Positions 1 through 64,000 of a stretch of DNA of 64,000 bases are shown here, piece by piece. Under the pieces are notes generated by a model that was not told where the DNA came from, searched no databases, and saw only the letters and a program-made list of their open reading frames with translations. The stretch covers positions 1 to 64,000 of the forward strand of contig JARKRC010000005.1 in assembly GCA_029974595.1 (NCBI GenBank), written 5' to 3'. Position 1 is the first letter of the stretch. Each line of letters begins with the position of its first letter. The position numbers and the translations under genes are program-made. This DNA is from Ereboglobus sp. GTDB lineage: Bacteria; Verrucomicrobiota; Verrucomicrobiia; Opitutales; Opitutaceae.

Positions 1-288
<288 letters not shown>

Positions 289-370
289 CACCGTTGCTTA
301 GTGGTGAATCCTTCTGTATTCTAACTTCTCCGCCCCCCGCCCGAACCGTTTTTAATGAGGGCGGAGTCGC

Positions 371-2593
371 TTATTGCTCCACCAGCCAGAGCACCGAACT
401 TTTCTGCGGGCGCAGGTTTTTGTGGCTGCGGGAATCCTGGATGCTCACGCCGACGTTCATCAGGAACTCGCCGGTGTAAAGCTGGCCGTCGTTCGCAAAC
501 GTGCCGCGGTCGGGTTCGCGGTTCATCTCCGTCACCTTGTAGGTTTTCGCCGGGTCGAGGCCGCGCAGCTTTATATCAAACGAAAAACCGCGCGAGGTGA
601 GATGATACAGGTTGTAAGCGAAAAGCACCGCCTGCTTTTTGTCCTTCGCCACATACTGGATGGCGGCGCGCCCGTTTTCATTATACGGCGAATACAATCT
701 ATACAAATCGCCGAACTGCACGACGGGGCGGATGAGCTTGTAGTTTTCGATGGCCTTCCTTGCAAAGTCGCGGTCGGCGCCGGCGAGGTCCTTCGGCTGG
801 AGCTCCATGCCGAGGCGGCCCGACATGGCCACGTCGAAGCGGAACTTCAGCGGAATCATCATATCGGTCTGGTGATTCGGCGAGGCGGAGACGTGGGAGC
901 CGGTGGCGATGGGCGGATAAATCATGTTGGTGCCGTATTGGATGAGCACGCGGTCAACGGCGTTGGTGTTGTCGCTGGCCCAGAACTCGTCGTGGTATTT
1001 CAGCGCGCCGTAGTCAACGCGCCCGCCGCCGCTGGAGCAGAGCTGGATGGTGATGTGCGGATGCTTGGCGCGCACGCGTTCATACACTTTGTAGAGGCCG
1101 TCAACATAGTCCTTCCAGAAGTGCTCCTGCCGGTCGGCGGGCAGCCATGCGGAGCCGACGCTATAGACGGGACGGTTCGCGTCCCATTTGATATAAGTGA
1201 TGTTGGGCGAGAGCGCGACGGTGTCGTCGAAGACCTTTGCGACGAAGTCCTGCACGGCGGGGTTGCTCAGGTCGAGCAGCCACTGGTTGCGGCTTTGCGG
1301 GATGTCGCGGCCCGGGCTTTTGACAATCCACTCGGGATGCTTTTTCGCGAGTTCGCTTTTCGGATTCACCATTTCGGGCTCGATCCAGATGCCGAAGCGC
1401 AGGCCCTTCGAGACGGCGTAGTCGGCGAGGTAGCCGATGCCGCGCGGGAGTTTCTTCTTGTTGACCTGCCAGTCGCCGAGGCCGGCGCGGGCGCTGTCGC
1501 GCGCGTATTTGCCGTTGCCGAACCAGCCGTCGTCGAGCACGAACATTTCGATGCCGAAGGCGGCGGTATCGTCCATCATGTCGGTCAATGTTTTCTCATC
1601 GAACTTGAAGTAGGCGCCCTCCCAACTGTTGAGCAGAATGGGGCGAAGCTGGTCGCCGTGATACAGCGCGTATTTGCGCGCCCAGTCGTGAAGGTTGCGC
1701 GAGGCCTGGCCCCTGCCGCGCGCGCTGTAGGTGAGCACCATTTCGGGCGTCTCCAGCGACGCACCGGCGTCGAGGATGCGCGTGGCGGCAAACGGGTTCA
1801 TGCCGGCGGTGATGTGCAGGGTCTCGCGCTCGTCGAGCGTGAAGGCCAGCTTGTAATTGCCCGACCACGCGAGCGTGCCGGCATACACTTCGCCGGACTC
1901 CTCCTCCGCCGCGTGTTCGAGAGAGAGCATGAAGGAGGGATTGTCCGCCATCGTCGCCTGCACGATCTTGCGGAACTCCTCGATGACCTTGCCGCCCGAG
2001 GTCAGGCGCTCCTCGGTGACGCGCATTTCGCGTCCCCATGCGCCGTGAAAATGGGTCAGCCAATACGCGCCGGCACGCAGCGGCAGATAGGCGGAGGCGA
2101 TGTTTTCCACGCGCACCGGGCCGGGCTCCTTGTGCGAGACGGTGACGCGCTGCGTGATGACGTTTGCGGCCTTGTGCGCGACGAGGCGCAGCTCGACAAA
2201 AAACGGATACTGTTTGTCGCGCAGGCGCACGACGGTTTCCTGACGGTCCGCGTCGAGCGCGCGCTGTTCGTGCCCGTCGTAAACAAGCTCGGTCGTCAGC
2301 GAACCGTCGGCGTGGATGACATTGAGCGCGAGATTCGCGTGCTCGACACCGCCGAAGGCGGGATAGACCTGGTTCTGGCGAACCGTCTTCGCGAGCAGCG
2401 CGCGGGTGTCCGTGGTTTTCGAGCCGTAATGGCGGAGCACCACGGGCGCGTTGGTGCCGGTGGTGACGAGCACGAGCGACGAGTCGGCGGTGGCCACCTC
2501 GATGACTGCGGCGTCCTCCGCGCGCAGCACGGCCAAGAGGCAGAGCGCCGGCGCCAGGAGGAGGATTGCGGGAAGTTTTTTGATGATGCTCAT
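371..2593 (-). CDS. Secreted GH36 alpha-galactosidase
   Basis: About 740 residues from the chosen ATG, which is followed by a basic n-region and a hydrophobic stretch (LPAILLLAPALCLLAVL) ending AEDAA: a signal peptide, so the enzyme should act in the periplasm or outside. An upstream ATG at 2644 would put 17 poor residues before this signal. The N-terminal beta-supersandwich is followed by a TIM barrel with NSWEGAYFKF, LDDGWFG near residue 354 and GIWIEPEMV. KWDANR carries the nucleophile Asp near 471, CSSGGGR the substrate loop, and SDNT the acid/base Asp near 541. These are the GH36 alpha-galactosidase signatures, and the length fits. The enzyme would release galactose from raffinose-type sugars, in line with the neighbouring GH32 genes. 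It is transcribed away from the regulator's promoter region, so it may have its own promoter in the 600-base gap. Confidence 0.92.
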   Translation of the reverse strand: MSIIKKLPAILLLAPALCLLAVLRAEDAAVIEVATADSSLVLVTTGTNAPVVLRHYGSKTTDTRALLAKTVRQNQVYPAFGGVEHANLALNVIHADGSLTTELVYDGHEQRALDADRQETVVRLRDKQYPFFVELRLVAHKAANVITQRVTVSHKEPGPVRVENIASAYLPLRAGAYWLTHFHGAWGREMRVTEERLTSGGKVIEEFRKIVQATMADNPSFMLSLEHAAEEESGEVYAGTLAWSGNYKLAFTLDERETLHITAGMNPFAATRILDAGASLETPEMVLTYSARGRGQASRNLHDWARKYALYHGDQLRPILLNSWEGAYFKFDEKTLTDMMDDTAAFGIEMFVLDDGWFGNGKYARDSARAGLGDWQVNKKKLPRGIGYLADYAVSKGLRFGIWIEPEMVNPKSELAKKHPEWIVKSPGRDIPQSRNQWLLDLSNPAVQDFVAKVFDDTVALSPNITYIKWDANRPVYSVGSAWLPADRQEHFWKDYVDGLYKVYERVRAKHPHITIQLCSSGGGRVDYGALKYHDEFWASDNTNAVDRVLIQYGTNMIYPPIATGSHVSASPNHQTDMMIPLKFRFDVAMSGRLGMELQPKDLAGADRDFARKAIENYKLIRPVVQFGDLYRLYSPYNENGRAAIQYVAKDKKQAVLFAYNLYHLTSRGFSFDIKLRGLDPAKTYKVTEMNREPDRGTFANDGQLYTGEFLMNVGVSIQDSRSHKNLRPQKSSVLWLVEQ

Positions 2594-2720
2594 GGGAAAA
2601 AGCGGGTTTCGCCAATCAAACAGCACTCCCGCGCTCCGACGCAAGTCCGGGGCGAAATAAAATCCGCCGCCGGGGCGCTGAGGATTACCGGCACGTTGGC
2701 GCGAGACGGCGAATGCCTTT

Positions 2721-2776
2721 CGTAGCGCAGGCTTCCAGCCTGCATTCCGGCAAGCAGGCTGGAAGCCTGCGCTACG
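2721..2776. repeat. Perfect 23-bp inverted repeat with 10-base loop
   Basis: The left arm (2721-2743, beginning CGTAGCGCAGGC) and right arm (2754-2776, ending GCCTGCGCTACG) are exact reverse complements around a 10-base loop. No T-run follows on either strand, so a simple intrinsic terminator is unlikely. It may be a REP/BIME-like element or a small non-autonomous mobile element. Confidence 0.9.
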
Positions 2777-2815
2777 GCGCTATCGCGGCAAATCCGACGC
2801 TTGCGTCCTTTGTGT

Positions 2816-2846
2816 CCTTTTCCGTGCTTCCGTGATTTATAAAACA
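2816..2846 (+). repeat. Dispersed 31-base repeat, copy 1
   Basis: Contains TCCGTGCTTCCGTGATTTAT followed by AAAACA. The same sequence recurs at 3127-3157 and, inverted with two or three changes, at 50446-50476. All three copies are in non-coding gaps. Confidence 0.9.
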
Positions 2847-2973
2847 TGAGCGGGATTGAGCGGAAAGAGGCGCACGGAGCGGCGGCGTCCCCGCCGCCGG
2901 AGGCGACACCGTCGCGCACGGTTTGGGGTTCGAGGAAATGCGATGAGGGTAATGGACCGGCAACACAACGATG

Positions 2974-3033
2974 CGTCCGAGAAGCGGGCGAACTTTTCTG
3001 GAGGAAAGCCAGGGTTCGCCCGCTTCGCGGACG
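2974..3033. repeat. 20-bp inverted repeat, 19 of 20 paired
   Basis: The arm at 2974-2993 (CGTCCGAGAAGCGGGCGAAC) pairs with 3014-3033 around a 20-base loop, with one mismatch. It lies in the same non-coding gap as the perfect hairpin but has a different sequence. Confidence 0.85.
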
Positions 3034-3126
3034 TATCTTCTTAGCGTCTTTCCGTGGGTTCCGCCTGACGGCTTCACCCCAGGGTTATTCATATTGAGCC
3101 GCTTCGCGGCTTTCAGAATTTCCCCT

Positions 3127-3157
3127 CCTTTTCCGTGCTTCCGTGATTTATAAAACA
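3127..3157 (+). repeat. Dispersed 31-base repeat, copy 2
   Basis: Identical to the copy at 2816-2846 over its whole length. It sits just downstream of the regulator's stop codon in the direction of that gene's transcription. Confidence 0.9.
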
Positions 3158-3193
3158 CAAACGGGATTGCGTGAGCCAGGCGCGCCTCCGCCA

Positions 3194-4351
3194 TCACCGC
3201 GGCAGGTAGGTCCCGCAGGATTCGCGCACGACGAGGCGCGGCGAGGCCAGAAAAGCGCAGGAAGGCGCGAGTGGATTCGCGAGCCGGCGCAGCATCGCAT
3301 CAAAGGCGAGCGACGCGATTTCCTCGCAGGGCTGGTGCACCGTTGTCAGCGGCACCGCGACCAGCGTGGCGTATTTGGCATCGTCAAAACCAGCCACGCG
3401 CAAATCGCGCGGCACGCTCAGGCCGAGGCGCAAAAGCGTCTGCATGAGGCGCGCCGCCGTGCTGTCGTTGGCGCACACGCACGCATCCCAGCGCTGGCGC
3501 ACAAAGACGCGCTTCACCAGCGCCTCGTCGGACGGGTTGCCCTCAATCAGGCTGTTGCGTCCCCAGCCTTCGATGCCCGCGCTGGCCATCGCCTCGCGCA
3601 CGCCGGCAATGCGCGCTGCCACCGTGGGCGCGGAAAGCGGACGCGAAAAAAACGCGATGCGGCGGCAGCCGAGTTTCAGCAAATGCGATCCGATCAGGCT
3701 GCCTGCAGCGACATTGTCCATGCTGGCGATGTCGAACGCGCTGCGCTCCGGAAAGTCCGCGAGATCGCGGTCGATCAGCACGACGGGGATGCCCGCCTGC
3801 TGGAGCTGGCTCGTGATGCGCAGGCTCGTTTCGCGTCCGCTTTCGGAAAGCTCCAGCGGCGCAAAAAACACGCCGTCGAGTTTTTGCTTGATGAACTCCG
3901 CGCAGAGCCGCTCCGCCTGCGCGCCCTCGGGCTTCGCGGCTTTTCCGTGGGGCGTCACGCCGGGCCTTGCGCTTTCCCAGATCATGCCAAAGCCGTGCGC
4001 GCGGGCGAGCCCCGCGAGTTGCGCACAGATTTTCTCGAAGATTTCCGTGGTCTCCCACTGCGGCGTGAGCAGCCCGAACTCGCGCTGCCGGGTGCTGCGC
4101 TCCGGGTTTTCAACGACAAAAGTCCCCACGCCCGCGCGGCGTTCGATGAGTTTTTCGCGCACCAGCTCCTGCAACGCGCGCGCCGCCGTGGGCCTTGACA
4201 CGCCGTGGCGCGACACGAGCGCGGCCTCGCTCGGGAGCCGCTGCGCGCCCTGATATTCGCCGGCGAGGATCTTTTCGCGCAGCCACGCGGCGATCGCCTG
4301 ATACTTCGGTTCGCCGGAATCGTCGGCGGTTTTCTTGTTCGGGGTGGTCAT
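3194..4351 (-). CDS. GntR/LacI hybrid transcriptional regulator of the sugar locus
   Basis: 385 residues. Residues about 15-85 form a GntR winged helix (YQAIAAWLREKILAGEY, LPSEAALVSRHGVSRPTAARALQELV, GVGTFVV). From about 95 on the protein resembles a LacI-type periplasmic-binding-protein sugar sensor (SLIGSHLLKLGCRRIAFFS, CVCANDSTAARLMQTL, VAGFDDAKYATL, TTVHQPCEEIA). This GntR-DNA-binding plus LacI-sensor layout is known from AraR-type regulators and is common in Verrucomicrobiota. It is divergent from the first GH32 gene with only 111 bases between start codons, so it probably controls the GH32-MFS-kinase operon and itself through the inverted repeats there. The inducer is not evident; fructose, sucrose or a phosphosugar is inferred. 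Confidence 0.88.
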   Translation of the reverse strand: MTTPNKKTADDSGEPKYQAIAAWLREKILAGEYQGAQRLPSEAALVSRHGVSRPTAARALQELVREKLIERRAGVGTFVVENPERSTRQREFGLLTPQWETTEIFEKICAQLAGLARAHGFGMIWESARPGVTPHGKAAKPEGAQAERLCAEFIKQKLDGVFFAPLELSESGRETSLRITSQLQQAGIPVVLIDRDLADFPERSAFDIASMDNVAAGSLIGSHLLKLGCRRIAFFSRPLSAPTVAARIAGVREAMASAGIEGWGRNSLIEGNPSDEALVKRVFVRQRWDACVCANDSTAARLMQTLLRLGLSVPRDLRVAGFDDAKYATLVAVPLTTVHQPCEEIASLAFDAMLRRLANPLAPSCAFLASPRLVVRESCGTYLPR

Positions 4352-4387
4352 GACATGTAATTATCCTGTAATGTCAGGTATATGACA
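4351..4387. promoter_or_regulatory. Candidate operator for the GntR/LacI regulator
   Basis: TGACAT at 4351-4356 is mirrored by ATGTCA at 4371-4376, and TGTCA at 4372-4376 is mirrored by TGACA at 4383-4387, giving three TGACA-type half-sites. They lie between the regulator start codon and the divergent GH32 gene, the expected place for a shared autoregulated operator. A TTGACA at 4406-4411 could be a -35 box for the GH32 gene, but no good -10 follows at the usual spacing. Confidence 0.5.
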
Positions 4388-4462
4388 GAGTTTATGCCGG
4401 CAGCATTGACAGGGATTTATCCAGGTCAAGCCTCGCGACAGCATTTATCCTTCCCTCCCTTT

Positions 4463-6784
4463 ATGAAAACACCGTCCCCATCCCTGGCGCAGCCTTCGCG
4501 ATGTGCATGCCTTATGAGCCTGTTTGTCATCGCCAGTCTGCTCACAGTGTTTTCGACGGCACGCGCGCAAACGCCGCAGGCTATTCTCAAGGATGCCGCC
4601 GCTATCTGGCACATGGACGCGCCGAAGACCGCCTCCGGCGCCATTTTATTCGGACGCGCGCTCGAAGGCGCGGAGCTTGCGGCCTCGCGCGCACGCGGCG
4701 GCGACGGACTCGCCGCGCGGTTTGCCGGCGGCTTTATCAAGGATGAGCAACTCCAGCCAAAAGGCGACCGGCTCACGCTGCTGTTGCGCATAAAACCATC
4801 GGCGGCCCTGCCCAACGGCGAACTGTTTTCCAAGCACGGCGGACATGCCAAAACCTCCTTCAATCTTTACGTCAACAGCGGGCGCATCGGTTTCCAGATC
4901 GGCACCAGAGAGGCCACCGGTCTTGCCGCGGACATCCGGCTTGAACCCGGCGCGATAAAGCCAGGCGCGTGGCACGACATCGTCGCCCGCTACGACGGAT
5001 CGCAAATCGCCTTGTTCGTGAACGGCAGGCGCGTCCTGTCCAAGCCGGCCTCCGGCGCGCTGCGTGAAAACGCCGAGCCGCTGACCATCGGCCGCCCGAT
5101 GCGCGGCGACATCGACCACGCCGCGCTCTGGACGCGCGCGCTTTCCGACGCCGAAATCATCGCCCTCAGCGGCGGCCCGGGGGCTGTCGCGCAAGCGCAA
5201 GCCTCGCGCCTTCCGCAAATCGAAGCCATCACCGGCAAGGACAATCTCACGACCGTTGACCAGCTCCGCGCCGCCCGCGAATTGCGCGCCAAGCTCGCCG
5301 ACGATCCGCATCGCCCGCGCTATCATCTCCGCCCGCCCGACGGTTATCACAAGGACATCAACGGCACCCTCTATTGGAAAGGTCGCTATCACGTGATGTT
5401 TCTCGGACGGCAGGCTCCCGACGCGCAGACGGTTTTGGAGGGACGCGACACCACCCTTCCGCGCGACACATGGCTGCACGCATCAAGCGCCAATCTGGTG
5501 CATTGGGTGCACCACACGCCCGCGCTCACGCCGGTTTTCGACGGCTCCATGCCACGCGGCATTTACAGCGGCGACGCCGTCAACGACGCGCCGGTGCCCA
5601 CGCTCATTTATCACATCCCCAACCAGGGCATTTCCATTGCCACCGCCGCCGACCCCAACGACCCCGAGTTGATACAATGGACGCCGCATCCGAAAAATCC
5701 CGTCATCCCCGTAAAAGGCGCGCCGCCCGAGGTGAACGTCTTCGACCCCGCCGCATGGCGCGAGGCCGACGGCACTTACTACGCCACCATCGGCAACAGA
5801 AGCAAAGCCCCCGGCTACAAGGGCGACGGCAGCAGCCTGTATCGTTCGCGCGACTTGATACACTGGGAGTATCGCGGCCCGTTCTATAAATCCGACCGCA
5901 AGTGGACGGAAGAATACGAGGACGCCGCCTGCCCCGATTTCTTTCCCATCGGCAATGGCAAACACATGCTTGTCATGCACGGGCATCGTCCTTTTCCGAT
6001 GGTCCATTATTACATCGGTGTCTGGGATCGCACGTCGGAGACATTCATCCCGGAACAGCACGAACGCATGACCTGGCCCGGCGGAACGCTCGGCGGGCCG
6101 GAAACCTTGCTCGATGACAAGGGACGCCGCATCTTCTGGGGCTGGGTTCGGGAGGGAGACGCCGCATCGTCCGCGTGGGCATCGGTCGCCTCGCTGCCCC
6201 GCATCCTCTCTCTTTTCCCCGACAACACCCTGCGCATCCAGCCTGCTCCCGAGCTTGAAGTGTTGCGCCACAACGAGCGCGTCCTCGAAAACATCACCGT
6301 CTCCGGCGAACGCGATCTGGCCGGCATTCGGGGCGACATGCTCGAAATCCGCGCGCGCATCCGGCCCGGCGCTTCCGGCAGATTCGGCATCGCCGTGCGC
6401 CGCTCGCCGGACAACGAGGAGCAGCTTCCCATCTGGATCAATCTCGACGAGCGCACGCTCACCGCCGATTTTTCCAAATCCTCCCTCGGCCCCGGCACGC
6501 GCTATCCGCGATCCGTCTATAAGGATTTCATGGACAGGCTGCCCGAAAACGAACGCTATGTGACCCGTCAGGTCGCCCCGCTCGCCATCGCGCCCGGCGA
6601 AACCGTCGATCTGCGCGTATTCATCGACAAGAGCGTCGTGGAAATCTTCGTCAACGACCGCCAATGCCTCACTCAGCGTGTTTATCCGACCCGCCGCGAC
6701 GCCACCGGCCTGGCCCTGCTCGCCGACGGACCGGCCATCACCGTCGAAAAACTCCAGGTCTGGGATATGCACCCGACACAATAG
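4463..6784 (+). CDS. Secreted GH32-like fructosidase with N-terminal LamG-type module (paralog 1)
   Basis: 773 residues from the chosen ATG, which starts a signal peptide (SLFVIASLLTVF then STARA-Q). ATGs at 4382 and 4394 would only add an unconvincing leader. Layout: LamG/concanavalin-like sandwich about 40-225, five-bladed GH32 propeller about 265-560, C-terminal beta sandwich to the end. GH32 landmarks are altered. The WMNDPNG nucleophile motif reads YHKDING (Asp near 298). The RDP motif reads VFDP (Asp near 428). The acid/base ECxD motif reads AACPD, with Ala near 489 where Glu is expected and another Glu three residues earlier. The protein is therefore GH32-like, probably acting on sucrose, raffinose-derived sucrose or fructans, but its activity is unproven. 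The next gene is a paralog starting 12 bases downstream. Confidence 0.83.
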   Translation: MKTPSPSLAQPSRCACLMSLFVIASLLTVFSTARAQTPQAILKDAAAIWHMDAPKTASGAILFGRALEGAELAASRARGGDGLAARFAGGFIKDEQLQPKGDRLTLLLRIKPSAALPNGELFSKHGGHAKTSFNLYVNSGRIGFQIGTREATGLAADIRLEPGAIKPGAWHDIVARYDGSQIALFVNGRRVLSKPASGALRENAEPLTIGRPMRGDIDHAALWTRALSDAEIIALSGGPGAVAQAQASRLPQIEAITGKDNLTTVDQLRAARELRAKLADDPHRPRYHLRPPDGYHKDINGTLYWKGRYHVMFLGRQAPDAQTVLEGRDTTLPRDTWLHASSANLVHWVHHTPALTPVFDGSMPRGIYSGDAVNDAPVPTLIYHIPNQGISIATAADPNDPELIQWTPHPKNPVIPVKGAPPEVNVFDPAAWREADGTYYATIGNRSKAPGYKGDGSSLYRSRDLIHWEYRGPFYKSDRKWTEEYEDAACPDFFPIGNGKHMLVMHGHRPFPMVHYYIGVWDRTSETFIPEQHERMTWPGGTLGGPETLLDDKGRRIFWGWVREGDAASSAWASVASLPRILSLFPDNTLRIQPAPELEVLRHNERVLENITVSGERDLAGIRGDMLEIRARIRPGASGRFGIAVRRSPDNEEQLPIWINLDERTLTADFSKSSLGPGTRYPRSVYKDFMDRLPENERYVTRQVAPLAIAPGETVDLRVFIDKSVVEIFVNDRQCLTQRVYPTRRDATGLALLADGPAITVEKLQVWDMHPTQ

Positions 6785-6796
6785 CCCTTTTGCGCC

Positions 6797-9766
6797 ATGA
6801 AAACCGCATCCCGTCCGCAACCGCATCCGCAGACTGCCACATTTCCATACATGACAACAAAAGCCACATCCACAACCACACTCCCACCCACGCTAAAACT
6901 CTCCGCCCTGGCCGCCGGCCTCCTTCTCTTTGCGACGCCCGGCGCTTTCGCGCAATCAGCCGCCGTGAAAGCATTCGAGGGCGATGGCGCCATTGTCATC
7001 GCCGATTTTGAGGGCCGCTCCTATGGCAAGGGCTGGACCGTCACCGGCGAGGCGTTCGGCAAGGCGCCCGCAACCGCGGCCACGACGCGCCAGTCGCGAC
7101 TGGCGGGTTATCTCGGCTCCGGCTACGTGAACACCTACAACCCCAATGACAGGCCGACGGGCACGCTCACGTCGCCCGCCTTCACGATCCAGCGCCGTTA
7201 TGTGCGTTTCCTCATCGGCGGCGGCGGGCATCCCGACACCTGCGTCAACCTGCTCGTTGACGGTAAGGTTGTCCGCACCGCCTCCGGGCCCAACGTATAT
7301 GGTCCCGGCTCCGAGAACCTCTCCGAGGCCGGATGGGACGTGGGCGAGTTCGCCGGAAAATCCGCTCGCATCGAGATTGCGGACATGAACTCGGGCAGTT
7401 GGGGCCACATCAATATCGATCACATCATCCAAAGCGACCGCGCCCCGAAAAAACTCGTCGCGCCGCAGCAGCAAGCCGCCGCCGCAAATCCGCCCGCGTC
7501 CGGGCAGGCGACGCGGACCGCCCTCAGGGACGCCGCGGCTGTCTGGAACATGGACGCCCCGAAGACCGCCGGCGGCGCGCGCGCGGCGGTTTCAGGCGCG
7601 GTGTCGTTTGGGCACGCGCTCCAAGGCGCGGAGCTCGCAGCCTCGCGCGCACGCGGCGGCGACGGACTCGCTGCGCGGTTTGCGGGCGGCTTTATCAAGG
7701 ATGAACAACTCCAGCCAAAAGGCGACCGACTCACGCTGCTGTTGCGCATAAAACCATCGGCGGCCCTGCCCAACGGCGAACTGTTTTCCAAGCACGGCGG
7801 ACATGCCAAAACCTCCTTCAATCTTTACGTCAACAGCGGGCGCATCGGCTTTCAGATCGGCACCAAGGATGTCACCAGCCTTGCGGCGGACATCCGCCTT
7901 GAACCCGACGCCATAAAACCCGGCGCGTGGCATGACATCGTGGCGCGTTACGACGGATCGCAAATCGCCTTGTTCGTGAACGGCAGGCGCGTCCTGTCCA
8001 AGCCGGTCTCCGGCGCGTTGCGCGAAAACGCCGAGCCGCTGACCATCGGTCGCCCCATGCGCGGCGACATCGACCACGCCGCGCTCTGGACGCGCGCGCT
8101 TTCCGACGCCGAAATCATCGCCCTCAGCGGCGGCCCGGGGGCTGTCGCCCAAGCGCAAACCTCGCGCCTTCCGCAAATCCAAGCCATCACCGGCAAGGAC
8201 AATCTCACCACCGTTGACCAGCTCCGCGCCGCCCGCGAATTGCGCGCCAAGCTCGCCGACGACCCGCACCGCCCGCGCTATCATCTCATGCCGCCCGACG
8301 GCTATTGGAACGACGTCAACGGCACGCTCTACTGGAAGGGCCGCTACCATGTGATGTTTCTCGGACGGCAGGCGCCCGACGCGCAGACGGTTCTCGACGG
8401 CAAGGACACCGCCCACCCGCGCGAAATCTGGCTGCACGCATCGAGCGCGGACCTCGTGCACTGGGTGCATCACACGCCCGCGCTCACGCCGGTTTTCGAC
8501 GGCTCCATGCCGCGCGGCATTTACAGCGGCGACGCCGTCAACGACGCACCCGTGCCTACGCTCATTTATCACGTCCCCGGCCAGGGCACCTGCATCGCCA
8601 CCGCCGCCGATCCCGACGACCCCGAACTCGTCCGCTGGACGCCCCACCCGAAAAATCCCGTGATTTCCGACAAAACACAGCCGCCCGAGGTGCGCGTCTT
8701 CGACCCGGCCGCGTGGCGCGAAGCCGACGGCACTTACTACGCGCTCATCGGCAACAAAAACGGCACGCCCGGCTACGAGGGCGACTCGACCAGCCTCTAC
8801 CGCTCGAAAGACCTCGTGAACTGGGAGTATCGCGGACCGTTCTACAAATCCGACCGCAAGTGGACGGGCGAATACGAGGACGCCGCCTGCCCCGACTTTT
8901 TTCCGATCGGCAATGGCAGGCACATGCTCCTGATGCACTGCCACCGTCCGTTCAACAGCACGCATTATTACATCGGCATCTGGGATCGCGCGTCGGAGAA
9001 GTTCATCCCCGAATCGCACGGACGCATGAGCTGGGCCGCAGGCTCCACCGCCGCGCCGGAGACATTGCTCGACGACAAGGGCCGCCGCGTTTTCTGGGGC
9101 TGGGTGCAAGAACCTTACCGCCCCACGCAAATGCCCAAAATGCCCTCCGCCTCGGTGACATGGGCCTCCGTCACCACGCTGCCGCGCATCCTCTCGCTCT
9201 TTCCCGACAACACGCTTCGCATCCAGCCCGCGCCCGAGCTTGAAGTCCTCCGCCACAACGAGCGCGTGCTCGAAAACTTCACTGTTTCCGGCGAGCGCAA
9301 TCTGTCGGGCATTCGCGGCGACACGCTCGAAATCCGCGCGCGCATCCGTCCCGGAAAATCCGGACGCTTCGGCGTCGTCGTCCGGCAGACTCCCGACGAC
9401 GCGGAGCGCACGCCGATCTGGATCGACCTCGACAAACACACGCTCACCGCCGACATCTCCAAATCGACCCTCGACCCAAAAGCCCGGTGGACAAAAGGCC
9501 GCGCCGACTTCCTGAAAAACCTGCCGCCGCAGGAGCATTTCGTCACGGAGCAAACCGCGCCGCTGACGCTCGCGCCCGGCGAGATCGTCGATCTGCGGGT
9601 GTTCATTGACAGGAGCATCATCGAAATCTTCGTGAACGAGCGCCAGTGCCTCACGCAGCGCGTTTACCCGAGCCGCCGCGACGCGCAGGAGATTTCCCTT
9701 GTCGCCGAGGGCGCCCCCGTGACCATCGAAAAACTCCAAGTCTGGGACATGCGCCCGACGCAATAA
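6797..9766 (+). CDS. Secreted GH32-like fructosidase with extra N-terminal module (paralog 2)
   Basis: 989 residues (an in-frame ATG at 6851 is also possible), with signal peptide LSALAAGLLLFATPGAFA-Q. It has one more domain than its neighbour: a jelly-roll module at about 55-225 (IADFEGRSYGKGWTVTGEAFG, FLIGGGGHPDTCVNLLVDGK) of the kind found before GH32 domains in Bacteroidota and Verrucomicrobiota. A LamG-type module, the GH32 propeller and a C-terminal sandwich follow. The nucleophile motif is nearer to canonical here, YWNDVNG with Asp near 506. The others are VFDP (Asp near 636) and AACPD (Cys near 698), again without the usual Glu before Cys. The LamG part is nearly identical at DNA level to the preceding gene, while the catalytic part is somewhat less alike. 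It is probably co-transcribed with the MFS and kinase genes. Periplasmic sucrose or fructan cleavage is inferred. Confidence 0.85.
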   Translation: MKTASRPQPHPQTATFPYMTTKATSTTTLPPTLKLSALAAGLLLFATPGAFAQSAAVKAFEGDGAIVIADFEGRSYGKGWTVTGEAFGKAPATAATTRQSRLAGYLGSGYVNTYNPNDRPTGTLTSPAFTIQRRYVRFLIGGGGHPDTCVNLLVDGKVVRTASGPNVYGPGSENLSEAGWDVGEFAGKSARIEIADMNSGSWGHINIDHIIQSDRAPKKLVAPQQQAAAANPPASGQATRTALRDAAAVWNMDAPKTAGGARAAVSGAVSFGHALQGAELAASRARGGDGLAARFAGGFIKDEQLQPKGDRLTLLLRIKPSAALPNGELFSKHGGHAKTSFNLYVNSGRIGFQIGTKDVTSLAADIRLEPDAIKPGAWHDIVARYDGSQIALFVNGRRVLSKPVSGALRENAEPLTIGRPMRGDIDHAALWTRALSDAEIIALSGGPGAVAQAQTSRLPQIQAITGKDNLTTVDQLRAARELRAKLADDPHRPRYHLMPPDGYWNDVNGTLYWKGRYHVMFLGRQAPDAQTVLDGKDTAHPREIWLHASSADLVHWVHHTPALTPVFDGSMPRGIYSGDAVNDAPVPTLIYHVPGQGTCIATAADPDDPELVRWTPHPKNPVISDKTQPPEVRVFDPAAWREADGTYYALIGNKNGTPGYEGDSTSLYRSKDLVNWEYRGPFYKSDRKWTGEYEDAACPDFFPIGNGRHMLLMHCHRPFNSTHYYIGIWDRASEKFIPESHGRMSWAAGSTAAPETLLDDKGRRVFWGWVQEPYRPTQMPKMPSASVTWASVTTLPRILSLFPDNTLRIQPAPELEVLRHNERVLENFTVSGERNLSGIRGDTLEIRARIRPGKSGRFGVVVRQTPDDAERTPIWIDLDKHTLTADISKSTLDPKARWTKGRADFLKNLPPQEHFVTEQTAPLTLAPGEIVDLRVFIDRSIIEIFVNERQCLTQRVYPSRRDAQEISLVAEGAPVTIEKLQVWDMRPTQ

Positions 9767-9798
9767 TCTTCCCAAACCGAAACCAAAAAAACATCGCC

Positions 9799-11178
9799 AT
9801 GACCTCGCAAAACCAAGGCGGCTCACCCAACGCCTACCTGCTTCGCTGCTCGCTCGTCGCCGCGCTCGGCGGCCTCCTCTTCGGCTTCGACACGGTTGTC
9901 ATTTCCGGAGCGCAAGACCAGCTCAAGGACCTGTTTCAACTCGGCGGTTTCATGCAGGGTTTCATGACCGCGTCGGCGCTCATCGGCACCGTCATTGGCG
10001 CGCTCTTCGCCGGGCGGCCAAGCGACCTGCTCGGGCGCAAACGCTGCCTGCAATGGGCCGGCGTGCTGTTTTTTGTCTCGGCTGCCGGCTGCGCGTTCGC
10101 GTGGGATTTCTGGTCGCTGGTCGCGTTCCGCATCATTGGCGGGCTGGGCATCGGCGCATCGACCGTGATCTGCCCGCTCTATCTCGCGGAAATCTCGCCG
10201 CCGCGCTGGCGCGGACGGCTCGGCGCGTTTTTCCAGTTCAACATCGTGCTCGGCATCCTGCTCGCCTACCTCTCGAACTATCTGCTCGGACAGGCCGACC
10301 TCGGCGCGCACGAATGGCGCTGGAAACTCGGCATCGAAGCCGCGCCCTCGCTCGTGTTCTGGATTTTGCTGCGCGCCATCCCGGAAAGCCCGCGCTGGCT
10401 CATCATGCGCAACCGCACGCGCGAGGCCGCGGAGGTGTTTGCCGGAACCGGCGTCGAAAATCCCGGCGCGCAGGTCGCGGTCATTCAGGCGTCGATTGCA
10501 GAGGACACCGGCGAACGGAAAAAGGCCGAGCCGCTTTTCAGGCGCATCCATTCGCTGCCCGTCTTTCTCGCCATCTCGATAGCGATGTTCAACCAGTTGG
10601 ACGGCATCAACGCCCTGCTCTACTACCTCAATCCCATTTTCGGCATGGCGGGCTTCGACAAGGTTTCCGGCGATTTGCAGTCGGTGCTCATCGGCGCGAC
10701 CAATCTCGTTTTCACCATGCTCGGCATGGCGATCATCGACCGCGTGGGACGCAAGACGCTGCTGCTCGGCGGCGCGGTTGGCACCGGCCTCTGCCTGCTC
10801 GGCGTGGCGTGGATTTTCACGGTCAACCAGTATCAGGGCGCGCTCGTCTGGCTGCTCGTCGGCTACATCGCCTGCCACGCGTTCGGGCAGGGCGCGGTCA
10901 TCTGGGTTTACATCAGCGAGATTTTTCCGAACTCCGTGCGCGCAAAAGGCCAGGTGCTCGGCAGCTCGACGCACTGGATCATGGCCGCTGCGATTTCGTG
11001 GCTGTTTCCCATGTTCGCCAAAAACGCCGGCGAGCCGGGCGCGGGCATTCCGTTCTACTTTTTCGCGGCCATGATGGCGCTGCAAATCGTCATCCTGCTG
11101 CGCTGGTTTCCCGAAACGAAGGGCGTCCCGCTCGAAGACATGCAAAAACGGCTGGCCGAGAGAAAGGGTCGCGCCTGA
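9799..11178 (+). CDS. Sugar-porter family MFS permease
   Basis: 459 residues from the ATG at MTSQNQ, 32 bases after the GH32 stop. About 12 membrane segments and the sugar-porter signatures are visible: GGLLFGFDTVVISGA in helix 1, GRPSDLLGRKR in the 2-3 loop, PESPRWL in the middle, QLDGINALLYYLNPIF in helix 7, DRVGRKTLLL in the 8-9 loop and PETKGVPLEDMQ at the C-terminus. The family contains proton-coupled hexose and disaccharide carriers of the inner membrane. With secreted GH32 enzymes before it and a fructokinase 6 bases after it, fructose or another hexose released in the periplasm is the likely substrate. That specificity comes from context only. Confidence 0.9.
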   Translation: MTSQNQGGSPNAYLLRCSLVAALGGLLFGFDTVVISGAQDQLKDLFQLGGFMQGFMTASALIGTVIGALFAGRPSDLLGRKRCLQWAGVLFFVSAAGCAFAWDFWSLVAFRIIGGLGIGASTVICPLYLAEISPPRWRGRLGAFFQFNIVLGILLAYLSNYLLGQADLGAHEWRWKLGIEAAPSLVFWILLRAIPESPRWLIMRNRTREAAEVFAGTGVENPGAQVAVIQASIAEDTGERKKAEPLFRRIHSLPVFLAISIAMFNQLDGINALLYYLNPIFGMAGFDKVSGDLQSVLIGATNLVFTMLGMAIIDRVGRKTLLLGGAVGTGLCLLGVAWIFTVNQYQGALVWLLVGYIACHAFGQGAVIWVYISEIFPNSVRAKGQVLGSSTHWIMAAAISWLFPMFAKNAGEPGAGIPFYFFAAMMALQIVILLRWFPETKGVPLEDMQKRLAERKGRA

Positions 11179-11184
11179 ACACGC

Positions 11185-12072
11185 ATGGGCTCAAATCCCG
11201 ACCGCTCACACAATCCGCTGCTGCTCGTCTTCGGTGAAATCCTCTGGGATTTGCTCCCCGCAGGCGCGCAACCCGGCGGCGCTCCCGCAAACGTCGCCGT
11301 GCTCGCGCACGCCATCGGCGCCAATAGTTTTCTCGCGAGCGCCGTGGGCGGCGATGCTTGCGGACTCGACATGCTCGCGCGCCTGCGCGAGCGCGGCGTC
11401 CCGACCACGCACGTGCAGCAACTCGACGGCATCCCGACCGGCGCGGTCGATGTGACCATCACCGAAGGCGGCATCCCGTCGTATCAGATTCTCGAAAACG
11501 TCGCGTGGGATCACATCGCCTGCCCGCCCGCGCTCGCGCAGACGGCGGCGCGCGCCGGCGCGTTTTATTTCGGCTCCCTCGCGCAACGCTCCGCGCAATC
11601 GCGCGACACGCTGAAAAAACTCCTGCAAACCATCCCCGCGCGCTGCCTGCGCTTTTTCGACGTGAACCTGCGCAAGCCCTGGCCGGCAGCCGATGCGCTC
11701 GACGCTTCGCTGGCGCACGCGGACATCCTGAAGCTCAACCACGAGGAATTGCCCCTGCTCGCAAACTGGCTCGCGCTGCCGTGCGACGAGCGCGGCTTTG
11801 CCGACGCGCTTTTCGCGCGTTATCCCATCCGCACGGTGCTTCTGACAAAAGGGCCATTGGGCGCGGATATTTTCGACAAAGGCGGCGAACCCGCGCGCGT
11901 GCCGGCGTCCCGGGTCGAAAAGATCGCCGACACCGTCGGCGCGGGAGACGCCTTTTCGGCGGGTTTTATCGACGCCCGTCTGCGCGGCCTGTCGAACGCC
12001 GACGCCGCAAAGCGAGGCAGCGACCTCGCCGCCCGCGTCTGCGCCACCGCCGGCGCGTGGCTGCCGTTGTGA
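11185..12072 (+). CDS. scrK: PfkB-family carbohydrate kinase, probable fructokinase
   Basis: 295 residues, starting 6 bases after the permease stop. It shows the ribokinase/PfkB fold marks: N-terminal FGEILWDLLP and PGGAPANVAVLAHAIG, and the C-terminal anion-hole and catalytic motif DTVGAGDAFSAGF with the base Asp. The short length and the GGAPANVA motif resemble bacterial fructokinases (ScrK/CscK), which phosphorylate fructose to fructose 6-phosphate in the cytoplasm. As last gene of the GH32-GH32-MFS cluster it would feed imported fructose into glycolysis. Another ketose or aldose cannot be excluded from sequence alone. Confidence 0.85.
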   Translation: MGSNPDRSHNPLLLVFGEILWDLLPAGAQPGGAPANVAVLAHAIGANSFLASAVGGDACGLDMLARLRERGVPTTHVQQLDGIPTGAVDVTITEGGIPSYQILENVAWDHIACPPALAQTAARAGAFYFGSLAQRSAQSRDTLKKLLQTIPARCLRFFDVNLRKPWPAADALDASLAHADILKLNHEELPLLANWLALPCDERGFADALFARYPIRTVLLTKGPLGADIFDKGGEPARVPASRVEKIADTVGAGDAFSAGFIDARLRGLSNADAAKRGSDLAARVCATAGAWLPL

Positions 12073-12080
12073 ACAGATAA

Positions 12081-12101
12081 ACGCGACGGAGACCGTCGCG
12101 T
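12081..12101 (+). repeat. Perfect 9-bp hairpin just after the fructokinase stop
   Basis: ACGCGACGG and CCGTCGCGT pair perfectly around AGA, eight bases downstream of the kinase stop. No T-run follows directly, but the structure could protect or pause the 3' end of the sugar operon mRNA ahead of the second hairpin. Confidence 0.8.
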
Positions 12102-12114
12102 CTACTCGGGACAT

Positions 12115-12147
12115 AAAAAAGCCGCGGGCCTGACGGCTTGCGGCTTT
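12115..12147. terminator. Bidirectional intrinsic terminator between scrK and rplQ
   Basis: A-run, GCCGC stem, loop, GCGGC stem and TTT on the plus strand. On the minus strand the same stem is followed by six T. It lies between two convergent operons, so it can end both the sugar operon and the ribosomal cluster, and it is better formed for the ribosomal (minus) direction. Confidence 0.8.
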
Positions 12148-12173
12148 GTGGTGAGCTTTATGAAAACCGGCTT

Positions 12174-12689
12174 TTATGCCTTGGCTTCGCCTTCGGCGGC
12201 TGCGGGAGCGGCAGCGGCAGCAGCGGCAGCAGCGGGGGCTGCAGCGGGCTTGGCGGCGGGTTTCTTCGCCTTCTTTGCGCGGCTCTTGTTCTTCTTGTAG
12301 CCGGGATCATCGGCTTTCACGAACTCGATGAGCGCAACCTCGGCGGCGTCGCTGTCGCGGCGGCCAAGTTTGTAGATGCGGGTGTAGCCGCCGTTGCGGT
12401 TTTCGAATTGTTTCCAGGTCTCGTTGAAGAGCTTGGTGATGGCGTTCTCGTCGCGCACGTCGGCGAGGGCGAGGCGGCGGAGATGAATCGCATCCTTCCT
12501 GTCTTTCGCAAGGCCGGCTTTCTTGGCCTTGGTGATGATCTTTTCGATGAAGGGGCGAAGCGCCTTGGCCTTCGTGAGCGTGGTCTGGATGCGCTCGTGC
12601 GTGATGAGAGCGGCGGCCAGATTCGACATCATGGCTTTGCGATGCTCGCGGGTGACGCCGAGTCCGTATTTGTGTGTTTTGTGACGCAT
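12174..12689 (-). CDS. rplQ: 50S ribosomal protein L17, with alanine/lysine-rich tail
   Basis: 171 residues. The first 120 or so are a typical L17 (MRHKTHKYGLG, EHRKAMMSNLAAALI, HERIQTTLTKAKALRPF). The last 45 residues are a low-complexity extension of Lys, Ala and Pro (KKAKKPAAKPAAAPAA and on) not present in most L17 proteins. L17 lies near the exit tunnel of the large subunit. It is the last gene of the cluster, following rpoA as usual. The start is ATG. Confidence 0.97.
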   Translation of the reverse strand: MRHKTHKYGLGVTREHRKAMMSNLAAALITHERIQTTLTKAKALRPFIEKIITKAKKAGLAKDRKDAIHLRRLALADVRDENAITKLFNETWKQFENRNGGYTRIYKLGRRDSDAAEVALIEFVKADDPGYKKNKSRAKKAKKPAAKPAAAPAAAAAAAAAPAAAEGEAKA

Positions 12690-12782
12690 TGTGGTTTAGG
12701 TTTTCTTGTTTTTTGTTGGCGCTTCCCGATCGGCTTTCCGGTCGCAGCGTTGGGCGGCAGCGGACGGCGCGAGAAGCGAGGC

Positions 12783-12872
12783 AAAAGTAGAAAGTAGGAA
12801 TTAGAAAGTAAGAGCCAGGCGCTTCCGCGCCGTTTCCGTTTTTCTAATTCCTAATTTCTACTTCCTACTTTT
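12783..12872 (-). repeat. Intercistronic long inverted repeat A (rpoA-rplQ)
   Basis: The left arm (12783-12811, words such as AAAGTAGAAAGTAGGAATTA) pairs imperfectly with the right arm (about 12839-12872, TTTCTAATTCCTAATTTCTA and on). The central loop contains its own hairpin GGCGC-TTCC-GCGCC. The right arm touches the rpoA stop codon. This is one of eight similar structures in the ribosomal cluster. Confidence 0.85.
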
Positions 12873-13874
12873 TTAAAGGTCCTTCTTTGAGTCGAGGAGG
12901 CGTTCGTCGAACTTCATGCCGAGCGAGAGGCCGAGGGCTTCGAGCTTGTCCTTGATTTCGTTGAGGGACTTTTTGCCGAAGTTGCGGTATTTGAGCATTT
13001 CCTGCTCGGTCTTCATCGCGAGTTCGCCGACGGTGGTGATGTTGGCGTTGTTCAGGCAGTTCGCGGCGCGGACGGAGAGTTCGATTTCGTTGACCGACAT
13101 GTTCAGGAGCTTGCGGAGCTTGTTCTGCTCTTCGCTGACTTCGCTGGCCTGGGCTTCGAAGGCGTATTCCTCGTTGCTGACGCGGTTGAAGACATCGAGG
13201 TGATGGGCGAGGATCGAGGCGGATTGCTTGAGGGCGTCGTCGGGGGTGACGCGGCCGTCGGTCCAGATTTCGAGGATGAGTTTGTCGTAGTCGGTGATCT
13301 GGCCGACGCGGGTGTTCTCGACGGTGTATTTGACGAGTTTCACGGGCGAAAAGAGGGAGTCGATCGGAATGACGCCGATGGTCTGCTCTTCTTTTTTGTT
13401 TATTTCGCCGGGATAGTAGCCGCGGCCGGTCTTGATTTCGATTTCGGCTTCGAAGGCTTTGGCTTTGTCGAGCGTGCAGATGATTTGCTCGGGGTTGATG
13501 ATCTTGACGTTGGCGTCGGCCTGGATGTCGGCGGCGGTGACGGGACCTTCTCGGTTGACTTTGATGAGGAGGGTGAAGGGCTCGCGTTTTTCCGAGACAA
13601 TGAGGATTTTTTTCAGGTTGAGCACGATGTCGGTGACGTCCTCGACGACGCCGTCGATGCTCTGGAATTCGTGGTTCACTCCGTCGATTTTGATGGACGA
13701 GATGGCGGAGCCTTCGATCGAGCTGAGAAGGACGCGGCGGAGGGAGTTGCCGATGGTGTGGCCGTAACCGGCTTCAAAGGGTTCGGCGATGAATTTGGCA
13801 TAGGTGGGCGTCGAGCCCTCCTCAACTTTGTTGAGTTTGCTGGGGAGTTCGAACTTTCCGAGACGTTTTGGCAT
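12873..13874 (-). CDS. rpoA: DNA-directed RNA polymerase subunit alpha
   Basis: 333 residues with both domains: the alpha-NTD dimerisation and assembly region (about 1-235, with EPFEAGYGHTIGNSLRRVLL and SSIEGSAISSIKIDGV) and the alpha-CTD (about 255-320, LSVRAANCLNNANITTVGEL and LGLSLGMKFD) that contacts UP elements and activators. The length is standard. The gene lies between rpsD and rplQ as in most bacteria. Its stop codon abuts the long inverted repeat that separates it from rplQ. Confidence 0.98.
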   Translation of the reverse strand: MPKRLGKFELPSKLNKVEEGSTPTYAKFIAEPFEAGYGHTIGNSLRRVLLSSIEGSAISSIKIDGVNHEFQSIDGVVEDVTDIVLNLKKILIVSEKREPFTLLIKVNREGPVTAADIQADANVKIINPEQIICTLDKAKAFEAEIEIKTGRGYYPGEINKKEEQTIGVIPIDSLFSPVKLVKYTVENTRVGQITDYDKLILEIWTDGRVTPDDALKQSASILAHHLDVFNRVSNEEYAFEAQASEVSEEQNKLRKLLNMSVNEIELSVRAANCLNNANITTVGELAMKTEQEMLKYRNFGKKSLNEIKDKLEALGLSLGMKFDERLLDSKKDL

Positions 13875-14071
13875 GGCGGGAATGTGGAGAAGATTTTCTG
13901 TCGGTTGCGCGGCAAGCGCTGTTGGATGGGACTGTTACGAAGTTGATGAGTCCAGTTTTTTCTTCGGGCCGTCGGGCGGAGGCAGCTTTCGGGCCGGGAG
14001 GTTTTGAACGTGGACGTGTTGCGCGGTTCTCATTGTAACACAGGCGGGAAGCGCCCGTGCCACATTTCGGA

Positions 14072-14680
14072 TTAGCGCGAATAGAATTCGACGATGAGCT
14101 GCTCGTTGATGCCGGGCTCCATCTCGTCGCGATTGGGCAGACGGACCATGGTGGCCTTGAGCGCCTCGTCGTTGCGGGTGAGCCAGCCGGGGACGTTGCG
14201 CGCCTTGGTTTCCTCGAGATTGCGGGTGGCAATCTGACGGGAGGTAGGCGCGTTTTTGATTTCGATTTCGTCGCCGGGTTTGACGGTGTAGCTGGCGATG
14301 TCGACCTTGTGGCCGTTCACGCGGATGTGGCCGTGGTTGACGATCTGGCGAGCGGCGGCGCGGGATTTCGCGAAGCCGAGGAGATAGACAACGCTGTCGA
14401 GGCGAGTTTCGAGGAGTTGGAGAAACACTTCGCCGGTGACGCCGCGGGTGCGTTTTGCCTTGGCAAAGACGCGACGGAACTGGCGTTCGAGGAGGCCGTA
14501 GATGTAGCGGAGTTTCTGCTTTTCGTTGAGGCCGACGGCGTATTCCGAGAGTTTGCGGCGGAGCTTGGGTCCGTGCTGACCGGGGGGATACGTGCGTTTT
14601 TCGTAGGCTTTGGTGGAGCCGAAGAGCGGCTGCGAGAAGCGGCGGCTGAGGCGGGTTGTTGGGCCAGTGTAACGAGCCAT
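14072..14680 (-). CDS. rpsD: 30S ribosomal protein S4
   Basis: 202 residues starting MARYTGPTTRLSRR, with the S4 RNA-binding domain about 95-160 (ETRLDSVVYLLGFAKSRAAARQIVNHGHI). No zinc-binding cysteines are seen, so it is the C-minus form. S4 starts 30S assembly and in many bacteria represses its operon. It is separated from rpoA by 197 bases without an obvious gene, and from rpsK by the long inverted repeat B. Confidence 0.97.
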   Translation of the reverse strand: MARYTGPTTRLSRRFSQPLFGSTKAYEKRTYPPGQHGPKLRRKLSEYAVGLNEKQKLRYIYGLLERQFRRVFAKAKRTRGVTGEVFLQLLETRLDSVVYLLGFAKSRAAARQIVNHGHIRVNGHKVDIASYTVKPGDEIEIKNAPTSRQIATRNLEETKARNVPGWLTRNDEALKATMVRLPNRDEMEPGINEQLIVEFYSR

Positions 14681-14736
14681 GGTGGATTTAGTTTAAGTTT
14701 AGAGTTTAAGTTTAAGTTGTGAGTGGGTTGGGAGGA

Positions 14737-14845
14737 ATTTTCGATTTTGGATTCTCGATTTTCGATTGGGAGCTACCGCTCCGGTTTCGTTTTTAGCGCC
14801 GCGCGGCAGCGCGCAATCGAAAATCGAGAATCCAAAATCAAAAAT
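14737..14845 (-). repeat. Intercistronic long inverted repeat B (rpsK-rpsD)
   Basis: Two 31-base arms (14737-14767 and 14815-14845) pair at 30 of 31 positions; they are made of ATTTTCG/CGAAAAT-type words. The 47-base centre contains GGGAGC-TACC-GCTCC and the core CGCGCGGCAGCGCGC. The element begins one base after the rpsK stop codon. Confidence 0.92.
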
Positions 14846-14846
14846 C

Positions 14847-15452
14847 TTAGACGCGGCGGCGTTTGCGGGGGCGGCAGCCGTTGTGCGGGATGGGCGTGAC
14901 GTCGATGATGGAGGTGATTTCGAGTCCGATGGCCTGGATGGCGCGGATGGCGGAGTCGCGTCCGAGACCGGGGCCGGAAACTTCGATGACGACGTCCTTG
15001 AGGCCGTGCGACATGGCGTTGCGGGCGGCGTCCTGGGCGACGACTTGCGCGGCGTAGGCGGTGGACTTGCGGGAGCCGCGGAAGTTGCACTTGCCGGCGC
15101 TCGACCAGGCGATGACGGCGCCTTTCTGGTCGGTGATCGAGACGATGGTGTTGTTGAAGGAGGCGTTCACCTTGACGATACCGGAGGTGATGTTCTTCGA
15201 GCCTTTGGCTTTGCGAACCTTGATGGCGCCGATTTCCTCCTTGAGGAGTTCTTCGGCGGTGGGCTGCCGGGCGACGCCACCGACGAGTTCGACGGGTTTC
15301 TCGGCGGGGGCCGCAGCGTCGGCGGCAGGCGCGGCGGGAGCGGCTTCGGCGGCGGGTTTCTTGGCCTTGGGAGCTTTTGCAGGCTTCTGGGCGGCGGCGG
15401 CGGCTTTCGGCGCGGCGGTTTCCTTTTCGGGAGTGGACTTGTCTTCAGCCAT
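14847..15452 (-). CDS. rpsK: 30S ribosomal protein S11 with long N-terminal extension
   Basis: 201 residues, against about 128 for usual S11. Residues 1-75 are an Ala/Lys/Pro-rich extension ([20 protein letters not shown] and on) followed by a short acidic helix-like piece ([13 protein letters not shown]). The S11 fold starts near [20 protein letters not shown] and ends RPRKRRRV. S11 sits on the 30S platform near the Shine-Dalgarno helix. The ATG chosen is the only start that gives this frame its full length, and the extension looks real because it has the same composition as the L17 tail. Confidence 0.95.
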
Positions 15453-15490
15453 GGAAAATAAGTTGGGTTTGGTGTTTTGAGTTTAAGTGG

Positions 15491-15868
15491 TTACGCGGCG
15501 GCTTTGGTGACGCCGACGGTGCGGCGGGGACCTTTGCGGGTGCGGGCGTTGGTGGAGGTGCGCTGGCCGCGAACCGGGAGGCTCTTGCGGTGGCGGACGC
15601 CGCGGTAGCAGTTGATGGCCTGGAGGCGCTTCAGGTTTGCGGTGAGTTCGCGGCGGAGGTCGCCTTCGACAACCCATTTGTGCTCCGTGATGACCTGGAG
15701 GATTTTGTTGAGTTGTTCCTCGGTGAGGTCCGAGGCGCGCATGTTGCCGTCGATGCCAGCTTCCTGGCAAATGATGGAGGACCGGCTGGGGCCGATGCCG
15801 TAGATGTAATTAAGCGAGAAGAGGACTTTCTTCTTCGCGGGGATGTCAACACCGAGGAGACGTGGCAT
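15491..15868 (-). CDS. rpsM: 30S ribosomal protein S13
   Basis: 125 residues, starting [20 protein letters not shown], with the helix-turn-helix core ([20 protein letters not shown]) and the basic C-terminal tail ([20 protein letters not shown]) that reaches the P-site. Standard length. It is followed by rpsK 38 bases on. The usual preceding genes infA and rpmJ are absent; map lies upstream across a 103-base gap containing a 32-bp palindrome. Confidence 0.97.
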
Positions 15869-15920
15869 AGTGTGTGTGTGGTTTGGTTGGTTTAGAGATT
15901 GTTGTGAGTCTGGCGGGCCG

Positions 15921-15952
15921 ACTTAAATCGACTTAAGTCGATTTAAGTCGGA
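15921..15952. repeat. Perfect 32-bp palindrome between map and rpsM
   Basis: CGACTTAAATCGACTT is followed directly by its own reverse complement, with no loop. It also contains three CGACTTAA/TTAAGTCG-type units in alternating orientation. It could be a protein-binding site, a cruciform, or an mRNA hairpin upstream of rpsM. Confidence 0.92.
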
Positions 15953-15971
15953 AAAAGTGGGCGGAAAATGG

Positions 15972-16757
15972 TTATTGGCGCGGAATCGTGAGGATTTCCG
16001 GGCCGGATTCTGTCGTGAGCACGGTGTGCTCGAAATGGGCGCTGGGACTGCCATCGGCGGTGATGATCGTCCAGCCGTCGGCGGCGGTTTTGGTGCGCCA
16101 TGCGCCGAGGTTGATCATGGGTTCGATGGCGAGCGTCATGCCGGGCTTGATGAGGTCGGTGCGCGATTTCTTGCGATCGACGAAGTTCGGTATCTGCGGT
16201 TCTTCGTGCATCGAGACACCGACGCCGTGGCCGACCATGTCGCGGACAATGCCGTAGCCGTGGGGCTCGATGAAGTTCTGGACGGCTTCGGAGATGTCGC
16301 CGATGCGGTTGCCGACCCTGGCTTGGGCGATGCCGACGGCGCGGGCTTCCTCGGTGACGCGAAGGAGTTTCGCGATTGCGGGCGAAACGACGCCGACGGG
16401 AACGGTGAAGGCGTTGTCGCCGACATAGCCGTTGTACCATACGCAGATGTCGAGGGTGACGATGTCGCCGTCGCGCAGTATGCGCTTGAAGGAGCCGATG
16501 CCGTGGACGACTTCGTCGTTTACGGAAATGCAGGAGTAGGCGGGATAGGGACGAACGCCGCGCGAGTGCGACGGGTAGCCGTAACAGGCGCTTTTCGCGC
16601 CGTATTCCTCGATGTATTTCCGGGCTAGGTCATCCAGGTCAAAAGTAGTGATGCCGGGTTGCACGGCGGATTTGAGGCGGTGCAGGACAGTCGCGGCGAT
16701 GGCGCATGATTCGCGCATGCGGGCGATGCCTTCCTTGTTTTTGATCGGGATCGCCAT
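15972..16757 (-). CDS. map: Methionine aminopeptidase, type I
   Basis: 261 residues. It removes the N-terminal Met from new proteins. The metal ligands are recognisable: Asp in GDIVTLDICVWYNGY, Asp in GDNAFTVPVG, His in VGHGVGVSMHEEPQIPN, Glu in LAIEPMINLG and the final Glu near FEHTVL. The length fits a type Ia enzyme without an SH3-like N-terminal domain. The gene follows the adenylate-kinase-like gene by 4 bases, which suggests translational coupling. The map position after secY and adk is the classical one. Confidence 0.96.
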   Translation of the reverse strand: MAIPIKNKEGIARMRESCAIAATVLHRLKSAVQPGITTFDLDDLARKYIEEYGAKSACYGYPSHSRGVRPYPAYSCISVNDEVVHGIGSFKRILRDGDIVTLDICVWYNGYVGDNAFTVPVGVVSPAIAKLLRVTEEARAVGIAQARVGNRIGDISEAVQNFIEPHGYGIVRDMVGHGVGVSMHEEPQIPNFVDRKKSRTDLIKPGMTLAIEPMINLGAWRTKTAADGWTIITADGSPSAHFEHTVLTTESGPEILTIPRQ

Positions 16758-16761
16758 GATT

Positions 16762-17250
16762 TCAGTCTGCGCAAACCGCGCGAAGGGCTTCGTCGATGAC
16801 GATGGGGAGTCCGTGTTCGCGGTAGTGGTTCAGGACGAGGCGGGCGGCGGTGTCGCGGGAGTCGGCGCCCTCGATGACGGCGTCGATCGACTCGTCGCGC
16901 GCGTCGAGCCATTCGTCGAATACTTTTGCTTGGAGCAGCGTAGCCGGGAAGTCCGTGAGGACAAATCCCGCATCAGGTTTGCGCGTCCAAAACCAGCGGC
17001 GCATGAGCGCGAGCGTGGTTTCATCGACGAGGGGCTGGCCTCGCTTTTGCCCGGCTGCGGCTTTCTGGCCGAGCGGCGTGTGACGCGAAATCTCCTGGCG
17101 CATAAGGCCGGTGGGAGAGACGTGCTCTGGATTCAAAGAACGGAGTCGGTTCATCACATTTTCGATTTTCGAAGCGGATGCTCCAACGATGACTAGCTTG
17201 ATCTTGGCCGGTGAGCCTTGATTGGAAAAGCGGGACAGCAGGCCAGACAC
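16762..17250 (-). CDS. Degenerate adenylate-kinase-like protein
   Basis: 162 residues from a GTG start, in the normal adk slot between secY and map. The middle resembles the AMP-binding part of adenylate kinase (TGLMRQEISRHTPLG, QPLVDETTLALMRRWF, GFVLTDFPATLLQAKVFDEWL) and the end resembles its last helix (LVLNHYREHGLPIVID). The P-loop GxxGSGKGT is replaced by VGASASKIENV, without the catalytic Lys, and the LID domain with its arginines appears to be missing. Normal Adk is about 190-220 residues. The protein should not phosphorylate AMP. It may bind a nucleotide, assist SecY-operon regulation, or be decaying. A functional adk should exist elsewhere in the genome. Confidence 0.7.
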   Translation of the reverse strand: MSGLLSRFSNQGSPAKIKLVIVGASASKIENVMNRLRSLNPEHVSPTGLMRQEISRHTPLGQKAAAGQKRGQPLVDETTLALMRRWFWTRKPDAGFVLTDFPATLLQAKVFDEWLDARDESIDAVIEGADSRDTAARLVLNHYREHGLPIVIDEALRAVCAD

Positions 17251-17269
17251 TTTGACCGGTGTAAAGCTC

Positions 17270-18772
17270 TTATTTCACGATACCCGCATACATCAGATAC
17301 CAGGAAACAAGGCCGATGAGGAAGAGCGCGCCCAAGACATACCAGAGTTGCGAGACGGTCTTCCAGTCGGCGGCTTCGCCGGTGGCGCTGGCAACGTTGG
17401 GATTGCGGGCGTGGATGCGGCCTTTTTTGAGGAAGCCGTCGTAATGGCGCTGGAGGAGATAGGTCTCGACCTGGCGCATGGTGTCGAGGACGACGCCAAC
17501 GGTGATGAGCATGCCGGTGCCGCCGAAGAAGTAGGCGACGCGCTGCGGAACATGGAAGTTGAAGAGAAGCACGTCCGGGAAAACGGCGATGATCGTGAGG
17601 AAGATCGCACCCGCGAGGGTGAGGCGCGTCATGATGAAATCGAGGAACTTGGCGGTGGGGTCGCCGGGACGGACGCCGGGCACGTAGCCGCCGTATTTCT
17701 TGAGATCATCGGCGATCTGGATGGGCTTGAACATGACGGACACCCAGAAGTAGCTGAAGAAGAGGATGAGGAACGTCATCAGCGAGTAGTAAATCCAGTG
17801 GCCGCGGATGAGGTCGGTGGCGAGTTCGGTCATCCAGCGCCAGCCCATGTAGCCGCCGAGCATCTGGAGGATTTGCTGCGGGAAAAGGAGAATGGCGCTC
17901 GCGAAGATGACGGGCATGACGCCGGAATAATTGACCTTGAGCGGGAGGAAGGAGCTCTGGCCGCCCATGACTTTGTTGCCGACGACGCGCTTGGCGTATT
18001 GCACGGGGATTTTGCGCTGTCCCTGGACGACGAGGACGATGCCCATCGTGACGATGAGGAAAAGCGCGACCATGAACACGGCGACGAGCGCGCTGGGCTT
18101 GTTGACGCCGACGGGGCCGGTGAAGAGCTGCCAGGTGGTCTGGGCGGCGCCGGGAAGATCGGCCAGAATGCCAACGGTGATGAGGAGCGAAACGCCGTTG
18201 CCGATGCCGCGCGAGGTGATCTGCTCGCCGAGCCACATGAGGAGCATGGTGCCGGCGGTGATGAAGATCACCGAGGTGAACATGAACCAGGTATGGTTGA
18301 CGAGGATGATCGAGCCGCCGTTGTAGCCGGCGAAGAGCGTGCTCGGGTTTTCAAGCGTCAGGACGAGGAGGACGGCCTGGATAACGCAAATGATAACCGT
18401 GAGGTAACGGGTGTATTGGGTGAGCTTCTGACGTCCGACATCGCCTTCCTGCGCGAGGCGCGCAAGTGAGGGCACGACGGCGTTCATGAGCTGGAAAATA
18501 ATGGACGCGCTGATGTAGGGCATGATGCCGAGCGCGCAGATGCCGCCCTTTATGAGAGCGCCGCCTGTGAACATGTTATAGAGACCCATCAGGGAGCCGG
18601 TGGCTCCGGAGCTTGCGCTTTGCGTGGCAAAGAAATCCATCAGCGGACGCGGATCGAGGCCGGGGAGCGGGATATGCGCGCCGACGCGAGCGACAAAGAG
18701 GAGGGCAAACGTATAAAAAATTCGCGAACGCAGTTCGGGAATTTTCAAGGAGTTGGAGAAGGCGGAGAACAT
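17270..18772 (-). CDS. secY: Protein translocase subunit SecY
   Basis: 500 residues with ten membrane segments expected. Landmarks are the N-terminal IPELRSRIFYTFALLFVARV, the TM2/plug area GGALIKGGICALGIMPYISA, QYTRYLTVIICVIQAVLL in TM3, and the cytosolic loop before TM10 (RPGDPTAKFLDFIMTRLTLA). It is the channel of the Sec translocon. It is somewhat longer than the E. coli protein (443), mainly in loops. It follows rplO across long inverted repeat C. Confidence 0.97.
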   Translation of the reverse strand: MFSAFSNSLKIPELRSRIFYTFALLFVARVGAHIPLPGLDPRPLMDFFATQSASSGATGSLMGLYNMFTGGALIKGGICALGIMPYISASIIFQLMNAVVPSLARLAQEGDVGRQKLTQYTRYLTVIICVIQAVLLVLTLENPSTLFAGYNGGSIILVNHTWFMFTSVIFITAGTMLLMWLGEQITSRGIGNGVSLLITVGILADLPGAAQTTWQLFTGPVGVNKPSALVAVFMVALFLIVTMGIVLVVQGQRKIPVQYAKRVVGNKVMGGQSSFLPLKVNYSGVMPVIFASAILLFPQQILQMLGGYMGWRWMTELATDLIRGHWIYYSLMTFLILFFSYFWVSVMFKPIQIADDLKKYGGYVPGVRPGDPTAKFLDFIMTRLTLAGAIFLTIIAVFPDVLLFNFHVPQRVAYFFGGTGMLITVGVVLDTMRQVETYLLQRHYDGFLKKGRIHARNPNVASATGEAADWKTVSQLWYVLGALFLIGLVSWYLMYAGIVK

Positions 18773-18779
18773 GAGGGAA

Positions 18780-18890
18780 AATTACGATTTACGATTTACG
18801 ATTTACGATTTGAAAAGAGCTTTCGCCCTGTTTTGCCCGATTTCGCGCGGTGACGCTCAATCGTAATTCGTAAATCGTAAATCGTAAATT
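18780..18890 (-). repeat. Intercistronic long inverted repeat C (rplO-secY)
   Basis: The left arm 18780-18810 is four near-exact copies of the 8-base word ACGATTTA, and the right arm 18859-18890 is its reverse complement with one mismatch and one indel. The centre includes GCGCGGTGACGCTC, close to the core in elements B and G-I. It fills nearly the whole spacer: 3 bases from the rplO stop and 7 from the secY start. Confidence 0.92.
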
Positions 18891-18893
18891 GGT

Positions 18894-19343
18894 TCAGGCT
18901 GCAACTGTCGCGGAGCCGCCGGCTTTTTCGAGCTTGGCCTTGGCGGACTCGGAAAACTTGGCGGCGGTGACTTTGAAGGGACGGGAGACTTCGCCGTTGC
19001 CGAGAACTTTGAGCTTGGCGCAAGCGCAGCGGATGAGGCCGGCCTCGGCGAGGAGCGCGGGCGTGACTTCCGTGATGCTGTCATCGAGGGCGGCGAGATC
19101 GCCGACGTTGATAACCGCGTATTCGGTGCGGAAGTTGTAGTTATTGAAACCGCGGTGCGGGAGCTTGCGATAGAGGGGCATCTGGCCGCCTTCGAAGCCG
19201 GGGCGGATGGAGCCGCCGGAACGGGCTGTCTGCCCCTTGCCGCCTTTGCCCGAGGTCTTGCCGTGGCCGCCGCCTTCGCCGCAGCCGACGCGCTTCCTGC
19301 GGTGAACCGCGCCTTTTACGTTTTTGAGTTCGTGAAGTTTCAT
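18894..19343 (-). CDS. rplO: 50S ribosomal protein L15
   Basis: 149 residues. It starts MKLHELKNVKGAVHRRKRVG, has the Gly-rich loop GEGGGHGKTSGKGGKGQTAR and the FEGGQMPLYRKLPHRGF motif, typical of L15. The partner gene rpmD (L30), normally between rpsE and rplO, is not present: only 70 bases separate rplO from rpsE. Confidence 0.97.
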   Translation of the reverse strand: MKLHELKNVKGAVHRRKRVGCGEGGGHGKTSGKGGKGQTARSGGSIRPGFEGGQMPLYRKLPHRGFNNYNFRTEYAVINVGDLAALDDSITEVTPALLAEAGLIRCACAKLKVLGNGEVSRPFKVTAAKFSESAKAKLEKAGGSATVAA

Positions 19344-19413
19344 GAGTGTGTGTCCTGGTTATTGGGCGCCCCGCCGCGCGTGTTTTTTCGCGGCGGGACT
19401 CGGATTTCGTTTT

Positions 19414-20070
19414 TTATTCGGCGGGAGCAACCACGGTCTCGCGAGCGGTCTTGATCTGCTCGGCGAGGCGGAGTTTCTTCAGGCCGTTGAGCGTCGCGTG
19501 GACGACGGCGATGTGGTTCTTGGAGCCCATCGACTTGGTGAGGATGTTCTTGATGCCCGCGGCTTCGAGGACGGCGCGGACGGCGCCGCCGGCGATGAGG
19601 CCGGTGCCGGGAATCGCGGGGCGGAGGAGGACGCGGCCGCCGTCATATTCGCCGTAAACTTCGTGGGGGATGGTGTCGCCCTTGAGTTTCACGGAGACCA
19701 TGCTCTTTTTGGCGTGCTCGGTGCCCTTCTTGACGGCGTCGGGGACTTCGTTGGCTTTGCCGTAGCCGATGCCGACGGAGCCTTTTTTATCTCCAACGAC
19801 GAGGAGGGCGGAAAAGCTGAAGCGGCGTCCGCCTTTGACGACCTTGGCGCAGCGGTTGATGTAAACGACTTTTTCGACGAGTTCGGGCGCGTTCGGGTCG
19901 ATATTGGCGGTGTCGCGGCGGTCGCGACGGGGGCCGCGGCGGTCGCCACCTTCACGGCGCTCGCCACGGGATGTGCGTCCGCGGCGGGGCGTTTCGGCGA
20001 CGGTCTCGACTGCGGGATCAGCGGCGTTTTCGGCGGCTGTGGTATCGGGAGATTCGTTTTCGGTGCTCAT
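19414..20070 (-). CDS. rpsE: 30S ribosomal protein S5 with extended N-terminus
   Basis: 218 residues from the ATG of MSTENES. About 55 residues of acidic then Arg/Gly-rich extension ([20 protein letters not shown]) come before the S5 double-stranded-RNA-binding domain ([40 protein letters not shown]) and the C-terminal domain. This ATG is 4 bases after the rplR stop, which supports it. E. coli S5 has 167 residues. S5 takes part in decoding accuracy at the 30S A-site. Confidence 0.96.
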
Positions 20071-20074
20071 TTTA

Positions 20075-20437
20075 TTAGAATTTGAGGCCGCCTTCGCGTG
20101 CTGCGTCAGCGAATTCTTTGACTTTGCCGTGATAGGGAGCTCCAGCGCGGTCAAAAACAACTGTCTCGATGCCTGCGGCCTTGGCTTTGGAGGCGAAGGC
20201 GACGCCGAGTTCCTTGGCGCCCTTGATGTTGGCGGCGAGTTTCTTGGCGCGGAGTTCCTTGTCCAGGCTGGAGAGATAGGCGAGCGTGGCGCCGGTCTCG
20301 TCGTTGATTGCCTGGGCGTAGATGTGCTTGGTGGTGAAGCGCACGCAGAGGCGCGGGCGTTCGGCGGTGCCGTGTACCTTCTTGCGAATTCTCCAGCGGC
20401 GTTTCTGGAGGAGGTCGGCTTTGCGAATGGTGCTCAT
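20075..20437 (-). CDS. rplR: 50S ribosomal protein L18
   Basis: 120 residues. Typical L18 with [20 protein letters not shown] at the start, [20 protein letters not shown] in the core and [20 protein letters not shown] at the end; it binds 5S rRNA. It lies 4 bases before rpsE, which suggests coupled translation, and is preceded by long inverted repeat D. Confidence 0.97.
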
Positions 20438-20441
20438 TTTG

Positions 20442-20569
20442 AAAATTAAGATTTAAGATTTAAGAATTAAGAAGTCGGACTTCGGAAGGGAGAATGTGGA
20501 GTTAAGTTCGGATGGCCGCGAATTTCGCAGGTTTGGTTTCTTAATTCTTAATTCTTCCTTCTTAATTTC
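20442..20569 (-). repeat. Intercistronic long inverted repeat D (rplF-rplR)
   Basis: Arms of TTAAGA/TCTTAA-type words at 20442-20474 and 20538-20569 pair over roughly 26 of 33 positions. The element sits 4 bases after the rplF stop and 4 bases before the rplR start. The 60-base centre lacks the G+C core seen in B and G-I. Confidence 0.85.
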
Positions 20570-20573
20570 TCCG

Positions 20574-21122
20574 TTAGGCGACGGTCTTGCCTTCCTTGCG
20601 GCGGACGCGTTCGGCGTGTTCTCCAACGATGCGGACGCCTTTGCCTTTGTAGGGTTCGGGCGGATAGAAGGAGCGGATGTTGGCGGTGACTTCGCCGACG
20701 ACTTGCTTGTCAGCGCCTTCGATCTTGAGCTTGGTCTGATCGGTGACGGTGATTTTGATGCCTTCGGGAATATCGTAGATGATCGGGTGGGAGTAGCCGA
20801 GGGCGAGGTCGAGCTGCTTCGTGCCCTTGAGGGCAGCCTTGAAGCCGACGCCTTGGATTTCGAGTTCCTTGGCATAGCCGTCGAGCGCGCCTTTGACCAT
20901 GTTGCCGACGGTGGCGCGGACAGTGCCGAACATGGCGCGGGCGAAGCGGGAATCGTCCTTGGGCTTCACGGTGAATGTGCCATCCTTGAGTTCGAGGGCG
21001 ACGACGGGATCGAAGGTGCGGGAGACTTTGCCCTTGGGACCTTCGACGTTGACGGTGTTACCCTTGATTTCGAGTTTGACCTTGGCGGGAATGGTAACGG
21101 GAACTTTGCCGATACGTGACAT
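20574..21122 (-). CDS. rplF: 50S ribosomal protein L6
   Basis: 182 residues with the two L6 repeats: the first from MSRIGKVPVTIPAKVKLEI, the second ending in the signature PPEPYKGKGVRIVGEHAERV. It binds 23S rRNA near the sarcin-ricin loop. Standard length, 21 bases after rpsH. Confidence 0.98.
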   Translation of the reverse strand: MSRIGKVPVTIPAKVKLEIKGNTVNVEGPKGKVSRTFDPVVALELKDGTFTVKPKDDSRFARAMFGTVRATVGNMVKGALDGYAKELEIQGVGFKAALKGTKQLDLALGYSHPIIYDIPEGIKITVTDQTKLKIEGADKQVVGEVTANIRSFYPPEPYKGKGVRIVGEHAERVRRKEGKTVA

Positions 21123-21143
21123 GGTGATGGTTCTCCTTGTTGA

Positions 21144-21536
21144 TTACCAGACGTTGCAGATGAGCTCGCCGCCGAGTTTCTCGCGACGGCAGTCCTGATC
21201 CTTGAGGACGCCCTTGGATGTCGAGAGGATGGCGATGCCGAGGCCGTTGAGGACGCGCGGGATTTCGTTGTAGCCGCAATAGAGGCGGCGGCCCGGCGTG
21301 GAGATGCGGGAGATGTTGGTGAGGACGGGCGCGCCGCCGACATACTTCATTTTCACGACGAGGGTTTTGTGGCCCTGCTTGTCGGCGCCGGTGGCGTAGT
21401 CGGAGACGTAGCCCTCGGCCTTGAGGATGGCGGCGATGCCTTCCTTGTATTTGGAGTGCGGTGCGGCGCACTCGGCGAGACCGGCCTTCGACGCATTGCG
21501 GAGGCGGGTCAGGAAATCACTGATCGGATCGGTCAT
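21144..21536 (-). CDS. rpsH: 30S ribosomal protein S8
   Basis: 130 residues, from MTDPISDFLTRLRNASKAGL to GVLKDQDCRREKLGGELICN, the usual S8 pattern with the C-terminal RNA-binding region. In E. coli S8 represses the spc operon by binding mRNA near rplE; whether that holds here is not visible. It comes 61 bases after rpsN. Confidence 0.97.
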   Translation of the reverse strand: MTDPISDFLTRLRNASKAGLAECAAPHSKYKEGIAAILKAEGYVSDYATGADKQGHKTLVVKMKYVGGAPVLTNISRISTPGRRLYCGYNEIPRVLNGLGIAILSTSKGVLKDQDCRREKLGGELICNVW

Positions 21537-21597
21537 TTTGCTGGATGTTGTTGGTTGGCTGCCGGCGGGTCATATCCGACTCCCGCGGGCGAAAGTG

Positions 21598-21903
21598 TTA
21601 CCAGGAGGATTTTGTGACGCCGGGAATCTTGCCGGAGAGGGCGAGTTCGCGGAACTGGATGCGGGAGACCCCGTATTTGCGGTTGTAGGCGCGGGGGCGG
21701 CCGGAGAGCGCGCAGCGGTTGCGGATGCGTTCGGCGGCGGAGTTGCGCGGGAGTTTCTGCAGCTTCTTTTGCGCGGCGTAGAACTCGGCTTCGGGTGTGT
21801 CGGGGTTGGCGAGGATGGCTTTGAGCTCGGCGCGTTTTGCCTTGTACTTCGCGGTCATGGCAATGCGCTTTTTGTTACGTTCGATGGCTGATGTTTTCGG
21901 CAT
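21598..21903 (-). CDS. rpsN: 30S ribosomal protein S14, zinc-free long form
   Basis: 101 residues, the long form without the CxxC zinc pairs: [61 protein letters not shown]14 helps in head assembly of 30S. Placed between rplE and rpsH as usual. Confidence 0.97.
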
Positions 21904-21927
21904 GGCGAAAAGGTGGTTGGGTTGGTG

Positions 21928-22515
21928 TTACGCGTGGGCGGGAGCCTTGGCGGGCGCGGCGGTTTCGATGCGGCGGAAGGGCATGCCGAGGAGTCGGAGG
22001 AGTTCGCGGCCTTCGTCGTCGGTCCGGGCGGTGGTGTTGATGGAGAGGTCGAGGCCCATGCTCTTCTTGACGTTTTCCACGGTGATTTCAGGGAAAATGG
22101 TGAAGTCGGTGATGCCGAGGTTGTAGTTGCCCTGGCCGTCGAGCTTCGAGGAGACGCCGCGGAAGTCGCGGATGGTGGGGAGGGCGACGGCGAGGAGGCG
22201 GTAGAGGAATTCCCACATGGCGTTGCCGCGGAGGGTCACAAACGCGCCGACGATCTGGCCTTGGCGGAGTTTGAAGTTGGAGACGGCTTTCTTGCTCTTG
22301 GTGAGAACGGGTTTCTGGCCGGCGATGAGGCCGAGGTCGCGCTGGATGTCGGCGATCTGGTTCTTGTCGGCGTCGGAATCAATGCCCGTGTTCAGGGTGA
22401 TTTTAACGAGCTTCGGAACTTCGTGTTTGTTTTTGTAGCCGCGAATTTTGATGAGTTCGGCGACGACTTGCTCGGTGTAGAGCTTCTTGAGTGCTGGTGT
22501 GTATTTTTCGCTCAT
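21928..22515 (-). CDS. rplE: 50S ribosomal protein L5
   Basis: 195 residues. L5 core with VPKLVKITLNTGID, KPVLTKSKKAVSNFKLRQGQ, GAFVTLRGNAMWEFLYRLLA and TARTDDEGRELLRLLGMPFR. It binds 5S rRNA and contacts P-site tRNA. The last 10 residues are an Ala-rich tail (ETAAPAKAPAHA). Confidence 0.97.
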   Translation of the reverse strand: MSEKYTPALKKLYTEQVVAELIKIRGYKNKHEVPKLVKITLNTGIDSDADKNQIADIQRDLGLIAGQKPVLTKSKKAVSNFKLRQGQIVGAFVTLRGNAMWEFLYRLLAVALPTIRDFRGVSSKLDGQGNYNLGITDFTIFPEITVENVKKSMGLDLSINTTARTDDEGRELLRLLGMPFRRIETAAPAKAPAHA

Positions 22516-22521
22516 TGGTGC

Positions 22522-22617
22522 AAGGCCCCGGATTTCCGACCCGCGGGCATCTGAGTGTGAAAAGTTTAAGTGGAAAGTTTAGGTTTAAGTGGAAAAGGGG
22601 CCAACGCTAGGGGCCTG
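22522..22617 (-). repeat. Spacer rplX-rplE with short inverted repeat and direct AAGTTTAAGTGG words
   Basis: AGGCCCC near 22523 is complementary to GGGGCCT near 22611. Between them AAGTTTAAGTGG-like words are repeated. It resembles the long inverted repeats in position but only the ends pair; it could be a decayed relative. Confidence 0.5.
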
Positions 22618-22649
22618 TTTGTCCGTGGCGATTGTTTTTTCGCGGCTTT

Positions 22650-22895
22650 TTACTTTTTCTCAACAGCGGCCTGGAGTTTCAGGTTGCTGATGTGGATGGT
22701 GCCTTCGCGTTCGATGATGCCGCCGGGTTTCTGGTCGCCTTGGGCTTTCGTGTGGCGCTTGACGAGGGCGAGGCCTTCGACGCGGGCGCGTTGCTTGGCG
22801 GGGAGGATTTCGAGGATTTTCCCCGATTTGCCTTTATGGGAGCCGGAGATGACGGTGACGGCGTCTCCGCGTTTGACGTGGAATTTGGTGGCCAT
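22650..22895 (-). CDS. rplX: 50S ribosomal protein L24
   Basis: 81 residues from the ATG of MATKFHVKRGD, two bases after the rplN stop, so translation is probably coupled. It has the KOW motif (KRGDAVTVISGSHKGKSGKI) and the end IIEREGTIHISNLKLQ. Shorter than the E. coli L24 (104) but within the family range. It is an early assembly protein of the large subunit. Confidence 0.96.
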   Translation of the reverse strand: MATKFHVKRGDAVTVISGSHKGKSGKILEILPAKQRARVEGLALVKRHTKAQGDQKPGGIIEREGTIHISNLKLQAAVEKK

Positions 22896-22897
22896 TG

Positions 22898-23263
22898 TTA
22901 GAGAACCTCCGGTGCGAGGGAGATGATTTTCATGAAGTTTTTGGCGCGGAGCTCGCGGGCGACGGGGCCGAAGATGCGGGTGCCTTTCGGGTTGCCGTCG
23001 GGGCCGATGATGACGATGGCGTTGCTGTCGAAGCGCAGGTAGCTGCCATCGGCGCGGCGGATGGGAGCCTTGGTGCGGACAACGACGGCTTTGACGACTT
23101 CGCCTTTTTTGACGGTGGCGTCGGTGGAGCTGTCCTTGATGTTCACGGTGATGATGTCTCCCACGCCGGCAGTGTCGGTCATCTGGCCTTTTTTGCGGAT
23201 GTAGGAGGCGGTGCGCGCGCCGGTGTTGTCGGCGACGTCGAGGAGTGAGCGGAGTTGAATCAT
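22898..23263 (-). CDS. rplN: 50S ribosomal protein L14
   Basis: 121 residues, [20 protein letters not shown] through [20 protein letters not shown], the standard L14. It forms part of the intersubunit bridges with L19. 20 bases after rpsQ. Confidence 0.98.
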
Positions 23264-23283
23264 GTTGTGTGGCTCCTTGTCGG

Positions 23284-23637
23284 TTAGGCCTTGGCTTCGT
23301 CAGCGGAGGCGGGTTTCGCGGTTTTGGTGGGAACGGTGGCGGCAACATCGGCCTCGGTGATCGCGGCGGAGGCGGTCACGGCTTTTTCGATGATGCTGAC
23401 CAGGCGCCAGCGCTTGAGGCGGCTGATGGGGCGCGTTTCCATGATTTCAACTTTGTCGCCGAGGCCGGCTTCGTTCTTTTCGTCATGGACGTGAACGACG
23501 GTCTTGCGATTGATGATTTTCTGGTAGCGCGGGTGCGGAACTTTGAAGGGGACGGTGACTTTGATGGATTTGTCGCCGGAGCGGCTGGTGACAATGCCGA
23601 TCAGGTCTTGGCGTTTGTTGCGTGTCGGTGTGGACAT
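23284..23637 (-). CDS. rpsQ: 30S ribosomal protein S17 with C-terminal extension
   Basis: 117 residues, against 80-90 for most bacteria. The OB-fold core has [40 protein letters not shown] and the [20 protein letters not shown] signature. The last 30 residues are an Ala/Thr/Lys-rich tail like those on L17 and S11. It is a primary 16S rRNA-binding protein. Confidence 0.96.
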
Positions 23638-23669
23638 GGCGTGCGTGTTTTAAGTGTTGGGCGTTCGCG

Positions 23670-23879
23670 TCAGGCGGCCTTCTTGGCGGCGGCGGCGAGT
23701 TTTGTGGTTTTCACGGTTTCCATGCGGGCAATGTCTTTGCGGATGCCGCGGATGGTGTGGGTTTTCTCGACCTGGCCGGTTTGCTTGCGCAGGCGGAGCT
23801 GGAGGAGTTGCTCGCGGGCTTCGCGGAGCTTGGTGTCGAGTTCCGTCAGGGAGAGTTCGTTGACTTCTTTGGATGTCAT
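23670..23879 (-). CDS. rpmC: 50S ribosomal protein L29
   Basis: 69 residues. L29 motif: [20 protein letters not shown], then [20 protein letters not shown] and [13 protein letters not shown]. It lies at the tunnel exit and contacts trigger factor and SRP. Separated from rplP by long inverted repeat F, which ends 9 bases before this start codon. Confidence 0.95.
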
Positions 23880-23888
23880 GGCGGTTGT

Positions 23889-24022
23889 ATTAATTAAGAA
23901 TTAAGATTTAAGAATTAAGAAGTGTCAGAATTGGCGGGTGGGAGTCAGAATGAAGTTCGGCGGTAATTGGCCGGAGTGTATTTCTTTCTTAATTCTTAAT
24001 TCTTAACTCTTAATTCTTAATT
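23889..24022 (-). repeat. Intercistronic long inverted repeat F (rplP-rpmC)
   Basis: The arm 23889-23922 (TTAATTAAGAATTAAGATTT and on) pairs with about 23988-24022, made of TTAATTC/TCTTAAT words. The centre is about 65 bases. It begins 4 bases after the rplP stop. The word type is the same as in element D, so the two are closest relatives. Confidence 0.85.
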
Positions 24023-24026
24023 GATT

Positions 24027-24449
24027 TTAGATGGCCGCGCCTTCGCGGGCGATGAAGCGGCAGCGGAAGGGGAGCTTGGCGTCAGCGAGGCGGAAGGCTT
24101 CCTTGGCGATCGTGGAGGGAACGCCGGCGAGTTCGAAGAGGATGACGCCGGGTTTGATGACGGCGACGTAGTATTCGACGGGGCCGTTGCCCTGGCCTTG
24201 GCGGACTGCGGCGGGTTTTTGCGTGATCGGCTTGTGCGGGAATACGCGGATCCAGAGTTTGCCTTTGCGCTTGAGGTGGCGGGAGATGGTGACACGGGCG
24301 GCTTCGATCTGGCGGCCTGTCATGTTGCCTCGGGTGAGGGACTGGAGTCCGTAGTCGCCAAAGGCCATTGTGTTTCCGCCTTTGGCATTTCCCTTGCGGG
24401 ATCCTTTTTGGACTTTGCGATATTTGGTGCGTGCTGGTGCGAGAGCCAT
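24027..24449 (-). CDS. rplP: 50S ribosomal protein L16
   Basis: 140 residues. [60 protein letters not shown] and [15 protein letters not shown] are typical of L16, which lies near the A-site tRNA elbow. The spacers on both sides carry long inverted repeats (F downstream, G upstream). Confidence 0.98.
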
Positions 24450-24455
24450 GGTGGG

Positions 24456-24570
24456 AATTTACGATTTTGGATTTACGATTTACGATTGAATGGATTGTGG
24501 TTTTTTGAGTTTCGATTTCCGTTTCGCGTGGAAGCGCGCATTCGCAAATCGCAATTCGTAAATCGTAATT
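24456..24570 (-). repeat. Intercistronic long inverted repeat G (rpsC-rplP)
   Basis: Arms with ATTTACG/CGTAAAT words at 24456-24492 and 24539-24570, with one internal slippage of a word. The centre carries CGCGTGGAAGCGCGCATTCG, close to the cores of B, H and I. It starts 7 bases after the rpsC stop and ends 6 bases before the rplP start. Confidence 0.88.
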
Positions 24571-24577
24571 CAGGTTT

Positions 24578-25213
24578 TTAGTTGGTTGCTTCGGTGTCTT
24601 TTTTGCAGATCCAGCACTTGACGCCGATCTTGCCATAGACGGTGAGGGCTTCGGCGAAGCCGTAGTCGATTTGTTCGCGCATGGTGTGGAGCGGAACGCG
24701 GCCTTTGCGCTGCCATTCGCGGCGGGCGATGTCGGCGCCGCCGAGGCGTCCGGAGCATTGGATACGGATGCCTTCGACGCCGAGGTTCATGGCGATTTCG
24801 ACGGCTTTTTTCATGGCGCGGCGGAAGGCGATGCGGCGTTCGAGCTGGAGGGCGACGGACTCGGCGACGAGTTGCGCGTCGGTTTCGGGTTTCTTGACCT
24901 CGGTGATGTCGAGGAGGATTTCCTTGCCGGTGAGCTTGGCGAGGTCGTCCTTGATTTTGTCGATTTCCTGCCCTTTGCGGCCGATGACGATGCCTGGGCG
25001 GGCGGTGTAGATTTTGACGCGGACGCGGTTCGAGGCGCGTTCAATGAAGATGCGCGGGACGGAAGCTTGCTTGAGTTTCTCCATCAATTTCTCGCGGATG
25101 AGCTGGTCCTCGGCGAGGAGCTTGGCGAAATCTTTCTTGTTCGCATACCAGCGGGACTGCCAGTTGCGGTGAACGGCGAGGCGGAAGCCGACGGGATTGG
25201 TTTTTTGGCCCAT
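24578..25213 (-). CDS. rpsC: 30S ribosomal protein S3
   Basis: 211 residues: [20 protein letters not shown], the KH domain with [20 protein letters not shown], and the C-terminal signature [21 protein letters not shown]3 guards the mRNA entry channel and has helicase activity. Slightly shorter at the C-terminus than E. coli S3 (233). 21 bases after rplV. Confidence 0.98.
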
Positions 25214-25234
25214 GGTGGTTGGTATGTCGGGAAA

Positions 25235-25576
25235 TTAGTTGTTGTTGCCGTCGGTGAGGACGATGCGGATGTGGGACATCTTCTTGCGGCGGGGCGCGGC
25301 GGAACCGCGGGCGGCTGCCTTGAAGCGCTTGAGCACAGGGCCGTTTTCAATAACAGCGAGTTTCACCGTGAGGTTGTCGGCGGCGAGGTTGTGGTTGTTC
25401 TCGGCGTTCGCGACGGCGGAGTTGAGGGTCTTGGCGATGAGGCGCGCGGATTTGCGCGTGATGACGCTCAAGAGATTGCGCGCATCGGCGACCGTGCGGC
25501 CTTGGATGGTGCGCGAGACTTCGCGCATCTTTTTCGGCGACATGCGCGCGTAGCGTGTGAGGGCTTGGACTTCCAT
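25235..25576 (-). CDS. rplV: 50S ribosomal protein L22
   Basis: 113 residues from the ATG of MEVQALTRYARMSPKKMREV. A longer reading from 25750 runs through the inverted repeat and is not plausible. It has the tunnel-lining hairpin region (VLKRFKAAARGSAAPRRKKM) and the end SHIRIVLTDG. Mutations in this hairpin give macrolide resistance in other bacteria. Confidence 0.96.
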   Translation of the reverse strand: MEVQALTRYARMSPKKMREVSRTIQGRTVADARNLLSVITRKSARLIAKTLNSAVANAENNHNLAADNLTVKLAVIENGPVLKRFKAAARGSAAPRRKKMSHIRIVLTDGNNN

Positions 25577-25674
25577 GTTTTTATGAAGGATTCCGCGGTT
25601 GAGGCGGCGATAGCAGGACGAATGTCCCCTACCCTTTTGGTTTTGTTGTTGTTCGAGAGAGTGGTTTGTTTTGG

Positions 25675-25768
25675 ATTTTCGATTTTCGATTGGGAGCTTC
25701 CGCTCCGTTTCGATTTCCGTGGCGCGCGGCAGCGCGCAATCGAAAATCAAGAATCGAAAATCGAAAAT
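25675..25768 (-). repeat. Intercistronic long inverted repeat H (rpsS-rplV)
   Basis: ATTTTCGATTTTCGATT (25675-25691) pairs exactly with the end of 25738-25768, which carries one extra word. The centre reads GGGAGCTTCCGCTCC and later GCGCGCGGCAGCGCGC, almost the same as in element B. It starts 2 bases after the rpsS stop, but here about 100 further bases precede rplV. Confidence 0.9.
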
Positions 25769-25770
25769 GA

Positions 25771-26046
25771 TTAGATTTCCTTGCGGGTCATGCCGCCGTG
25801 GGCCTTGAAGACGCGGGTGAGCGCGAATTCGCCGAGCTTGTGGCCGACCATGTTTTCGGTGACGTGCACGGAGACAAAGGCCTTGCCGTTGTGAACATTG
25901 AAGGTGAAACCGACGAAGTCGGGCGTGATGGTCGAGCGACGCGACCAGGTTTGAATGGGCTTCTTCGAGTTGGCCTTGGCGGCCTTCTCGATTTTTTCCA
26001 TCAGGTGGTAATCGACGTAGAAGCCTTTTTTGATTGAACGTGCCAT
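25771..26046 (-). CDS. rpsS: 30S ribosomal protein S19
   Basis: 91 residues. [40 protein letters not shown] and [16 protein letters not shown] form the usual S19 pattern. It sits in the head of the 30S subunit with S13. 37 bases after rplB. Confidence 0.98.
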
Positions 26047-26083
26047 GGTGGGTGGTCTTTAGCGTGGTTAAAGTTTGTGCTGC

Positions 26084-26950
26084 TTACTTCTTGCCGCGCG
26101 GCGGACGGCCGTTGTGGCGGGTGATGATGAGGCTGTTGGAGGGCTTCGCGCGCTTGCGGGTCGGGAAGCCTTTGGCGAGCTGGCCCCAAGGCGAGACGAG
26201 GTGCTGGCGTCCGCCGCCGCCCTTGGACTTGCCCTGGCCGCCGCCGTTGGGGTGATCGACAGGGTTCATGGCCATGCCGCGCACGCGGGGGCGTTTGCCG
26301 AGCCAGCGATTGCGGCCGGCTTTGCCGAGCGAGACGTTCTGGTGTTCCGCGTTGCCGATGACGCCGATGGTGGCGCGGCAGTTGGCGTTCACGCGGCGGA
26401 GTTCGCCGGAGGGAAGCTTGAGCGTGGCCTGGCCGTTTTCGACGGCGACGAGCTCGACGGATGTGCCGGCGGTGCGGCCCATCTGCGCGCCGCGTCCGGG
26501 GAGGAGTTCGACGCAGTTGATCTGCGTGGCGGGCGGGATGATTTCCAGGGGGAAGTTGTTGCCGACAACGAAGTCGTTGTTCGTGGCTTTCTTCGAGGTG
26601 AAGATGGTGGCGCCTACTTCGAGGCCTTCGGGCGCGAGGATGTAGCGCTTTTCGCCGTTGGCGTAAACGACGAGGGCGATGCGCGCGGTGCGGTTGGGAT
26701 CGTATTCGATCGCGGCAACCGTGGCGGGCACATCCATGATGTCGCGGCGGAAATCGATGACGCGGTAGAGGCGTTTGTGCCCGCCGCCACGACGGCGCGA
26801 GGTGACGCGGCCATTGTTGTTGCGTCCGCCGCTTTTGCCGTGCGACTCGGTGAGGGCGCGCTCAGGGCGTTTCTTGGCGAGGCCGGGCGTCACGTTCAGC
26901 TGGGTGAAACGTGTCGAGGCGGTCAAGGGTCTGAAAGATTTGATAGGCAT
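26084..26950 (-). CDS. rplB: 50S ribosomal protein L2
   Basis: 288 residues. The RNA-binding domain has SHGKSGGRNNNGRVTSRRRG and YRVIDFRRD; the C-terminal domain has the peptidyl-transferase-near signature RGMAMNPVDHPNGGGQGKSK. Standard for L2 (about 275). Separated from rplW by long inverted repeat I. Confidence 0.98.
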   Translation of the reverse strand: MPIKSFRPLTASTRFTQLNVTPGLAKKRPERALTESHGKSGGRNNNGRVTSRRRGGGHKRLYRVIDFRRDIMDVPATVAAIEYDPNRTARIALVVYANGEKRYILAPEGLEVGATIFTSKKATNNDFVVGNNFPLEIIPPATQINCVELLPGRGAQMGRTAGTSVELVAVENGQATLKLPSGELRRVNANCRATIGVIGNAEHQNVSLGKAGRNRWLGKRPRVRGMAMNPVDHPNGGGQGKSKGGGGRQHLVSPWGQLAKGFPTRKRAKPSNSLIITRHNGRPPRGKK

Positions 26951-26962
26951 GATGGTGTGTGG

Positions 26963-27077
26963 ATTTACGATTTAAGATTTACGATTTACGATTGAATGAG
27001 CAGGCAATTTTCCATTTTCCGATTTTCGTTCCGCGCGGGAGCGCGCATTCGTAAATCGTAATTCGTAAATCGTAATT
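26963..27077 (-). repeat. Intercistronic long inverted repeat I (rplW-rplB)
   Basis: The arm 26963-26998 (ATTTACGATTTAAGATTTAC and on, ending GAATG) pairs with 27046-27077 (CATTCGTAAATCGTAATTCG and on). The core is CCGCGCGGGAGCGCGCATTCG less its first base, as in G. It starts 3 bases after the rplW stop and ends 12 bases before the rplB start. Confidence 0.9.
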
Positions 27078-27080
27078 TCC

Positions 27081-27362
27081 TTAGACGAGTTCGATCTTGT
27101 CGCCTTTCTTGAGGGTCACGATGGCCTTCTTGTAGGCGGAGGTCATCGAGGGGCGGCCTTGGCGGCTGCGTTTGTTTTTGCCGTCGATGTTCATGATGTT
27201 CACGCGGGTGACGGTGACTTTGAACGCTTTCTCAACGGCTTCGGCGACTTGATGCTTGTTGGCCTCGGAATGGACTTCGAAGGTGTACTGGCCGTAGTCC
27301 GACGAGAGTTTGTTGGATTTCTCGGTGAGGAGAACTTGTTTGAGGACGTGCGTCGTGTTCAT
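27081..27362 (-). CDS. rplW: 50S ribosomal protein L23
   Basis: 93 residues. VLKQVLLTEKSNKLSSDYGQ, YTFEVHSEANKHQVAEAVEK and the loop NIMNIDGKNKRSRQGRPSMT are typical. L23 is the docking site for trigger factor and SRP at the tunnel exit. Three bases separate it from rplD. Confidence 0.97.
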   Translation of the reverse strand: MNTTHVLKQVLLTEKSNKLSSDYGQYTFEVHSEANKHQVAEAVEKAFKVTVTRVNIMNIDGKNKRSRQGRPSMTSAYKKAIVTLKKGDKIELV

Positions 27363-27365
27363 GGC

Positions 27366-27995
27366 TTATTCTCCTTTGGTGCGGGCGATGATTTTCTCGA
27401 GGGCCGCGGTGGAGACGATGATCTTCTTGTATTGCGCGAGATCGAGGGTGTTGAGTTTCGAGGCTTCCTGCATTTCGACGCAGCAGAGGTTGCGCGTGGC
27501 GCGGGCGGTCTCGAGGGTGAAGGTTTCGTCAACGACGAGCACTTTGCCCTTGGGGGCGATGGCGCGGATGACTTTCTTCATTTCCTTGGTCTTGGCCTTG
27601 GGCGAATCGAACTTTTCGATGACGTCGATTTCGCCGGCGGCGCAACGGTCAAACAGAGCGCGGCTGAAGGCGAGGGCCTTGACCTTGGAATTGATCTTCT
27701 TGGAGAAGTCGCGGGGGCGCGGACCGAAAACGACGCCGCCACCGGACCAGATGGGAGAGCGTTTTTCGCCGGAGCGGGCGCGGCCTGTGCCTTTTTGCTT
27801 CCAAGGCTTCTTGTTGGAGCCGGCAACTTCGCCGCGGGTCTTGGTGGAGCGGGTGCCCTGGCGGTTGTTGGCGGTGATGGCGACGATCACTTCCTTAACG
27901 GCCTGGAGGCCGCGGTCGCCTTCGAAGGTCGGAATGCCGTCGAAGTCTTTCTCAACGGAGCTGGCGGCGTCGGGTGTGAAAACTTTGAGTTTCAT
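27366..27995 (-). CDS. rplD: 50S ribosomal protein L4
   Basis: 209 residues. The tunnel loop is seen as RQGTRSTKTRGEVAGSNKKP and WKQKGTGRARSGEKRSPIWS; the C-terminal part is globular. In E. coli L4 also represses the S10 operon by binding its leader. 31 bases after rplC. Confidence 0.97.
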   Translation of the reverse strand: MKLKVFTPDAASSVEKDFDGIPTFEGDRGLQAVKEVIVAITANNRQGTRSTKTRGEVAGSNKKPWKQKGTGRARSGEKRSPIWSGGGVVFGPRPRDFSKKINSKVKALAFSRALFDRCAAGEIDVIEKFDSPKAKTKEMKKVIRAIAPKGKVLVVDETFTLETARATRNLCCVEMQEASKLNTLDLAQYKKIIVSTAALEKIIARTKGE

Positions 27996-28026
27996 TGTCT
28001 GAGTTTTCCTTGTGGTGGGTTATGCC

Positions 28027-28680
28027 TTATTTGGCGGCAGCGCGGGGCTGGCCTTTGATGGCGGTGCGGACGATGACGTCGTCTCCGTTCGCGCCGGGAA
28101 TGGCGCCTTTCACGAGGATGAGATTTTTGTCGGCGAGGATTTTCACGACGGTGAGGTTCTGCACGGTGCGGCGAACCTGGCCCATGTGCCCGGGCATGGC
28201 CTGGTTTTTCCAGGAGCGGCCGGGGGTCTGTCTCATGCCGATCGAACCGATGCGGCGGTGGAACATGGAGCCGTGCGCGGCGGGGCCGCCGGCGACGCCG
28301 TGCTTCTTCACGACGCCTTGGAAGCCTTTGCCTTTGGTGATGCCGATCACGTCGATGATCTGGCCTTCCTTGAAGATGTCGACTTTGACGATGTCTCCGA
28401 CTTTGAGTTCGGGAGTTGTGTCGAGGCGGACTTCGCTGAGCACGCGGGGCGTCTCTTCGAGACCGGCCTTTTTCGCGTGAGCGGCTTCGGCTTTAGAGGC
28501 GCTTTTGGCCTTCTTGTTCGTGAAGCCGAGCTGGACGGCGTTGTAACCGTCGGTTTCCGTGGTTTTGACTTGGACTACCGGGCAGGGGCCGGCTTCCACG
28601 ACGGTGACGGGGACCAGGACGTTTTGGGCGTCATAGACCTGCGTCATTCCGAGTTTTTTGCCTAGGAGCGTAGTGATCAT
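28027..28680 (-). CDS. rplC: 50S ribosomal protein L3
   Basis: 217 residues. MITTLLGKKLGMTQVYDAQN at the start and the signature MPGHMGQVRRTVQNLTVVKI. The methylated-Gln region near the peptidyl transferase centre (KKHGVAGGPAAHGSMFHRRI) is present. Preceded by an unusually long 206-base spacer after rpsJ. Confidence 0.98.
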   Translation of the reverse strand: MITTLLGKKLGMTQVYDAQNVLVPVTVVEAGPCPVVQVKTTETDGYNAVQLGFTNKKAKSASKAEAAHAKKAGLEETPRVLSEVRLDTTPELKVGDIVKVDIFKEGQIIDVIGITKGKGFQGVVKKHGVAGGPAAHGSMFHRRIGSIGMRQTPGRSWKNQAMPGHMGQVRRTVQNLTVVKILADKNLILVKGAIPGANGDDVIVRTAIKGQPRAAAK

Positions 28681-28834
28681 GGGCTAAGTGGTAGGTGGAT
28701 GGTTTCCGTTTACGACCTACATTAGTCGAAACCCAGCGGTGCGTTTTCGCCGTGAGGCGGCCCGCACATGGGCAACTGCTATGTATGTTGTGAAAAGGTT
28801 TCTGGTTGGTTGTGAAATTGGTTTTTGACAGTGA

Positions 28835-28861
28835 AGGGCGCACGTTTGCGGCGCGCGCCCT
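28835..28861 (-). promoter_or_regulatory. Hairpin in the rpsJ-rplC spacer
   Basis: AGGGCGC and GCGCCCT pair around a 13-base G+C-rich loop, 25 bases downstream of the rpsJ stop on the minus strand, with no following T-run. The 206-base spacer is much longer than the usual rpsJ-rplC gap, so a leader with its own promoter or an attenuator for rplC onward is possible. No clear promoter was identified. Confidence 0.35.
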
Positions 28862-28886
28862 GCGTTTGGAAAAGAGTTCGAAAAAC

Positions 28887-29195
28887 TCAGACCGTGATGG
28901 TGATGTCAACACCAGAAGGGAGATTGAGCTTTTTTAGCTCATCAACCGTCTGGGCGGTCGGTTCGATGATGTCGATGAGGCGCTTGTGGGTGCGCGACTC
29001 AAACTGTTCCATCGATTTTTTATCGACGTGCGGCGAGCGGTTCACGGAGAGTTTTTCGATGCGGGTGGGCAGCGGAATGGGGCCGGAAACACGGGCGCCG
29101 GAGCGTTTGGCGGTCTCGACGATTTCGAGGGCGGACTGGTCGATTACACGGTAATCGAAGCCCTTGAGTTTGATGCGAATGCGTTGGCCTTTCAT
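28887..29195 (-). CDS. rpsJ: 30S ribosomal protein S10
   Basis: 102 residues. [40 protein letters not shown] and [20 protein letters not shown] are standard S10/NusE; the protein also takes part in antitermination. tuf, which often precedes rpsJ, is missing: fusA ends only 38 bases upstream. Confidence 0.98.
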
Positions 29196-29233
29196 GGCGT
29201 ATTATAAAGAACGGTGTTGCGTGGGAGGGAGGA

Positions 29234-31438
29234 TTAGGAACGGGCGGGCGCTTTCGAGGAGGTCTCGACGATCTTCTGAAGGAGCGAGTTGGGAACTTGC
29301 TCGAAGTGCGAGGGCGTGATCGAGGCGCTGGCGCGGCCTTTGGAGAGCGAGCGGATGTCGGTGACGTAGCCGAAGAGGTTTTCGAGGGGGACGTTCGCGG
29401 CAATGATAGCGGCGCCGTTCTTGTTCTCGATGCCTTGGATGGTGCCGCGGCGGCGGTTGATGTCGCCCATGAGGTCGCCTTGATACTCGTCGGGGGTCGT
29501 GACTTCGACGCCCATGATGGGTTCGAGGAGGATCGGGCTGGCTTTCTTCATGGCTTCCTTGAAGCCGAAGATGCCGGCCATCTTGAAGGCGAGTTCCGAG
29601 GAGTCGACTTCGTGGAAGGAGCCGTCAACAATGCGAGCCTTGACGTCCACAACCGGATAACCGGCGACGACGCCGTTGTTGCAGGCTTCAAGGATGCCGT
29701 CGGTCGTGGGCCTGATGAATTCCTTCGGGATGACGCCGCCAACGATTTCGTTGATGACTTCGATGCCCTTGCCTTTTTCATTGGGCTCGATCTTGACGAC
29801 ACAGTGGCCGTACTGGCCCTTGCCGCCGGATTGGCGGATGAATTTGCCCTCGCCTTCAGCATTCGCGAGGATGGTTTCACGGTAGGCGATCTGCGGTTTG
29901 CCGACGATTGCCTCGACCTTGAACTCGCGCTTCATGCGATCGACGATAATGTCGAGGTGAAGCTCGCCCATGCCGGAAAGGATGGTCTGGCCGGTGTCCT
30001 GGTCGGTCTTGACTTTGAGGGTCGGGTCTTCCGCGACGAGGCGCTGGAGGGCGATGGACATTTTTTCCTGGTCGCCCTTCGAATTCGGCTCGACGGACAT
30101 CGAGATGACGGGTTCGGGGAATGAAGGCGGTTCGAGGCGCACGTCGAGGTTTTCGTCGCAAAGGGTGTCACCCGTGATAACATCCTTCACACCGACGATG
30201 GCGCAGATGTCGCCGGAATAGGCGACATCGATTTCTTCGCGATCCATGGCGCGCATGAGCACGAGGCGCGAGACGCGTTCGGTGCGGCGGGTGCGCGGAT
30301 TGTAAACCGGCGTGCCTTTGTTGAGCATGCCGGAATAAATGCGGTAGAACACGAGACGGCCCACAAACGGGTCGGTCCAGAGCTTGAACGCGAGGCCGGC
30401 GAGCTTGGTGTTGTCGGAAATGGGAACTTCAACTTCCTTGCCATCGGAATCGACGCCGCGAATCGCGGGCACTTCCATCGGATTGGGCAGGTAGTTGACG
30501 ACGCAGTCGAGGAGGCGCTGGATGCCTTTTTTCTTGAAGGCCGAGCCGGGGACGGCGCCGAAGAACTTCATCGAAATCGTGGCCTTGCGGACGGCGAGCA
30601 TGAATTCTTCGGTGGTGATTTCCTCGCCGCCGAGATATTTTTCCGCGATGACGTCGTCGAAATCGGACACGGCTTCAATGAGGTTGTCGCGCCATTTCTT
30701 GGCGTCTTCCTTCATATTGTCCGGGATTTCGCGGATGTCGGGCTTTATGCCGAGCGGATCATCCTTGGTGGGTTCGGTAAAGTAGTAGGCGACGTTCTGG
30801 ACGAGATCCACGAGGCCTTCGAAGCCGTCCTCCTTGCCGATGGGGAGGAAGAGCGGGTGGGCGTTGGCCTTGAGCTTTTCGCGCATTTCGCGGACGGCCC
30901 GGTAAAAATCGGCGCCGGTGCGGTCCATCTTGTTGACGAACGCGACGCGGGGAACGTGGTATTTGTTGGCCTGGCGCCAGACGGTTTCAGACTGGGGCTG
31001 CACGCCGGCGACGGCGCAGAACACGGCGATGGCGCCATCGAGCACGCGCATGGAACGCTCGACTTCGGCGGTGAAGTCAACGTGCCCCGGAGTGTCGATG
31101 ATGTTGATGCGTTGCTTGATGCTATGCCAGGGACCCCAAGAGGCGAGCCACGCGCAGGAAATGGCGGAGGCGGTGATGGTGATGCCGCGCTCGCGCTCCT
31201 GTTCCATCCAGTCGGTGACGGCGGTGCCTTCGTGCACTTCGCCCATCTTGTGAATGGAGCCGGAGTAGAAAAGGATGCGCTCGGAAGTGGTGGTCTTGCC
31301 GGCGTCGATGTGCGCGGCGATTCCGATGTTGCGCGTCCATTCGAGCGGGAAGGGACGGTTCTTGGAGTTCTCCGACGAGATCTTAGACTTGTCGGTGACG
31401 ATGGTCAGTTTGGAGACGTCAAATTCGGTGGCGGACAT
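29234..31438 (-). CDS. fusA: Translation elongation factor G
   Basis: 734 residues. An N-terminal extension of about 33 residues precedes the GTPase domain. The G1 motif is [10 protein letters not shown], then G2 near [10 protein letters not shown]3 DTPGHVDF and G4 NKMDR. Domains II to V follow, with [18 protein letters not shown] and the domain IV loop [12 protein letters not shown] drives translocation and ribosome recycling. It follows rpsG as in a str operon. Confidence 0.97.
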
Positions 31439-31512
31439 GTGATGCGGGCGCGGTGCGTGGGCGGATGCGACGGTTAACGGTGGATACGGCGGGCGCGATT
31501 ATTGCGTGGCAA

Positions 31513-31986
31513 TCACCAGCGCAGGTGGGCGAAGGCACGGTTGGCTTGGGCCATCTTGTGCGTATCTTCCTTCTTTTTGACGACGCTGCCGGTGTTGTTA
31601 TAGGCGTCAACAATCTCGGCGGCGAGGGCATCCTTCATGGGAGTGCCTTTGCGGGCTTTGGCCGCATCGGTGATCCAGCGGAGCGCAAGGCTCTCCTGGC
31701 GTTCATAGGAAATCTCAACGGGAACCTGATAAGTGGCGCCACCGACGCGGCGGCTCTTCACTTCAAGGCGGGGACGGGCGTTCTCGAGCGCGCCGATCAG
31801 AAGGTCAACAGGGTCGCCCTTTTCGAGCTTGGCGGAAACCTTTTCGAAAGCTCCGTAAACAATGCGTTGGGCGAGGTTCTTCTTGCCGCTCTTCATGATG
31901 ACGTTGACCAAATGGGCAACGAGAGGGCTGTTGTAGCGCGCATCGGGAACGGTTGTGCGCTTTGTGGCTCTGTGACGGCGTGACAT
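31513..31986 (-). CDS. rpsG: 30S ribosomal protein S7
   Basis: 157 residues. [60 protein letters not shown] and [20 protein letters not shown] are all typical. It binds the 3' major domain of 16S rRNA; in E. coli it represses the str operon. Confidence 0.98.
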
Positions 31987-32037
31987 GATTTAGGAAAGAA
32001 CTGGTTAAGGTTGGAATTGCTCGGGATTATCTGCGGC

Positions 32038-32418
32038 TTATTTGCCGGCCTTCGGGCGTTTGACACCGTATTTGGAACGGCTGCGACGGCGCTTTTCGAC
32101 ACCGGTCGCGTCGAGCGTGCCCCGCACGATGTGGTAGCGCACGCCGGGGAGGTCCTTCACGCGGCCGCCGCGCACGAGCACGATGGAGTGCTCTTGGAGG
32201 TTGTGGCCTTCGTCGGGGATGTAGGAGATGACTTCGTTGCCGTTGGTCAGGCGCACCTTGGCCACTTTGCGGATGGCGGAATTGGGCTTCTTGGGAGTGC
32301 GGGTCATGACTTGCACGCAAACGCCGCGGCGGAACGGATCGCCGGAGAGTGCGGGAGATTTGGACTTCGTGCGGATGGTGCGGCGTCCTTTGCGAACAAG
32401 CTGGTTGATGGTTGGCAT
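32038..32418 (-). CDS. rpsL: 30S ribosomal protein S12
   Basis: 126 residues. [60 protein letters not shown] and [20 protein letters not shown]. Lys is found at both classical streptomycin positions (KPNSA and KDLPG), which predicts sensitivity as far as S12 is concerned. It is the first gene of the cluster, so the main promoter should lie in the 409-base gap upstream. Confidence 0.98.
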
Positions 32419-32827
32419 GGCGAAAAAATTGAAAACTGGTGGTCGGAATTAGAGGAAAAGGGGGCAGACGCTACCCTTCTTGTTCAGGTGGGCAAGGATT
32501 TTTTGCGAAAAAATGCTTGCCCGAAGAATCGCGGGCCGGAGAAGCCCGGAGAAACTTCGATATCACGATGGTCGCGCCGCCAACCAGCTACAGTCCTTCG
32601 GCGCAGAAAAGTGAGTGCGAAAATGGTGAGCCGGGGAAAAGAGCGACGAGGCGTGTGGCGGGCAAGCAGAAAAATGGAAACCTCCTCGCAATGCCTCCGC
32701 AGCCAGCGCATCGCCTCATGCGCGCGACGGCGCGCAACGCGTTTTTGCGAGCAAGCGCCTGCATCCCAAATGCGAAGCCCCATCGGCCCTTGCCCTTCAA
32801 CCCGGTGGCTGTGCAATGGAGCCGCCT
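32419..32827 (-). promoter_or_regulatory. Gap upstream of rpsL, leader and promoter region of the ribosomal cluster
   Basis: 409 bases between rpsL and the pseudo-protease stop without a convincing gene. On the minus strand TTGCCC and TAGCGT, about 16 bases apart and some 60 bases before the rpsL ATG, are a weak candidate promoter. TTGCCC is part of a 33-base palindrome. The rest up to 32827 shows nothing recognisable. Confidence 0.35.
32490..32522. repeat. 33-bp palindrome ahead of rpsL
   Basis: GGGCAAG-ATTTTTT arms mirror AAAAAAT-CTTGCCC with one G-G mismatch and a 3-base centre. It lies about 72 bases upstream of the rpsL start codon and may be an operator, a leader hairpin, or a weak terminator of the kind that gates r-protein operons. 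Confidence 0.8.
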
Positions 32828-34993
32828 TTAATTTGATGCGGGCGCGGGGAGTGGCGGATCATCGTCGGACGCGATGTCGAGCGTCACGATGCGCGTCTGG
32901 CTCATGCGGCGGGTGAGGAGGCGGAGTTTGCCCCCGGCTTTTGCGGTTTCCGAAAAGGCGTCGGGTGTTGTCACGGGTTGGTCGTTTACTTCGACGATCA
33001 GGTCGTAGGGACGCAGTCCGGCGACGGAGGCGCGGCTGCCGGCGACGACGCGCGAGACGATCAGCGCGGATTTGTCGTCGGGGATTTTGTAGAAACTGCG
33101 TGTTTCAAAAGTGAGCGCTTTCACGTTCAAACCGCAGTTCGCGAAAATGGATTCGGGCGCGGTGCCGTAATACGCCGGGCCTTTTTCGGCGGTGAATCTC
33201 ACGGTGGAAAAATCACCGTCGCGGGCGTAGTCGAGCTCGAAAGATTTGCCTGCGCCGACTTCCTTGAGTTTCTGGTTGAGCGGGCTGTCGGCAACGGGCC
33301 AGGGCGGCGGGATGCGGTCATACATGTTTTCGGGGATTTGCTGATTGGCGCGCGCGAGCATTTGCATGGTGAAGCTGCTGTTGTTGCCGGGGCGGATGGA
33401 GATGTTTTGCGAACTGTTCAAGCGACGCATGCGCAGGAGAACGTCGCCGGGTTGCAGGCCGCAGCGCTCGGCGGGCGAGCCGGGATAAACTTTTGTGACG
33501 AGGCCGCCGCTCGTGCCGTTTTGCGTTTGCTCGGCGACGCCTTGCGCGCGCGCGAGTTCGCGGGTGAGGGGTTGCAGGTCGACGCCGAGCCAGACGAGCT
33601 GGCGTTCCCCGGCTTCGTCGCGGGGAACGTTGTTGGTGTCAGCCCATCCGCGAGATTCGCGGGCGTAGGTGGCGAGGCTGGAGGCGGCGATAACCTGGGC
33701 GCGGTTTGATTGCGCCGCGCTGCCAATGGTGGAGCCAGTGCTGGTGAAACGGGGCCGGAGGGGACAGCCGAGAAAATTGCCATCAAGATCAAAGAGAAAG
33801 AGAGTGTCACTGGGATCGGCGGGTTTTGGAGTGACGAAGCTGGGGCCTATGACGGCGCGCGAGCCGTAGCCGACGGAGAGGATGCGGGTGATGCCGGCGC
33901 GGGCGAGGCGGGTCTCGCCTTGGAGGCGCAGGTCGATGGTGAGGAGAAGGCGGTCGCGCAGGGCGGTCCAGTCGGGGCGGGCCGCAGGAAGCGTGAGCGG
34001 GGCGTCGATGGAGTGTTCGGGTTCGACAACGAAGGCGCCGTGCGCGGCGACGCTGGCAACGAAGCGGGCGTTGACGGTTGCATTGCCAGGAAGGCGAAGG
34101 GTGACATTTTCGAGACGCGCAGTCTGGGCGGGGGCCAGCATGGCGAGGACAAGAACGCGCGTTGGAGAAAGGATGATGGCGGGTTGGGGTTTGGCGGAGG
34201 GGTCGTCGGCGGCGCGGCTGGACATGGAGAAAGCATTTTCGCCGGCGCGCACGGGAAGGGGGCGCAGTTTGATATCGGCATGGATGAGCGCGGCGGCGGC
34301 AGTGGCGGAGAGTTTTTCGAGGCGGGCTTTGCAGTCGTCTTCGTATATCCACGGCCAGGAGCTCCAAGGGGTTTTCCATGTGTCGTCGGCGGGAAGCGTG
34401 TCGGCAAGGGCGAGCGCGATGGGGGCGCCATCGTCGGTGACGATGACGGAATTGGCGGGAACTGGACGGGTGCGTTCGCCGCCGGCAGAGACATACCAGC
34501 GTGATTGGGCAAGGGATTCGATGATGGTGCGGCCGCTTATGTCGGCGGTGTATTTGACGGAAAAGCAGGAGGAGAGAGCGGTGTCTTCGGCGGGGACGAA
34601 TTCGAGGGGGCGGGCGGCAGCAGGGAGGGGTTTGCTGAGTTTGAGAAGCATGGCGCCCCGGTCGGCGGCCCAGGCGATGGGATGCGCGGTGACGCGAGCC
34701 TTGCCGCGACCGACGCTCCATCTGCGCACGAAGCGCGGGGGCGTGTTGAAGTCGGGCGCGATGACGAGGTCGGGAGCGACGAGGTAGCCGGCGGTGATCG
34801 TGGGGCGTTCCGCGCGCAGGTCCTCGGCGAGCGTGCGGGCCGGACTCTCGCCTCCGGAAGATTGCGAAAAAAGTTCGACTTGCACGAAGGCGGCACGGAG
34901 GGCGTCGGGGATTTCACCTTGTGAGAGCGAGGCATGGAGCGGGGTGGCGATGAGCGCGATGGCGCAGGCGGCGATTAGGATGGGTGTTTTCAT
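32828..34993 (-). CDS. Secreted trypsin-like pseudo-protease with two PDZ domains
   Basis: 721 residues with a signal peptide (ILIAACAIALIATPLHA). Two degenerate trypsin-like segments precede PDZ 1 (about 440-530: VWLGVDLQPL, TKVYPGSPAERCGLQPGDVL) and PDZ 2 near the C-terminus (VVAGSRASVAGLRPYDLIVE). Where HtrA proteins have TNxHVV the sequence reads VIAPDFN, and no GNSGG serine motif exists, so it is probably inactive as a protease. It lies 26 bases after an HtrA gene with an intact triad, so it may act as partner or regulator of that protease in the periplasm. The sequence beyond the PDZ parts is not assigned. Confidence 0.65.
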   Translation of the reverse strand: MKTPILIAACAIALIATPLHASLSQGEIPDALRAAFVQVELFSQSSGGESPARTLAEDLRAERPTITAGYLVAPDLVIAPDFNTPPRFVRRWSVGRGKARVTAHPIAWAADRGAMLLKLSKPLPAAARPLEFVPAEDTALSSCFSVKYTADISGRTIIESLAQSRWYVSAGGERTRPVPANSVIVTDDGAPIALALADTLPADDTWKTPWSSWPWIYEDDCKARLEKLSATAAAALIHADIKLRPLPVRAGENAFSMSSRAADDPSAKPQPAIILSPTRVLVLAMLAPAQTARLENVTLRLPGNATVNARFVASVAAHGAFVVEPEHSIDAPLTLPAARPDWTALRDRLLLTIDLRLQGETRLARAGITRILSVGYGSRAVIGPSFVTPKPADPSDTLFLFDLDGNFLGCPLRPRFTSTGSTIGSAAQSNRAQVIAASSLATYARESRGWADTNNVPRDEAGERQLVWLGVDLQPLTRELARAQGVAEQTQNGTSGGLVTKVYPGSPAERCGLQPGDVLLRMRRLNSSQNISIRPGNNSSFTMQMLARANQQIPENMYDRIPPPWPVADSPLNQKLKEVGAGKSFELDYARDGDFSTVRFTAEKGPAYYGTAPESIFANCGLNVKALTFETRSFYKIPDDKSALIVSRVVAGSRASVAGLRPYDLIVEVNDQPVTTPDAFSETAKAGGKLRLLTRRMSQTRIVTLDIASDDDPPLPAPASN

Positions 34994-35019
34994 GGAAAGG
35001 AGAACGGGATTGGCGGTGG

Positions 35020-36432
35020 TTACTTCACGGTGTAGTCGCGGGTGATATCGATCACGATTTGCAGGCGTTGGTTATTGCGCAGAACCGACATGACGAGGCG
35101 GCGCGCGCCCTTGCCGCTTTCGAGGGCGGCGATGGTTTTCCGGTGCAACTCGCGCACTTCGGCGACGGTGGTCACGTCGAGTCCGTTGATGCTTACAATG
35201 ATATCCCGTATTTGCAGACCGCTGCCGGAAGCGTTGCCGGGCGCGCGGATGCCGCTCACATAAACGCCATTGTTGCACTGGAAATGGAGATCGGGCACTT
35301 CAAACTGGTTGATTGCCTTGACGGTGAAGTCCCAGCGCGGGCAGGTAAATTCCTCGCCTTGCACAAGGCCTTTGGCGCGCGGGTGGACAGTGAGCGTTTG
35401 CTCGGCGCCGTCCCGCAAGATCGTAAAGCGCGCGGATTTGTCGGTCGGAAGCAGCGCGAGCATGAGGCGCACGGCGGGCAGGTCTTCTTCCATCAGTGCG
35501 GTGACGGGCGTGTCGTTGACGCGGATGAGGCGGTCTTGCGTGCGCAGGCCGGCTTCGCGCGCAGGGCTGTTTTCATCGGTGTGGGTGACGATCGCGCCGG
35601 CGTCGCCTTCGAAATAGACGTTGCGCTGGAAATCGCGCAAGGGCTGCAGGCGCACGCCGACCCAAGTCCAGTTTGCGCCGGCCTTGCCGGCGGCGCGCAG
35701 GCGCGGGGCAACCAGGCGCACCATGTTTGCGGGCACGGCAAAACCGGTGTTGCCGCCATAGAGTATGCCGCGGGTGTTGATGCCGACGATGCGTCCGCGC
35801 GTGTCCACGAGCGGGCCGCCGGAATTACCGGGGCTGATTGCCGCGTCGGTTTGAATCCAAGTGTTGTATTCGCTGGTCTCGGGAAGAAAGCGCCGCGCAC
35901 AACTGATGATGCCAAACGACACCGACCGGTTCAGCCCCCACGGCGCGCCAAGCGCCATGACGAAATCGCCTTCCTGCAGTGCATCGTCGTCCGATACCTC
36001 GAGCGGGGTGACAGTTTCACCGGCGGGTAGTTTGAGGCGCACGAGGGCAAGATCCGTGTCCTTGTCGCTGCCGATGATTTCAACGGGAAAGGCGCGCCCG
36101 TCATTGAGCAGCGCGCGCACTTCGACCGCATGGTCGACAACATGCCAGTTGGTCATGACCTCGCCGTCGGTCGAGATGATGACGCCGCTGCCCGCCGCCG
36201 TGGTGCGCTGGCGTTCGCCGCGCTCAAAATTCTCAATCACGCAATGAAGGTAGACAACCGAGGGAAACGCTTTCTGGCGGGCGAGGTTTACGACTTCGCG
36301 AAAGTCGCCCGGCCTGGCGTCGGCCGCGCGCAAGCCGGGACCGGCGGAAAACAAGAGCGCGAGCGAAGATGACATGCCCAGCGCGAGAAGTTTGACTGGC
36401 GTGATTGTGCAAAAGCGCATGAAAGCGTTCAT
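35020..36432 (-). CDS. HtrA/DegP-type periplasmic serine protease
   Basis: 470 residues with a signal-like N-terminus (LLALGMSSSLALLFSAGPGL). The catalytic triad is complete: His near 97 (TNWHVV), Asp near 127 (DTDLAL) and Ser near 204 (SPGNSGGPL). PDZ 1 (about 245-320: WVGVRLQPL, NSPAREAGLRTQDRLIRVND) and PDZ 2 (about 365-445: GSGLQIRDIIVSINGLDVTT) follow. It would degrade or refold misfolded envelope proteins. It forms a likely two-gene operon with the pseudo-protease downstream. A promoter should lie in the 141 bases before it, but none was clear. Confidence 0.92.
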   Translation of the reverse strand: MNAFMRFCTITPVKLLALGMSSSLALLFSAGPGLRAADARPGDFREVVNLARQKAFPSVVYLHCVIENFERGERQRTTAAGSGVIISTDGEVMTNWHVVDHAVEVRALLNDGRAFPVEIIGSDKDTDLALVRLKLPAGETVTPLEVSDDDALQEGDFVMALGAPWGLNRSVSFGIISCARRFLPETSEYNTWIQTDAAISPGNSGGPLVDTRGRIVGINTRGILYGGNTGFAVPANMVRLVAPRLRAAGKAGANWTWVGVRLQPLRDFQRNVYFEGDAGAIVTHTDENSPAREAGLRTQDRLIRVNDTPVTALMEEDLPAVRLMLALLPTDKSARFTILRDGAEQTLTVHPRAKGLVQGEEFTCPRWDFTVKAINQFEVPDLHFQCNNGVYVSGIRAPGNASGSGLQIRDIIVSINGLDVTTVAEVRELHRKTIAALESGKGARRLVMSVLRNNQRLQIVIDITRDYTVK

Positions 36433-36573
36433 AATCTGGAGAGGGTTGGGAGGAAAATGGGTTTGAAAAGGGGCCGGGATGACGGAGGCAGAAGGTGCGG
36501 ATTTAATAAAAAGCCAGAGGACGTGGAAGTGACACTATTATTTTACTTAACGCGCAAGCCGCCATTTTATTAA

Positions 36574-37269
36574 CTATTTGATGTACTCGCGGCGTTTTGA
36601 AACGGTGCGCGTCCTTGGGTCTCCGTAGGGTTTTTTGCGGTAGCTCGGGAGGGTCGGGTCGCTGGCGCAGCGGATCTGAAAATCCTGCATCTGTTGAAAG
36701 AGCGACAGCAACTGCCCCGGCATCGGGTAGGCGTCAAGTCGCGAGCGTTCGAGCGCGAGGAGCAATTCGTGGACGGTTTCGAGCGTCGAAAGGCCGCCTT
36801 CCTGCGGCTGCTGTTTGATCACGTAGCGGCTGGGCGCCGCGGGCGTGAACATGACGCGCGGCAGCCGTTGCAGGTTCGTCGAAAGCCGGAGCATTTTGCG
36901 CGCGCTCGCCCAAGTGGCGTCGAGCAGCAGGACGAGCAGCGCGCGCCCGCCGAGCGTTTCAGGGGTGAGCGCGGATTGCGGCAGGGAAAGATTGACCGCG
37001 GAAGGGCCCGGGTAAACGAGCACGGGATAATGGCCGGGGTCGCGCAAGAGCTCCTGAACTTCCTCGTGGGTGTCGAATTCCGCGCCCATGCAGATTTTGC
37101 TGTTCGGGAGGCAGAGGTGCGTGAGGCGGCCGGTGCCGGCTTTCTCCCGCTTGAATTCCTTCGGGTGCATCAGGAAGACGAAGCGCGTGCGCGTATCCAT
37201 TGGCCGGATACTCGGACACCAGCAGCGGGTTTTGGGCCAAAAGCAGCGGTAACACGTTTCGCGGGACAT
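36574..37269 (-). CDS. DTW-domain protein, probable tRNA-uridine aminocarboxypropyltransferase
   Basis: 231 residues from the ATG of MSRETCYRC, the natural start of the domain; an upstream start at 37371 adds only a low-complexity leader overlapping mlaD. N-terminal cysteines CYRC and CWCP form the zinc-knuckle-like entry. The DTW-type motif reads LLDATWASARKML near residue 140. DTW proteins such as TapT make acp3U in tRNA from S-adenosylmethionine. That reaction is inferred from the family. It follows mlaD by 25 bases, possibly co-transcribed. Confidence 0.82.
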   Translation of the reverse strand: MSRETCYRCFWPKTRCWCPSIRPMDTRTRFVFLMHPKEFKREKAGTGRLTHLCLPNSKICMGAEFDTHEEVQELLRDPGHYPVLVYPGPSAVNLSLPQSALTPETLGGRALLVLLLDATWASARKMLRLSTNLQRLPRVMFTPAAPSRYVIKQQPQEGGLSTLETVHELLLALERSRLDAYPMPGQLLSLFQQMQDFQIRCASDPTLPSYRKKPYGDPRTRTVSKRREYIK

Positions 37270-37294
37270 GCGCGCGATGGCGATTGACGCGGCT

Positions 37295-38290
37295 TCAGAA
37301 GAGGCCGTTGGCGAGGACGCCGACGGCGGTGATGGGGCCGGAATCGGCGAAGCCGTCCATGGCGCGGTCAACCTTGCGGAGCGTGGCCTTGGCGTCGCGG
37401 ACGAGGGCGTCGCTCGTGATGAGCTGGCCGAAGCTGCTTTCGTCGTTGTTCATCTTGTTCGTGATGTCGGTGATGTTTTTGACGGCGATCTTCAGGTTTT
37501 GCGCGGTGGTTTCGTCGTAGATGAGGGCGCCGACGGCGCCGCGTCCGCTTTTCACGTCGGCGATGATGGACTGGGTTTCGCCAATAAAGTTCTTGGCCTC
37601 GGTGGCGGCGTTTTTGATCTCGGTGACGGCGGCGAGGAGCTGGTCATACGCGGCGGGGTCGTTGATGAGTTTGGCGAGGGTGCCTTCGCCGGCGCGGATT
37701 TTTGTCGTGATTTCGTTGAGGTTGCCGATGGTGGAGGCGAGGCCGGCGCGGTTTTCGGAGACGACGCTGTTGAGGTTGCTGATGAGGCCGGGCGAGCCGT
37801 CGGGGTTGTCGCCAAAGGCGGAGCCGATCTTGGCAACGGCGGCCTTGATGTCGGTGCCGAGGTCGCCGAGGTCGGACATCATTTTGTTGAAGTCGGGGAC
37901 TTCGCGCGTGCGGAGGCTGTCGCCGGGCGCGAGGTTGCCGCTGGCGGCGCTGCCGAATTCGAGCGCGATGTAGTTGGAGCCGATGAGGCCGGAGGTGGCG
38001 ATCGTGGCGACGGTGTCCCTGGCGAGGGTGATGTCTTTTTTGATGCTGAGGACGGCTTCGGCGCGTCCATTGGCAAGGCGGACGGCCTTGACGGTGCCGA
38101 CGGGGACGCCGGCCATGCGGACTTCGTTGCCGGACTTGAGTTCGCGAACGGACTGGAAGGGCGCGATGATCTCGTAGCCGTCCTTGGCGTTGAATTTGCC
38201 CTCGTGGAGGGCTTGGAAGGTGATCCAGAGGAGCGCGATGCCGATGATAAAAAAGACGCCGACGCGGATGTTCATTTGTGCCTGGTTCAT
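37295..38290 (-). CDS. mlaD: MCE-domain substrate-binding protein of a lipid ABC transporter (MlaD-like)
   Basis: 331 residues with one N-terminal membrane anchor (VGVFFIIGIALLWITFQAL) and the MCE domain at about 38-115 (IIAPFQSVRELKSGNEVRMA, GVPVGTVKAVRL, GSNYIALEFG). The C-terminal 200 residues are mostly helical, likely an elongated periplasmic tube or needle domain. MlaD carries phospholipids between the membranes with MlaE and MlaF, whose genes lie directly upstream in the order E-F-D. Confidence 0.9.
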   Translation of the reverse strand: MNQAQMNIRVGVFFIIGIALLWITFQALHEGKFNAKDGYEIIAPFQSVRELKSGNEVRMAGVPVGTVKAVRLANGRAEAVLSIKKDITLARDTVATIATSGLIGSNYIALEFGSAASGNLAPGDSLRTREVPDFNKMMSDLGDLGTDIKAAVAKIGSAFGDNPDGSPGLISNLNSVVSENRAGLASTIGNLNEITTKIRAGEGTLAKLINDPAAYDQLLAAVTEIKNAATEAKNFIGETQSIIADVKSGRGAVGALIYDETTAQNLKIAVKNITDITNKMNNDESSFGQLITSDALVRDAKATLRKVDRAMDGFADSGPITAVGVLANGLF

Positions 38291-38334
38291 GGTGATTTTG
38301 GTTTGTTTGGGTTTAAGTCAGGAGAGGCGGCGGG

Positions 38335-39165
38335 TTACGCGGCCATGTTTTTGTAGCGAGGGTTGCGGAGGTCGATTTTAGGATTAAGGAAATCGATGAT
38401 TTCGGGAGTGGTGTCGCGCCGGAGCCCGGCGGGATCGGAGAGGGAGAGGAGCTTGCCGCGCATGAGGATCGCGACGCGGTTCGAAATGGTTAGCGCGAGG
38501 TCGCGGTCGTGCGAGACGACGATGCTGGTGACTTGATACTCCTGTTTGAGGGTCGCAATGATTTCGCCGATGGTGGCGCTCATCACGGGATCGAGCTCGG
38601 AGGTGGGCTCGTCGTAGAGGAGGAGCTGCGGCTCCATGACGAGGGCGCGGGCGATGGCGACGCGTTTTTTCATGCCGCCGGAGAGTTCGGAGGGGTTTTT
38701 GTTCACGGCGCCTTCGAGCGAAAGGATTTTCAGGGCGCGCATGACGCGGTCGCGAATCTGGGCGCGGGTGCCGATGCGGTGTTCGAGGGGATAGAGCGCG
38801 AGGTTGTCGTAGACGGAGAGGGAATTGAAGAGCGCGCCGGCCTGGAAGACGAGGGCGATGGCGAAGCGGTCGCGGGTGTCGGGATCGGCGGGATTGTGGC
38901 CGTTGATGGCGACGGCGCCGGAGGTGGGGGCTTCGAGTCCGGCGATCTGGCGGAGGAGGACGCTTTTGCCGGAGCCGGAGGGGCCCATGATGGTGAAGAT
39001 TTCGCCGGGTTCGATCTTGAGGGAAATGTCGGTGAGGACGGTTTGCGCGCCGTATTTTTTGCCGAGGTTCCGGACTTCGACACCGACGGGCGTGCGTGTT
39101 TGTCCGATGGTCGCGGGCTGGCGCGGCTCAGATTGGAAGCGTTCTTTCTGGATGTGTTTTTTCAT
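38335..39165 (-). CDS. mlaF: ABC transporter ATP-binding protein (MlaF-like)
   Basis: 276 residues from ATG at 39165, 23 bases after mlaE. Walker A GPSGSGKS, Q-loop LVFQAGALFNSLSVYDNL, signature LSGGMKKRVAIARAL, Walker B LLLYDEPTSELDP and the switch His in VVSHD are all present. It powers the lipid transporter together with MlaE and MlaD. A longer reading into mlaE is not supported. 44 bases to mlaD. Confidence 0.93.
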   Translation of the reverse strand: MKKHIQKERFQSEPRQPATIGQTRTPVGVEVRNLGKKYGAQTVLTDISLKIEPGEIFTIMGPSGSGKSVLLRQIAGLEAPTSGAVAINGHNPADPDTRDRFAIALVFQAGALFNSLSVYDNLALYPLEHRIGTRAQIRDRVMRALKILSLEGAVNKNPSELSGGMKKRVAIARALVMEPQLLLYDEPTSELDPVMSATIGEIIATLKQEYQVTSIVVSHDRDLALTISNRVAILMRGKLLSLSDPAGLRRDTTPEIIDFLNPKIDLRNPRYKNMAA

Positions 39166-39188
39166 CGTGCGGGTGTGTCTCGCAGGCG

Positions 39189-39944
39189 TCAGCCGCCGAG
39201 CGCCTTGGTAATGAAGAAGTCGAGGCTGAGGATGGCCATGAGGGAATACACGACCGAGTCGGTGACGGCGAAGCCGATTTCGCGCGGGCCGCCGCGGGTG
39301 CGAAGCCCGGTGTTGCAGGCGATGAGGATGACGACGAAGCCGAATATCTCGGCCTTGATGAGACCGTGGAGGAGTTTGGTGGTGGTGAGGTATTGCTTGA
39401 CGCTCTGGAAATACTCGGCGGGCGCGATGCCGATGAAATCGACGTAATTGCAGACGACCGCGCCGCCGATCCAGCCGATGATGATGCCGATCATCGTGAG
39501 GACGGGCATGTAACAAAGCGCTGCGAGAAGGCGGGGCAGGACGAGGAAGCGTTCCGGCGGAATGTTCATCGTGACGAGCGCATCGACTTCCTGATAGACG
39601 CGCATCGAGGCAAGTTCCGCGGTGACGGCGGAGGCAACGCGGCCGGCGACGAGAATCGCAACAAAGACGGGCCCGAGTTCGCGCACGAGCGCCTCGCCGA
39701 CGAGCGTGCCGATGAGCTGCTTGGCGCCGAAGTCCTGAAGCGCATAGCCGGCCTGAAGCGCGAGCACGGCGCCGATGAAGAAGCTGAGGATCGAAACGAT
39801 GGGGAGCGAAAGATAGCCGCCGTGAAGGGCCTGTTCGATGGTGCGCTTCATGATGCGCGGCGCTTCAGGGAGCATCCGGAACGCGCGGAATGCCATGACT
39901 ACTGCGCCGCCAAGCCAGTCGAAGATTGTGGAGATGCGGTTCAT
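39189..39944 (-). CDS. mlaE: ABC transporter permease (MlaE-like)
   Basis: 251 residues, five or six membrane segments. MlaE/TtgB signatures: HGGYLSLPIVSILSFFIGAV, GTLVGEALVRELGPVFVAIL, AGRVASAVTAELASMRVYQE and VDALVTMNIPPERFLVLPRL. It forms the inner membrane part of the phospholipid transporter. First of the E-F-D series, starting 45 bases after the end of the gene for the unknown 564-residue protein. Confidence 0.93.
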   Translation of the reverse strand: MNRISTIFDWLGGAVVMAFRAFRMLPEAPRIMKRTIEQALHGGYLSLPIVSILSFFIGAVLALQAGYALQDFGAKQLIGTLVGEALVRELGPVFVAILVAGRVASAVTAELASMRVYQEVDALVTMNIPPERFLVLPRLLAALCYMPVLTMIGIIIGWIGGAVVCNYVDFIGIAPAEYFQSVKQYLTTTKLLHGLIKAEIFGFVVILIACNTGLRTRGGPREIGFAVTDSVVYSLMAILSLDFFITKALGG

Positions 39945-39988
39945 TGGAAATGCGGATTGCGGAATGGGGAAGGCGGAATGGGTAACGG

Positions 39989-41683
39989 TTATCGGCGGAT
40001 GCGGACTTTCGGGTATGGGCGCGGAGTATATGAGGAATCGCGCGCGGGTTCGGCGAGGGCTGGCGCGGGACGATTTGATTCGGCAAGCTGCCGTTGGAGG
40101 CTCTTGAAGTTGAAAACAAAAGGATGCCAGCCTTTGTCGGGCGATTTTTGCATGCCGAGCACGCCGCAGAAAAGCGCGCGGCGTTTGTGATCCCCCACCC
40201 TTTCGCCGCTGTAGAAAGGACCGGCGTGGAACTCGCGCAAGCCGGGCTCGCGCCGGTGCGTGATGAAGTTCCAGAGGAAACCGTGGCGGACGCGACCGGG
40301 CGCCTCCTGTTCGTAACGATAGAGCGCAAAGAGCGGCGACCAGATGAGGCGCGTGGGTTCGTTTTGCGGGAGAAAAACCTCGAGGGGACTGAGGGCTTGG
40401 AGTTGTTTGCGTCCACGACCGTCGCTCCAGTAGGTGAAGAAAGGCCAGAGGGAGGTTTTGCGGGCGGGAGGTTGCGCCTCGATGGCGGCTTTTTGCGCGG
40501 GCGCGGCCCCGGCGGGAGCGAGGCGTTTTTGCGTGATGCTGTTGTAAACGAAATAGAAGAAACGTTTTTTCTCGTAGGCGTTCACGCCGTCGTCCATGCG
40601 CGATTGATTCCAAAGAGGCCAGAGCACCCAGGTTTTTTCGCGGCCCCTGTGATTCGAATAGGTATAGAAAGGCGCCCAGCGATTGACGCGATGCCCGGAA
40701 CCGCGGCCCTGGACGAAGAGCGGCCAGAAGTATCGGTTTTCCGAATACACATAGGGCTCGGTGCGGCGCGTGCGCCCGAAGAAGAGCAGGTAGCTGTCGG
40801 AGCGAAGCCCCTCCGCCCGCTCGCGATAATAAAAAGGCAGCACGGCAAGGGCGCGGGCCGGCTCTTTGCCAGGATTGTCGCGATCCCATGTGGCATTATT
40901 GAAATAAAAGGGCCAGAGGACGAAGGTCTTTTTGTAGAGAAGCGAGCCGGTTTCGGGGATGGTTTTTGTTTCGTGTCCGGCGAGCGGCCAGACTTTCCAG
41001 CCGTCAACACCGTTGCCCGTGCTGCGGCGGAAGATGGGCCAGAGGACGGCGCGCGTCGTGGCGCCGTTGCGCTCGGACCAGCCGTAGACGGGAAAGAGAA
41101 ACCAGCCCATGCGATCCTGGAGAAGCCGGTGACTGACGTTGCCGTAAATGGGAAACACGGCGCGGTAGCTGGTGGCGGGGTCGCCGGTCTTGTTGGAAAA
41201 ATAAAACGGCCAGATGTCGAATTGGTTGTCGGTATCGTGACCGGGAGCGGGGCGCGTGGCCGGGCCGTGTTCGTGATTGATGAGCGTGAAGATGTCCCAG
41301 CGGTAGCCGTCGCCTTTCACGGCGCGCCAGTTGAAGAGCGGATAAAGGATGTGAAATTGGAGGAGGCGTCCGCCGGCATCGCGCTTTTCCATATAAAAGG
41401 GACGGAAGCCGCGCGCAACGACCGCGCCGTCGTCGAAACGCGGACGCGCCGCGAGCGGCTGGCGAAAGATGAGCGGCCCAAGCGCGCTCCACGAGGCGGC
41501 GGGCGCGCTGGCGGATGAGAGCGGATTGCCCGGCTCGGCGCGCGCCACGTAGAAAGGCGCGTAGTTGGCTTCGGCTCCGAAGAGGAAGGGATTCGGCGCC
41601 GCAGCCGGATCCGCGGACGCGATAACGCCCAACCCCAAAAAGGCCATAAAAACAATGAGGGCGTAGGCGCGCCGTTGGTGCAT
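39989..41683 (-). CDS. Secreted protein of unknown function with repeated Trp-Pro strand motifs
   Basis: 564 residues from ATG 41683, chosen because a signal peptide follows (YALIVFMAFLGLGVIASA). I do not recognise the family. The body is a chain of irregular repeats with motifs such as WPFYFSN, VFPIYGN, FLFPVYGWSER, VLWPIFRR, LWPFYFNN, WPLFVQGRG, VLWPLWNQS and SLWPFFTYW, every 25-50 residues, each followed by polar turns. This pattern suggests repeated beta hairpins, perhaps a barrel or large extracytoplasmic beta structure. It stands directly before mlaEFD on the same strand, so a role at the outer membrane, possibly linked to lipid transport, is possible but not shown. Confidence 0.7.
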   Translation of the reverse strand: MHQRRAYALIVFMAFLGLGVIASADPAAAPNPFLFGAEANYAPFYVARAEPGNPLSSASAPAASWSALGPLIFRQPLAARPRFDDGAVVARGFRPFYMEKRDAGGRLLQFHILYPLFNWRAVKGDGYRWDIFTLINHEHGPATRPAPGHDTDNQFDIWPFYFSNKTGDPATSYRAVFPIYGNVSHRLLQDRMGWFLFPVYGWSERNGATTRAVLWPIFRRSTGNGVDGWKVWPLAGHETKTIPETGSLLYKKTFVLWPFYFNNATWDRDNPGKEPARALAVLPFYYRERAEGLRSDSYLLFFGRTRRTEPYVYSENRYFWPLFVQGRGSGHRVNRWAPFYTYSNHRGREKTWVLWPLWNQSRMDDGVNAYEKKRFFYFVYNSITQKRLAPAGAAPAQKAAIEAQPPARKTSLWPFFTYWSDGRGRKQLQALSPLEVFLPQNEPTRLIWSPLFALYRYEQEAPGRVRHGFLWNFITHRREPGLREFHAGPFYSGERVGDHKRRALFCGVLGMQKSPDKGWHPFVFNFKSLQRQLAESNRPAPALAEPARDSSYTPRPYPKVRIRR

Positions 41684-42236
41684 GTGGTTGTTATTCGTGG
41701 ACGGAAAACTGTATGCGCCGGGGCGCATCGAACCAAACGGAGCTCCAAAAATCAGTCGGCGCACGCAGATGGTCAGGCAGCCAGACAATACACCCGGAAC
41801 TCAGGTAGCAATGATTTAGACTGCAGTGGGAGTCTGACGGTTACGAATTGGCCGGGTTCCAAAAGTTTGGAAAATTCGAAAGGAAAGCATACTGCGCGGA
41901 GCAGCGACATGCTACATGTTTCAATCGGTACAAAAAGTTGGCCGGTCGCCTACCCCTAAGCGACCGGCCATTTGCTTTCTTAGTTACCCCAAAACTCCCG
42001 CTATGCGGGAGAAGTGAAAAATGATGAGCAGAGAAGAAGACACCGGAGGCCTGCCGTCAACACCTTCTTTTAAGAAAATGCTGTCTTTAATGTTTTTTAA
42101 CAAAAAATACTCTGGCGCTCAAAAGGAAGCAACCGCCTCCGAAGTTAAATTATCCGCTCGAAATGGCAGTTCCCCGCAAATGCAAACACTTAACTTGAAA
42201 TTCCCTCATTTGCGTGCATAATGCTGCTTTCTTCCT
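41684..42236. other. Gene-free stretch with a terminator; possible small RNA
   Basis: 553 bases between two divergent genes. Up to 41938 there are small stems such as TTCCAAA/TTTGGAA near 41859, followed by the strong terminator at 41939. A transcript on the plus strand ending there would match no gene, so a small RNA of up to 200 bases is possible. A second hairpin (CTCCCGC-TAT-GCGGGAG, 41996-42012) is followed on the minus strand by TTTT. A 66-codon reading frame at 42021 has no recognisable features and is not called. Confidence 0.4.
41939..41980 (+). terminator. Strong hairpin terminator without an upstream plus-strand gene
   Basis: TGGCCGGTCGC and GCGACCGGCCA form a perfect 11-bp stem around a 10-base loop, followed by TTTGCTTTCTT. 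It is oriented on the plus strand, where no protein gene precedes it. Confidence 0.75.
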
Positions 42237-42584
42237 ATGAACGCACCTTCCTCACAACAAAACACCGACAATGGTAAAATCGTCGCCATCGTCAGCTATC
42301 TTTGGATCGTCGGATGGATCATCGCCCTTGTCCTGCATCAGGGCAACAAAACCAAACTCGGCGCTTTTCATCTGCGCCAGGCGCTCGGCCTATGTATCGT
42401 TAGCCTTATCATCGGCATTTTCATCACAATTATTCCCTTCCTTGCCATTCTTTGGTCGATCCTCGGCATCTGCCTCTTTGTTTTCTGGATCCTTGGTTTG
42501 GTCAGCGCCATCCAAGGCGAGGAAAAACCTCTGCCGGTTATCGGCGCGAAAATTCAAAGCGTCCTTGGCAGTCTCTTGAACTGA
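42237..42584 (+). CDS. Small membrane protein, DUF4870/Tic20-like
   Basis: 115 residues, three to four membrane segments. The N-terminus (TDNGKIVAIVSYLWIVGWII) and HLRQALGLCIVSLIIGIFIT resemble DUF4870/Tic20-type small membrane proteins, which have no firm function. The start ATG is 15 bases after an A+T-rich region. A clear terminator follows 25 bases downstream, so it is probably monocistronic. Confidence 0.75.
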   Translation: MNAPSSQQNTDNGKIVAIVSYLWIVGWIIALVLHQGNKTKLGAFHLRQALGLCIVSLIIGIFITIIPFLAILWSILGICLFVFWILGLVSAIQGEEKPLPVIGAKIQSVLGSLLN

Positions 42585-42608
42585 CAGGCTCCCGCGAGTT
42601 TTCCTCCC

Positions 42609-42641
42609 AAAAAACCCGCTCGCAAAAGAGCGGGTTTTTTT
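42609..42641 (+). terminator. Intrinsic terminator after the small membrane protein
   Basis: A-run, CCCGCTC, loop GCAAAA, GAGCGGG, then seven T. A textbook rho-independent terminator, usable in both directions. Confidence 0.92.
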
Positions 42642-42752
42642 GCGCCCGGAATTCACCGGGTCTTGCTTTCCCGGGACTTCGCTGCCTTGACAATGAAAAC
42701 TTAACGAAACACACCCTCGGAGCATCTTCCCATTGCCCGGCTTCCTCCCAAA

Positions 42753-43928
42753 ATGCATCCCGTAAAAAAACATCTCCTGCTCGCGGCCATGACGGTTTTC
42801 ATGCCCGTTCTGCCCGCGCAACAACATCACGTCAAAGTCGGGGCCGAATGCGTGGATGAATACCTCCCGTTGTTGAAGGACAAACGGGTCGCGCTTCTGT
42901 CCAATCAGACCGGAATGGTCGGGCAGGAACATGTGGTCGATCTGCTGAAGCGTTCCGGAGTCAATGTGGTTTGCATTTTCTCGCCCGAGCACGGTTTCAG
43001 GGGAAGCGCCGACGCCGGGGAGCGCGTCGGCGATGCGGTCGATCCGAAAACCGGGATTCCCATAAAATCCCTGTATGATGGAAAGGACCGCAAGCCGTCC
43101 CGCGACACCATGCAGACGCTCGATATTGTAATTGTTGACATACAAGATGTCGGGCTCCGCTTTTATACTTATTATATAACAATGGTCCGCATGATGGACG
43201 CGTGCGCGGAGGCCGGCAAAAAAATGATTGTCTTCGACAGGCCCAACCCCAACGGGCATTATGTGGACGGCCCGGTTCTGGACATGAAATATAAATCGGG
43301 CGTCGGCTGGCTGCCCATTCCCGTGGTGCACGGAATGACCCTCGGTGAAATCGCCCGGATGACCAATGGCGAAAAATGGCTGCCTGAAAACCGCGAGTGC
43401 GACCTGACCGTGATCACGTGCAAAAACTACACGCACAAAACACTCTATCAATTGCCGGTCCCGCCCTCGCCCAATCTGCCGGACATGAAGTCGGTGTATC
43501 TGTATCCGTCGTTATGTTATTTCGAGGCCACGCCTGTGAGCCTGGGACGCGGCACGCCATTTCCATTCCAAGTGTATGGGCATCCCAACATGCCCGCCCG
43601 TTCATTCAGCTTCACGCCCCGGAGCGTGCCCGGCGCAAAAAATCCGCCGCAGCTCGACAGGCTTTGCCACGGCGTCGATTTGAGGAACCTGCCCGACAGC
43701 GTCATCTGGGAAAACGGCGTGGATCTCAGTTATTTTATCGATGCCTACAACAGCCTCAACATGGATGACCATTTTTTCAGCCCGATGTTTGAGAAACTGA
43801 TCGGCGTCGATTATGTGAGAAAAATGATAAAGGCCGGAAATTCCGCGCAAGAAATCAAGGCCCGCTGGAAAAAAGATGTGGAGAATTTCAAAGAAAAACG
43901 GGCGCCTTATTTATTATACACGGAATAA
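42753..43928 (+). CDS. namZ: DUF1343 protein, probable exo-beta-N-acetylmuramidase (NamZ, GH171)
   Basis: 391 residues with an N-terminal signal-like segment (HLLLAAMTVFMPVLPA). The DUF1343 core is clear: VALLSNQTGM near 50, FSPEHGFRG near 75, DIQDVGLRFYTYY near 130, FDRPNPNG near 160, then PVVHGMTLGEIA and a C-terminal domain with DLSYFIDAYN. The family was identified as NamZ, which releases MurNAc from the end of peptidoglycan fragments (GH171). So it may take part in cell wall turnover or in scavenging peptidoglycan from other bacteria. No other recycling gene is adjacent. Its own terminator was not seen. Confidence 0.85.
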   Translation: MHPVKKHLLLAAMTVFMPVLPAQQHHVKVGAECVDEYLPLLKDKRVALLSNQTGMVGQEHVVDLLKRSGVNVVCIFSPEHGFRGSADAGERVGDAVDPKTGIPIKSLYDGKDRKPSRDTMQTLDIVIVDIQDVGLRFYTYYITMVRMMDACAEAGKKMIVFDRPNPNGHYVDGPVLDMKYKSGVGWLPIPVVHGMTLGEIARMTNGEKWLPENRECDLTVITCKNYTHKTLYQLPVPPSPNLPDMKSVYLYPSLCYFEATPVSLGRGTPFPFQVYGHPNMPARSFSFTPRSVPGAKNPPQLDRLCHGVDLRNLPDSVIWENGVDLSYFIDAYNSLNMDDHFFSPMFEKLIGVDYVRKMIKAGNSAQEIKARWKKDVENFKEKRAPYLLYTE

Positions 43929-44270
43929 AAACAGGAATTGAGACAGGATGAACAGGATGCAAACAAGACATCCTGTATATCCCGTTTATCCCGTCCAAAA
44001 ACAGCTCCTCCGATCGTCCGTCAATTCGGGGCTGCCCCAGCCTGACCTTGCGTCAGGCCGCGCTTCCTCTGAACCACCAAACCAGACAAGCCCAAGGCAG
44101 GGAGGCCTCCCTACCTCCCTCGTAAACACTTCCGCGTGAGATCAGTTTCTAAAAAACTTCGCGTCTCTTCGCGCTCTTCGCTGTGAAACAGCCATTCAAA
44201 ATAGCGAGGAACCGATATTGTTTTTGCCGTCGCATAGATTGATCCCGATGCCGGTTTCCCGGAATGGCGC
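43929..44270. other. Gene-free stretch with ACAGGATG repeats
   Basis: 342 bases between two convergent genes. Two ACAGGATG words (43943-43950, 43952-43959) are mirrored by CATCCTGT (43969-43976) and followed by TATCCCGTTTATCCCGTC-type words, so a hairpin built from short repeated words is again present. CTCTTCGCGCTCTTCGC near 44163 is another short direct repeat. No gene is supported. Confidence 0.6.
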
Positions 44271-46697
44271 TCAATCATCGCGGCGGAAGAGCGTCGTCAC
44301 CCATGCGCGCGTGCGGCGGGCCCGCGCCTCGGCGGACGCGAGTGCCTGCGAAAACCGCTCCTTCAGGCACAAACGCGCGAGCGCCCGATCAAAGAAGCGG
44401 GTCTCCATGTCCGCAGCGCTGGAACGCAGATAGAAGCTCAGGAGTCCGTCGCAGAACTCCCGCAGTCCACGCGTCGCCGGCGTGCGAAGCCTGCCCATCT
44501 GCCCACTGGCGCGGTGAAGCAGCCTTTGCACACCTCTCATGAGGGTATGAAGCTCGGTGCGCAGCTTTGCCGCGTCCTTGGGTTCCGCCGTCTGCAACGG
44601 CCCGATGAGCCGACGACGGATCAGGCGTTGCAAATCGGCGACAAACGCCTGCTCGATGGTCCTCTCGCGGTCGCCTCCATCGGCGGACGCGGGGGCCGGC
44701 ACCCACAGGACATCGACGAGCAGCCGCCGCTCGCCGCAGGGCACGCAAAGCTGCCGGTTCACTAGCCTTTCGAGCGGGTCGGGCGCCTGTTCGCGCAAGA
44801 CATTGCCGAGTGAGCGCAGCGGCTGGGCCAACGACAGGGGGAAGCGCGAGAACCGGTAGTTCGCCCGCGCGCCCGGGACCTTGCGATAAGCAACCATGTT
44901 GATCCGCAAAGCGGTGTCCGCGGAAAACGCCGCGCGTGCTTCTTCGAAAATGTCGAGGGGCATGGACGGCAGCCCGAGAAGCCGGTTGCCCAGCGTCCGG
45001 CAGGGCCAGCCGCCAGCGGCAAGGATCCGGACCACGACGTCGGCGCAATTGAAGGTGCTCCGGTTCCAGCGCAGCAACCCGCGGCGGTAGTGTTCCTCGA
45101 TCTCGAGCACGGCGTCGCGCATCGCTTTCATCTTCGCCGGAGGCACCGCCGCCACCCGCAGGCCGAGCGTCTCGCGGCCGTAGGCCATGCCGTAGGTGTT
45201 GGTGTGGACTTGGGAAAGGGACGGCCGGTCGATGCCGTAAAGGTAGTCAGCGAGGTGGATGTGCTGGAGGAATTTCGGATCCCGGTCCGGCTCGGCGATG
45301 TGGTTGGCGCTGTAAACCGTCGGCCCGATGCGGATCGCGATGTGGCCGAATGGATTCTTCCGGACGATGCGCTGGGGCGATTGCGCCGTCGAATAAGAGA
45401 GCAATAACTCGATGTCGGCCGGCGCCTCGTGATCAAGCCGGGCGAGCACCTCGCCGGCATCGGCCACCGGGGCTCCGTTTTCGGCGCCAAAGTCGTCAGG
45501 CAGGCCGGTCGGCGCGAACCGGTCATCCAAGGCGAAACCGACGATCTCCGAGGTTCTCAGATTCCGCCGGTAAGCCCGCTGCGCCGCCATCATGGCGGCA
45601 ATCGCCGCCCTGTCGTTCAGGAGCCGGCGTGCGATCCCGCCCACCGCTTGCGGGCTGGGCGCCAGCATGGCGAGGCCGGTTCGGCAGAACATCGCCGCGT
45701 TTTCGCGTTCATGGCCGCCGACCACATCGAGCAGCACGGTCGGCGTGCCAAGGGCGAACGCTTCGGAGGGCGTCAGCCCGCCGGGCTTGGTGATCAGGAG
45801 ATCGGCCGCGCCCATCAGTTTCATCAATTCGCTGTGGGGAACCAGTCCGAGCGCCCTCAGCGTCACGCGCGGCGGCAAGGCACCGGCAAGAGCGGAAAGT
45901 TGTGACTGCCGCGCCGCGTTGGTGCCGCAAACCACCAGGATTTGCAGGGGCGCTGTTCCGGCCGCGACAAGGCTTCTGATCATCACCGAGTGATCACCGA
46001 CCCCCTCCCGGCCTGTGGTGATCAGAACGGTTTCAACCTCGGGCAACAGGCCGTGGTCAGCGAACCGGCGGCGAAGCTTCTGCCGGTTCGCGTTCGGAAC
46101 ATCGACCGGCATGCCCGAAGTGATCACCTTGTCCGGCGGCACGCCGGCGTCCACCCAATGCGCTTCGAGGTCGGCGTGGGCGAGGAAGGTCCGGTCGATC
46201 CGCTTGGAAATGCGCGGGAAATATCCCCCGAAAAAGTCTGTGTGCAGCCAGCCGGTTCGGGTTTTCGTCAGGAGCCCGCGCTCGCGCAGCGTGCCCATGA
46301 GCTGGGCCGCACCGTAATGCGTGGCCAGAATCGCGTCAGGGGCCTCTCGTCGCAGGTAGGCGGTCACGCGCTCCTCGGAATAGTTGCAGGGCAAACTGGC
46401 CAGCGAGACGACACGGCTGCCGCGATGCTGAAAAGAGTTGAACAAGGCATCGAAGCTGTTGGGGAGATTGGTCGCCACAAACCAGTAAAGACGTTCGTCG
46501 AGCGCGCGCCAGGCCGCGTTCATGAATGTCCGGATATCCTTGAGGATCACCACGGCGTCGGGCGAGCGGCGGAGTATTTCCTTGCGGATCGTCCGGGCGG
46601 CGCTGACGTGGCCGTTGCCGATCGACGAATAGAAAATGATGATCTTTTTTTTCCGCGGCCGAGCCGCGCTTTGCAGGTCCGTTGTCGTCTCGTCCAT
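44271..46697 (-). CDS. MurG/MGDG-synthase-like glycosyltransferase fused to a papain-like domain
   Basis: 808 residues. Residues about 17-390 are a GT28-type glycosyltransferase of the MGDG-synthase kind: IIIFYSSIGNGHVSAARTI, TGWLHTDFFGGYF, GMPVDV, ITTGREGVGDHS, DLLITKPGGLTPSEAFALGT and VVGGHERENA. After a linker, residues about 425-600 look like a papain-like (NlpC/P60-superclass, DUF4105-like) domain, with His near 452 in FGHIAIRIG and Cys near 551 in STFNCADVV as candidate catalytic residues. The last 200 residues are Arg-rich and helical without known motif. No signal peptide is seen. The first domain probably makes glycolipids at the membrane; the role of the second is unknown. The fusion is unusual. 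Confidence 0.75.
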   Translation of the reverse strand: MDETTTDLQSAARPRKKKIIIFYSSIGNGHVSAARTIRKEILRRSPDAVVILKDIRTFMNAAWRALDERLYWFVATNLPNSFDALFNSFQHRGSRVVSLASLPCNYSEERVTAYLRREAPDAILATHYGAAQLMGTLRERGLLTKTRTGWLHTDFFGGYFPRISKRIDRTFLAHADLEAHWVDAGVPPDKVITSGMPVDVPNANRQKLRRRFADHGLLPEVETVLITTGREGVGDHSVMIRSLVAAGTAPLQILVVCGTNAARQSQLSALAGALPPRVTLRALGLVPHSELMKLMGAADLLITKPGGLTPSEAFALGTPTVLLDVVGGHERENAAMFCRTGLAMLAPSPQAVGGIARRLLNDRAAIAAMMAAQRAYRRNLRTSEIVGFALDDRFAPTGLPDDFGAENGAPVADAGEVLARLDHEAPADIELLLSYSTAQSPQRIVRKNPFGHIAIRIGPTVYSANHIAEPDRDPKFLQHIHLADYLYGIDRPSLSQVHTNTYGMAYGRETLGLRVAAVPPAKMKAMRDAVLEIEEHYRRGLLRWNRSTFNCADVVVRILAAGGWPCRTLGNRLLGLPSMPLDIFEEARAAFSADTALRINMVAYRKVPGARANYRFSRFPLSLAQPLRSLGNVLREQAPDPLERLVNRQLCVPCGERRLLVDVLWVPAPASADGGDRERTIEQAFVADLQRLIRRRLIGPLQTAEPKDAAKLRTELHTLMRGVQRLLHRASGQMGRLRTPATRGLREFCDGLLSFYLRSSAADMETRFFDRALARLCLKERFSQALASAEARARRTRAWVTTLFRRDD

Positions 46698-46995
46698 AGC
46701 CGCTCCATTCGTTCAGGCGATCATATCCGGAGACGCGTCTGCTCGAAAAGCCCCGCCATTGTCCATCGCCGCATGGCGCTCGGCGGCAAAGAGGCGGGAA
46801 GCAACAGCGAGCATGGTTGGCGCGTGCGGGTGGTTGGCATGGGGGTTTCCCTGATTAGATAACCAAACGTTCGTTAAGGCCATTTCGTTTCCCACTTCCG
46901 GAAAGTCAAGCCAGGATCTCCCGGCGCTGCGGGGGCGGGAGGCGCCTTGATCGTTGAATCCCCATGCCCAGTCTTCCATGCTTCAGCCTTTTCCC
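46698..46995. other. Divergent gap before the fusion gene and the broken gluQ
   Basis: 298 bases. TAACCAAACGTTCGTTA at 46859-46875 is an imperfect palindrome (12 of 17 positions) that could be a TetR-type operator. Nothing else is supported. Confidence 0.3.
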
Positions 46996-47250
46996 ATGGG
47001 TACCACCTACATCGGCCGCCTCGCGCCTTCGCCCACGGGATTGCTCCATCTCGGACACGCGCGGACCTTCTGGATCGCGCGCCGAACGCGCGCGCGCGGA
47101 GGGTGGAACGTTGCTGCTGCGCAACGACGATCTCGACCGCCCCCGCTGCCGCCCCGAATTTGTCGCCGCGATGCTGGAGGACATTGACTGGCTCGGACTG
47201 GCCTGGATTCCGCCGCTCATTGCCGCCTCCGCGCCCCCGGCCAGGGACAC
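46996..47250 (+). pseudogene. gluQ: Truncated and frameshifted glutamyl-Q tRNA(Asp) synthetase
   Basis: The reading from ATG 46996 gives YIGRLAPSPTGLLHLGHART with the HIGH-type motif of class I GlxRS. After a CG-dinucleotide run at about 47088-47099 the frame changes by one, and continues as GGTLLLRNDDLDRPRCRPEF then VAAMLEDIDWLGLAW. Similarity is lost near 47240, where A+T-rich unrelated sequence begins, so three quarters of the protein is missing. GluQ attaches Glu to queuosine in tRNA-Asp. Both the frame change and the truncation point to an inactive remnant, unless the frame change is an assembly error. Confidence 0.82.
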
Positions 47251-47593
47251 AAACATAAAGAAAGCAAATTATATAATCATTATTTCCTCTATAAAAAACT
47301 ATCTATTGGCAAGCCCACTCAGAGAGATCCGAGATATATTGCTTTTTTCATTTTTCATCGGGAGTCATCGCGGGTGCGAGCCATGTTTTTGCGGCGCGCG
47401 GCTTCAAGGTTGATGGTTTGAAGTGGCGGGGATGGGGACGGGCGGTATGGTGAATAGCAGGATGGACGCATTTGCTTGAGTTTGAAAATCTTGAATTCCT
47501 GTTCCCAAGCCTGCATTTGGCGTGTGTCTTTGCATCCGGTGGTCTTTCCTTGTGAAGGGCGGGAAAAAGGGCAGGAATCCACGCCAGTTTCCC
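47251..47593. other. Gene-free stretch, A+T-rich first half
   Basis: 343 bases. From 47253 to 47360 the sequence is much richer in A+T than its surroundings, which may mark the border where the gluQ gene was cut or hold the promoter for the following hydrolase. No repeat or element end was found. Confidence 0.4.
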
Positions 47594-50431
47594 ATGAGGT
47601 CTATTTTTCTCCCGACGTTTTTTGTTGTGCGAGTGTTTGTTTTGACGGTTGTGCTTGCGGCTGGCGCGCTGGCGGGCGATTTGCGTCCGTTGCCCTATGA
47701 GGGTGAAGGGCGCGAGGGGTGGTTTGCCGATCCGCTGGTGTGGCAGTTCGGTGAGGGCGGGATGGCGTGTCCGAATCCGAACGGGCGCGGGCTTGCCGTT
47801 TATAGGGCCGCGCCGCTGGCGGAGGTCGTGCATGTCGAGGCGGTTTTCACGCCTCGCGAGGCGGAGGCGGCGGACGGGTGGTGCATTGCCGGCGTCGCGC
47901 TTCTGGAGGACGAGCGGAATTACTGGCATCTGGCCCTCGTGCAAACGCCGGAATCCGCGGGCCGCCGTCCCGTGGTGGAGCTGTGCGAAATGCGCGACGG
48001 GAACTGGCTCGCGCAGAAAAACCTGAAGGTCGAGTTTGAGGAATGGGGCGGGCGAAAGTGGCGGTTTGGCAGTCCATGCCGGCTCGTGCTCAGCATGGAT
48101 CGCGCGGGGGTGACGGGCTCCATTTTTGCGGAGGATGGCGGCCTGATTTTGCGCAAGCGGTATGTGTTTTCGGCTGAGGCGGTCACGCGGGCGCGCCCGG
48201 CATTGCATATCGGAAAAATCACCGGCGAATATCGCGACGTGCGAGCGGCGTGGTCCTCACCCGTGGAGGAGCGGAGGGCGGAAATCGCGCCGTATGATGC
48301 GCCGGCGGCCACGCCGGAGATTCGCGACGCGGCGACCGGGTTTTTCCGCGTGACGCAAAAACCGGACGGACGCTGGTGGGCGATCGACCCGCTCGGGCGC
48401 GGTGTCGTTTTGCTGGGAGTCGATCATGTGTCGTTCAACGGGCATTGGTGCGAGGCGCTCGGCTACGCGCCGCACGGCAGGAAAAACGAAAAGAAATATC
48501 CCGATCGCGCCGCGTGGGAGGCGGAGACGCTGGGCCGTTTGAAACAGTGGGGATTTAATATGCTCGGAGCCGGTTGCGATCCGAAGCTCCGGCATCGCGG
48601 GCTGATTCATTGCGAGTTTCTCGGGATCGGCGACCGATTCGCGCTGATGGGCGACGCGTATGACATCACGCCGAACGAGCACCGGCCCTGCTCGGCGTTT
48701 CCCAATGTGTTTCATCCCGACTTCGAGACTTACGCGCGCCATGTCGCGCGCGCGAAATGCGAGCCCTCGCGCGACGATCCGTGGCTTTTCGGCTATTTCA
48801 TCGACAACGAACTGGCGTGGTGGGGCCGCGAATGGGGAAGCGACGCGGGGCTGTTCGACGCGGTGATGAAAAAGGGCGCGGCGCACATGGCGAAGGTCGC
48901 GCTGGCGGATTTTCTCACGGCGCGCTTCGGCAGCGTGGCGGCGCTCAACAAAACCTTCGGCCTCGGGCTGGCGCGTTTCGCGGATGTGCTCGCGCTCAAT
49001 GCGCTCCCGCACGCCACGGCGGAGCAGCGCGAGGTGAAGCGCGCGTTTCTGGCGTTCGTGGCGGAAAAATATTTCACGATCACCTCGCGCGCGATTCGCG
49101 AGGCCGACCCCAATCATCTGGTGCTGGGCGCGCGTTTCGCCGGAACCGACGGCACGCCGCCGGTCGTGTGGGAGGTGTCGGGCAGGCACTGCGACGTGGC
49201 GACGTTTAATTTTTATCCGATGGCGGATTTGGACGAGGGGCGCGTGTATTCGAGTTTCGGAAAAACGGGCGAACCCGTCGGCGCGCATTTCGCGACCTTC
49301 CACGATTACACAAAACGTCCGATGCTCATCACGGAGTGGTCGTTTCCCGCGCTCGACGCGGGCCTGCCGAGCGTGCACGGGGCGGGGCAGCGTTTTCGCA
49401 CGCAGGCGGAGCGCGCACAGGCGTCGGGGCTGTTTGCGCGGGCCATGCTGCGCATGCCGTTTCTGCTGGGCTACGATTATTTCATGTGGGTTGACGAGCC
49501 CGCGCTGGGCATCAGCAAGGCGTTTCCCGAGGACTCCAACTACGGGCTCATCAACGAGGCCGGCAAACCCTACGCCTTGCTTACGGAGATGTTTGCGGAA
49601 CTGCATCGCAACGCGGGCGCGCTGCGCTTCGAGCCGGAGCCGCCGCCGCGCAAAAATGCCGCAAGCCCCGTGCCCGCGTCCTCGCCCGCGCTGGAAGCGA
49701 TCCTCGCGGCCAGTCTGAAGCCGGGGCGCGCCTCCGAAACGCCGCGCGATTTTCCGAAACTCGACGGCTACGGCACGGGCAATCGCAGGATGGTGGAACG
49801 CGTGACGCTCGCCGACGACGGACAGGGCATCGGCAGCTATAACGCGATGCTTTGGACCATCGACACGGACGGGCGCAATCGCTGGACGGAAACAAGCCGG
49901 ACGTTGCGCTCCGACAGCCGCGTGTCGCACGACGGCGCGCTCGCCACGCTGACGCTTACCGGCGCAGGCAAGGCGGACGGATGCGAGTTCGAGGTGACGC
50001 ACCGCCTGTATCAACCCGCGGAACGCGAATGGTTTATCGCCGAGGCCGTGAGCGTGAGGAACACCGGGAAAACACCGCTACGGTTGAAGGGCATATATTT
50101 TATCTTGCGCAGCGATTTCAAGGAGACGCTTCCGAATCGTCCGCCGAACATCTGGAAGGAGCTGCCGTCGGGTTGCTGGCTGGACACGGCGCGAGGCCTG
50201 CATTTGGGCGCGGTCGCGCCGTGGAAGAGCCGGGTGCGGATTCACTATTGGCTGGATGCAGCGGGCGGACAGCATCCCGACGCGCGTCTGGAATTGCCGG
50301 AACCGGTGGACATCGCGCCCGGCGAGACATTCACCCCGGAGGAGCCCGCGTATGTGTTTTGCCTCGCGGGACGCGGCGGCGTGGAAGCGTGGCAGCGAAA
50401 GGTCGATGAAATCAGGCGGCTGCTGGAGTAG
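47594..50431 (+). CDS. Large secreted glycoside hydrolase of clan GH-A, GH50 agarase-like
   Basis: 945 residues from ATG 47594, which begins a signal peptide (FFVVRVFVLTVVLAAGALA). A beta-sandwich module lies at about 25-240. The TIM barrel at about 245-690 resembles GH50 beta-agarases and related GH-A enzymes: FFRVTQKPDGRWWAIDPLGR, VVLLGVDHVSFNG, LKQWGFNMLGAG, the acid/base Glu in FIDNELAWWG and the nucleophile Glu in LITEWSF. A C-terminal sandwich domain of about 230 residues follows. The substrate is unknown; galactans or other beta-linked polysaccharides fit the family. No transporter or regulator is adjacent, and it appears to be a single-gene unit. Confidence 0.78.
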   Translation: MRSIFLPTFFVVRVFVLTVVLAAGALAGDLRPLPYEGEGREGWFADPLVWQFGEGGMACPNPNGRGLAVYRAAPLAEVVHVEAVFTPREAEAADGWCIAGVALLEDERNYWHLALVQTPESAGRRPVVELCEMRDGNWLAQKNLKVEFEEWGGRKWRFGSPCRLVLSMDRAGVTGSIFAEDGGLILRKRYVFSAEAVTRARPALHIGKITGEYRDVRAAWSSPVEERRAEIAPYDAPAATPEIRDAATGFFRVTQKPDGRWWAIDPLGRGVVLLGVDHVSFNGHWCEALGYAPHGRKNEKKYPDRAAWEAETLGRLKQWGFNMLGAGCDPKLRHRGLIHCEFLGIGDRFALMGDAYDITPNEHRPCSAFPNVFHPDFETYARHVARAKCEPSRDDPWLFGYFIDNELAWWGREWGSDAGLFDAVMKKGAAHMAKVALADFLTARFGSVAALNKTFGLGLARFADVLALNALPHATAEQREVKRAFLAFVAEKYFTITSRAIREADPNHLVLGARFAGTDGTPPVVWEVSGRHCDVATFNFYPMADLDEGRVYSSFGKTGEPVGAHFATFHDYTKRPMLITEWSFPALDAGLPSVHGAGQRFRTQAERAQASGLFARAMLRMPFLLGYDYFMWVDEPALGISKAFPEDSNYGLINEAGKPYALLTEMFAELHRNAGALRFEPEPPPRKNAASPVPASSPALEAILAASLKPGRASETPRDFPKLDGYGTGNRRMVERVTLADDGQGIGSYNAMLWTIDTDGRNRWTETSRTLRSDSRVSHDGALATLTLTGAGKADGCEFEVTHRLYQPAEREWFIAEAVSVRNTGKTPLRLKGIYFILRSDFKETLPNRPPNIWKELPSGCWLDTARGLHLGAVAPWKSRVRIHYWLDAAGGQHPDARLELPEPVDIAPGETFTPEEPAYVFCLAGRGGVEAWQRKVDEIRRLLE

Positions 50432-50445
50432 GGGCAGGTCGCCTG

Positions 50446-50476
50446 TGTTTTATAAATCACGGAAACACGGAAAACG
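50446..50476 (-). repeat. Dispersed 31-base repeat, copy 3 (inverted)
   Basis: TGTTTTATAAATCACGGAA then ACACGGAAAACG is the reverse complement of the copies at 2816 and 3127 with two or three changes. It begins 14 bases after the hydrolase stop, again just downstream of a gene end. Confidence 0.88.
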
Positions 50477-50534
50477 AAGGAAAGCAGAATATAGAAGATG
50501 GAAGTCGGAGAGGGGACGTGAGCGGATCGGGTGG

Positions 50535-50553
50535 CACGGGCGACTCGCCCGTG
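50535..50553. repeat. Perfect 19-base palindrome
   Basis: CACGGGCGA and TCGCCCGTG flank a single C. No T-run follows. Confidence 0.75.
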
Positions 50554-50746
50554 TGTCTGGGTAAATTTTTAACCGCGAATGAACGCGAATAATCGCGAAT
50601 GAAACAACCTGACTCCGCAAACCAAGTGGGAAAGAAATATGCCCAGGCCGGCATGGTTGCAGGCTCGGAGGGAAGGCATCTGGCTCATGTGCCGAAGCCA
50701 TGCATTCGACTGAAAACAAATCACATCATCCTTTTTTGTTCCTGCC

Positions 50747-51715
50747 ATGAACCAACCGCAGATCACCGCCGGGGTTTGGTCGGCCACGCCGACTCCATTC
50801 AATAATAATTGCCAGATTGACACCGTGTCGGTGGAAAAAATGGTTTTGCACCATCTCGACATGGGTGTGTCCGGGTTGATGCTTTGCGGAACATGCGGCG
50901 AGGGGGCGTGGTTGCGGGCGCGGGACCGTCGTGTGCTCGTGGAGGCAGCGGCAAAGGCCGCCGATGGGCGGTTGCGCGTGGCCGCGCAAGTGACCGACAA
51001 CTCCGCCGGGCGCGTGCTCGACAACATTGAGGAAGTTGCCGCAGCGGGGGCGGAAATCGCGGTTGTTGACGCGCCTTATTTTTTTATGAACGCGACCCCG
51101 GAGCGGAGATTCCATCACTACCGGGACATCATCCGCCGCAGTCCGCTGCCAATCGGATTGTATGACAGGGGCGCGGCCAATCCCAATTCAATACCCGGAG
51201 AATACCTGGCGGAGTTGCTCGCGGAGCCGAATGTGATCATGGTGAAGGACAGTTCGGGCAATCCGGAGCGCCGCGCGGCTTATGTCGAGGCGCGCAAGGC
51301 CAGACAGGGTTTGTTGCTGCTGAATGGAGACGAGTTCAAATGCGTTGATTATTTGCAGGCGGGCTACGACGGGTTGCTGCTTGGAGGCGGCGTCTTCAAC
51401 GCGCGCATCGCCTGGCAAATCGTCAACGCCGTGAGAGCGGGGAATATCGAGGAGGCCGATTTGCTGCAAAAACGAATGACCGATATCATGCTGCGTGTGT
51501 ATGGCGGGCCGAAGATTGAATGCTGGCTGACCGGTCTCAAGGAATTGCTTGTGCAGATGGGAGTTTTTGCCACCAACGCCAGCCTGCTCCAATATCCGCT
51601 TACGGACGAATGCCGCGCCCAAATCGCGGCGGCCGTGAGCGGCGCCGATGGAATGGGCTTCAAGGCTGATTTGCTGGGAGACTTTTCTCGGGAAGCGGCC
51701 CTGCCGGCAAAGTAA
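50747..51715 (+). CDS. DHDPS/N-acetylneuraminate-lyase family aldolase
   Basis: 322 residues forming the class I aldolase TIM barrel of this superfamily. Seen are the carboxylate-binding loop GTCGEG near 48-53, the catalytic Tyr near 139 (GLYDRG) and the Schiff-base Lys near 167 (IMVKDSSGN). The KDSSGN context is commoner in 2-keto-3-deoxy-sugar and related aldolases than in classical NanA, so the substrate is open. The nearby sialidase, NanM-like and MFS genes make a role in sialic acid cleavage plausible. First gene of a plus-strand trio with the two small cysteine proteins; 27 bases to the next start. Confidence 0.85.
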   Translation: MNQPQITAGVWSATPTPFNNNCQIDTVSVEKMVLHHLDMGVSGLMLCGTCGEGAWLRARDRRVLVEAAAKAADGRLRVAAQVTDNSAGRVLDNIEEVAAAGAEIAVVDAPYFFMNATPERRFHHYRDIIRRSPLPIGLYDRGAANPNSIPGEYLAELLAEPNVIMVKDSSGNPERRAAYVEARKARQGLLLLNGDEFKCVDYLQAGYDGLLLGGGVFNARIAWQIVNAVRAGNIEEADLLQKRMTDIMLRVYGGPKIECWLTGLKELLVQMGVFATNASLLQYPLTDECRAQIAAAVSGADGMGFKADLLGDFSREAALPAK

Positions 51716-51742
51716 TAATTGCGACAGCAGCTTGGATCCGCC

Positions 51743-52240
51743 ATGCAAGATCTGCCATATACTGACACCAAGCCCCAGGGGGCGCCGGATTTTTATTATG
51801 CGATTAATGCGACGTTTCGATTTATAATAAGCCGTATTGGCAGGGATGGGTGGATACGTTACTTGGAGGAGCTGGGGCACGGTTATTATGAACCGGTAAA
51901 TCGGATGTGGCGCGCCGGGGGGCTGCCGGCCGTGGCCGGATATTGGCGGGCGTTTTTCAAAGCGGAGCCGGGCGCGGAAGTCGCGGTGCATGAAGGGGCA
52001 GGACGGGTAGATATCCACGTGACGCGGTGCCCGGCAATCGCACATTTGCGCGCCGGTCATCGTGAAATTGTCAGGGAATATTGCCAGCATTGTTACCACT
52101 TGGGCAAGGCACGGGCGGAGGCTTTGGGATTAACGATGCGCTTGAGCGGTGGAAACGGAGAATGCCGCCATCTGTATGCGGTTCCATCTGAAACGACATT
52201 GCCGGAACAGGACATTAACGCCATAAGGGAGGTTACATAA
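51743..52240 (+). CDS. Small cysteine-motif protein 1, distantly like ATC hydrolases
   Basis: 165 residues from ATG 51743. Not firmly recognised. The C-terminal half has CP near residue 105, YCQHC some 20 residues on, and GNGECRH about 25 further. This spacing resembles the L-2-amino-thiazoline-4-carboxylate hydrolase-like family (PF14196 type), where conserved Cys and Asp lie in a small fold. No signal peptide. The next gene encodes a related protein with the same pattern and starts one base after this stop, so the two probably act together. Position after an aldolase suggests a role in handling its substrate or product. Confidence 0.6.
   Translation: MQDLPYTDTKPQGAPDFYYAINATFRFIISRIGRDGWIRYLEELGHGYYEPVNRMWRAGGLPAVAGYWRAFFKAEPGAEVAVHEGAGRVDIHVTRCPAIAHLRAGHREIVREYCQHCYHLGKARAEALGLTMRLSGGNGECRHLYAVPSETTLPEQDINAIREVT
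52228..52233 (+). promoter_or_regulatory. Strong ribosome binding site for the second cysteine protein
   Basis: GGGAGG lies 8 bases before the ATG at 52242 and inside the last codons of the preceding gene, which supports that start and separate efficient translation. Most genes in this window lack such a clear site. Confidence 0.7.
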
Positions 52241-52241
52241 T

Positions 52242-52829
52242 ATGATGGGATGTTATGATTTTTGCGCCCATTACGAATGGACATTCGCCTGGCTGGAGCG
52301 GATGGGCGGCCAGACGCTTTTGCGTGAATACTGGGATGCCTCGATCCATCGCGACAGCCAGCGGCATGCGCATGAGTTGATCGCGAAAGAAGGTTTTGAA
52401 GGCATGGCCAAATACTGGGGACACACACTCGCGGAAGAGTCGCCGGATGCAGGATATGCCGTTACCAGACTGCCCGGGGTGTTTCGGATTGATATGCACA
52501 ACTGTCCCTCCAAGGGCTTTTTATTGCGCAATGGCGTGCGACATCATAATGATTACTGCGATCATTGCATTGGATGGATAGGGCCGTTGATGAAAGAGAA
52601 TGGCTATGTGATAGACCATGAGCACAATCACGCCGGACAGTGCTGGTGGGAAATGCGTCATGCGCATGACGCATCTCATGCCACGCTTGGAGCGACGGCA
52701 AGCGGCCAGGACGTGCGGCTCCGCCCGGAATGGATGGGGCCGGACACGACGATTGACCGCTTCAACGGGGCAACCGGCCCGGAATTCAAGACGAGCGACC
52801 CGGAAATCGCGCTGCAAGCGCTTGATTGA
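52242..52829 (+). CDS. Small cysteine-motif protein 2, paralog of the preceding gene
   Basis: 195 residues from ATG 52242 (a second ATG follows at once). Related to the preceding protein in layout: an N-terminal helical part with aromatic residues, then IDMHNCPSKG near 88-97, YCDHCIGWIGP near 110 and GQCWWEMR about 28 later. The H-x-x-CP, YCxHC and late Cys positions match those of protein 1. A tail of about 55 residues without pattern follows (DVRLRPEWMGPDTTIDRF). Function not recognised; an ATC-hydrolase-like fold or a metal-binding site made by the Cys and His residues is a guess. End of the operon; a terminator follows. Confidence 0.6.
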   Translation: MMGCYDFCAHYEWTFAWLERMGGQTLLREYWDASIHRDSQRHAHELIAKEGFEGMAKYWGHTLAEESPDAGYAVTRLPGVFRIDMHNCPSKGFLLRNGVRHHNDYCDHCIGWIGPLMKENGYVIDHEHNHAGQCWWEMRHAHDASHATLGATASGQDVRLRPEWMGPDTTIDRFNGATGPEFKTSDPEIALQALD

Positions 52830-52840
52830 ATTGTCGTGAA

Positions 52841-52889
52841 CCCGCGGAATGTCTGCGCGTGGCTGGCGATGCGCGACGCGGGCGTTTTT
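52841..52889 (+). terminator. Terminator between the small-protein operon and the regulator
   Basis: CCCGCG (52841) pairs with CGCGGG (52877-52882), enclosing a smaller GCGCG/CGCG stem, and TTTTT follows two bases later. It lies between two convergent genes and touches the regulator's stop codon. Confidence 0.6.
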
Positions 52890-53996
52890 CTATGCGGGAG
52901 GCAGGCTGACCGTGCCCCCCTCGAAGTAATCGGGAAATATGAGCTGCGGCTCACGGGACAGCCCGCCCTGGCTGATAAGTTTTACAATAAACCGCGAAAG
53001 ACGGCGTTCAAACATGTCGGATTTGAATTGATAGTGCGCGATTGCCGGCTCCACAAAGCTGAATCGCAAGTCCTGGTCGCGCGCGATGAGCGACACTTTT
53101 TCAGGCACAGAGAGCCCGTGTTTCAGGAGGTAGATGATCACGGCAAACACATGCCAGGGCTTCGCGACGATCAACGCGGAGGGTGGGCGGTCGGAATTGA
53201 ACAGGGCGTCAAGTCTGGTCGTGATGTTGCGCGCGGTGCCTGTATGCCGGACAACAACCGGGTTTAATTCACCGGCGCCGTGGTGCGGCTTGAATGCTTC
53301 ATGAAACCCCTGCTCGCTGGCAAGTTCGCCGGCGATCCCGGAGTTCGGGAGCACCAGTGCGATATGCGTGTGTTTTTTCCGCAGCAGCACGCCGGCCGCG
53401 TGGCGGCAGACGGAACGATAATCGACGTCAAACGAGGGCAGGTTGACAGATGGATGGCAGGAGCCGAGCACCAGCGAGGGAATGGCATGCCTGGCAAACC
53501 ATTGCTGAATTTCCTTGTTCACCGAAACGAGCACGCAACACAGCACGTTGTTCTGCCGCAGAAACGTCTCGATGCTTCGGAGTTTTGCCGGGGCGCTGTG
53601 ATGCTGGCACACCAATGAAACCGTGCTGAAACCCTGCTCGACAAGATACTCGCGCATCCGGCTGATGCCGCGAAGGGAGACCGGGGGCATGGTCGAAATG
53701 GGTTCGTGGCTGATCAGGCCCACGACGCGGGTCTTGAAGTTTCGCGGCGGCTTGGACGCTTTCGACAGGCGGCTTCGCCGTCCGCGTTTTATATCGAGCA
53801 GCCCTTCTTTGCCGAGTTGATGCAAGGCCGTGCGAATGGTGGGGCGGCTCACCTGCAACATGTCACACAGACTCCGCTCGCTGGGCAGGTAATCCTGCCA
53901 CTCGCCGGTTTCCATGCGCTTGCGAATGTATGCGAAAACCTGGGAGGTGAGCGAAATGCGTTTTGGGATGTCGGTGGTTTTGAATTCGCCGGGCAT
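52890..53996 (-). CDS. GntR/LacI hybrid transcriptional regulator of the sialidase region
   Basis: 368 residues. Winged helix at about 12-80 (VFAYIRKRMETGEWQDYLPS, LCDMLQVSRPTIRTALHQLG). A LacI-type sensor follows, less conserved than usual (VVGLISHEPISTMPPVSLRG, LVSVNKEIQQWFARHAIPSL, HAAGVLLRKKHTHIALVLPN). The layout is as for the regulator at the start of the window. It stands last in the minus-strand series after the NanM-like gene, separated by 88 bases, and faces the aldolase operon tail to tail. It likely controls one or both of these; no operator could be matched. Confidence 0.85.
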   Translation of the reverse strand: MPGEFKTTDIPKRISLTSQVFAYIRKRMETGEWQDYLPSERSLCDMLQVSRPTIRTALHQLGKEGLLDIKRGRRSRLSKASKPPRNFKTRVVGLISHEPISTMPPVSLRGISRMREYLVEQGFSTVSLVCQHHSAPAKLRSIETFLRQNNVLCCVLVSVNKEIQQWFARHAIPSLVLGSCHPSVNLPSFDVDYRSVCRHAAGVLLRKKHTHIALVLPNSGIAGELASEQGFHEAFKPHHGAGELNPVVVRHTGTARNITTRLDALFNSDRPPSALIVAKPWHVFAVIIYLLKHGLSVPEKVSLIARDQDLRFSFVEPAIAHYQFKSDMFERRLSRFIVKLISQGGLSREPQLIFPDYFEGGTVSLPPA

Positions 53997-54084
53997 GAAT
54001 AATCAATGGAGTCGTTTTTTCGCTGTTCCAAGTGGGAAACAGGGTGCGGCGAGGGGTGGAGTAAAGTCCATTGCCATCCGATGC

Positions 54085-55194
54085 TCATCTGGCTTCCGCA
54101 TCCTGAACGCGCACGGACCAGACTTCGGGCGACCTGACGCCGGAGCTCCGCTCGCCCGAGGGCAGCACCCACGCGCCCTGCCACACGGTTGTGTTCACAC
54201 ACACGCGGGCCACGGGAGTCTGTCCGCCAGCGCGCCAGGCATTCAGTTTTGACGAGTAAATCTGGATGCGCCTCGGAACCTGATGGAAATCCTGCGGCCT
54301 GCCTCCTCCCTGTCCATCAACGCCGCCAAAAACAAGCACGTCGCCATTGCGCGAAACGGGCGCGGGCGAGGCTGCCGCCACGGCGGGATGCGGCAAGTCG
54401 GGCAATCTTGTCCAGCCTGCCGTCGGGGAATATTTATAGGCATCCGACAAGTATATTGGTTTGGACGCTCCCTCTTCGGCTGGCGCGCGACCCAATCCGG
54501 TGAAAAGATAAAAATCATTTTGATGCGCAGCCGCGACCGCTTGCGAGCGTCCCGGTCCCGGCCAGGGCTCCAGCGTTTTCCAGCCCGCAGCAATATCATT
54601 CAAATCCAACGCATAAAACTCGCGGAGCGGATCTGCCGCCCCGCCGCAGGCAATGCCTCCGGCCACATATATAATATTCCCGACCCGGGCCCCCGCCGCC
54701 ATGGCGACCGGCTTGGGAAGGGAGGGATACGGCTCAATCACCACATTGCCGCCCTCAAGCCGAAGCAGGAAAACCGATTCGTAATGACGCGTTTCGTCAC
54801 TGCCTCCGATGCACAAAACGCCCTGCTCGATGGATACGGAGACCCCGTATGCCAGCGGCCCGGGCAGCCGTCCCGCGAGTCTCCATTGTTCCGCATTCGG
54901 CTCCAGCACGAAAACGCGGTCATCCCATCGCTTCTTTCCGCCCTCCCATAATTGCCTGTCAGGGAAATTTGCCCCGCCGGCCACAATCAACGCCTCCCCG
55001 GCTGTTCCGACAAAGGATGACGCAAAGCCACAGGGATCGGGGAGCGGCGGCAACTGCCGCCAGTCCAACAAAGGGATGGGTGAGGCATTCATGAGCGCAG
55101 AAATTGTCATGGCATTTATTACACAAAGGAGGAGCAGGAATTTTTTATATAATGGCATCGTGCGAATCGGCCGCTTATAATATAAAATCGTCAT
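54085..55194 (-). CDS. nanM: Kelch-type cyclically permuted mutarotase (NanM-like)
   Basis: 369 residues. The ATG at 55194 directly follows the permease stop and has AAAGG six bases before it, so it is preferred; an ATG at 55158 is an alternative. Both precede a hydrophobic signal segment (KKFLLLLCVINAMTISAL). Kelch repeats form a six-bladed propeller: FASSFVGTAGEALIVAGGAN, GVSVSIEQGVLCIGGS, GARVGNIIYVAGG, AVAAAHQNDFYLFTGL and VSRNGDVLVFGGVDG. FPDRQLWEGGKKRWDD is typical of the permuted mutarotases associated with sialic acid use, which speed conversion of alpha- to beta-N-acetylneuraminate in the periplasm. Translation is coupled to the MFS gene. Confidence 0.87.
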   Translation of the reverse strand: MTILYYKRPIRTMPLYKKFLLLLCVINAMTISALMNASPIPLLDWRQLPPLPDPCGFASSFVGTAGEALIVAGGANFPDRQLWEGGKKRWDDRVFVLEPNAEQWRLAGRLPGPLAYGVSVSIEQGVLCIGGSDETRHYESVFLLRLEGGNVVIEPYPSLPKPVAMAAGARVGNIIYVAGGIACGGAADPLREFYALDLNDIAAGWKTLEPWPGPGRSQAVAAAHQNDFYLFTGLGRAPAEEGASKPIYLSDAYKYSPTAGWTRLPDLPHPAVAAASPAPVSRNGDVLVFGGVDGQGGGRPQDFHQVPRRIQIYSSKLNAWRAGGQTPVARVCVNTTVWQGAWVLPSGERSSGVRSPEVWSVRVQDAEAR

Positions 55195-56421
55195 CTATTG
55201 CCTTTGGGCCGCCGGTTTGAGAAACGCCAGAATCAAAAATGACAAAAAGCAACAGGCTCCGCCTATCTGGAAAACCAGCGACACGCTCACATTTGCGTCG
55301 CGCAGGAAGCCGCCCAGCAGGTTGGCCAGCCCGCCCACGGTGCATGCGCTGAGGTTCAGGATGCCGTAGCCTGTCGCCCGGTAGCGTTTGTCCACAATCA
55401 AGGTGAGGATTGGCATCATATTCGCGTCGGTGAAAGCCTTGGTCAGGCCGAAAAATACAATTCCCGCTAGCGCGACCCAAAGCGCATTGGCCAGCGAAGT
55501 GATTATTATGCAAGGCGCGGCGACGATCAGGCCGATCATCACGACAAATAGGGGGCCGCGCGGGTGGCTGCGGCTCCAGCGATCCGCCCATGCGCCGCCG
55601 ATCAACACTCCTGCCAATGACGCCACTTGGAGGTATGCTGTGGCCGACATTCCGGCTTCGCTCTGGCTGAGATGGAATTGTTCCTTCAAGTAAGTGGGCA
55701 TCCATCCCACCACCGACCACACGCAAACGGCCAGCGATCCCCAATAGGCCAGCGTCATCAGGAATGCCTTGTTTCCCAGCAAAATCCGCAACCCATCCAG
55801 CAGCCGGACGCGAGGCTCCCCGGTTTCTGCCGAGGCGGTTCGCGCTCCGGGGCGGTCGCGCAGAAAAAACATTAACACCAAGGCGACGGCGATGCCGATA
55901 ATGCCAAAGAATTTGAAAGCGTAGCTCCAGTCATGATGCTCCGCCATCATGCCGCCGAGCCCGCCCATCGCACTGCCCACCATCAATCCGGTCATGTGGA
56001 TGCCGTTGGCGATGGAGCGCGTTGTCGTGCGGTGATAATCCGAGATCAGCGCCAGCGCCGCCGGTATGTAACATGCCTCGCTTATGCCCATCAATGCGCG
56101 GGTTGCCAGGAGCTGTTCGTAGGTTTTCGAATATGCGGTGAGCCATGTGACAATCGACCACACCATGAAACTCACCACGATCACCATGCTCCGGTTCAGC
56201 CTGTCCGCAAGATAGCCGGCCAGCGGGCTGAACGCCGCGTAAACCCACAGAAACAATGTCGTGAGCAGGCCGAATTGCACATCACTCATGGGAATCGCCT
56301 CCACCAATGAACTGCGCATGGTCATGATCATCATGCGATCAATATAGTTCAGGCATCCCACGAGCCAGAGCAGGCCGACCATCAGCCATGCCCTGCCGCG
56401 ATATTCTGTTTCGGGTTTCAT
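55195..56421 (-). CDS. MFS permease, probably for sialic acid or a related acid sugar
   Basis: 408 residues from ATG 56421. About 12 membrane segments, with ACS/phthalate-permease-like marks: NYIDRMMIMTMRSSL in helix 1, FLWVYAAFSPLAGYLADRLN in the 2-3 region, GISEACYIPAALALISDYHR, and GPLFVVMIGLIV in the second half. Members of this branch import organic and sugar acids with protons. Between the sialidase and the mutarotase gene, N-acetylneuraminate is the likely cargo, but this is by context. 79 bases separate it from the sialidase. Confidence 0.87.
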   Translation of the reverse strand: MKPETEYRGRAWLMVGLLWLVGCLNYIDRMMIMTMRSSLVEAIPMSDVQFGLLTTLFLWVYAAFSPLAGYLADRLNRSMVIVVSFMVWSIVTWLTAYSKTYEQLLATRALMGISEACYIPAALALISDYHRTTTRSIANGIHMTGLMVGSAMGGLGGMMAEHHDWSYAFKFFGIIGIAVALVLMFFLRDRPGARTASAETGEPRVRLLDGLRILLGNKAFLMTLAYWGSLAVCVWSVVGWMPTYLKEQFHLSQSEAGMSATAYLQVASLAGVLIGGAWADRWSRSHPRGPLFVVMIGLIVAAPCIIITSLANALWVALAGIVFFGLTKAFTDANMMPILTLIVDKRYRATGYGILNLSACTVGGLANLLGGFLRDANVSVSLVFQIGGACCFLSFLILAFLKPAAQRQ

Positions 56422-56500
56422 TATATTACTGCTGTTTGAAAAAGAGAGCGCCGGCAACGTGCCGGAATACGGCGAAGCGGTTTCTCCTTATTGCCCGGTG

Positions 56501-58429
56501 CTACTTGGCATTTTTCGGCGGCGTTTCCGGCGGCGCGGTCATGATCCATTCGAGCGGGAAGCGCGCAAATGTCAGTGTTGAATAAAGGTAAGTGTCACCG
56601 GTTTCGTAGAGGATGCCGATGCTGCCGTCCTTGAGCACGGTCATGCACGAGTAAGCGCTCGGGCGCGGGTCGATCCGTCGTCCGGCGTTCCACGTCCGCC
56701 CGCCGTCGGTGCTGGCGCGCACGGTCATGTTGCGGCGCTGGTTGGGCATGGCGGGGTTTGAGAAGAGCAGCGCGCCTGACGGATGCGAGATGAGGCTGGC
56801 CTGGCAGCGCGGGTCGGGCAGGTCGAGCCACGGTTCGCCCCATTTGCCGTTGGCGAGGTCGCCGCTCCATTCGTAGCGCGCCCAGATGCGCTGGCCCTTG
56901 ACTCGCGTTTGCGGGCGCAATGAGAGCAGCAGCGAACCGTCGTCGAGTTGGGCGACTTGCGATTCGCCGGTCCATGCGAAGTCGGGCGACACGGCGATGG
57001 AGGAAGGTTTCCATGTCACGCCGCCGTGGGAGCTCCAGATGAAAAAGGAGCAGATGCGGTTGTTTTCATCCCAGCATTGCGCCGGAAAAACCAGCGTGCC
57101 GTCGCGCAACTGGATGCCCTTGCCGGGGCCCGCGAAACAATTGGCCCAGACGGGATTTTTCACTTGCGGCGTGATGTCGATCGGCGCGGACCATGTCAGG
57201 CCGTCGTCGGTGCTTTTGGTGAGGACCAATTGCACGGTTTTGTCAGGCGAAACGACATTGCCGACCCACGAACGGGTGCCGGGGGACCACATGGCGATGA
57301 CAAAAATCGCGCCGGTCTTTTCGTCAACGAGAACGGCGGGGTCGCCGACGCCGTTGCCATTTTTACCGGGAGCGTCGACGGGGAAATCAATGATGCGCGT
57401 CATCGGGCCCCATGTCGCGCCGTTGTCGGTGCTGCGCATCATGCCCACGTCGATGTCGCCGGGCAGGTCGGCGCTCCTGGCGTTGCGCGCATCGAAGACG
57501 GCGACGAGCGTGCCCTTGGGCGTGGTGGCGAGGCCGGGGATGCGGTAGGTGTGCACGCCGTCATCGCGCTGCTTGCGCACAACCGAGCGAAACATTCCGG
57601 GCGGATCGGGCTGTATGACCTCGGCGATTTGCTCCTTCGCGTCAATCGGCTCGCCCCAACGGTCGCGGAGCACGCCGGCGATTTTTGCAAACTCCTGTTC
57701 GCCGACGGCGCGGGAAATGACCAGCATCTCGGCCACGTCGCCCTTGAGTCCGTGCATGACGCCGTGTCCTCCGGTTGCGCCGATGCACAGGCCGCCTTGC
57801 GGAGGGCCGGCAAACGCCTTCGCCGTGGCGGAGCGCAGGCCATTGGCGTCAATAATCATGTGGCGGACGGTGAGGGCGCGGGTGGCGTCGCGGTGGAATA
57901 CAAATGCATGCGCCTGCCAGATGCCGGCGGTGGCGTCGAGCGTGGGACGGTCGGCTTTGTTTGCGTTGGAGATGGGCCGTGGCTGCGCGCCGGCCTGCCA
58001 TGAGCCGCCGCGGATTTGCGCGCGTGCGAGTCCGTTTTGCGTGGAGCCGTCGAAGAGGAATCCGCTGCCGGTGTCCGCGAGGCGCACGTAGGCGATGATG
58101 GTGCGATTGCCCCCGAGCCTGCCCCATGCCGCCGGCGTGGCGATGGCCCACATCTTGGATTTTCCGTCGAAGCGCGCGACAGTGGTGACGCCGCGCGGTG
58201 TCTCCACGCGCACCGCCCTGGGGTTGCCGACGGAACTGGTGATGTGGCGGCGATCGGCGTTGTCGTTTTTCCATCCGACAATCGTGGGGCCGTCCAGTTG
58301 GAGTCCCCTGTCGGCGCGATACCATGCGTAAATGGTGTCATCGCCGCCGGCCTGCGCCGTGGCGTTTGGGAGTGAAAGGGCGCCGGCGAATATAATCGCG
58401 AGCAGGATGCGTGCTGTTATTATTCTCAT
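56501..58429 (-). CDS. Secreted sialidase (GH33) with N-terminal LamG-type domain
   Basis: 642 residues from ATG 58429, with signal peptide (ARILLAIIFAGALSLPNATA). A lectin-like sandwich at about 25-250 precedes the six-bladed sialidase propeller. YRIP near 295-298 holds the first triad Arg. Asp boxes are STDNGATW, STDDGLTW, SSHGGVTW (degenerate) and STDGGRTW. The Glu base is probably in TGESQVAQLDDGS, and the Tyr/Glu pair near ILYETGDTYLYS. It would release terminal sialic acids from host or dietary glycans outside or in the periplasm. It follows the TonB receptor gene by 35 bases and precedes the MFS gene. Confidence 0.9.
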   Translation of the reverse strand: MRIITARILLAIIFAGALSLPNATAQAGGDDTIYAWYRADRGLQLDGPTIVGWKNDNADRRHITSSVGNPRAVRVETPRGVTTVARFDGKSKMWAIATPAAWGRLGGNRTIIAYVRLADTGSGFLFDGSTQNGLARAQIRGGSWQAGAQPRPISNANKADRPTLDATAGIWQAHAFVFHRDATRALTVRHMIIDANGLRSATAKAFAGPPQGGLCIGATGGHGVMHGLKGDVAEMLVISRAVGEQEFAKIAGVLRDRWGEPIDAKEQIAEVIQPDPPGMFRSVVRKQRDDGVHTYRIPGLATTPKGTLVAVFDARNARSADLPGDIDVGMMRSTDNGATWGPMTRIIDFPVDAPGKNGNGVGDPAVLVDEKTGAIFVIAMWSPGTRSWVGNVVSPDKTVQLVLTKSTDDGLTWSAPIDITPQVKNPVWANCFAGPGKGIQLRDGTLVFPAQCWDENNRICSFFIWSSHGGVTWKPSSIAVSPDFAWTGESQVAQLDDGSLLLSLRPQTRVKGQRIWARYEWSGDLANGKWGEPWLDLPDPRCQASLISHPSGALLFSNPAMPNQRRNMTVRASTDGGRTWNAGRRIDPRPSAYSCMTVLKDGSIGILYETGDTYLYSTLTFARFPLEWIMTAPPETPPKNAK

Positions 58430-58464
58430 GGTGAAAAAGTGAATGCTAAGGATTTGTATCCGGG

Positions 58465-61400
58465 TCAAAACGCGCCGCGGATGCCAAAGTTTATGACGCG
58501 GTCGTGGAGCACGGACTGGGCGAGGCGCGCTTTGCTGTAGGTATAATACCTTACGGGCTGGTCGGTCAGGTTGTCGAAGTCGCAGAAGAAGGTGATGCGC
58601 CGGCGGACCATCTCGTAGTTGAGGCTCAGGTTCCAGACGGTGCGCGAATAGGCGTGGAGCGCGAGCGTGGGATCGGAGGCATAGGTGTGGAGGTAGGAAG
58701 AGCGATGGTTGGCCATGAGGCGGACCGAGAATTTCCGGTAGCCGTAGTTGACGACAAAGTTGGCGGAGCGCGGCACGAAGCCCGCGAGGGAGGTGATGGT
58801 GGCACCCGAGCTGGTCGAGCCGTAGTCGCCCTCGGTTTTCAAGGTGGTGTAGTTTGCGCTGACGGTCAGGCCGCGCAGCAGCCCGGGCAGGAAGGTGAGC
58901 CGCTGACGCCAGCTCAGCTCCCAGCCTTCGAGTTTGGCGTCGCCGCCGTTGAACTCCGAAACGATGTCATAGCCGGCGTATTCGTAGTAGGGGCCGTCCG
59001 GATCGTCGGGCACGACGCCGCCGCGGTCGCGCACGATGAACTTCGAAAGATTTTTCCTGAAGTAGCCGGCGGAAAGCTGTCCGAGGGGATTGTAATAGTA
59101 TTCGAGCATGAGGTCCCAGTTTTCCGATTGCTGCGGCTTGAGGCCGGGGTTGTTCACGGAGAGTATCATGTCGGCGTTGTTGACGGAGGTGCTGGGGAAC
59201 AGGTCGGCGAAGCGCGGACGGCCGATGCTGTTTGACCAGCTAAGCCGGGCGATGAGGCTTTTTGTTATTGTATATTTGAGGTGAACGCTGGGAAGCCAGT
59301 GCGTGTAGTCGCTTTCAAGCGAAACGGGGTTGTTATAATCGCGCTTGGCGGCGGCCACGGGATCGGCGGCGCGCTCGGCGGTGGTGGAGACGATGCGCGA
59401 TAGCACACGCCCTTGCGAGCGAATCCCGGTATGCTCCATGCGCGCGCCGGCCAGCGCGAAGAACCGTCCGGCGCGGAACTGGGTTTGCGCGTAGGCGGCG
59501 GTAATGTTTTCGGTGACCTTGCGCTCGCCGGAATATGCATTGGATACATTGTAATAAATATTCTCCGCCCAGCGGCCGGGGTTGTCATAAATATCAGCGG
59601 CGGCATCGGCAACGCTGACCCAAGGGATGCGTTTGGCCGGAGGGGATCGCAGATCGGTGGAGGTGACAATGGCGGGATCGCTCAACTGCGCATAGAGTCC
59701 CTCGGCATTGCTTGTCCACCGGCGGCTGTTGACCTTGGTCTGGCCGTTTTGCCTGTTCCGGTAATAAATGCCCGTTTTGAGCAGCGGTCTGAGCGGCAGG
59801 GGAAGGGAGTATTTGGCGTTGATGCCGGCGTTGAAGTTCTTGTCGAATCTGACATAATCCCGCGCAGTGAGCTGGAGCGCGGTGTAGGAGGCCGGGTCGT
59901 AGATGCTGGATGCGCCGCCGAACTGGGTGAAAGAAGGGCGGAGCATGGACTCGCGCGTGTCGAGCCGCCACCACGGGTCGCTCACGCTGGCGAAAAAAAC
60001 GCCGCCGGCGGGCCGGTCGCCGCTCATCGGGGTGTTATGGTCGGAGACGCTGCGGAAATAACCGATTGTATAATCAATATTCAAAGGCCCGTCGCGGTGC
60101 TCGCCGCCAAGGGTGATTTGCCGTTCGCGGGCATCCCATGCGTAGATGTAGGATTGCGCGATGAGGCGGGTGGAGTTGCGACCGGCGGCGGTCGGTCCCC
60201 AGACGCTGGTGACGCCGTCTGTGTAGCCGGGCAGGATGGAGCCGGTGCCGGCGGGTTGTCCATTGGCATTGAGCGTGGCGGTGTGCTGTGTGTTTTCGGA
60301 CACGGTGGCGCGCATCTGGCGGGCGGTGTGCCACGGATCGGCGGAGTCGGCATAGAGAAGGCTCGCCCAAAACTTCGTGCCGGGAGACAGCTTGTATTCG
60401 AGCTTGAGCGATGCCTGCATCTGTTTGCGGTTGTTATACACATCCTCGGCCCAATAGTCCCACACGAAGGCCGGAGATTCCGTTGTGCGTTCGTAGGAGC
60501 GGCGTGTGCGATAATAGCTGGAGGCCCTTTCATTATAAAGAAGGTTGAGGCTGACGCCGAGGTTGGGCTTGCCGGAGCCGATGCTGAATACATCGTTGTA
60601 GGTGATGTTGAACAAGGGGTGGATCAGACGCCCGTCGCGCATCGGAGTATGATCGTAAAACGGCGCGGCATAGCGCGCGCCGAGACGATAATAGACTCCG
60701 CGCCTGCCCGCGCTGAGCGGGCCGCGGGTTTTTATGTTCACTGCGCCGCCCAATCCGTCGGCGGGCATGTCGGGCGTGTGCGATTTGACGACCTCGATTT
60801 CCTCGAAAAGCGCGCCGGAGAGCATGTCGGTGCGCGGCACGCGGCGTTCCGTGTAGGTGTTGCCCTGCTGCACGCCGTCCACGGTCATGCTGTTGAATTC
60901 GCCGATGATGCCGCGAATGGTGACGCTCTCCACTTCGCCGTGGTCGCCCATTTCGGCAACGATGCCGGGCAGGCGCATGAGCAGCTCGCCCGTGTTTTCG
61001 TTTGTCATGCGCCCGAGGGCGTCGATCGCGATGACATTGGTGACATTGGCGGCGTTGCGCTGGCGGGCCATGGATGCCGCGTCGCCCTCGCGCTCGCCGG
61101 TCACGACAAACTTTTCCAGCGTGACGATCTCGGGGCGCAGATTGATGGAGAGGCTCGTTTCCGCGCCCGGACGCACCTCGACGGTTTTCCGCTGCGTCCG
61201 GGAGCCGGTGTAGTTGAAAACCAGCTCGCATGTTCCGGCGGGCAGCCGGTCGAAGCGAAACTGGCCTTCGCGGTCGGTGACGGTGGTCATGCTTGTGCCG
61301 GCAATCTCGACCTGCACCGCGTAAAGATACACTCCGCTTTCGGAGTCGCTGACCTGGCCGGTGACGGAGCCGGTTGCGGCCTGCGCGCGCAGCACGGGAC

Positions 61401-61473
61401 TGGCGAACGCGCACAAGGTCATCGCGAGCAGCGCGGGGACAAGGAGGTTGGCGATTGGGTATTTCATTGTCAT
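58465..61473 (-). CDS. TonB-dependent outer membrane receptor
   Basis: 1002 residues with a signal peptide (LLVPALLAMTLCAFASPVLR-AQA). Residues about 33-110 are a carboxypeptidase-regulatory-like domain (GSVTGQVSDSESGVYLYAVQ, LPAGTCELVFNYTG). The plug is at about 130-250 (MTNENTGELLMRLPGIVAEM, VTIRGIIGEFNSMTVDGVQQ, LSGALFEEIEVVKSHTPDMP). The rest is the 22-strand barrel, ending in the aromatic C-terminus FGIRGAF. This type imports oligosaccharides or glycan fragments with TonB/ExbBD energy. Upstream of the sialidase, a sialylated glycan or free sialic acid is the likely ligand. No SusD gene is adjacent, as is common in Verrucomicrobiota. Confidence 0.93.
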   Translation of the reverse strand: MTMKYPIANLLVPALLAMTLCAFASPVLRAQAATGSVTGQVSDSESGVYLYAVQVEIAGTSMTTVTDREGQFRFDRLPAGTCELVFNYTGSRTQRKTVEVRPGAETSLSINLRPEIVTLEKFVVTGEREGDAASMARQRNAANVTNVIAIDALGRMTNENTGELLMRLPGIVAEMGDHGEVESVTIRGIIGEFNSMTVDGVQQGNTYTERRVPRTDMLSGALFEEIEVVKSHTPDMPADGLGGAVNIKTRGPLSAGRRGVYYRLGARYAAPFYDHTPMRDGRLIHPLFNITYNDVFSIGSGKPNLGVSLNLLYNERASSYYRTRRSYERTTESPAFVWDYWAEDVYNNRKQMQASLKLEYKLSPGTKFWASLLYADSADPWHTARQMRATVSENTQHTATLNANGQPAGTGSILPGYTDGVTSVWGPTAAGRNSTRLIAQSYIYAWDARERQITLGGEHRDGPLNIDYTIGYFRSVSDHNTPMSGDRPAGGVFFASVSDPWWRLDTRESMLRPSFTQFGGASSIYDPASYTALQLTARDYVRFDKNFNAGINAKYSLPLPLRPLLKTGIYYRNRQNGQTKVNSRRWTSNAEGLYAQLSDPAIVTSTDLRSPPAKRIPWVSVADAAADIYDNPGRWAENIYYNVSNAYSGERKVTENITAAYAQTQFRAGRFFALAGARMEHTGIRSQGRVLSRIVSTTAERAADPVAAAKRDYNNPVSLESDYTHWLPSVHLKYTITKSLIARLSWSNSIGRPRFADLFPSTSVNNADMILSVNNPGLKPQQSENWDLMLEYYYNPLGQLSAGYFRKNLSKFIVRDRGGVVPDDPDGPYYEYAGYDIVSEFNGGDAKLEGWELSWRQRLTFLPGLLRGLTVSANYTTLKTEGDYGSTSSGATITSLAGFVPRSANFVVNYGYRKFSVRLMANHRSSYLHTYASDPTLALHAYSRTVWNLSLNYEMVRRRITFFCDFDNLTDQPVRYYTYSKARLAQSVLHDRVINFGIRGAF

Positions 61474-61548
61474 TTTGTGAACGAAGCGAACGGACTCGGG
61501 CCGAGGACTCCGCTTCTTGATTCTTAAATCTTACTTCCTAGTTCCTCC

Positions 61549-64000
61549 TTACCAAACGTGGGAAAGGCCGAGGTTGAAGGCGTGGCTTTCGACATTGCTG
61601 TTGTCCGACCACGACGCATGAACGCTGGCGGAAAGGGCGCGGGAAAGTTGCACGGACAGGCCGACGCCCGCTTCAAATCCGGCGCTGCCGATGTCGCTTT
61701 CGAAACGGCTGCCGGCCACGCTGACCGCGCCGGCGCCCTTGGTGTCGTGCACGATGTCGAGGCGAATGTGCGGCGTGATGAAGCGCTTGGCGCGGTATTG
61801 CCACTGACGCCAGAGGCCCAGGCCGGCGCGCATTTCGAGCGAGCGGATGCCGTCAACACGGTAGGTCATGCCGCGCGAGTCGGTGGCGTCGTCAATCTTG
61901 CCGGACTGGATTGCGAGCCGGACGCGCGGCTCCAGATTCCAGCCGGAGCCGTCGATGAGCATAACTCCTGCGCCGACCGCGCCGGACCAGATGGCTCCCT
62001 GCGTGGTGAACTCGGGCTCGCCAGGAAGGGTGAGCGTGTAGTCATGGCGCGCGGCGCGCAGGGTGGCGTTGACGTGCCAGCGCGGGCCTGCGAGCTGCGC
62101 GTAGAGGCCGCCGCCCGTGGCCTTGAGATCGCTGGCTCCGCTGTTTTTCATGCGGTTCATGTCGGAGTTGGTCAGCTCGGCGAAGAGCCCGATGCTGGCG
62201 CCGGTCGAGCCGCCGGAGCCGAGTTGGCGGGTAAGGTCGACACCGGCTTGCGCGCCGGTGATTTCGTTGACGGCGTTTTTGTAGATGCCTTCGGTGAGTT
62301 TGTCGTGGCGATAAATGCCCTGCGCCCAGATTTGAAATTCGCGCGGACCGGCGGGCGCGTATTCGCGGCGCATGACGTCGAGGCGGCGGTCGAGCGAGTC
62401 GAGGACGGCCTTGCCGGCGAGGAGGCTGGCGGCGTGCATGCCGAGGGCGGGCGGCACGAGCGGGATGGGGTCGTTCGTCGATCCCCACATGCCGGACGCG
62501 GGATCGTAATTGTAGAGCCAGCCGCTTTCGATGACAACAATGCCGTTGGCAGGCGTGCCGCCGGTGCCGGTGTAATGGATGCTGAACAGGCTTGCGTCGA
62601 TGCCATTGACCGCGCCATTGCGCGTGATGAGGTCGCGGGGGAGGCCGTCGGCGGTGGTGATGCCCTCGGTGGGAGTCACAGTGATGATGGAGCTGCCGCT
62701 GATTGCGCCGATGAAGTTGATTGTGTCTTTTTTCGCCTGTCCGTCGCCGATGGCGAGATGGATGCTCCCACCCGCGCCGGTGTAGTCGCCGGCGATTTCG
62801 AGGGTGCCGAAAATGCTGCCGCCTCCGGCGCGTCCAACACGAATCTGACCGACGTTTTCCAAGCCGCCCGCGCCTGTCACCGTGACGACACCGACGCCCT
62901 TGAGCACGCCGTTCGGGAGGATGGCGAGACGTTCGACGGCGATGCCCGCGCCGCTGATTCCGAGCGTGCCGGTTTCGACGAGGACGCGCTTGTTGAGGAG
63001 CCTGCCGTTGGTGACTTCGAGGATGCCGCCGCCGTTTTTCACGAGATCGCCGTCGCCGGAGACATCCGCATCCAGGAAAATGGTTTTGCCGGCGGCCACG
63101 TTTGCGCTGGCGGTGATGCCGGAGATGGTCGCGCCGCCAGACCAGACGCCGTGGCCGGTGACGGTTGCGCCGCTGCCGAGGTTGAGGCTGCCGACGCGGA
63201 GTTCCTCGGAGGCGTTCGTTCCGGTGAGGCCGATGCGCACGGTCGCGCCGCCCATCGCGTTGACGATGCCGGGAGCCTTGCCGTGTCCTCCGAAAGTCGC
63301 GCCGGTGGCGACATTGACGGAACCGCCGAGCGCGCCTTGGTCAAGCAGCACCGCGCCGCTGATGGCGGTTGCGCCCGTGTAGCCCGCGCTGTTGCCAGTG
63401 AGCATCAGCGTGGCGGCGGAGCCGGTTGGCGTGAAGGTGGCGGAGGGGCCGCCGGTGAGCGCGCCCGTCATCGTGAGCGTGCCACTGCCTTGCATGTCGA
63501 GCACGGCAGTCTTGCCGTCGGCGATGGCGATGCCGGTGTTGAGGACGCCGGTAATGGTCGTGCCGGTGGAGCGCAGGGTGCCGGTGCCGAGGAAATTGAT
63601 GGCTGCGTTGGAGCCGGTGGCGAGTTGGTTGGGATTGCTGAAAGCGATCATGCCGCCGCCGATGTCGATGCCGTCCTCAAATCGGTTTCCGCCGGTGTTG
63701 GCGAAGGTGAGTGTGCCGTCGCCGGTTTTGGTGAGTTTGCCTGAGGGAATATCGCCAAACTCAGGCGCGCCGGTGTTGCTGATGTAACGCGTGCCGCTGG
63801 TGATGCCGCCGGTGCCGGCAAAGGTGTAGCCGTCTTCGGTCACGAAAATGTCGGAGACATAATTCATGCCCGTGAGTGTGACGGCGCGGGCGGGGGCAGG
63901 TGCGGTGGCGTCGAAGATGACACGGTCGCCGCTCGCGAATTGGTCCTTGGAGCCGTCCCATGCGGCGGGGACTTCCCACGCGCCGAAGCCGTTCCATGTG
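61549..64000 (-). CDS. Autotransporter with beta-strand repeat passenger and C-terminal barrel (5' end beyond window)
   Basis: 816 residues are visible; the frame is open to the window edge, so the true start lies outside. From the edge inward: autotransporter-associated beta-strand repeats (GDRVIFD, DGYTFAG-type, LTKTGDGTLTFANTGGNRFE, LTKTGD-like and VTGAGGLENVGQIRVG repeats). A C-terminal type V barrel of about 270 residues follows, from EFQIWAQGIYRHDKL to the terminal aromatic HAFNLGLSHVW. Such proteins expose a long beta helix on the cell surface, often for adhesion. An ATG at 63867 lies inside a repeat and is not the start. The TonB receptor gene follows after 75 bases, so the autotransporter may head the sialic acid series or be separate. 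Confidence 0.88.
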   Translation of the reverse strand, partial: TWNGFGAWEVPAAWDGSKDQFASGDRVIFDATAPAPARAVTLTGMNYVSDIFVTEDGYTFAGTGGITSGTRYISNTGAPEFGDIPSGKLTKTGDGTLTFANTGGNRFEDGIDIGGGMIAFSNPNQLATGSNAAINFLGTGTLRSTGTTITGVLNTGIAIADGKTAVLDMQGSGTLTMTGALTGGPSATFTPTGSAATLMLTGNSAGYTGATAISGAVLLDQGALGGSVNVATGATFGGHGKAPGIVNAMGGATVRIGLTGTNASEELRVGSLNLGSGATVTGHGVWSGGATISGITASANVAAGKTIFLDADVSGDGDLVKNGGGILEVTNGRLLNKRVLVETGTLGISGAGIAVERLAILPNGVLKGVGVVTVTGAGGLENVGQIRVGRAGGGSIFGTLEIAGDYTGAGGSIHLAIGDGQAKKDTINFIGAISGSSIITVTPTEGITTADGLPRDLITRNGAVNGIDASLFSIHYTGTGGTPANGIVVIESGWLYNYDPASGMWGSTNDPIPLVPPALGMHAASLLAGKAVLDSLDRRLDVMRREYAPAGPREFQIWAQGIYRHDKLTEGIYKNAVNEITGAQAGVDLTRQLGSGGSTGASIGLFAELTNSDMNRMKNSGASDLKATGGGLYAQLAGPRWHVNATLRAARHDYTLTLPGEPEFTTQGAIWSGAVGAGVMLIDGSGWNLEPRVRLAIQSGKIDDATDSRGMTYRVDGIRSLEMRAGLGLWRQWQYRAKRFITPHIRLDIVHDTKGAGAVSVAGSRFESDIGSAGFEAGVGLSVQLSRALSASVHASWSDNSNVESHAFNLGLSHVW

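Follow-up and report, generated by a model that had tools for sequence, protein, structure and literature searches.

A class I aldolase gene (ALD) followed by genes for two small cysteine-containing proteins (S1 and S2) recurs in scattered members of Verrucomicrobiota, and the three genes probably encode an undescribed enzyme step in the breakdown of acidic sugars, for example sialic acid. They were found in the window, meaning here the whole 64,000-nucleotide stretch of Ereboglobus sp. DNA under analysis. That the genes form a catabolic module is very probable; the best explanation as a whole, to which we assign a probability of roughly one in three, is that S1 and S2 would constitute a metalloenzyme working beside a pyruvate-type aldolase on a route for acidic sugars. 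A family of small proteins that nearly always come in pairs, with a patchy occurrence in one phylum and a link to aldolases, would mark a missing enzyme step, and no description of the module was found in the literature searched, which was largely without subscription papers.

Organization of the locus

The genes of the locus are listed in Table 1. The original prediction described two related small cysteine proteins, encoded one base apart behind an aldolase, and both the reading frames (a single base, 52241, separates the S1 stop from the S2 ATG) and the CP, YCxHC and late-cysteine positions common to the two proteins confirm this. The ATG at 51743 is probably the S1 start in preference to the TTG at 51719, because conservation begins at LPYxDTKP in 20 aligned S1 sequences, an alignment in which the start positions of the relatives were chosen by the analyst.

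The window's sialidase is assigned to the GH33 type by its matches to solved sialidases of that type: residues 297-627 match 4fj6, named as a GH33 candidate sialidase (E 6.5e-64), the top match among those listed is 6mnj, named Hz136 (E 8.3e-67), and 78 distinct PDB sequences match at E <=1e-6, most of the 60 listed being named sialidase or neuraminidase. The NanM-family protein has an N-terminus that looks signal-like by eye and does not reach the NCBIfam subfamily cut-offs. The window's own operon is without an SDR, HpcH or lactonase gene.

Table 1. Features of the aldolase-S1-S2 locus in the window
Feature	Coordinates	Strand	Description
ALD	50747..51715	+	Class I aldolase assigned to the DHDPS superfamily, own subfamily; motifs GTCGEGPW, YDRG, KDSS, GDEF, CWLxGxK
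S1	51743..52240	+	Small Cys protein, putative first subunit; frame open from TTG 51719
S2	52242..52829	+	Small Cys protein, putative second subunit
REG	52890..53996	-	Regulator with GntR-type HTH and LacI-type sensor; PF00392 + PF13377
NanM-family kelch protein (sialate mutarotase type)	54085..55194	-	PF24996 NANM 151.5 bits, cut-off 45
MFS transporter	55195..56457	-	PF07690 216 bits
GH33-type sialidase	56501..58468	-	N-terminal extra part; PF13088; PDB 4fj6 match

The aldolase

ALD had been predicted to be of the NAL/DHDPS type, and this assignment stands: it scores 129 bits against PF00701 (cut-off 22.1), retains Lys165 and Tyr137 of E. coli NanA in the alignment, and is classed by profile, Schiff-base lysine and catalytic tyrosine within the DHDPS superfamily. 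It falls below the equivalog cut-offs of NanA (NF003164, 80.5 against 281; TIGR00683, 70.5 against 382) and of DapA (TIGR00674, 101.9 against 206.15). Thr48 of NanA aligns with a cysteine in ALD, and Asp191, Glu192 and Ser208 align with glutamate, phenylalanine and glycine, positions that we take to have functional roles in NanA. The cut-offs and the differing residues together rule out a plain NanA. When the ALD subfamily profile was run over the frames of the loci, 28 sequences scored 310-495 bits, a 164-aa fragment in L097 came next at 162, and the rest remained at or below 155; by these measures ALD is a distinct subfamily.

Recurrence of the gene arrangement

Of 76 S2 loci found, 75 are distinct after removal of L069, a duplicate of L023. 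Adjacency was counted from profile searches of all frames; codon-based gene calls miss genes, including the window's own S1 and S2 and the pair of L034, and the neighbour-family profiles derive from the loci's own genes. S1 adjoins S2 in 66 of the 75 distinct loci, or 66/69 where at least 0.5 kb upstream is present; L032, L072 and L111 have sufficient sequence, yet no S1 was detected next to their S2 (in L032, ALD and S2 lie 100 bases apart). The two genes overlap by 4 nt in 42 of the 63 measured pairs and by any length in 51/63. Among the 66 loci whose upstream sequence reaches 1.6 kb or more, 41 have a DHDPS-type aldolase within 3 kb of S2 and 25 have none at that distance (near-clade loci without one, 13/25); in L075 the aldolase lies on the opposite strand, facing the pair. 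A within-locus control, from which matches at 3-5 kb were excluded, counted 44 aldolase matches no farther than 3 kb from S2 and a single one more than 5 kb away (p 8e-10). Recurrence of the pairing outside the window had been set beforehand as the test of the original prediction, and these counts uphold it. Chance does not account for the arrangement. The pair is present in the 66 loci given above, and in five relatives each of S1 (0.73-0.80 against 0.36-0.42) and S2 (0.66-0.83 against 0.42-0.52) the first two codon positions show higher conservation than the third.

In a survey of 387 genomes, the window's own included, the ALD subfamily was detected in 33 genomes, S2 in 53 and both in 26 (Fisher p 1.2e-19, kinship ignored); two further ALD-subfamily genomes among the 33 have the pair beside the aldolase (L131, L132). 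The figure of 53 is a lower bound, as three candidates were scored per genome and the pairs of G239 and G253 were missed, and that of 33 is likewise a lower bound with five candidates scored per genome. The S2 survey profile carried NanM columns from a fusion in L026, and the NanM-only match in G028 was left out, giving 53 rather than 54.

Other neighbours are less closely linked. REG lies no more than 6.5 kb from S2 in 17 of the 75 loci and is not significantly enriched in the within-locus control (p 0.21), and an HpcH/HpaI aldolase lies within 5 kb in 7/75, which alone is not significant (p 0.13); SDR and AKR dehydrogenases show mild enrichment (p 0.013 and 0.038, uncorrected, with 16 families tested). 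MR_MLE proteins occur in 29 of 31 pair genomes and are for that reason uninformative save for distance, only G023 having one within ~8 kb of the pair. An alpha-L-fucosidase gene lies between ALD and S1S2 in L142, a rhamnosidase-cluster protein is encoded directly after S2 in L077 and an acetamidase/formamidase-family protein beside the aldolase in L075, all of which fit routes through 2-keto-3-deoxy acids. A few loci have amidohydrolase, creatininase or acetamidase-family neighbours.

Conservation and predicted fold of S1 and S2

The alignments, each including the window's protein, place the shared cysteine and histidine positions at near-equal spacing: C96, C114, H116, C117 and C141 in S1 (A2, 20 sequences), and C88, C106, H108, C109 and C134 in S2 (A1, 22 sequences). 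Conservation of the cysteines, on which the original prediction had been staked, is evident in S2, where C88, C106, H108 and C109 are retained in 75/75 loci, C134 in 74/74, and E66 wherever that position is present. Near-clade S2 proteins (n=22) have 42 invariant columns, Cys, His and Glu among them, and in the residue counts over the 75 loci H10 and the DHEHNH histidines characterize the near clade. Distant S1 proteins are missing both H116 and C117 in 41/41 cases. The S1 and S2 distance matrices correlate over 66 loci (r 0.90, 0/1000 permutations), a value to which shared ancestry itself contributes, and in L026 S2 is fused in frame with a NanM-like domain. S1 and S2 together are probably a two-subunit protein of metal type. 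The conserved cysteine cluster of the V4R domain in PoxR and MopR binds zinc.

Neither protein has a Pfam family of its own. The window's S1 scores 15.1 bits (E 0.041) against PF14196 (ATC_hydrolase), under the gathering cut-off of 28.1, and its S2 gave no match to this family in the Pfam profile scan. Sub-threshold matches were obtained for 6/20 S1, 14/22 S2 and 5/24 distant members, with best E-values of 0.013, 0.0026 and 0.00094, respectively, which imply scores below 28.1 bits. S1 and S2 are accordingly placed outside PF14196 by the gathering cut-off, as its sub-threshold relatives. SnoaL_2 matched 11/20 S1 (best E 0.0009) and was set aside as the S1 family, the SnoaL fold differing from that assigned to S1. 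S2 matched none of the sequences of solved structures, the S1 profile gave only weak matches among them (ARF-like GTPases and others, best E 0.029), and a plasmid collection held no match to near or distant S2.

The AlphaFold models have pLDDT values of 92.3 (S1) and 83.1 (S2). The S1 model aligns with 1sz7 at Z 8.2 (rmsd 3.8, 131 aligned) and with PoxR at Z about 6.5, its fold matches including the phenol sensors PoxR/MopR and TRAPP Bet3; the best match of the S2 model has Z 5.4 (rmsd 4.6, 130 aligned), and a Z below 8 may reflect a mere common arrangement. In Foldseek every E-value for either model exceeded 0.001, and the top row for S1 was a designed protein. The modelled S1 fold resembles the TRAPP-Bet3/V4R type, with weak scores. 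These weak scores, together with the available part of a study that groups the HNOB, V4R and ATC hydrolase domains, notes a conserved cysteine in common with PoxR/MopR and describes L-ATC hydrolase as opening a thiazoline ring at the C-S bond (PMC5847659), suggest a relation of S1 and S2 to PF14196/V4R. The distant likeness to thiazoline-carboxylate hydrolases proposed in the original prediction is recovered in the sub-threshold matches and the V4R/TRAPP-like S1 model, whereas nothing was found that points to the thiohemiketal adduct it also suggested.

Sialic acid setting

The idea of a new step in sugar-acid use is plausible, and its link to sialic acid holds in the window, with its GH33-type sialidase and NanM. 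Family-wide, BNR/sialidase genes show no enrichment next to the pair: 6 lie no farther than 3 kb from S2 and 8 more than 5 kb away (p 0.92; the window's own, 4.6 kb away, falls between both zones and is counted in neither), and they occur within 6.5 kb in 15/75 loci. A role wider than sialic acid is probable for the step, and the same control weakens a strictly sialate-specific S1S2.

nanE and nagB are both missing at the locus, as had been claimed. Genome-wide this holds for NanE (PF04131), with no match in the window's own genome G000 (96% complete; E. coli control positive) and presence in 1/31 pair genomes, its own included. It fails for NagB, which G000 encodes away from the locus in a 700-aa frame (260 bits, cut-off 236.9) and which exceeds the cut-off in 27/29 genomes; an argument for a non-phosphorylative route from missing NagB was consequently rejected. 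An AGE-family epimerase (PF07221, a family that includes other epimerases) is found in G000, on C14, where it adjoins an HpcH aldolase, and in 26/31 genomes; among the places listed, only that of G238 is within 5 kb of the pair. A Bacteroides-like phosphorylative sialate route may still operate in G000, because NagB and an AGE-family epimerase are present.

In non-human environments sialidase genes exceed nanE about 21-fold on average, according to the accessible part of one study (PMC10570557), and the distribution of NanA is treated in the part available of another (PMC2693436). In the literature searched, the term 'mannosaminate' occurs in one paper, on acetic acid bacteria, and what came up on a non-phosphorylative sialate route was work on YhcH and on the oxidation of chitin. 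For sialate use without NanE, the S1S2 module and the alternative gene set of close relatives are candidates.

Alternative gene set in relatives

The regulator and aldolase found with the pair also occur in G028, G022 and G344; no pair was detected in these three, which carry instead genes for an SDR, an AspA-like N-deacylase, a threonine-synthase-like PLP enzyme and DUF4432, presumably a mutarotase-fold family. Their lack of a pair comes from the survey scoring three candidates per genome, which missed two pair genomes; G022 and G028 were negative in a second search too, one that did not include G344. The PLP orthologue (at least 65%) is present in 3/3 of these genomes and in 0/26 S2 genomes, whose closest match reaches 33%. 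L129 and L028 share HpcH (94%), NanM (81%) and MFS (73%) and differ in the alternative set, L028 being without all five of its genes, beyond the two compared with S1S2. The exchange is not clean, because G024 holds S2 together with an AspA-like gene (52%) and a DUF4432 gene, with an MR_MLE-family gene in place of the PLP gene. G305 and G351 have the aldolase and neither S1S2 nor the alternative set within 15 kb. Conversion of an N-acetyl-aldonate to 2-keto-3-deoxygluconate by deacetylation and PLP-dependent deamination has been demonstrated for OngB/OngC, as described in the available part of that work (PMC9537276).

Proposed role and alternatives

In the favoured reading, S1 and S2 would be paralogous, translationally coupled subunits that together form a single enzyme of the V4R/HNOB/ATC-hydrolase fold group; it would bind metal (Cys4/His) and act beside a pyruvate-type aldolase in the mainly non-phosphorylative breakdown of acidic sugars. 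S1S2 might convert an aldonate or 2-acetamido-aldonate to a 2-keto-3-deoxy acid by elimination, a specific step that we put forward tentatively, and a DHDPS-type or HpcH/HpaI aldolase would cleave the product to pyruvate and an aldehyde. For sialate use in the window, the sialidase, NanM and the transporter would precede ALD (Neu5Ac to ManNAc and pyruvate), after which ManNAc would be oxidised to N-acetylmannosaminate and passed to S1S2 and a second aldolase. More doubtful is the wider scheme in which some Verrucomicrobiota have an undescribed oxidative, non-phosphorylative route for sialate and deoxyhexoses, N-acetylmannosaminate from ManNAc being turned into 2-keto-3-deoxygluconate by either of two interchangeable modules, the AspA-like deacylase with the PLP lyase or an S1S2 metalloenzyme that would represent a new class of aldonate/acetamido-aldonate eliminase with two V4R-like subunits. 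Among the solved members of this fold group listed here, sensors and trafficking proteins predominate, and S1S2, if catalytic, would join them as a two-subunit enzyme.

S1S2 could instead be a metal-dependent anomerase opening the ring of the aldolase substrate, which we regard as unlikely. The pair's tightest linkage is to the aldolase, and the L026 fusion and the presumed mutarotase fold of DUF4432, encoded where no pair was detected, point the same way; however, NanM accompanies S1S2 in the window, L021 and L028, DUF4432 accompanies S2 in G024, and the pair also occurs near HpcH/HpaI aldolases, rhamnosidase-cluster and fucosidase genes. The precedent is the unrelated YhcH/NanQ, a metalloprotein of Neu5Ac operons that provides E. 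coli NanA with the open form, although 2-keto-3-deoxyxylonate is largely open and unaided by anomerases, both according to the part available of the same source (PMC8141875). A C-N bond hydrolase, whether an N-deacetylase or an opener of a cyclic amide or lactone comparable to L-ATC hydrolase, would suit the sub-threshold PF14196 matches in S1, S2 and distant members, the AspA-like N-deacylase of loci without a detected pair, and the amidohydrolase, creatininase and acetamidase-family neighbours; it is quite unlikely, as G024 holds the deacylase besides S1S2, deacetylation has no place in the fucosidase and rhamnosidase loci, and an amino-aldonate lyase would still be required while the search for the PLP orthologue was negative in 26/26 S1S2 genomes.

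Equally improbable is a non-catalytic role as V4R-like ligand-binding sensors or stabilising subunits that regulate the aldolase. The S1 fold matches to PoxR/MopR and TRAPP Bet3 and the partial loss of the Cys/His set in distant-clade S1 agree with such a role, but the invariant columns of near-clade S2 are more enzyme-like and the pair often has no DHDPS aldolase beside it. That the pair is a peripheral accessory of one existing pathway (Neu5Ac via NanA, AGE epimerase, hexokinase and NagA/NagB) appears more improbable again: NagB and the AGE-family protein adjoining an HpcH aldolase in G000, with the sialidase and NanM beside the window pair, are set against the lack of family-wide sialidase enrichment, the rarity of NanE in pair genomes and the distance of listed AGE genes from the pair.

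Comparison with known systems

The PF14196/V4R/HNOB group is similar to S1 and S2 in length class, weak profile matches, the apparent fold of the S1 model and a conserved cysteine cluster; the window's proteins differ in falling under its cut-off, in being encoded nearly always as an S1-S2 pair and frequently next to an aldolase, and, for S2, in the CP, YCxHC and late-Cys set of four cysteines and a histidine. NanA and DapA have the superfamily, Schiff-base lysine and catalytic tyrosine in common with ALD, which differs as a distinct subfamily below their equivalog cut-offs with Thr48, Asp191, Glu192 and Ser208 of NanA replaced. YhcH/NanQ, in the available part of its description a small metalloprotein of sialate operons serving the aldolase (PMC8141875), can be likened to S1S2; it differs in that YhcH/NanQ (DUF386) is absent from the S1 and S2 Pfam matches at E <=10, a range in which HMMER filters drop most matches above 0.1, and S1S2 comprises two subunits and also lies near non-sialate genes.

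OngB/OngC yield from an N-acetyl-aldonate the same end product as proposed here, and three relatives in which no pair was found carry an analogous deacylase and PLP enzyme. In the accessible part of that work (PMC9537276), OngB is D-aminoacylase-related and OngC a putative D-amino-acid deaminase, families not seen here and neither of which S1S2 resembles, and the pathway phosphorylates KDG, whereas here an HpcH/HpaI aldolase is present. The E. coli (NanA-NanK-NanE) and Bacteroides (NanA-AGE-hexokinase) pathways share a sialidase, NanM, a transporter and an aldolase with the window; they differ from it in that no NanE was found in G000 and the locus carries S1S2 and, in some relatives, HpcH/SDR genes.

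Organization and distribution of the aldolase-linked pair

S1 and S2 are small cysteine proteins of a family that occurs here and there in the phylum, almost invariably as a pair and linked to aldolases, and that keeps its Cys/His set constant; their putative role is testable. In the window they follow a DHDPS-type aldolase (ALD), and one base separates the stop codon of S1 from the start codon of S2, which confirms what the original prediction described. The pairing itself proved larger than described there: of the 75 loci found phylum-wide, 66 have S1 no more than 1.3 kb from S2 (66 of the 69 with at least 0.5 kb of upstream sequence), many of the genomes being MAGs or drafts and the gene calls our own and imperfect.

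S2 was present in 12 of 95 genomes, including the window's own, and in nine named genome contigs, of which six carry Opitutaceae in their title. The S2 profile matched 54 of 387 phylum genomes (own included), one of them solely because of NanM columns in that profile. Wider stretches yielded 75 distinct loci, comprising 28 of a near clade, with 52-74% identity to the window's S2 (21 relatives aligned), and 47 of a distant clade. Exactly 4 nt overlap in 42 of 63 measured S1-S2 pairs, and the distances of the two proteins agree (r 0.90 overall; near clade 0.62, distant clade 0.81). The window's assembly contains no second S2 copy, its sole further match being S1 (E 0.1).

S1 was not found near S2 in L032, L072 and L111, despite at least 0.5 kb upstream. 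About 100 bases separate ALD and S2 in L032 (contig C219 of G024, a genome with a pair on a separate contig, L029), and a different gene lies upstream in L072. Three small genes follow the aldolase in series in L087, L102 and L117, in S2-S1-S2 order by profile. In the L026 fusion, a signal-like stretch between the S2 and NanM-like parts was not seen.

Features of the window locus and of compared loci
Feature	Location	Strand	Remarks
ALD	first gene of 50747-52829	+	DHDPS-superfamily aldolase, 322 aa; PF00701, 129 bits
S1	start ATG 51743 or TTG 51719	+	165 aa or 173 aa; small protein after ALD
S2	third gene, ends the 50747-52829 block	+	195 aa
GntR/LacI-type regulator	divergent from ALD-S1-S2	-	
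NanM-family kelch protein	divergent from ALD-S1-S2	-	
MFS transporter	divergent from ALD-S1-S2	-	
GH33-type sialidase	divergent from ALD-S1-S2	-	
Beta-agarase-like protein	47522-50428, upstream of ALD	+	969 aa; resembles solved beta-agarases (5z6p, E 4.6e-30); zero Pfam matches; presumably GH50
Glycosyltransferase-like protein (by eye)	44271-46697	-	808 aa; additional C-terminal part
Alternative cluster	L129 3891-11968 (G028)		PLP enzyme, DUF4432, AspA-like deacylase, SDR, ALD-subfamily aldolase, regulator
S2-NanM fusion	L026 10001-11620		single 540-aa frame, S2 plus NanM-like kelch domain; one MAG only
AGE-family epimerase	L144 10715-12761 (contig C14 of the window's genome, not the window contig)		this stretch also holds the adjoining HpcH aldolase (65% to that of G028)

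Association with aldolases and other neighbours

The predicted pairing with an aldolase recurs elsewhere: of the 66 loci that extend at least 1.6 kb upstream, 41 have a DHDPS-type aldolase no farther than 3 kb away (in 37 it is upstream and on the same strand), and in the other 25 none was found at that distance. As a within-locus control, 44 aldolase matches lay 3 kb or less from S2, against 1 at more than 5 kb (p 8e-10). In this control, SDR (p 0.013) and AKR (p 0.038) genes are weakly enriched near the pair, the p-values being uncorrected for 16 families tested; HpcH (p 0.13), kelch (p 0.088), regulator (p 0.21), SSS, MFS and TonB genes are not.

The window aldolase's subfamily stands apart from the other DHDPS proteins of the loci, with 28 frames at 310-495 bits, followed by an L097 fragment at 162, others at 155 or less, and E. 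coli NanA at 98. Of 387 genomes, 33 have this subfamily, and 26 of these 33 belong to the 53 S2 genomes (Fisher p 1.2e-19, without phylogeny correction, both totals being lower bounds), and two of the other seven carry the pair beside the aldolase (L131, L132). Since the DHDPS protein close to the pair is another one in certain distant loci, and an HpcH/HpaI aldolase lies within 5 kb in 7 of 75 loci, the aldolase, where present, is of pyruvate type and not one particular kind.

Genomes with the aldolase but no pair found

No pair was found in five genomes with the subfamily. Three of them, G022, G028 and G344, belong to the window's family and carry the regulator and aldolase seen in the window, accompanied by an alternative set: an SDR, an AspA-like N-deacylase, a DUF4432 protein and a threonine-synthase-like PLP enzyme. 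Pair absence here comes from a profile search scoring three candidates per genome; the S2 search of 95 genomes was likewise negative for G022 and G028. The PLP orthologue occurs in 3/3 of these genomes versus 0/26 S2 genomes, and the deacylase in 3/3 versus 1/26 (G024, 52%), G081 and G437 giving only 27-32% matches. In G024, the deacylase accompanies SDR, HpcH and DUF4432, with an MR_MLE-family gene in the PLP position. The G028 cluster (L129; similar in L128 and L130) additionally contains BNR proteins, NanM, MFS and HpcH; its HpcH (94%), NanM (81%) and MFS (73%) match L028, which carries S1S2 instead. The remaining two genomes, G305 and G351, have neither S1S2 nor the alternative set within 15 kb.

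Proposed step and alternative routes

According to PMC9537276, a marine bacterium converts N-acetylglucosaminate to 2-keto-3-deoxygluconate by deacetylation and PLP-dependent deamination. By analogy, the clusters of L128-L130 possibly encode an oxidative sialate route, which in G028 would run from Neu5Ac through ManNAc, N-acetylmannosaminate, mannosaminate and 2-keto-3-deoxygluconate to pyruvate and glyceraldehyde. Judging from its neighbours, S1S2 may supply the step or steps to the 2-keto-3-deoxy acid. An alpha-L-fucosidase between ALD and S1S2 (L142), a rhamnosidase-cluster protein immediately 3' of S2 (L077), and the AKR and SDR neighbours suggest the same step for deoxyhexonates, and the acetamidase/formamidase-family gene that L075 has next to its aldolase would match acetamide release.

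The function originally proposed, a step in sugar-acid or sialic acid use, is partly supported. The window's sialidase and NanM agree with a sialate-type locus, but BNR/sialidase genes are not enriched near the pair in the within-locus control (p 0.92). As for nan/nag genes said to be missing, NanE was indeed not found in the window's genome nor in 29 of 30 other searched pair genomes, but NagB exceeded the cut-off in 27 of 29. Because NagB and an AGE-family epimerase (26 of 31 genomes) are present, the classical sialate route is a possible alternative in genomes with the pair. S1S2 acting as an anomerase for the aldolase substrate also deserves a real test, given that YhcH does this job for NanA, as stated in PMC8141875.

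Conserved residues and predicted fold

The expected cysteine conservation holds in S2: C88, C106, H108, C109 and E66 occur in 75/75 loci, and C134 in all 74 sequences with a residue at that position. S2 H10 and the HEHNH histidines are restricted to the near clade (at most 1/47 distant). Near-clade S1 keeps its Cys set, with H116 in 24/25; distant-clade S1 lacks H116 and C117 in 41/41 and retains C96 in 38/41, C114 in 30/41 and C141 in 30/41. This pattern suggests that S2 carries the putative catalytic or metal site and that S1 is a partner subunit.

The predicted likeness to thiazoline-carboxylate hydrolases shows in the window's S1 as a sub-threshold PF14196 match (accompanied by a similarly weak ADH_N match); the window's S2 has no Pfam match. 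Predicted structures (pLDDT 92.3 for S1, 83.1 for S2) relate S1 to TRAPP Bet3 (Z 8.2, rmsd 3.8, 131 aligned) and PoxR/MopR sensors (Z ~6.5), and S2 to the same chain kinds at Z of 5.4 or less. With Foldseek E above 0.001 for both, and a designed protein as the top S1 row, a V4R/TRAPP-type fold of the models is likely, not proven. HNOB, V4R and ATC-hydrolase domains are grouped together, with a common Cys cluster noted, in PMC5847659; the Cys set and predicted fold of S1 and S2 fit this grouping, and the pair would be a variant within the V4R/ATC-hydrolase group with a putative role.
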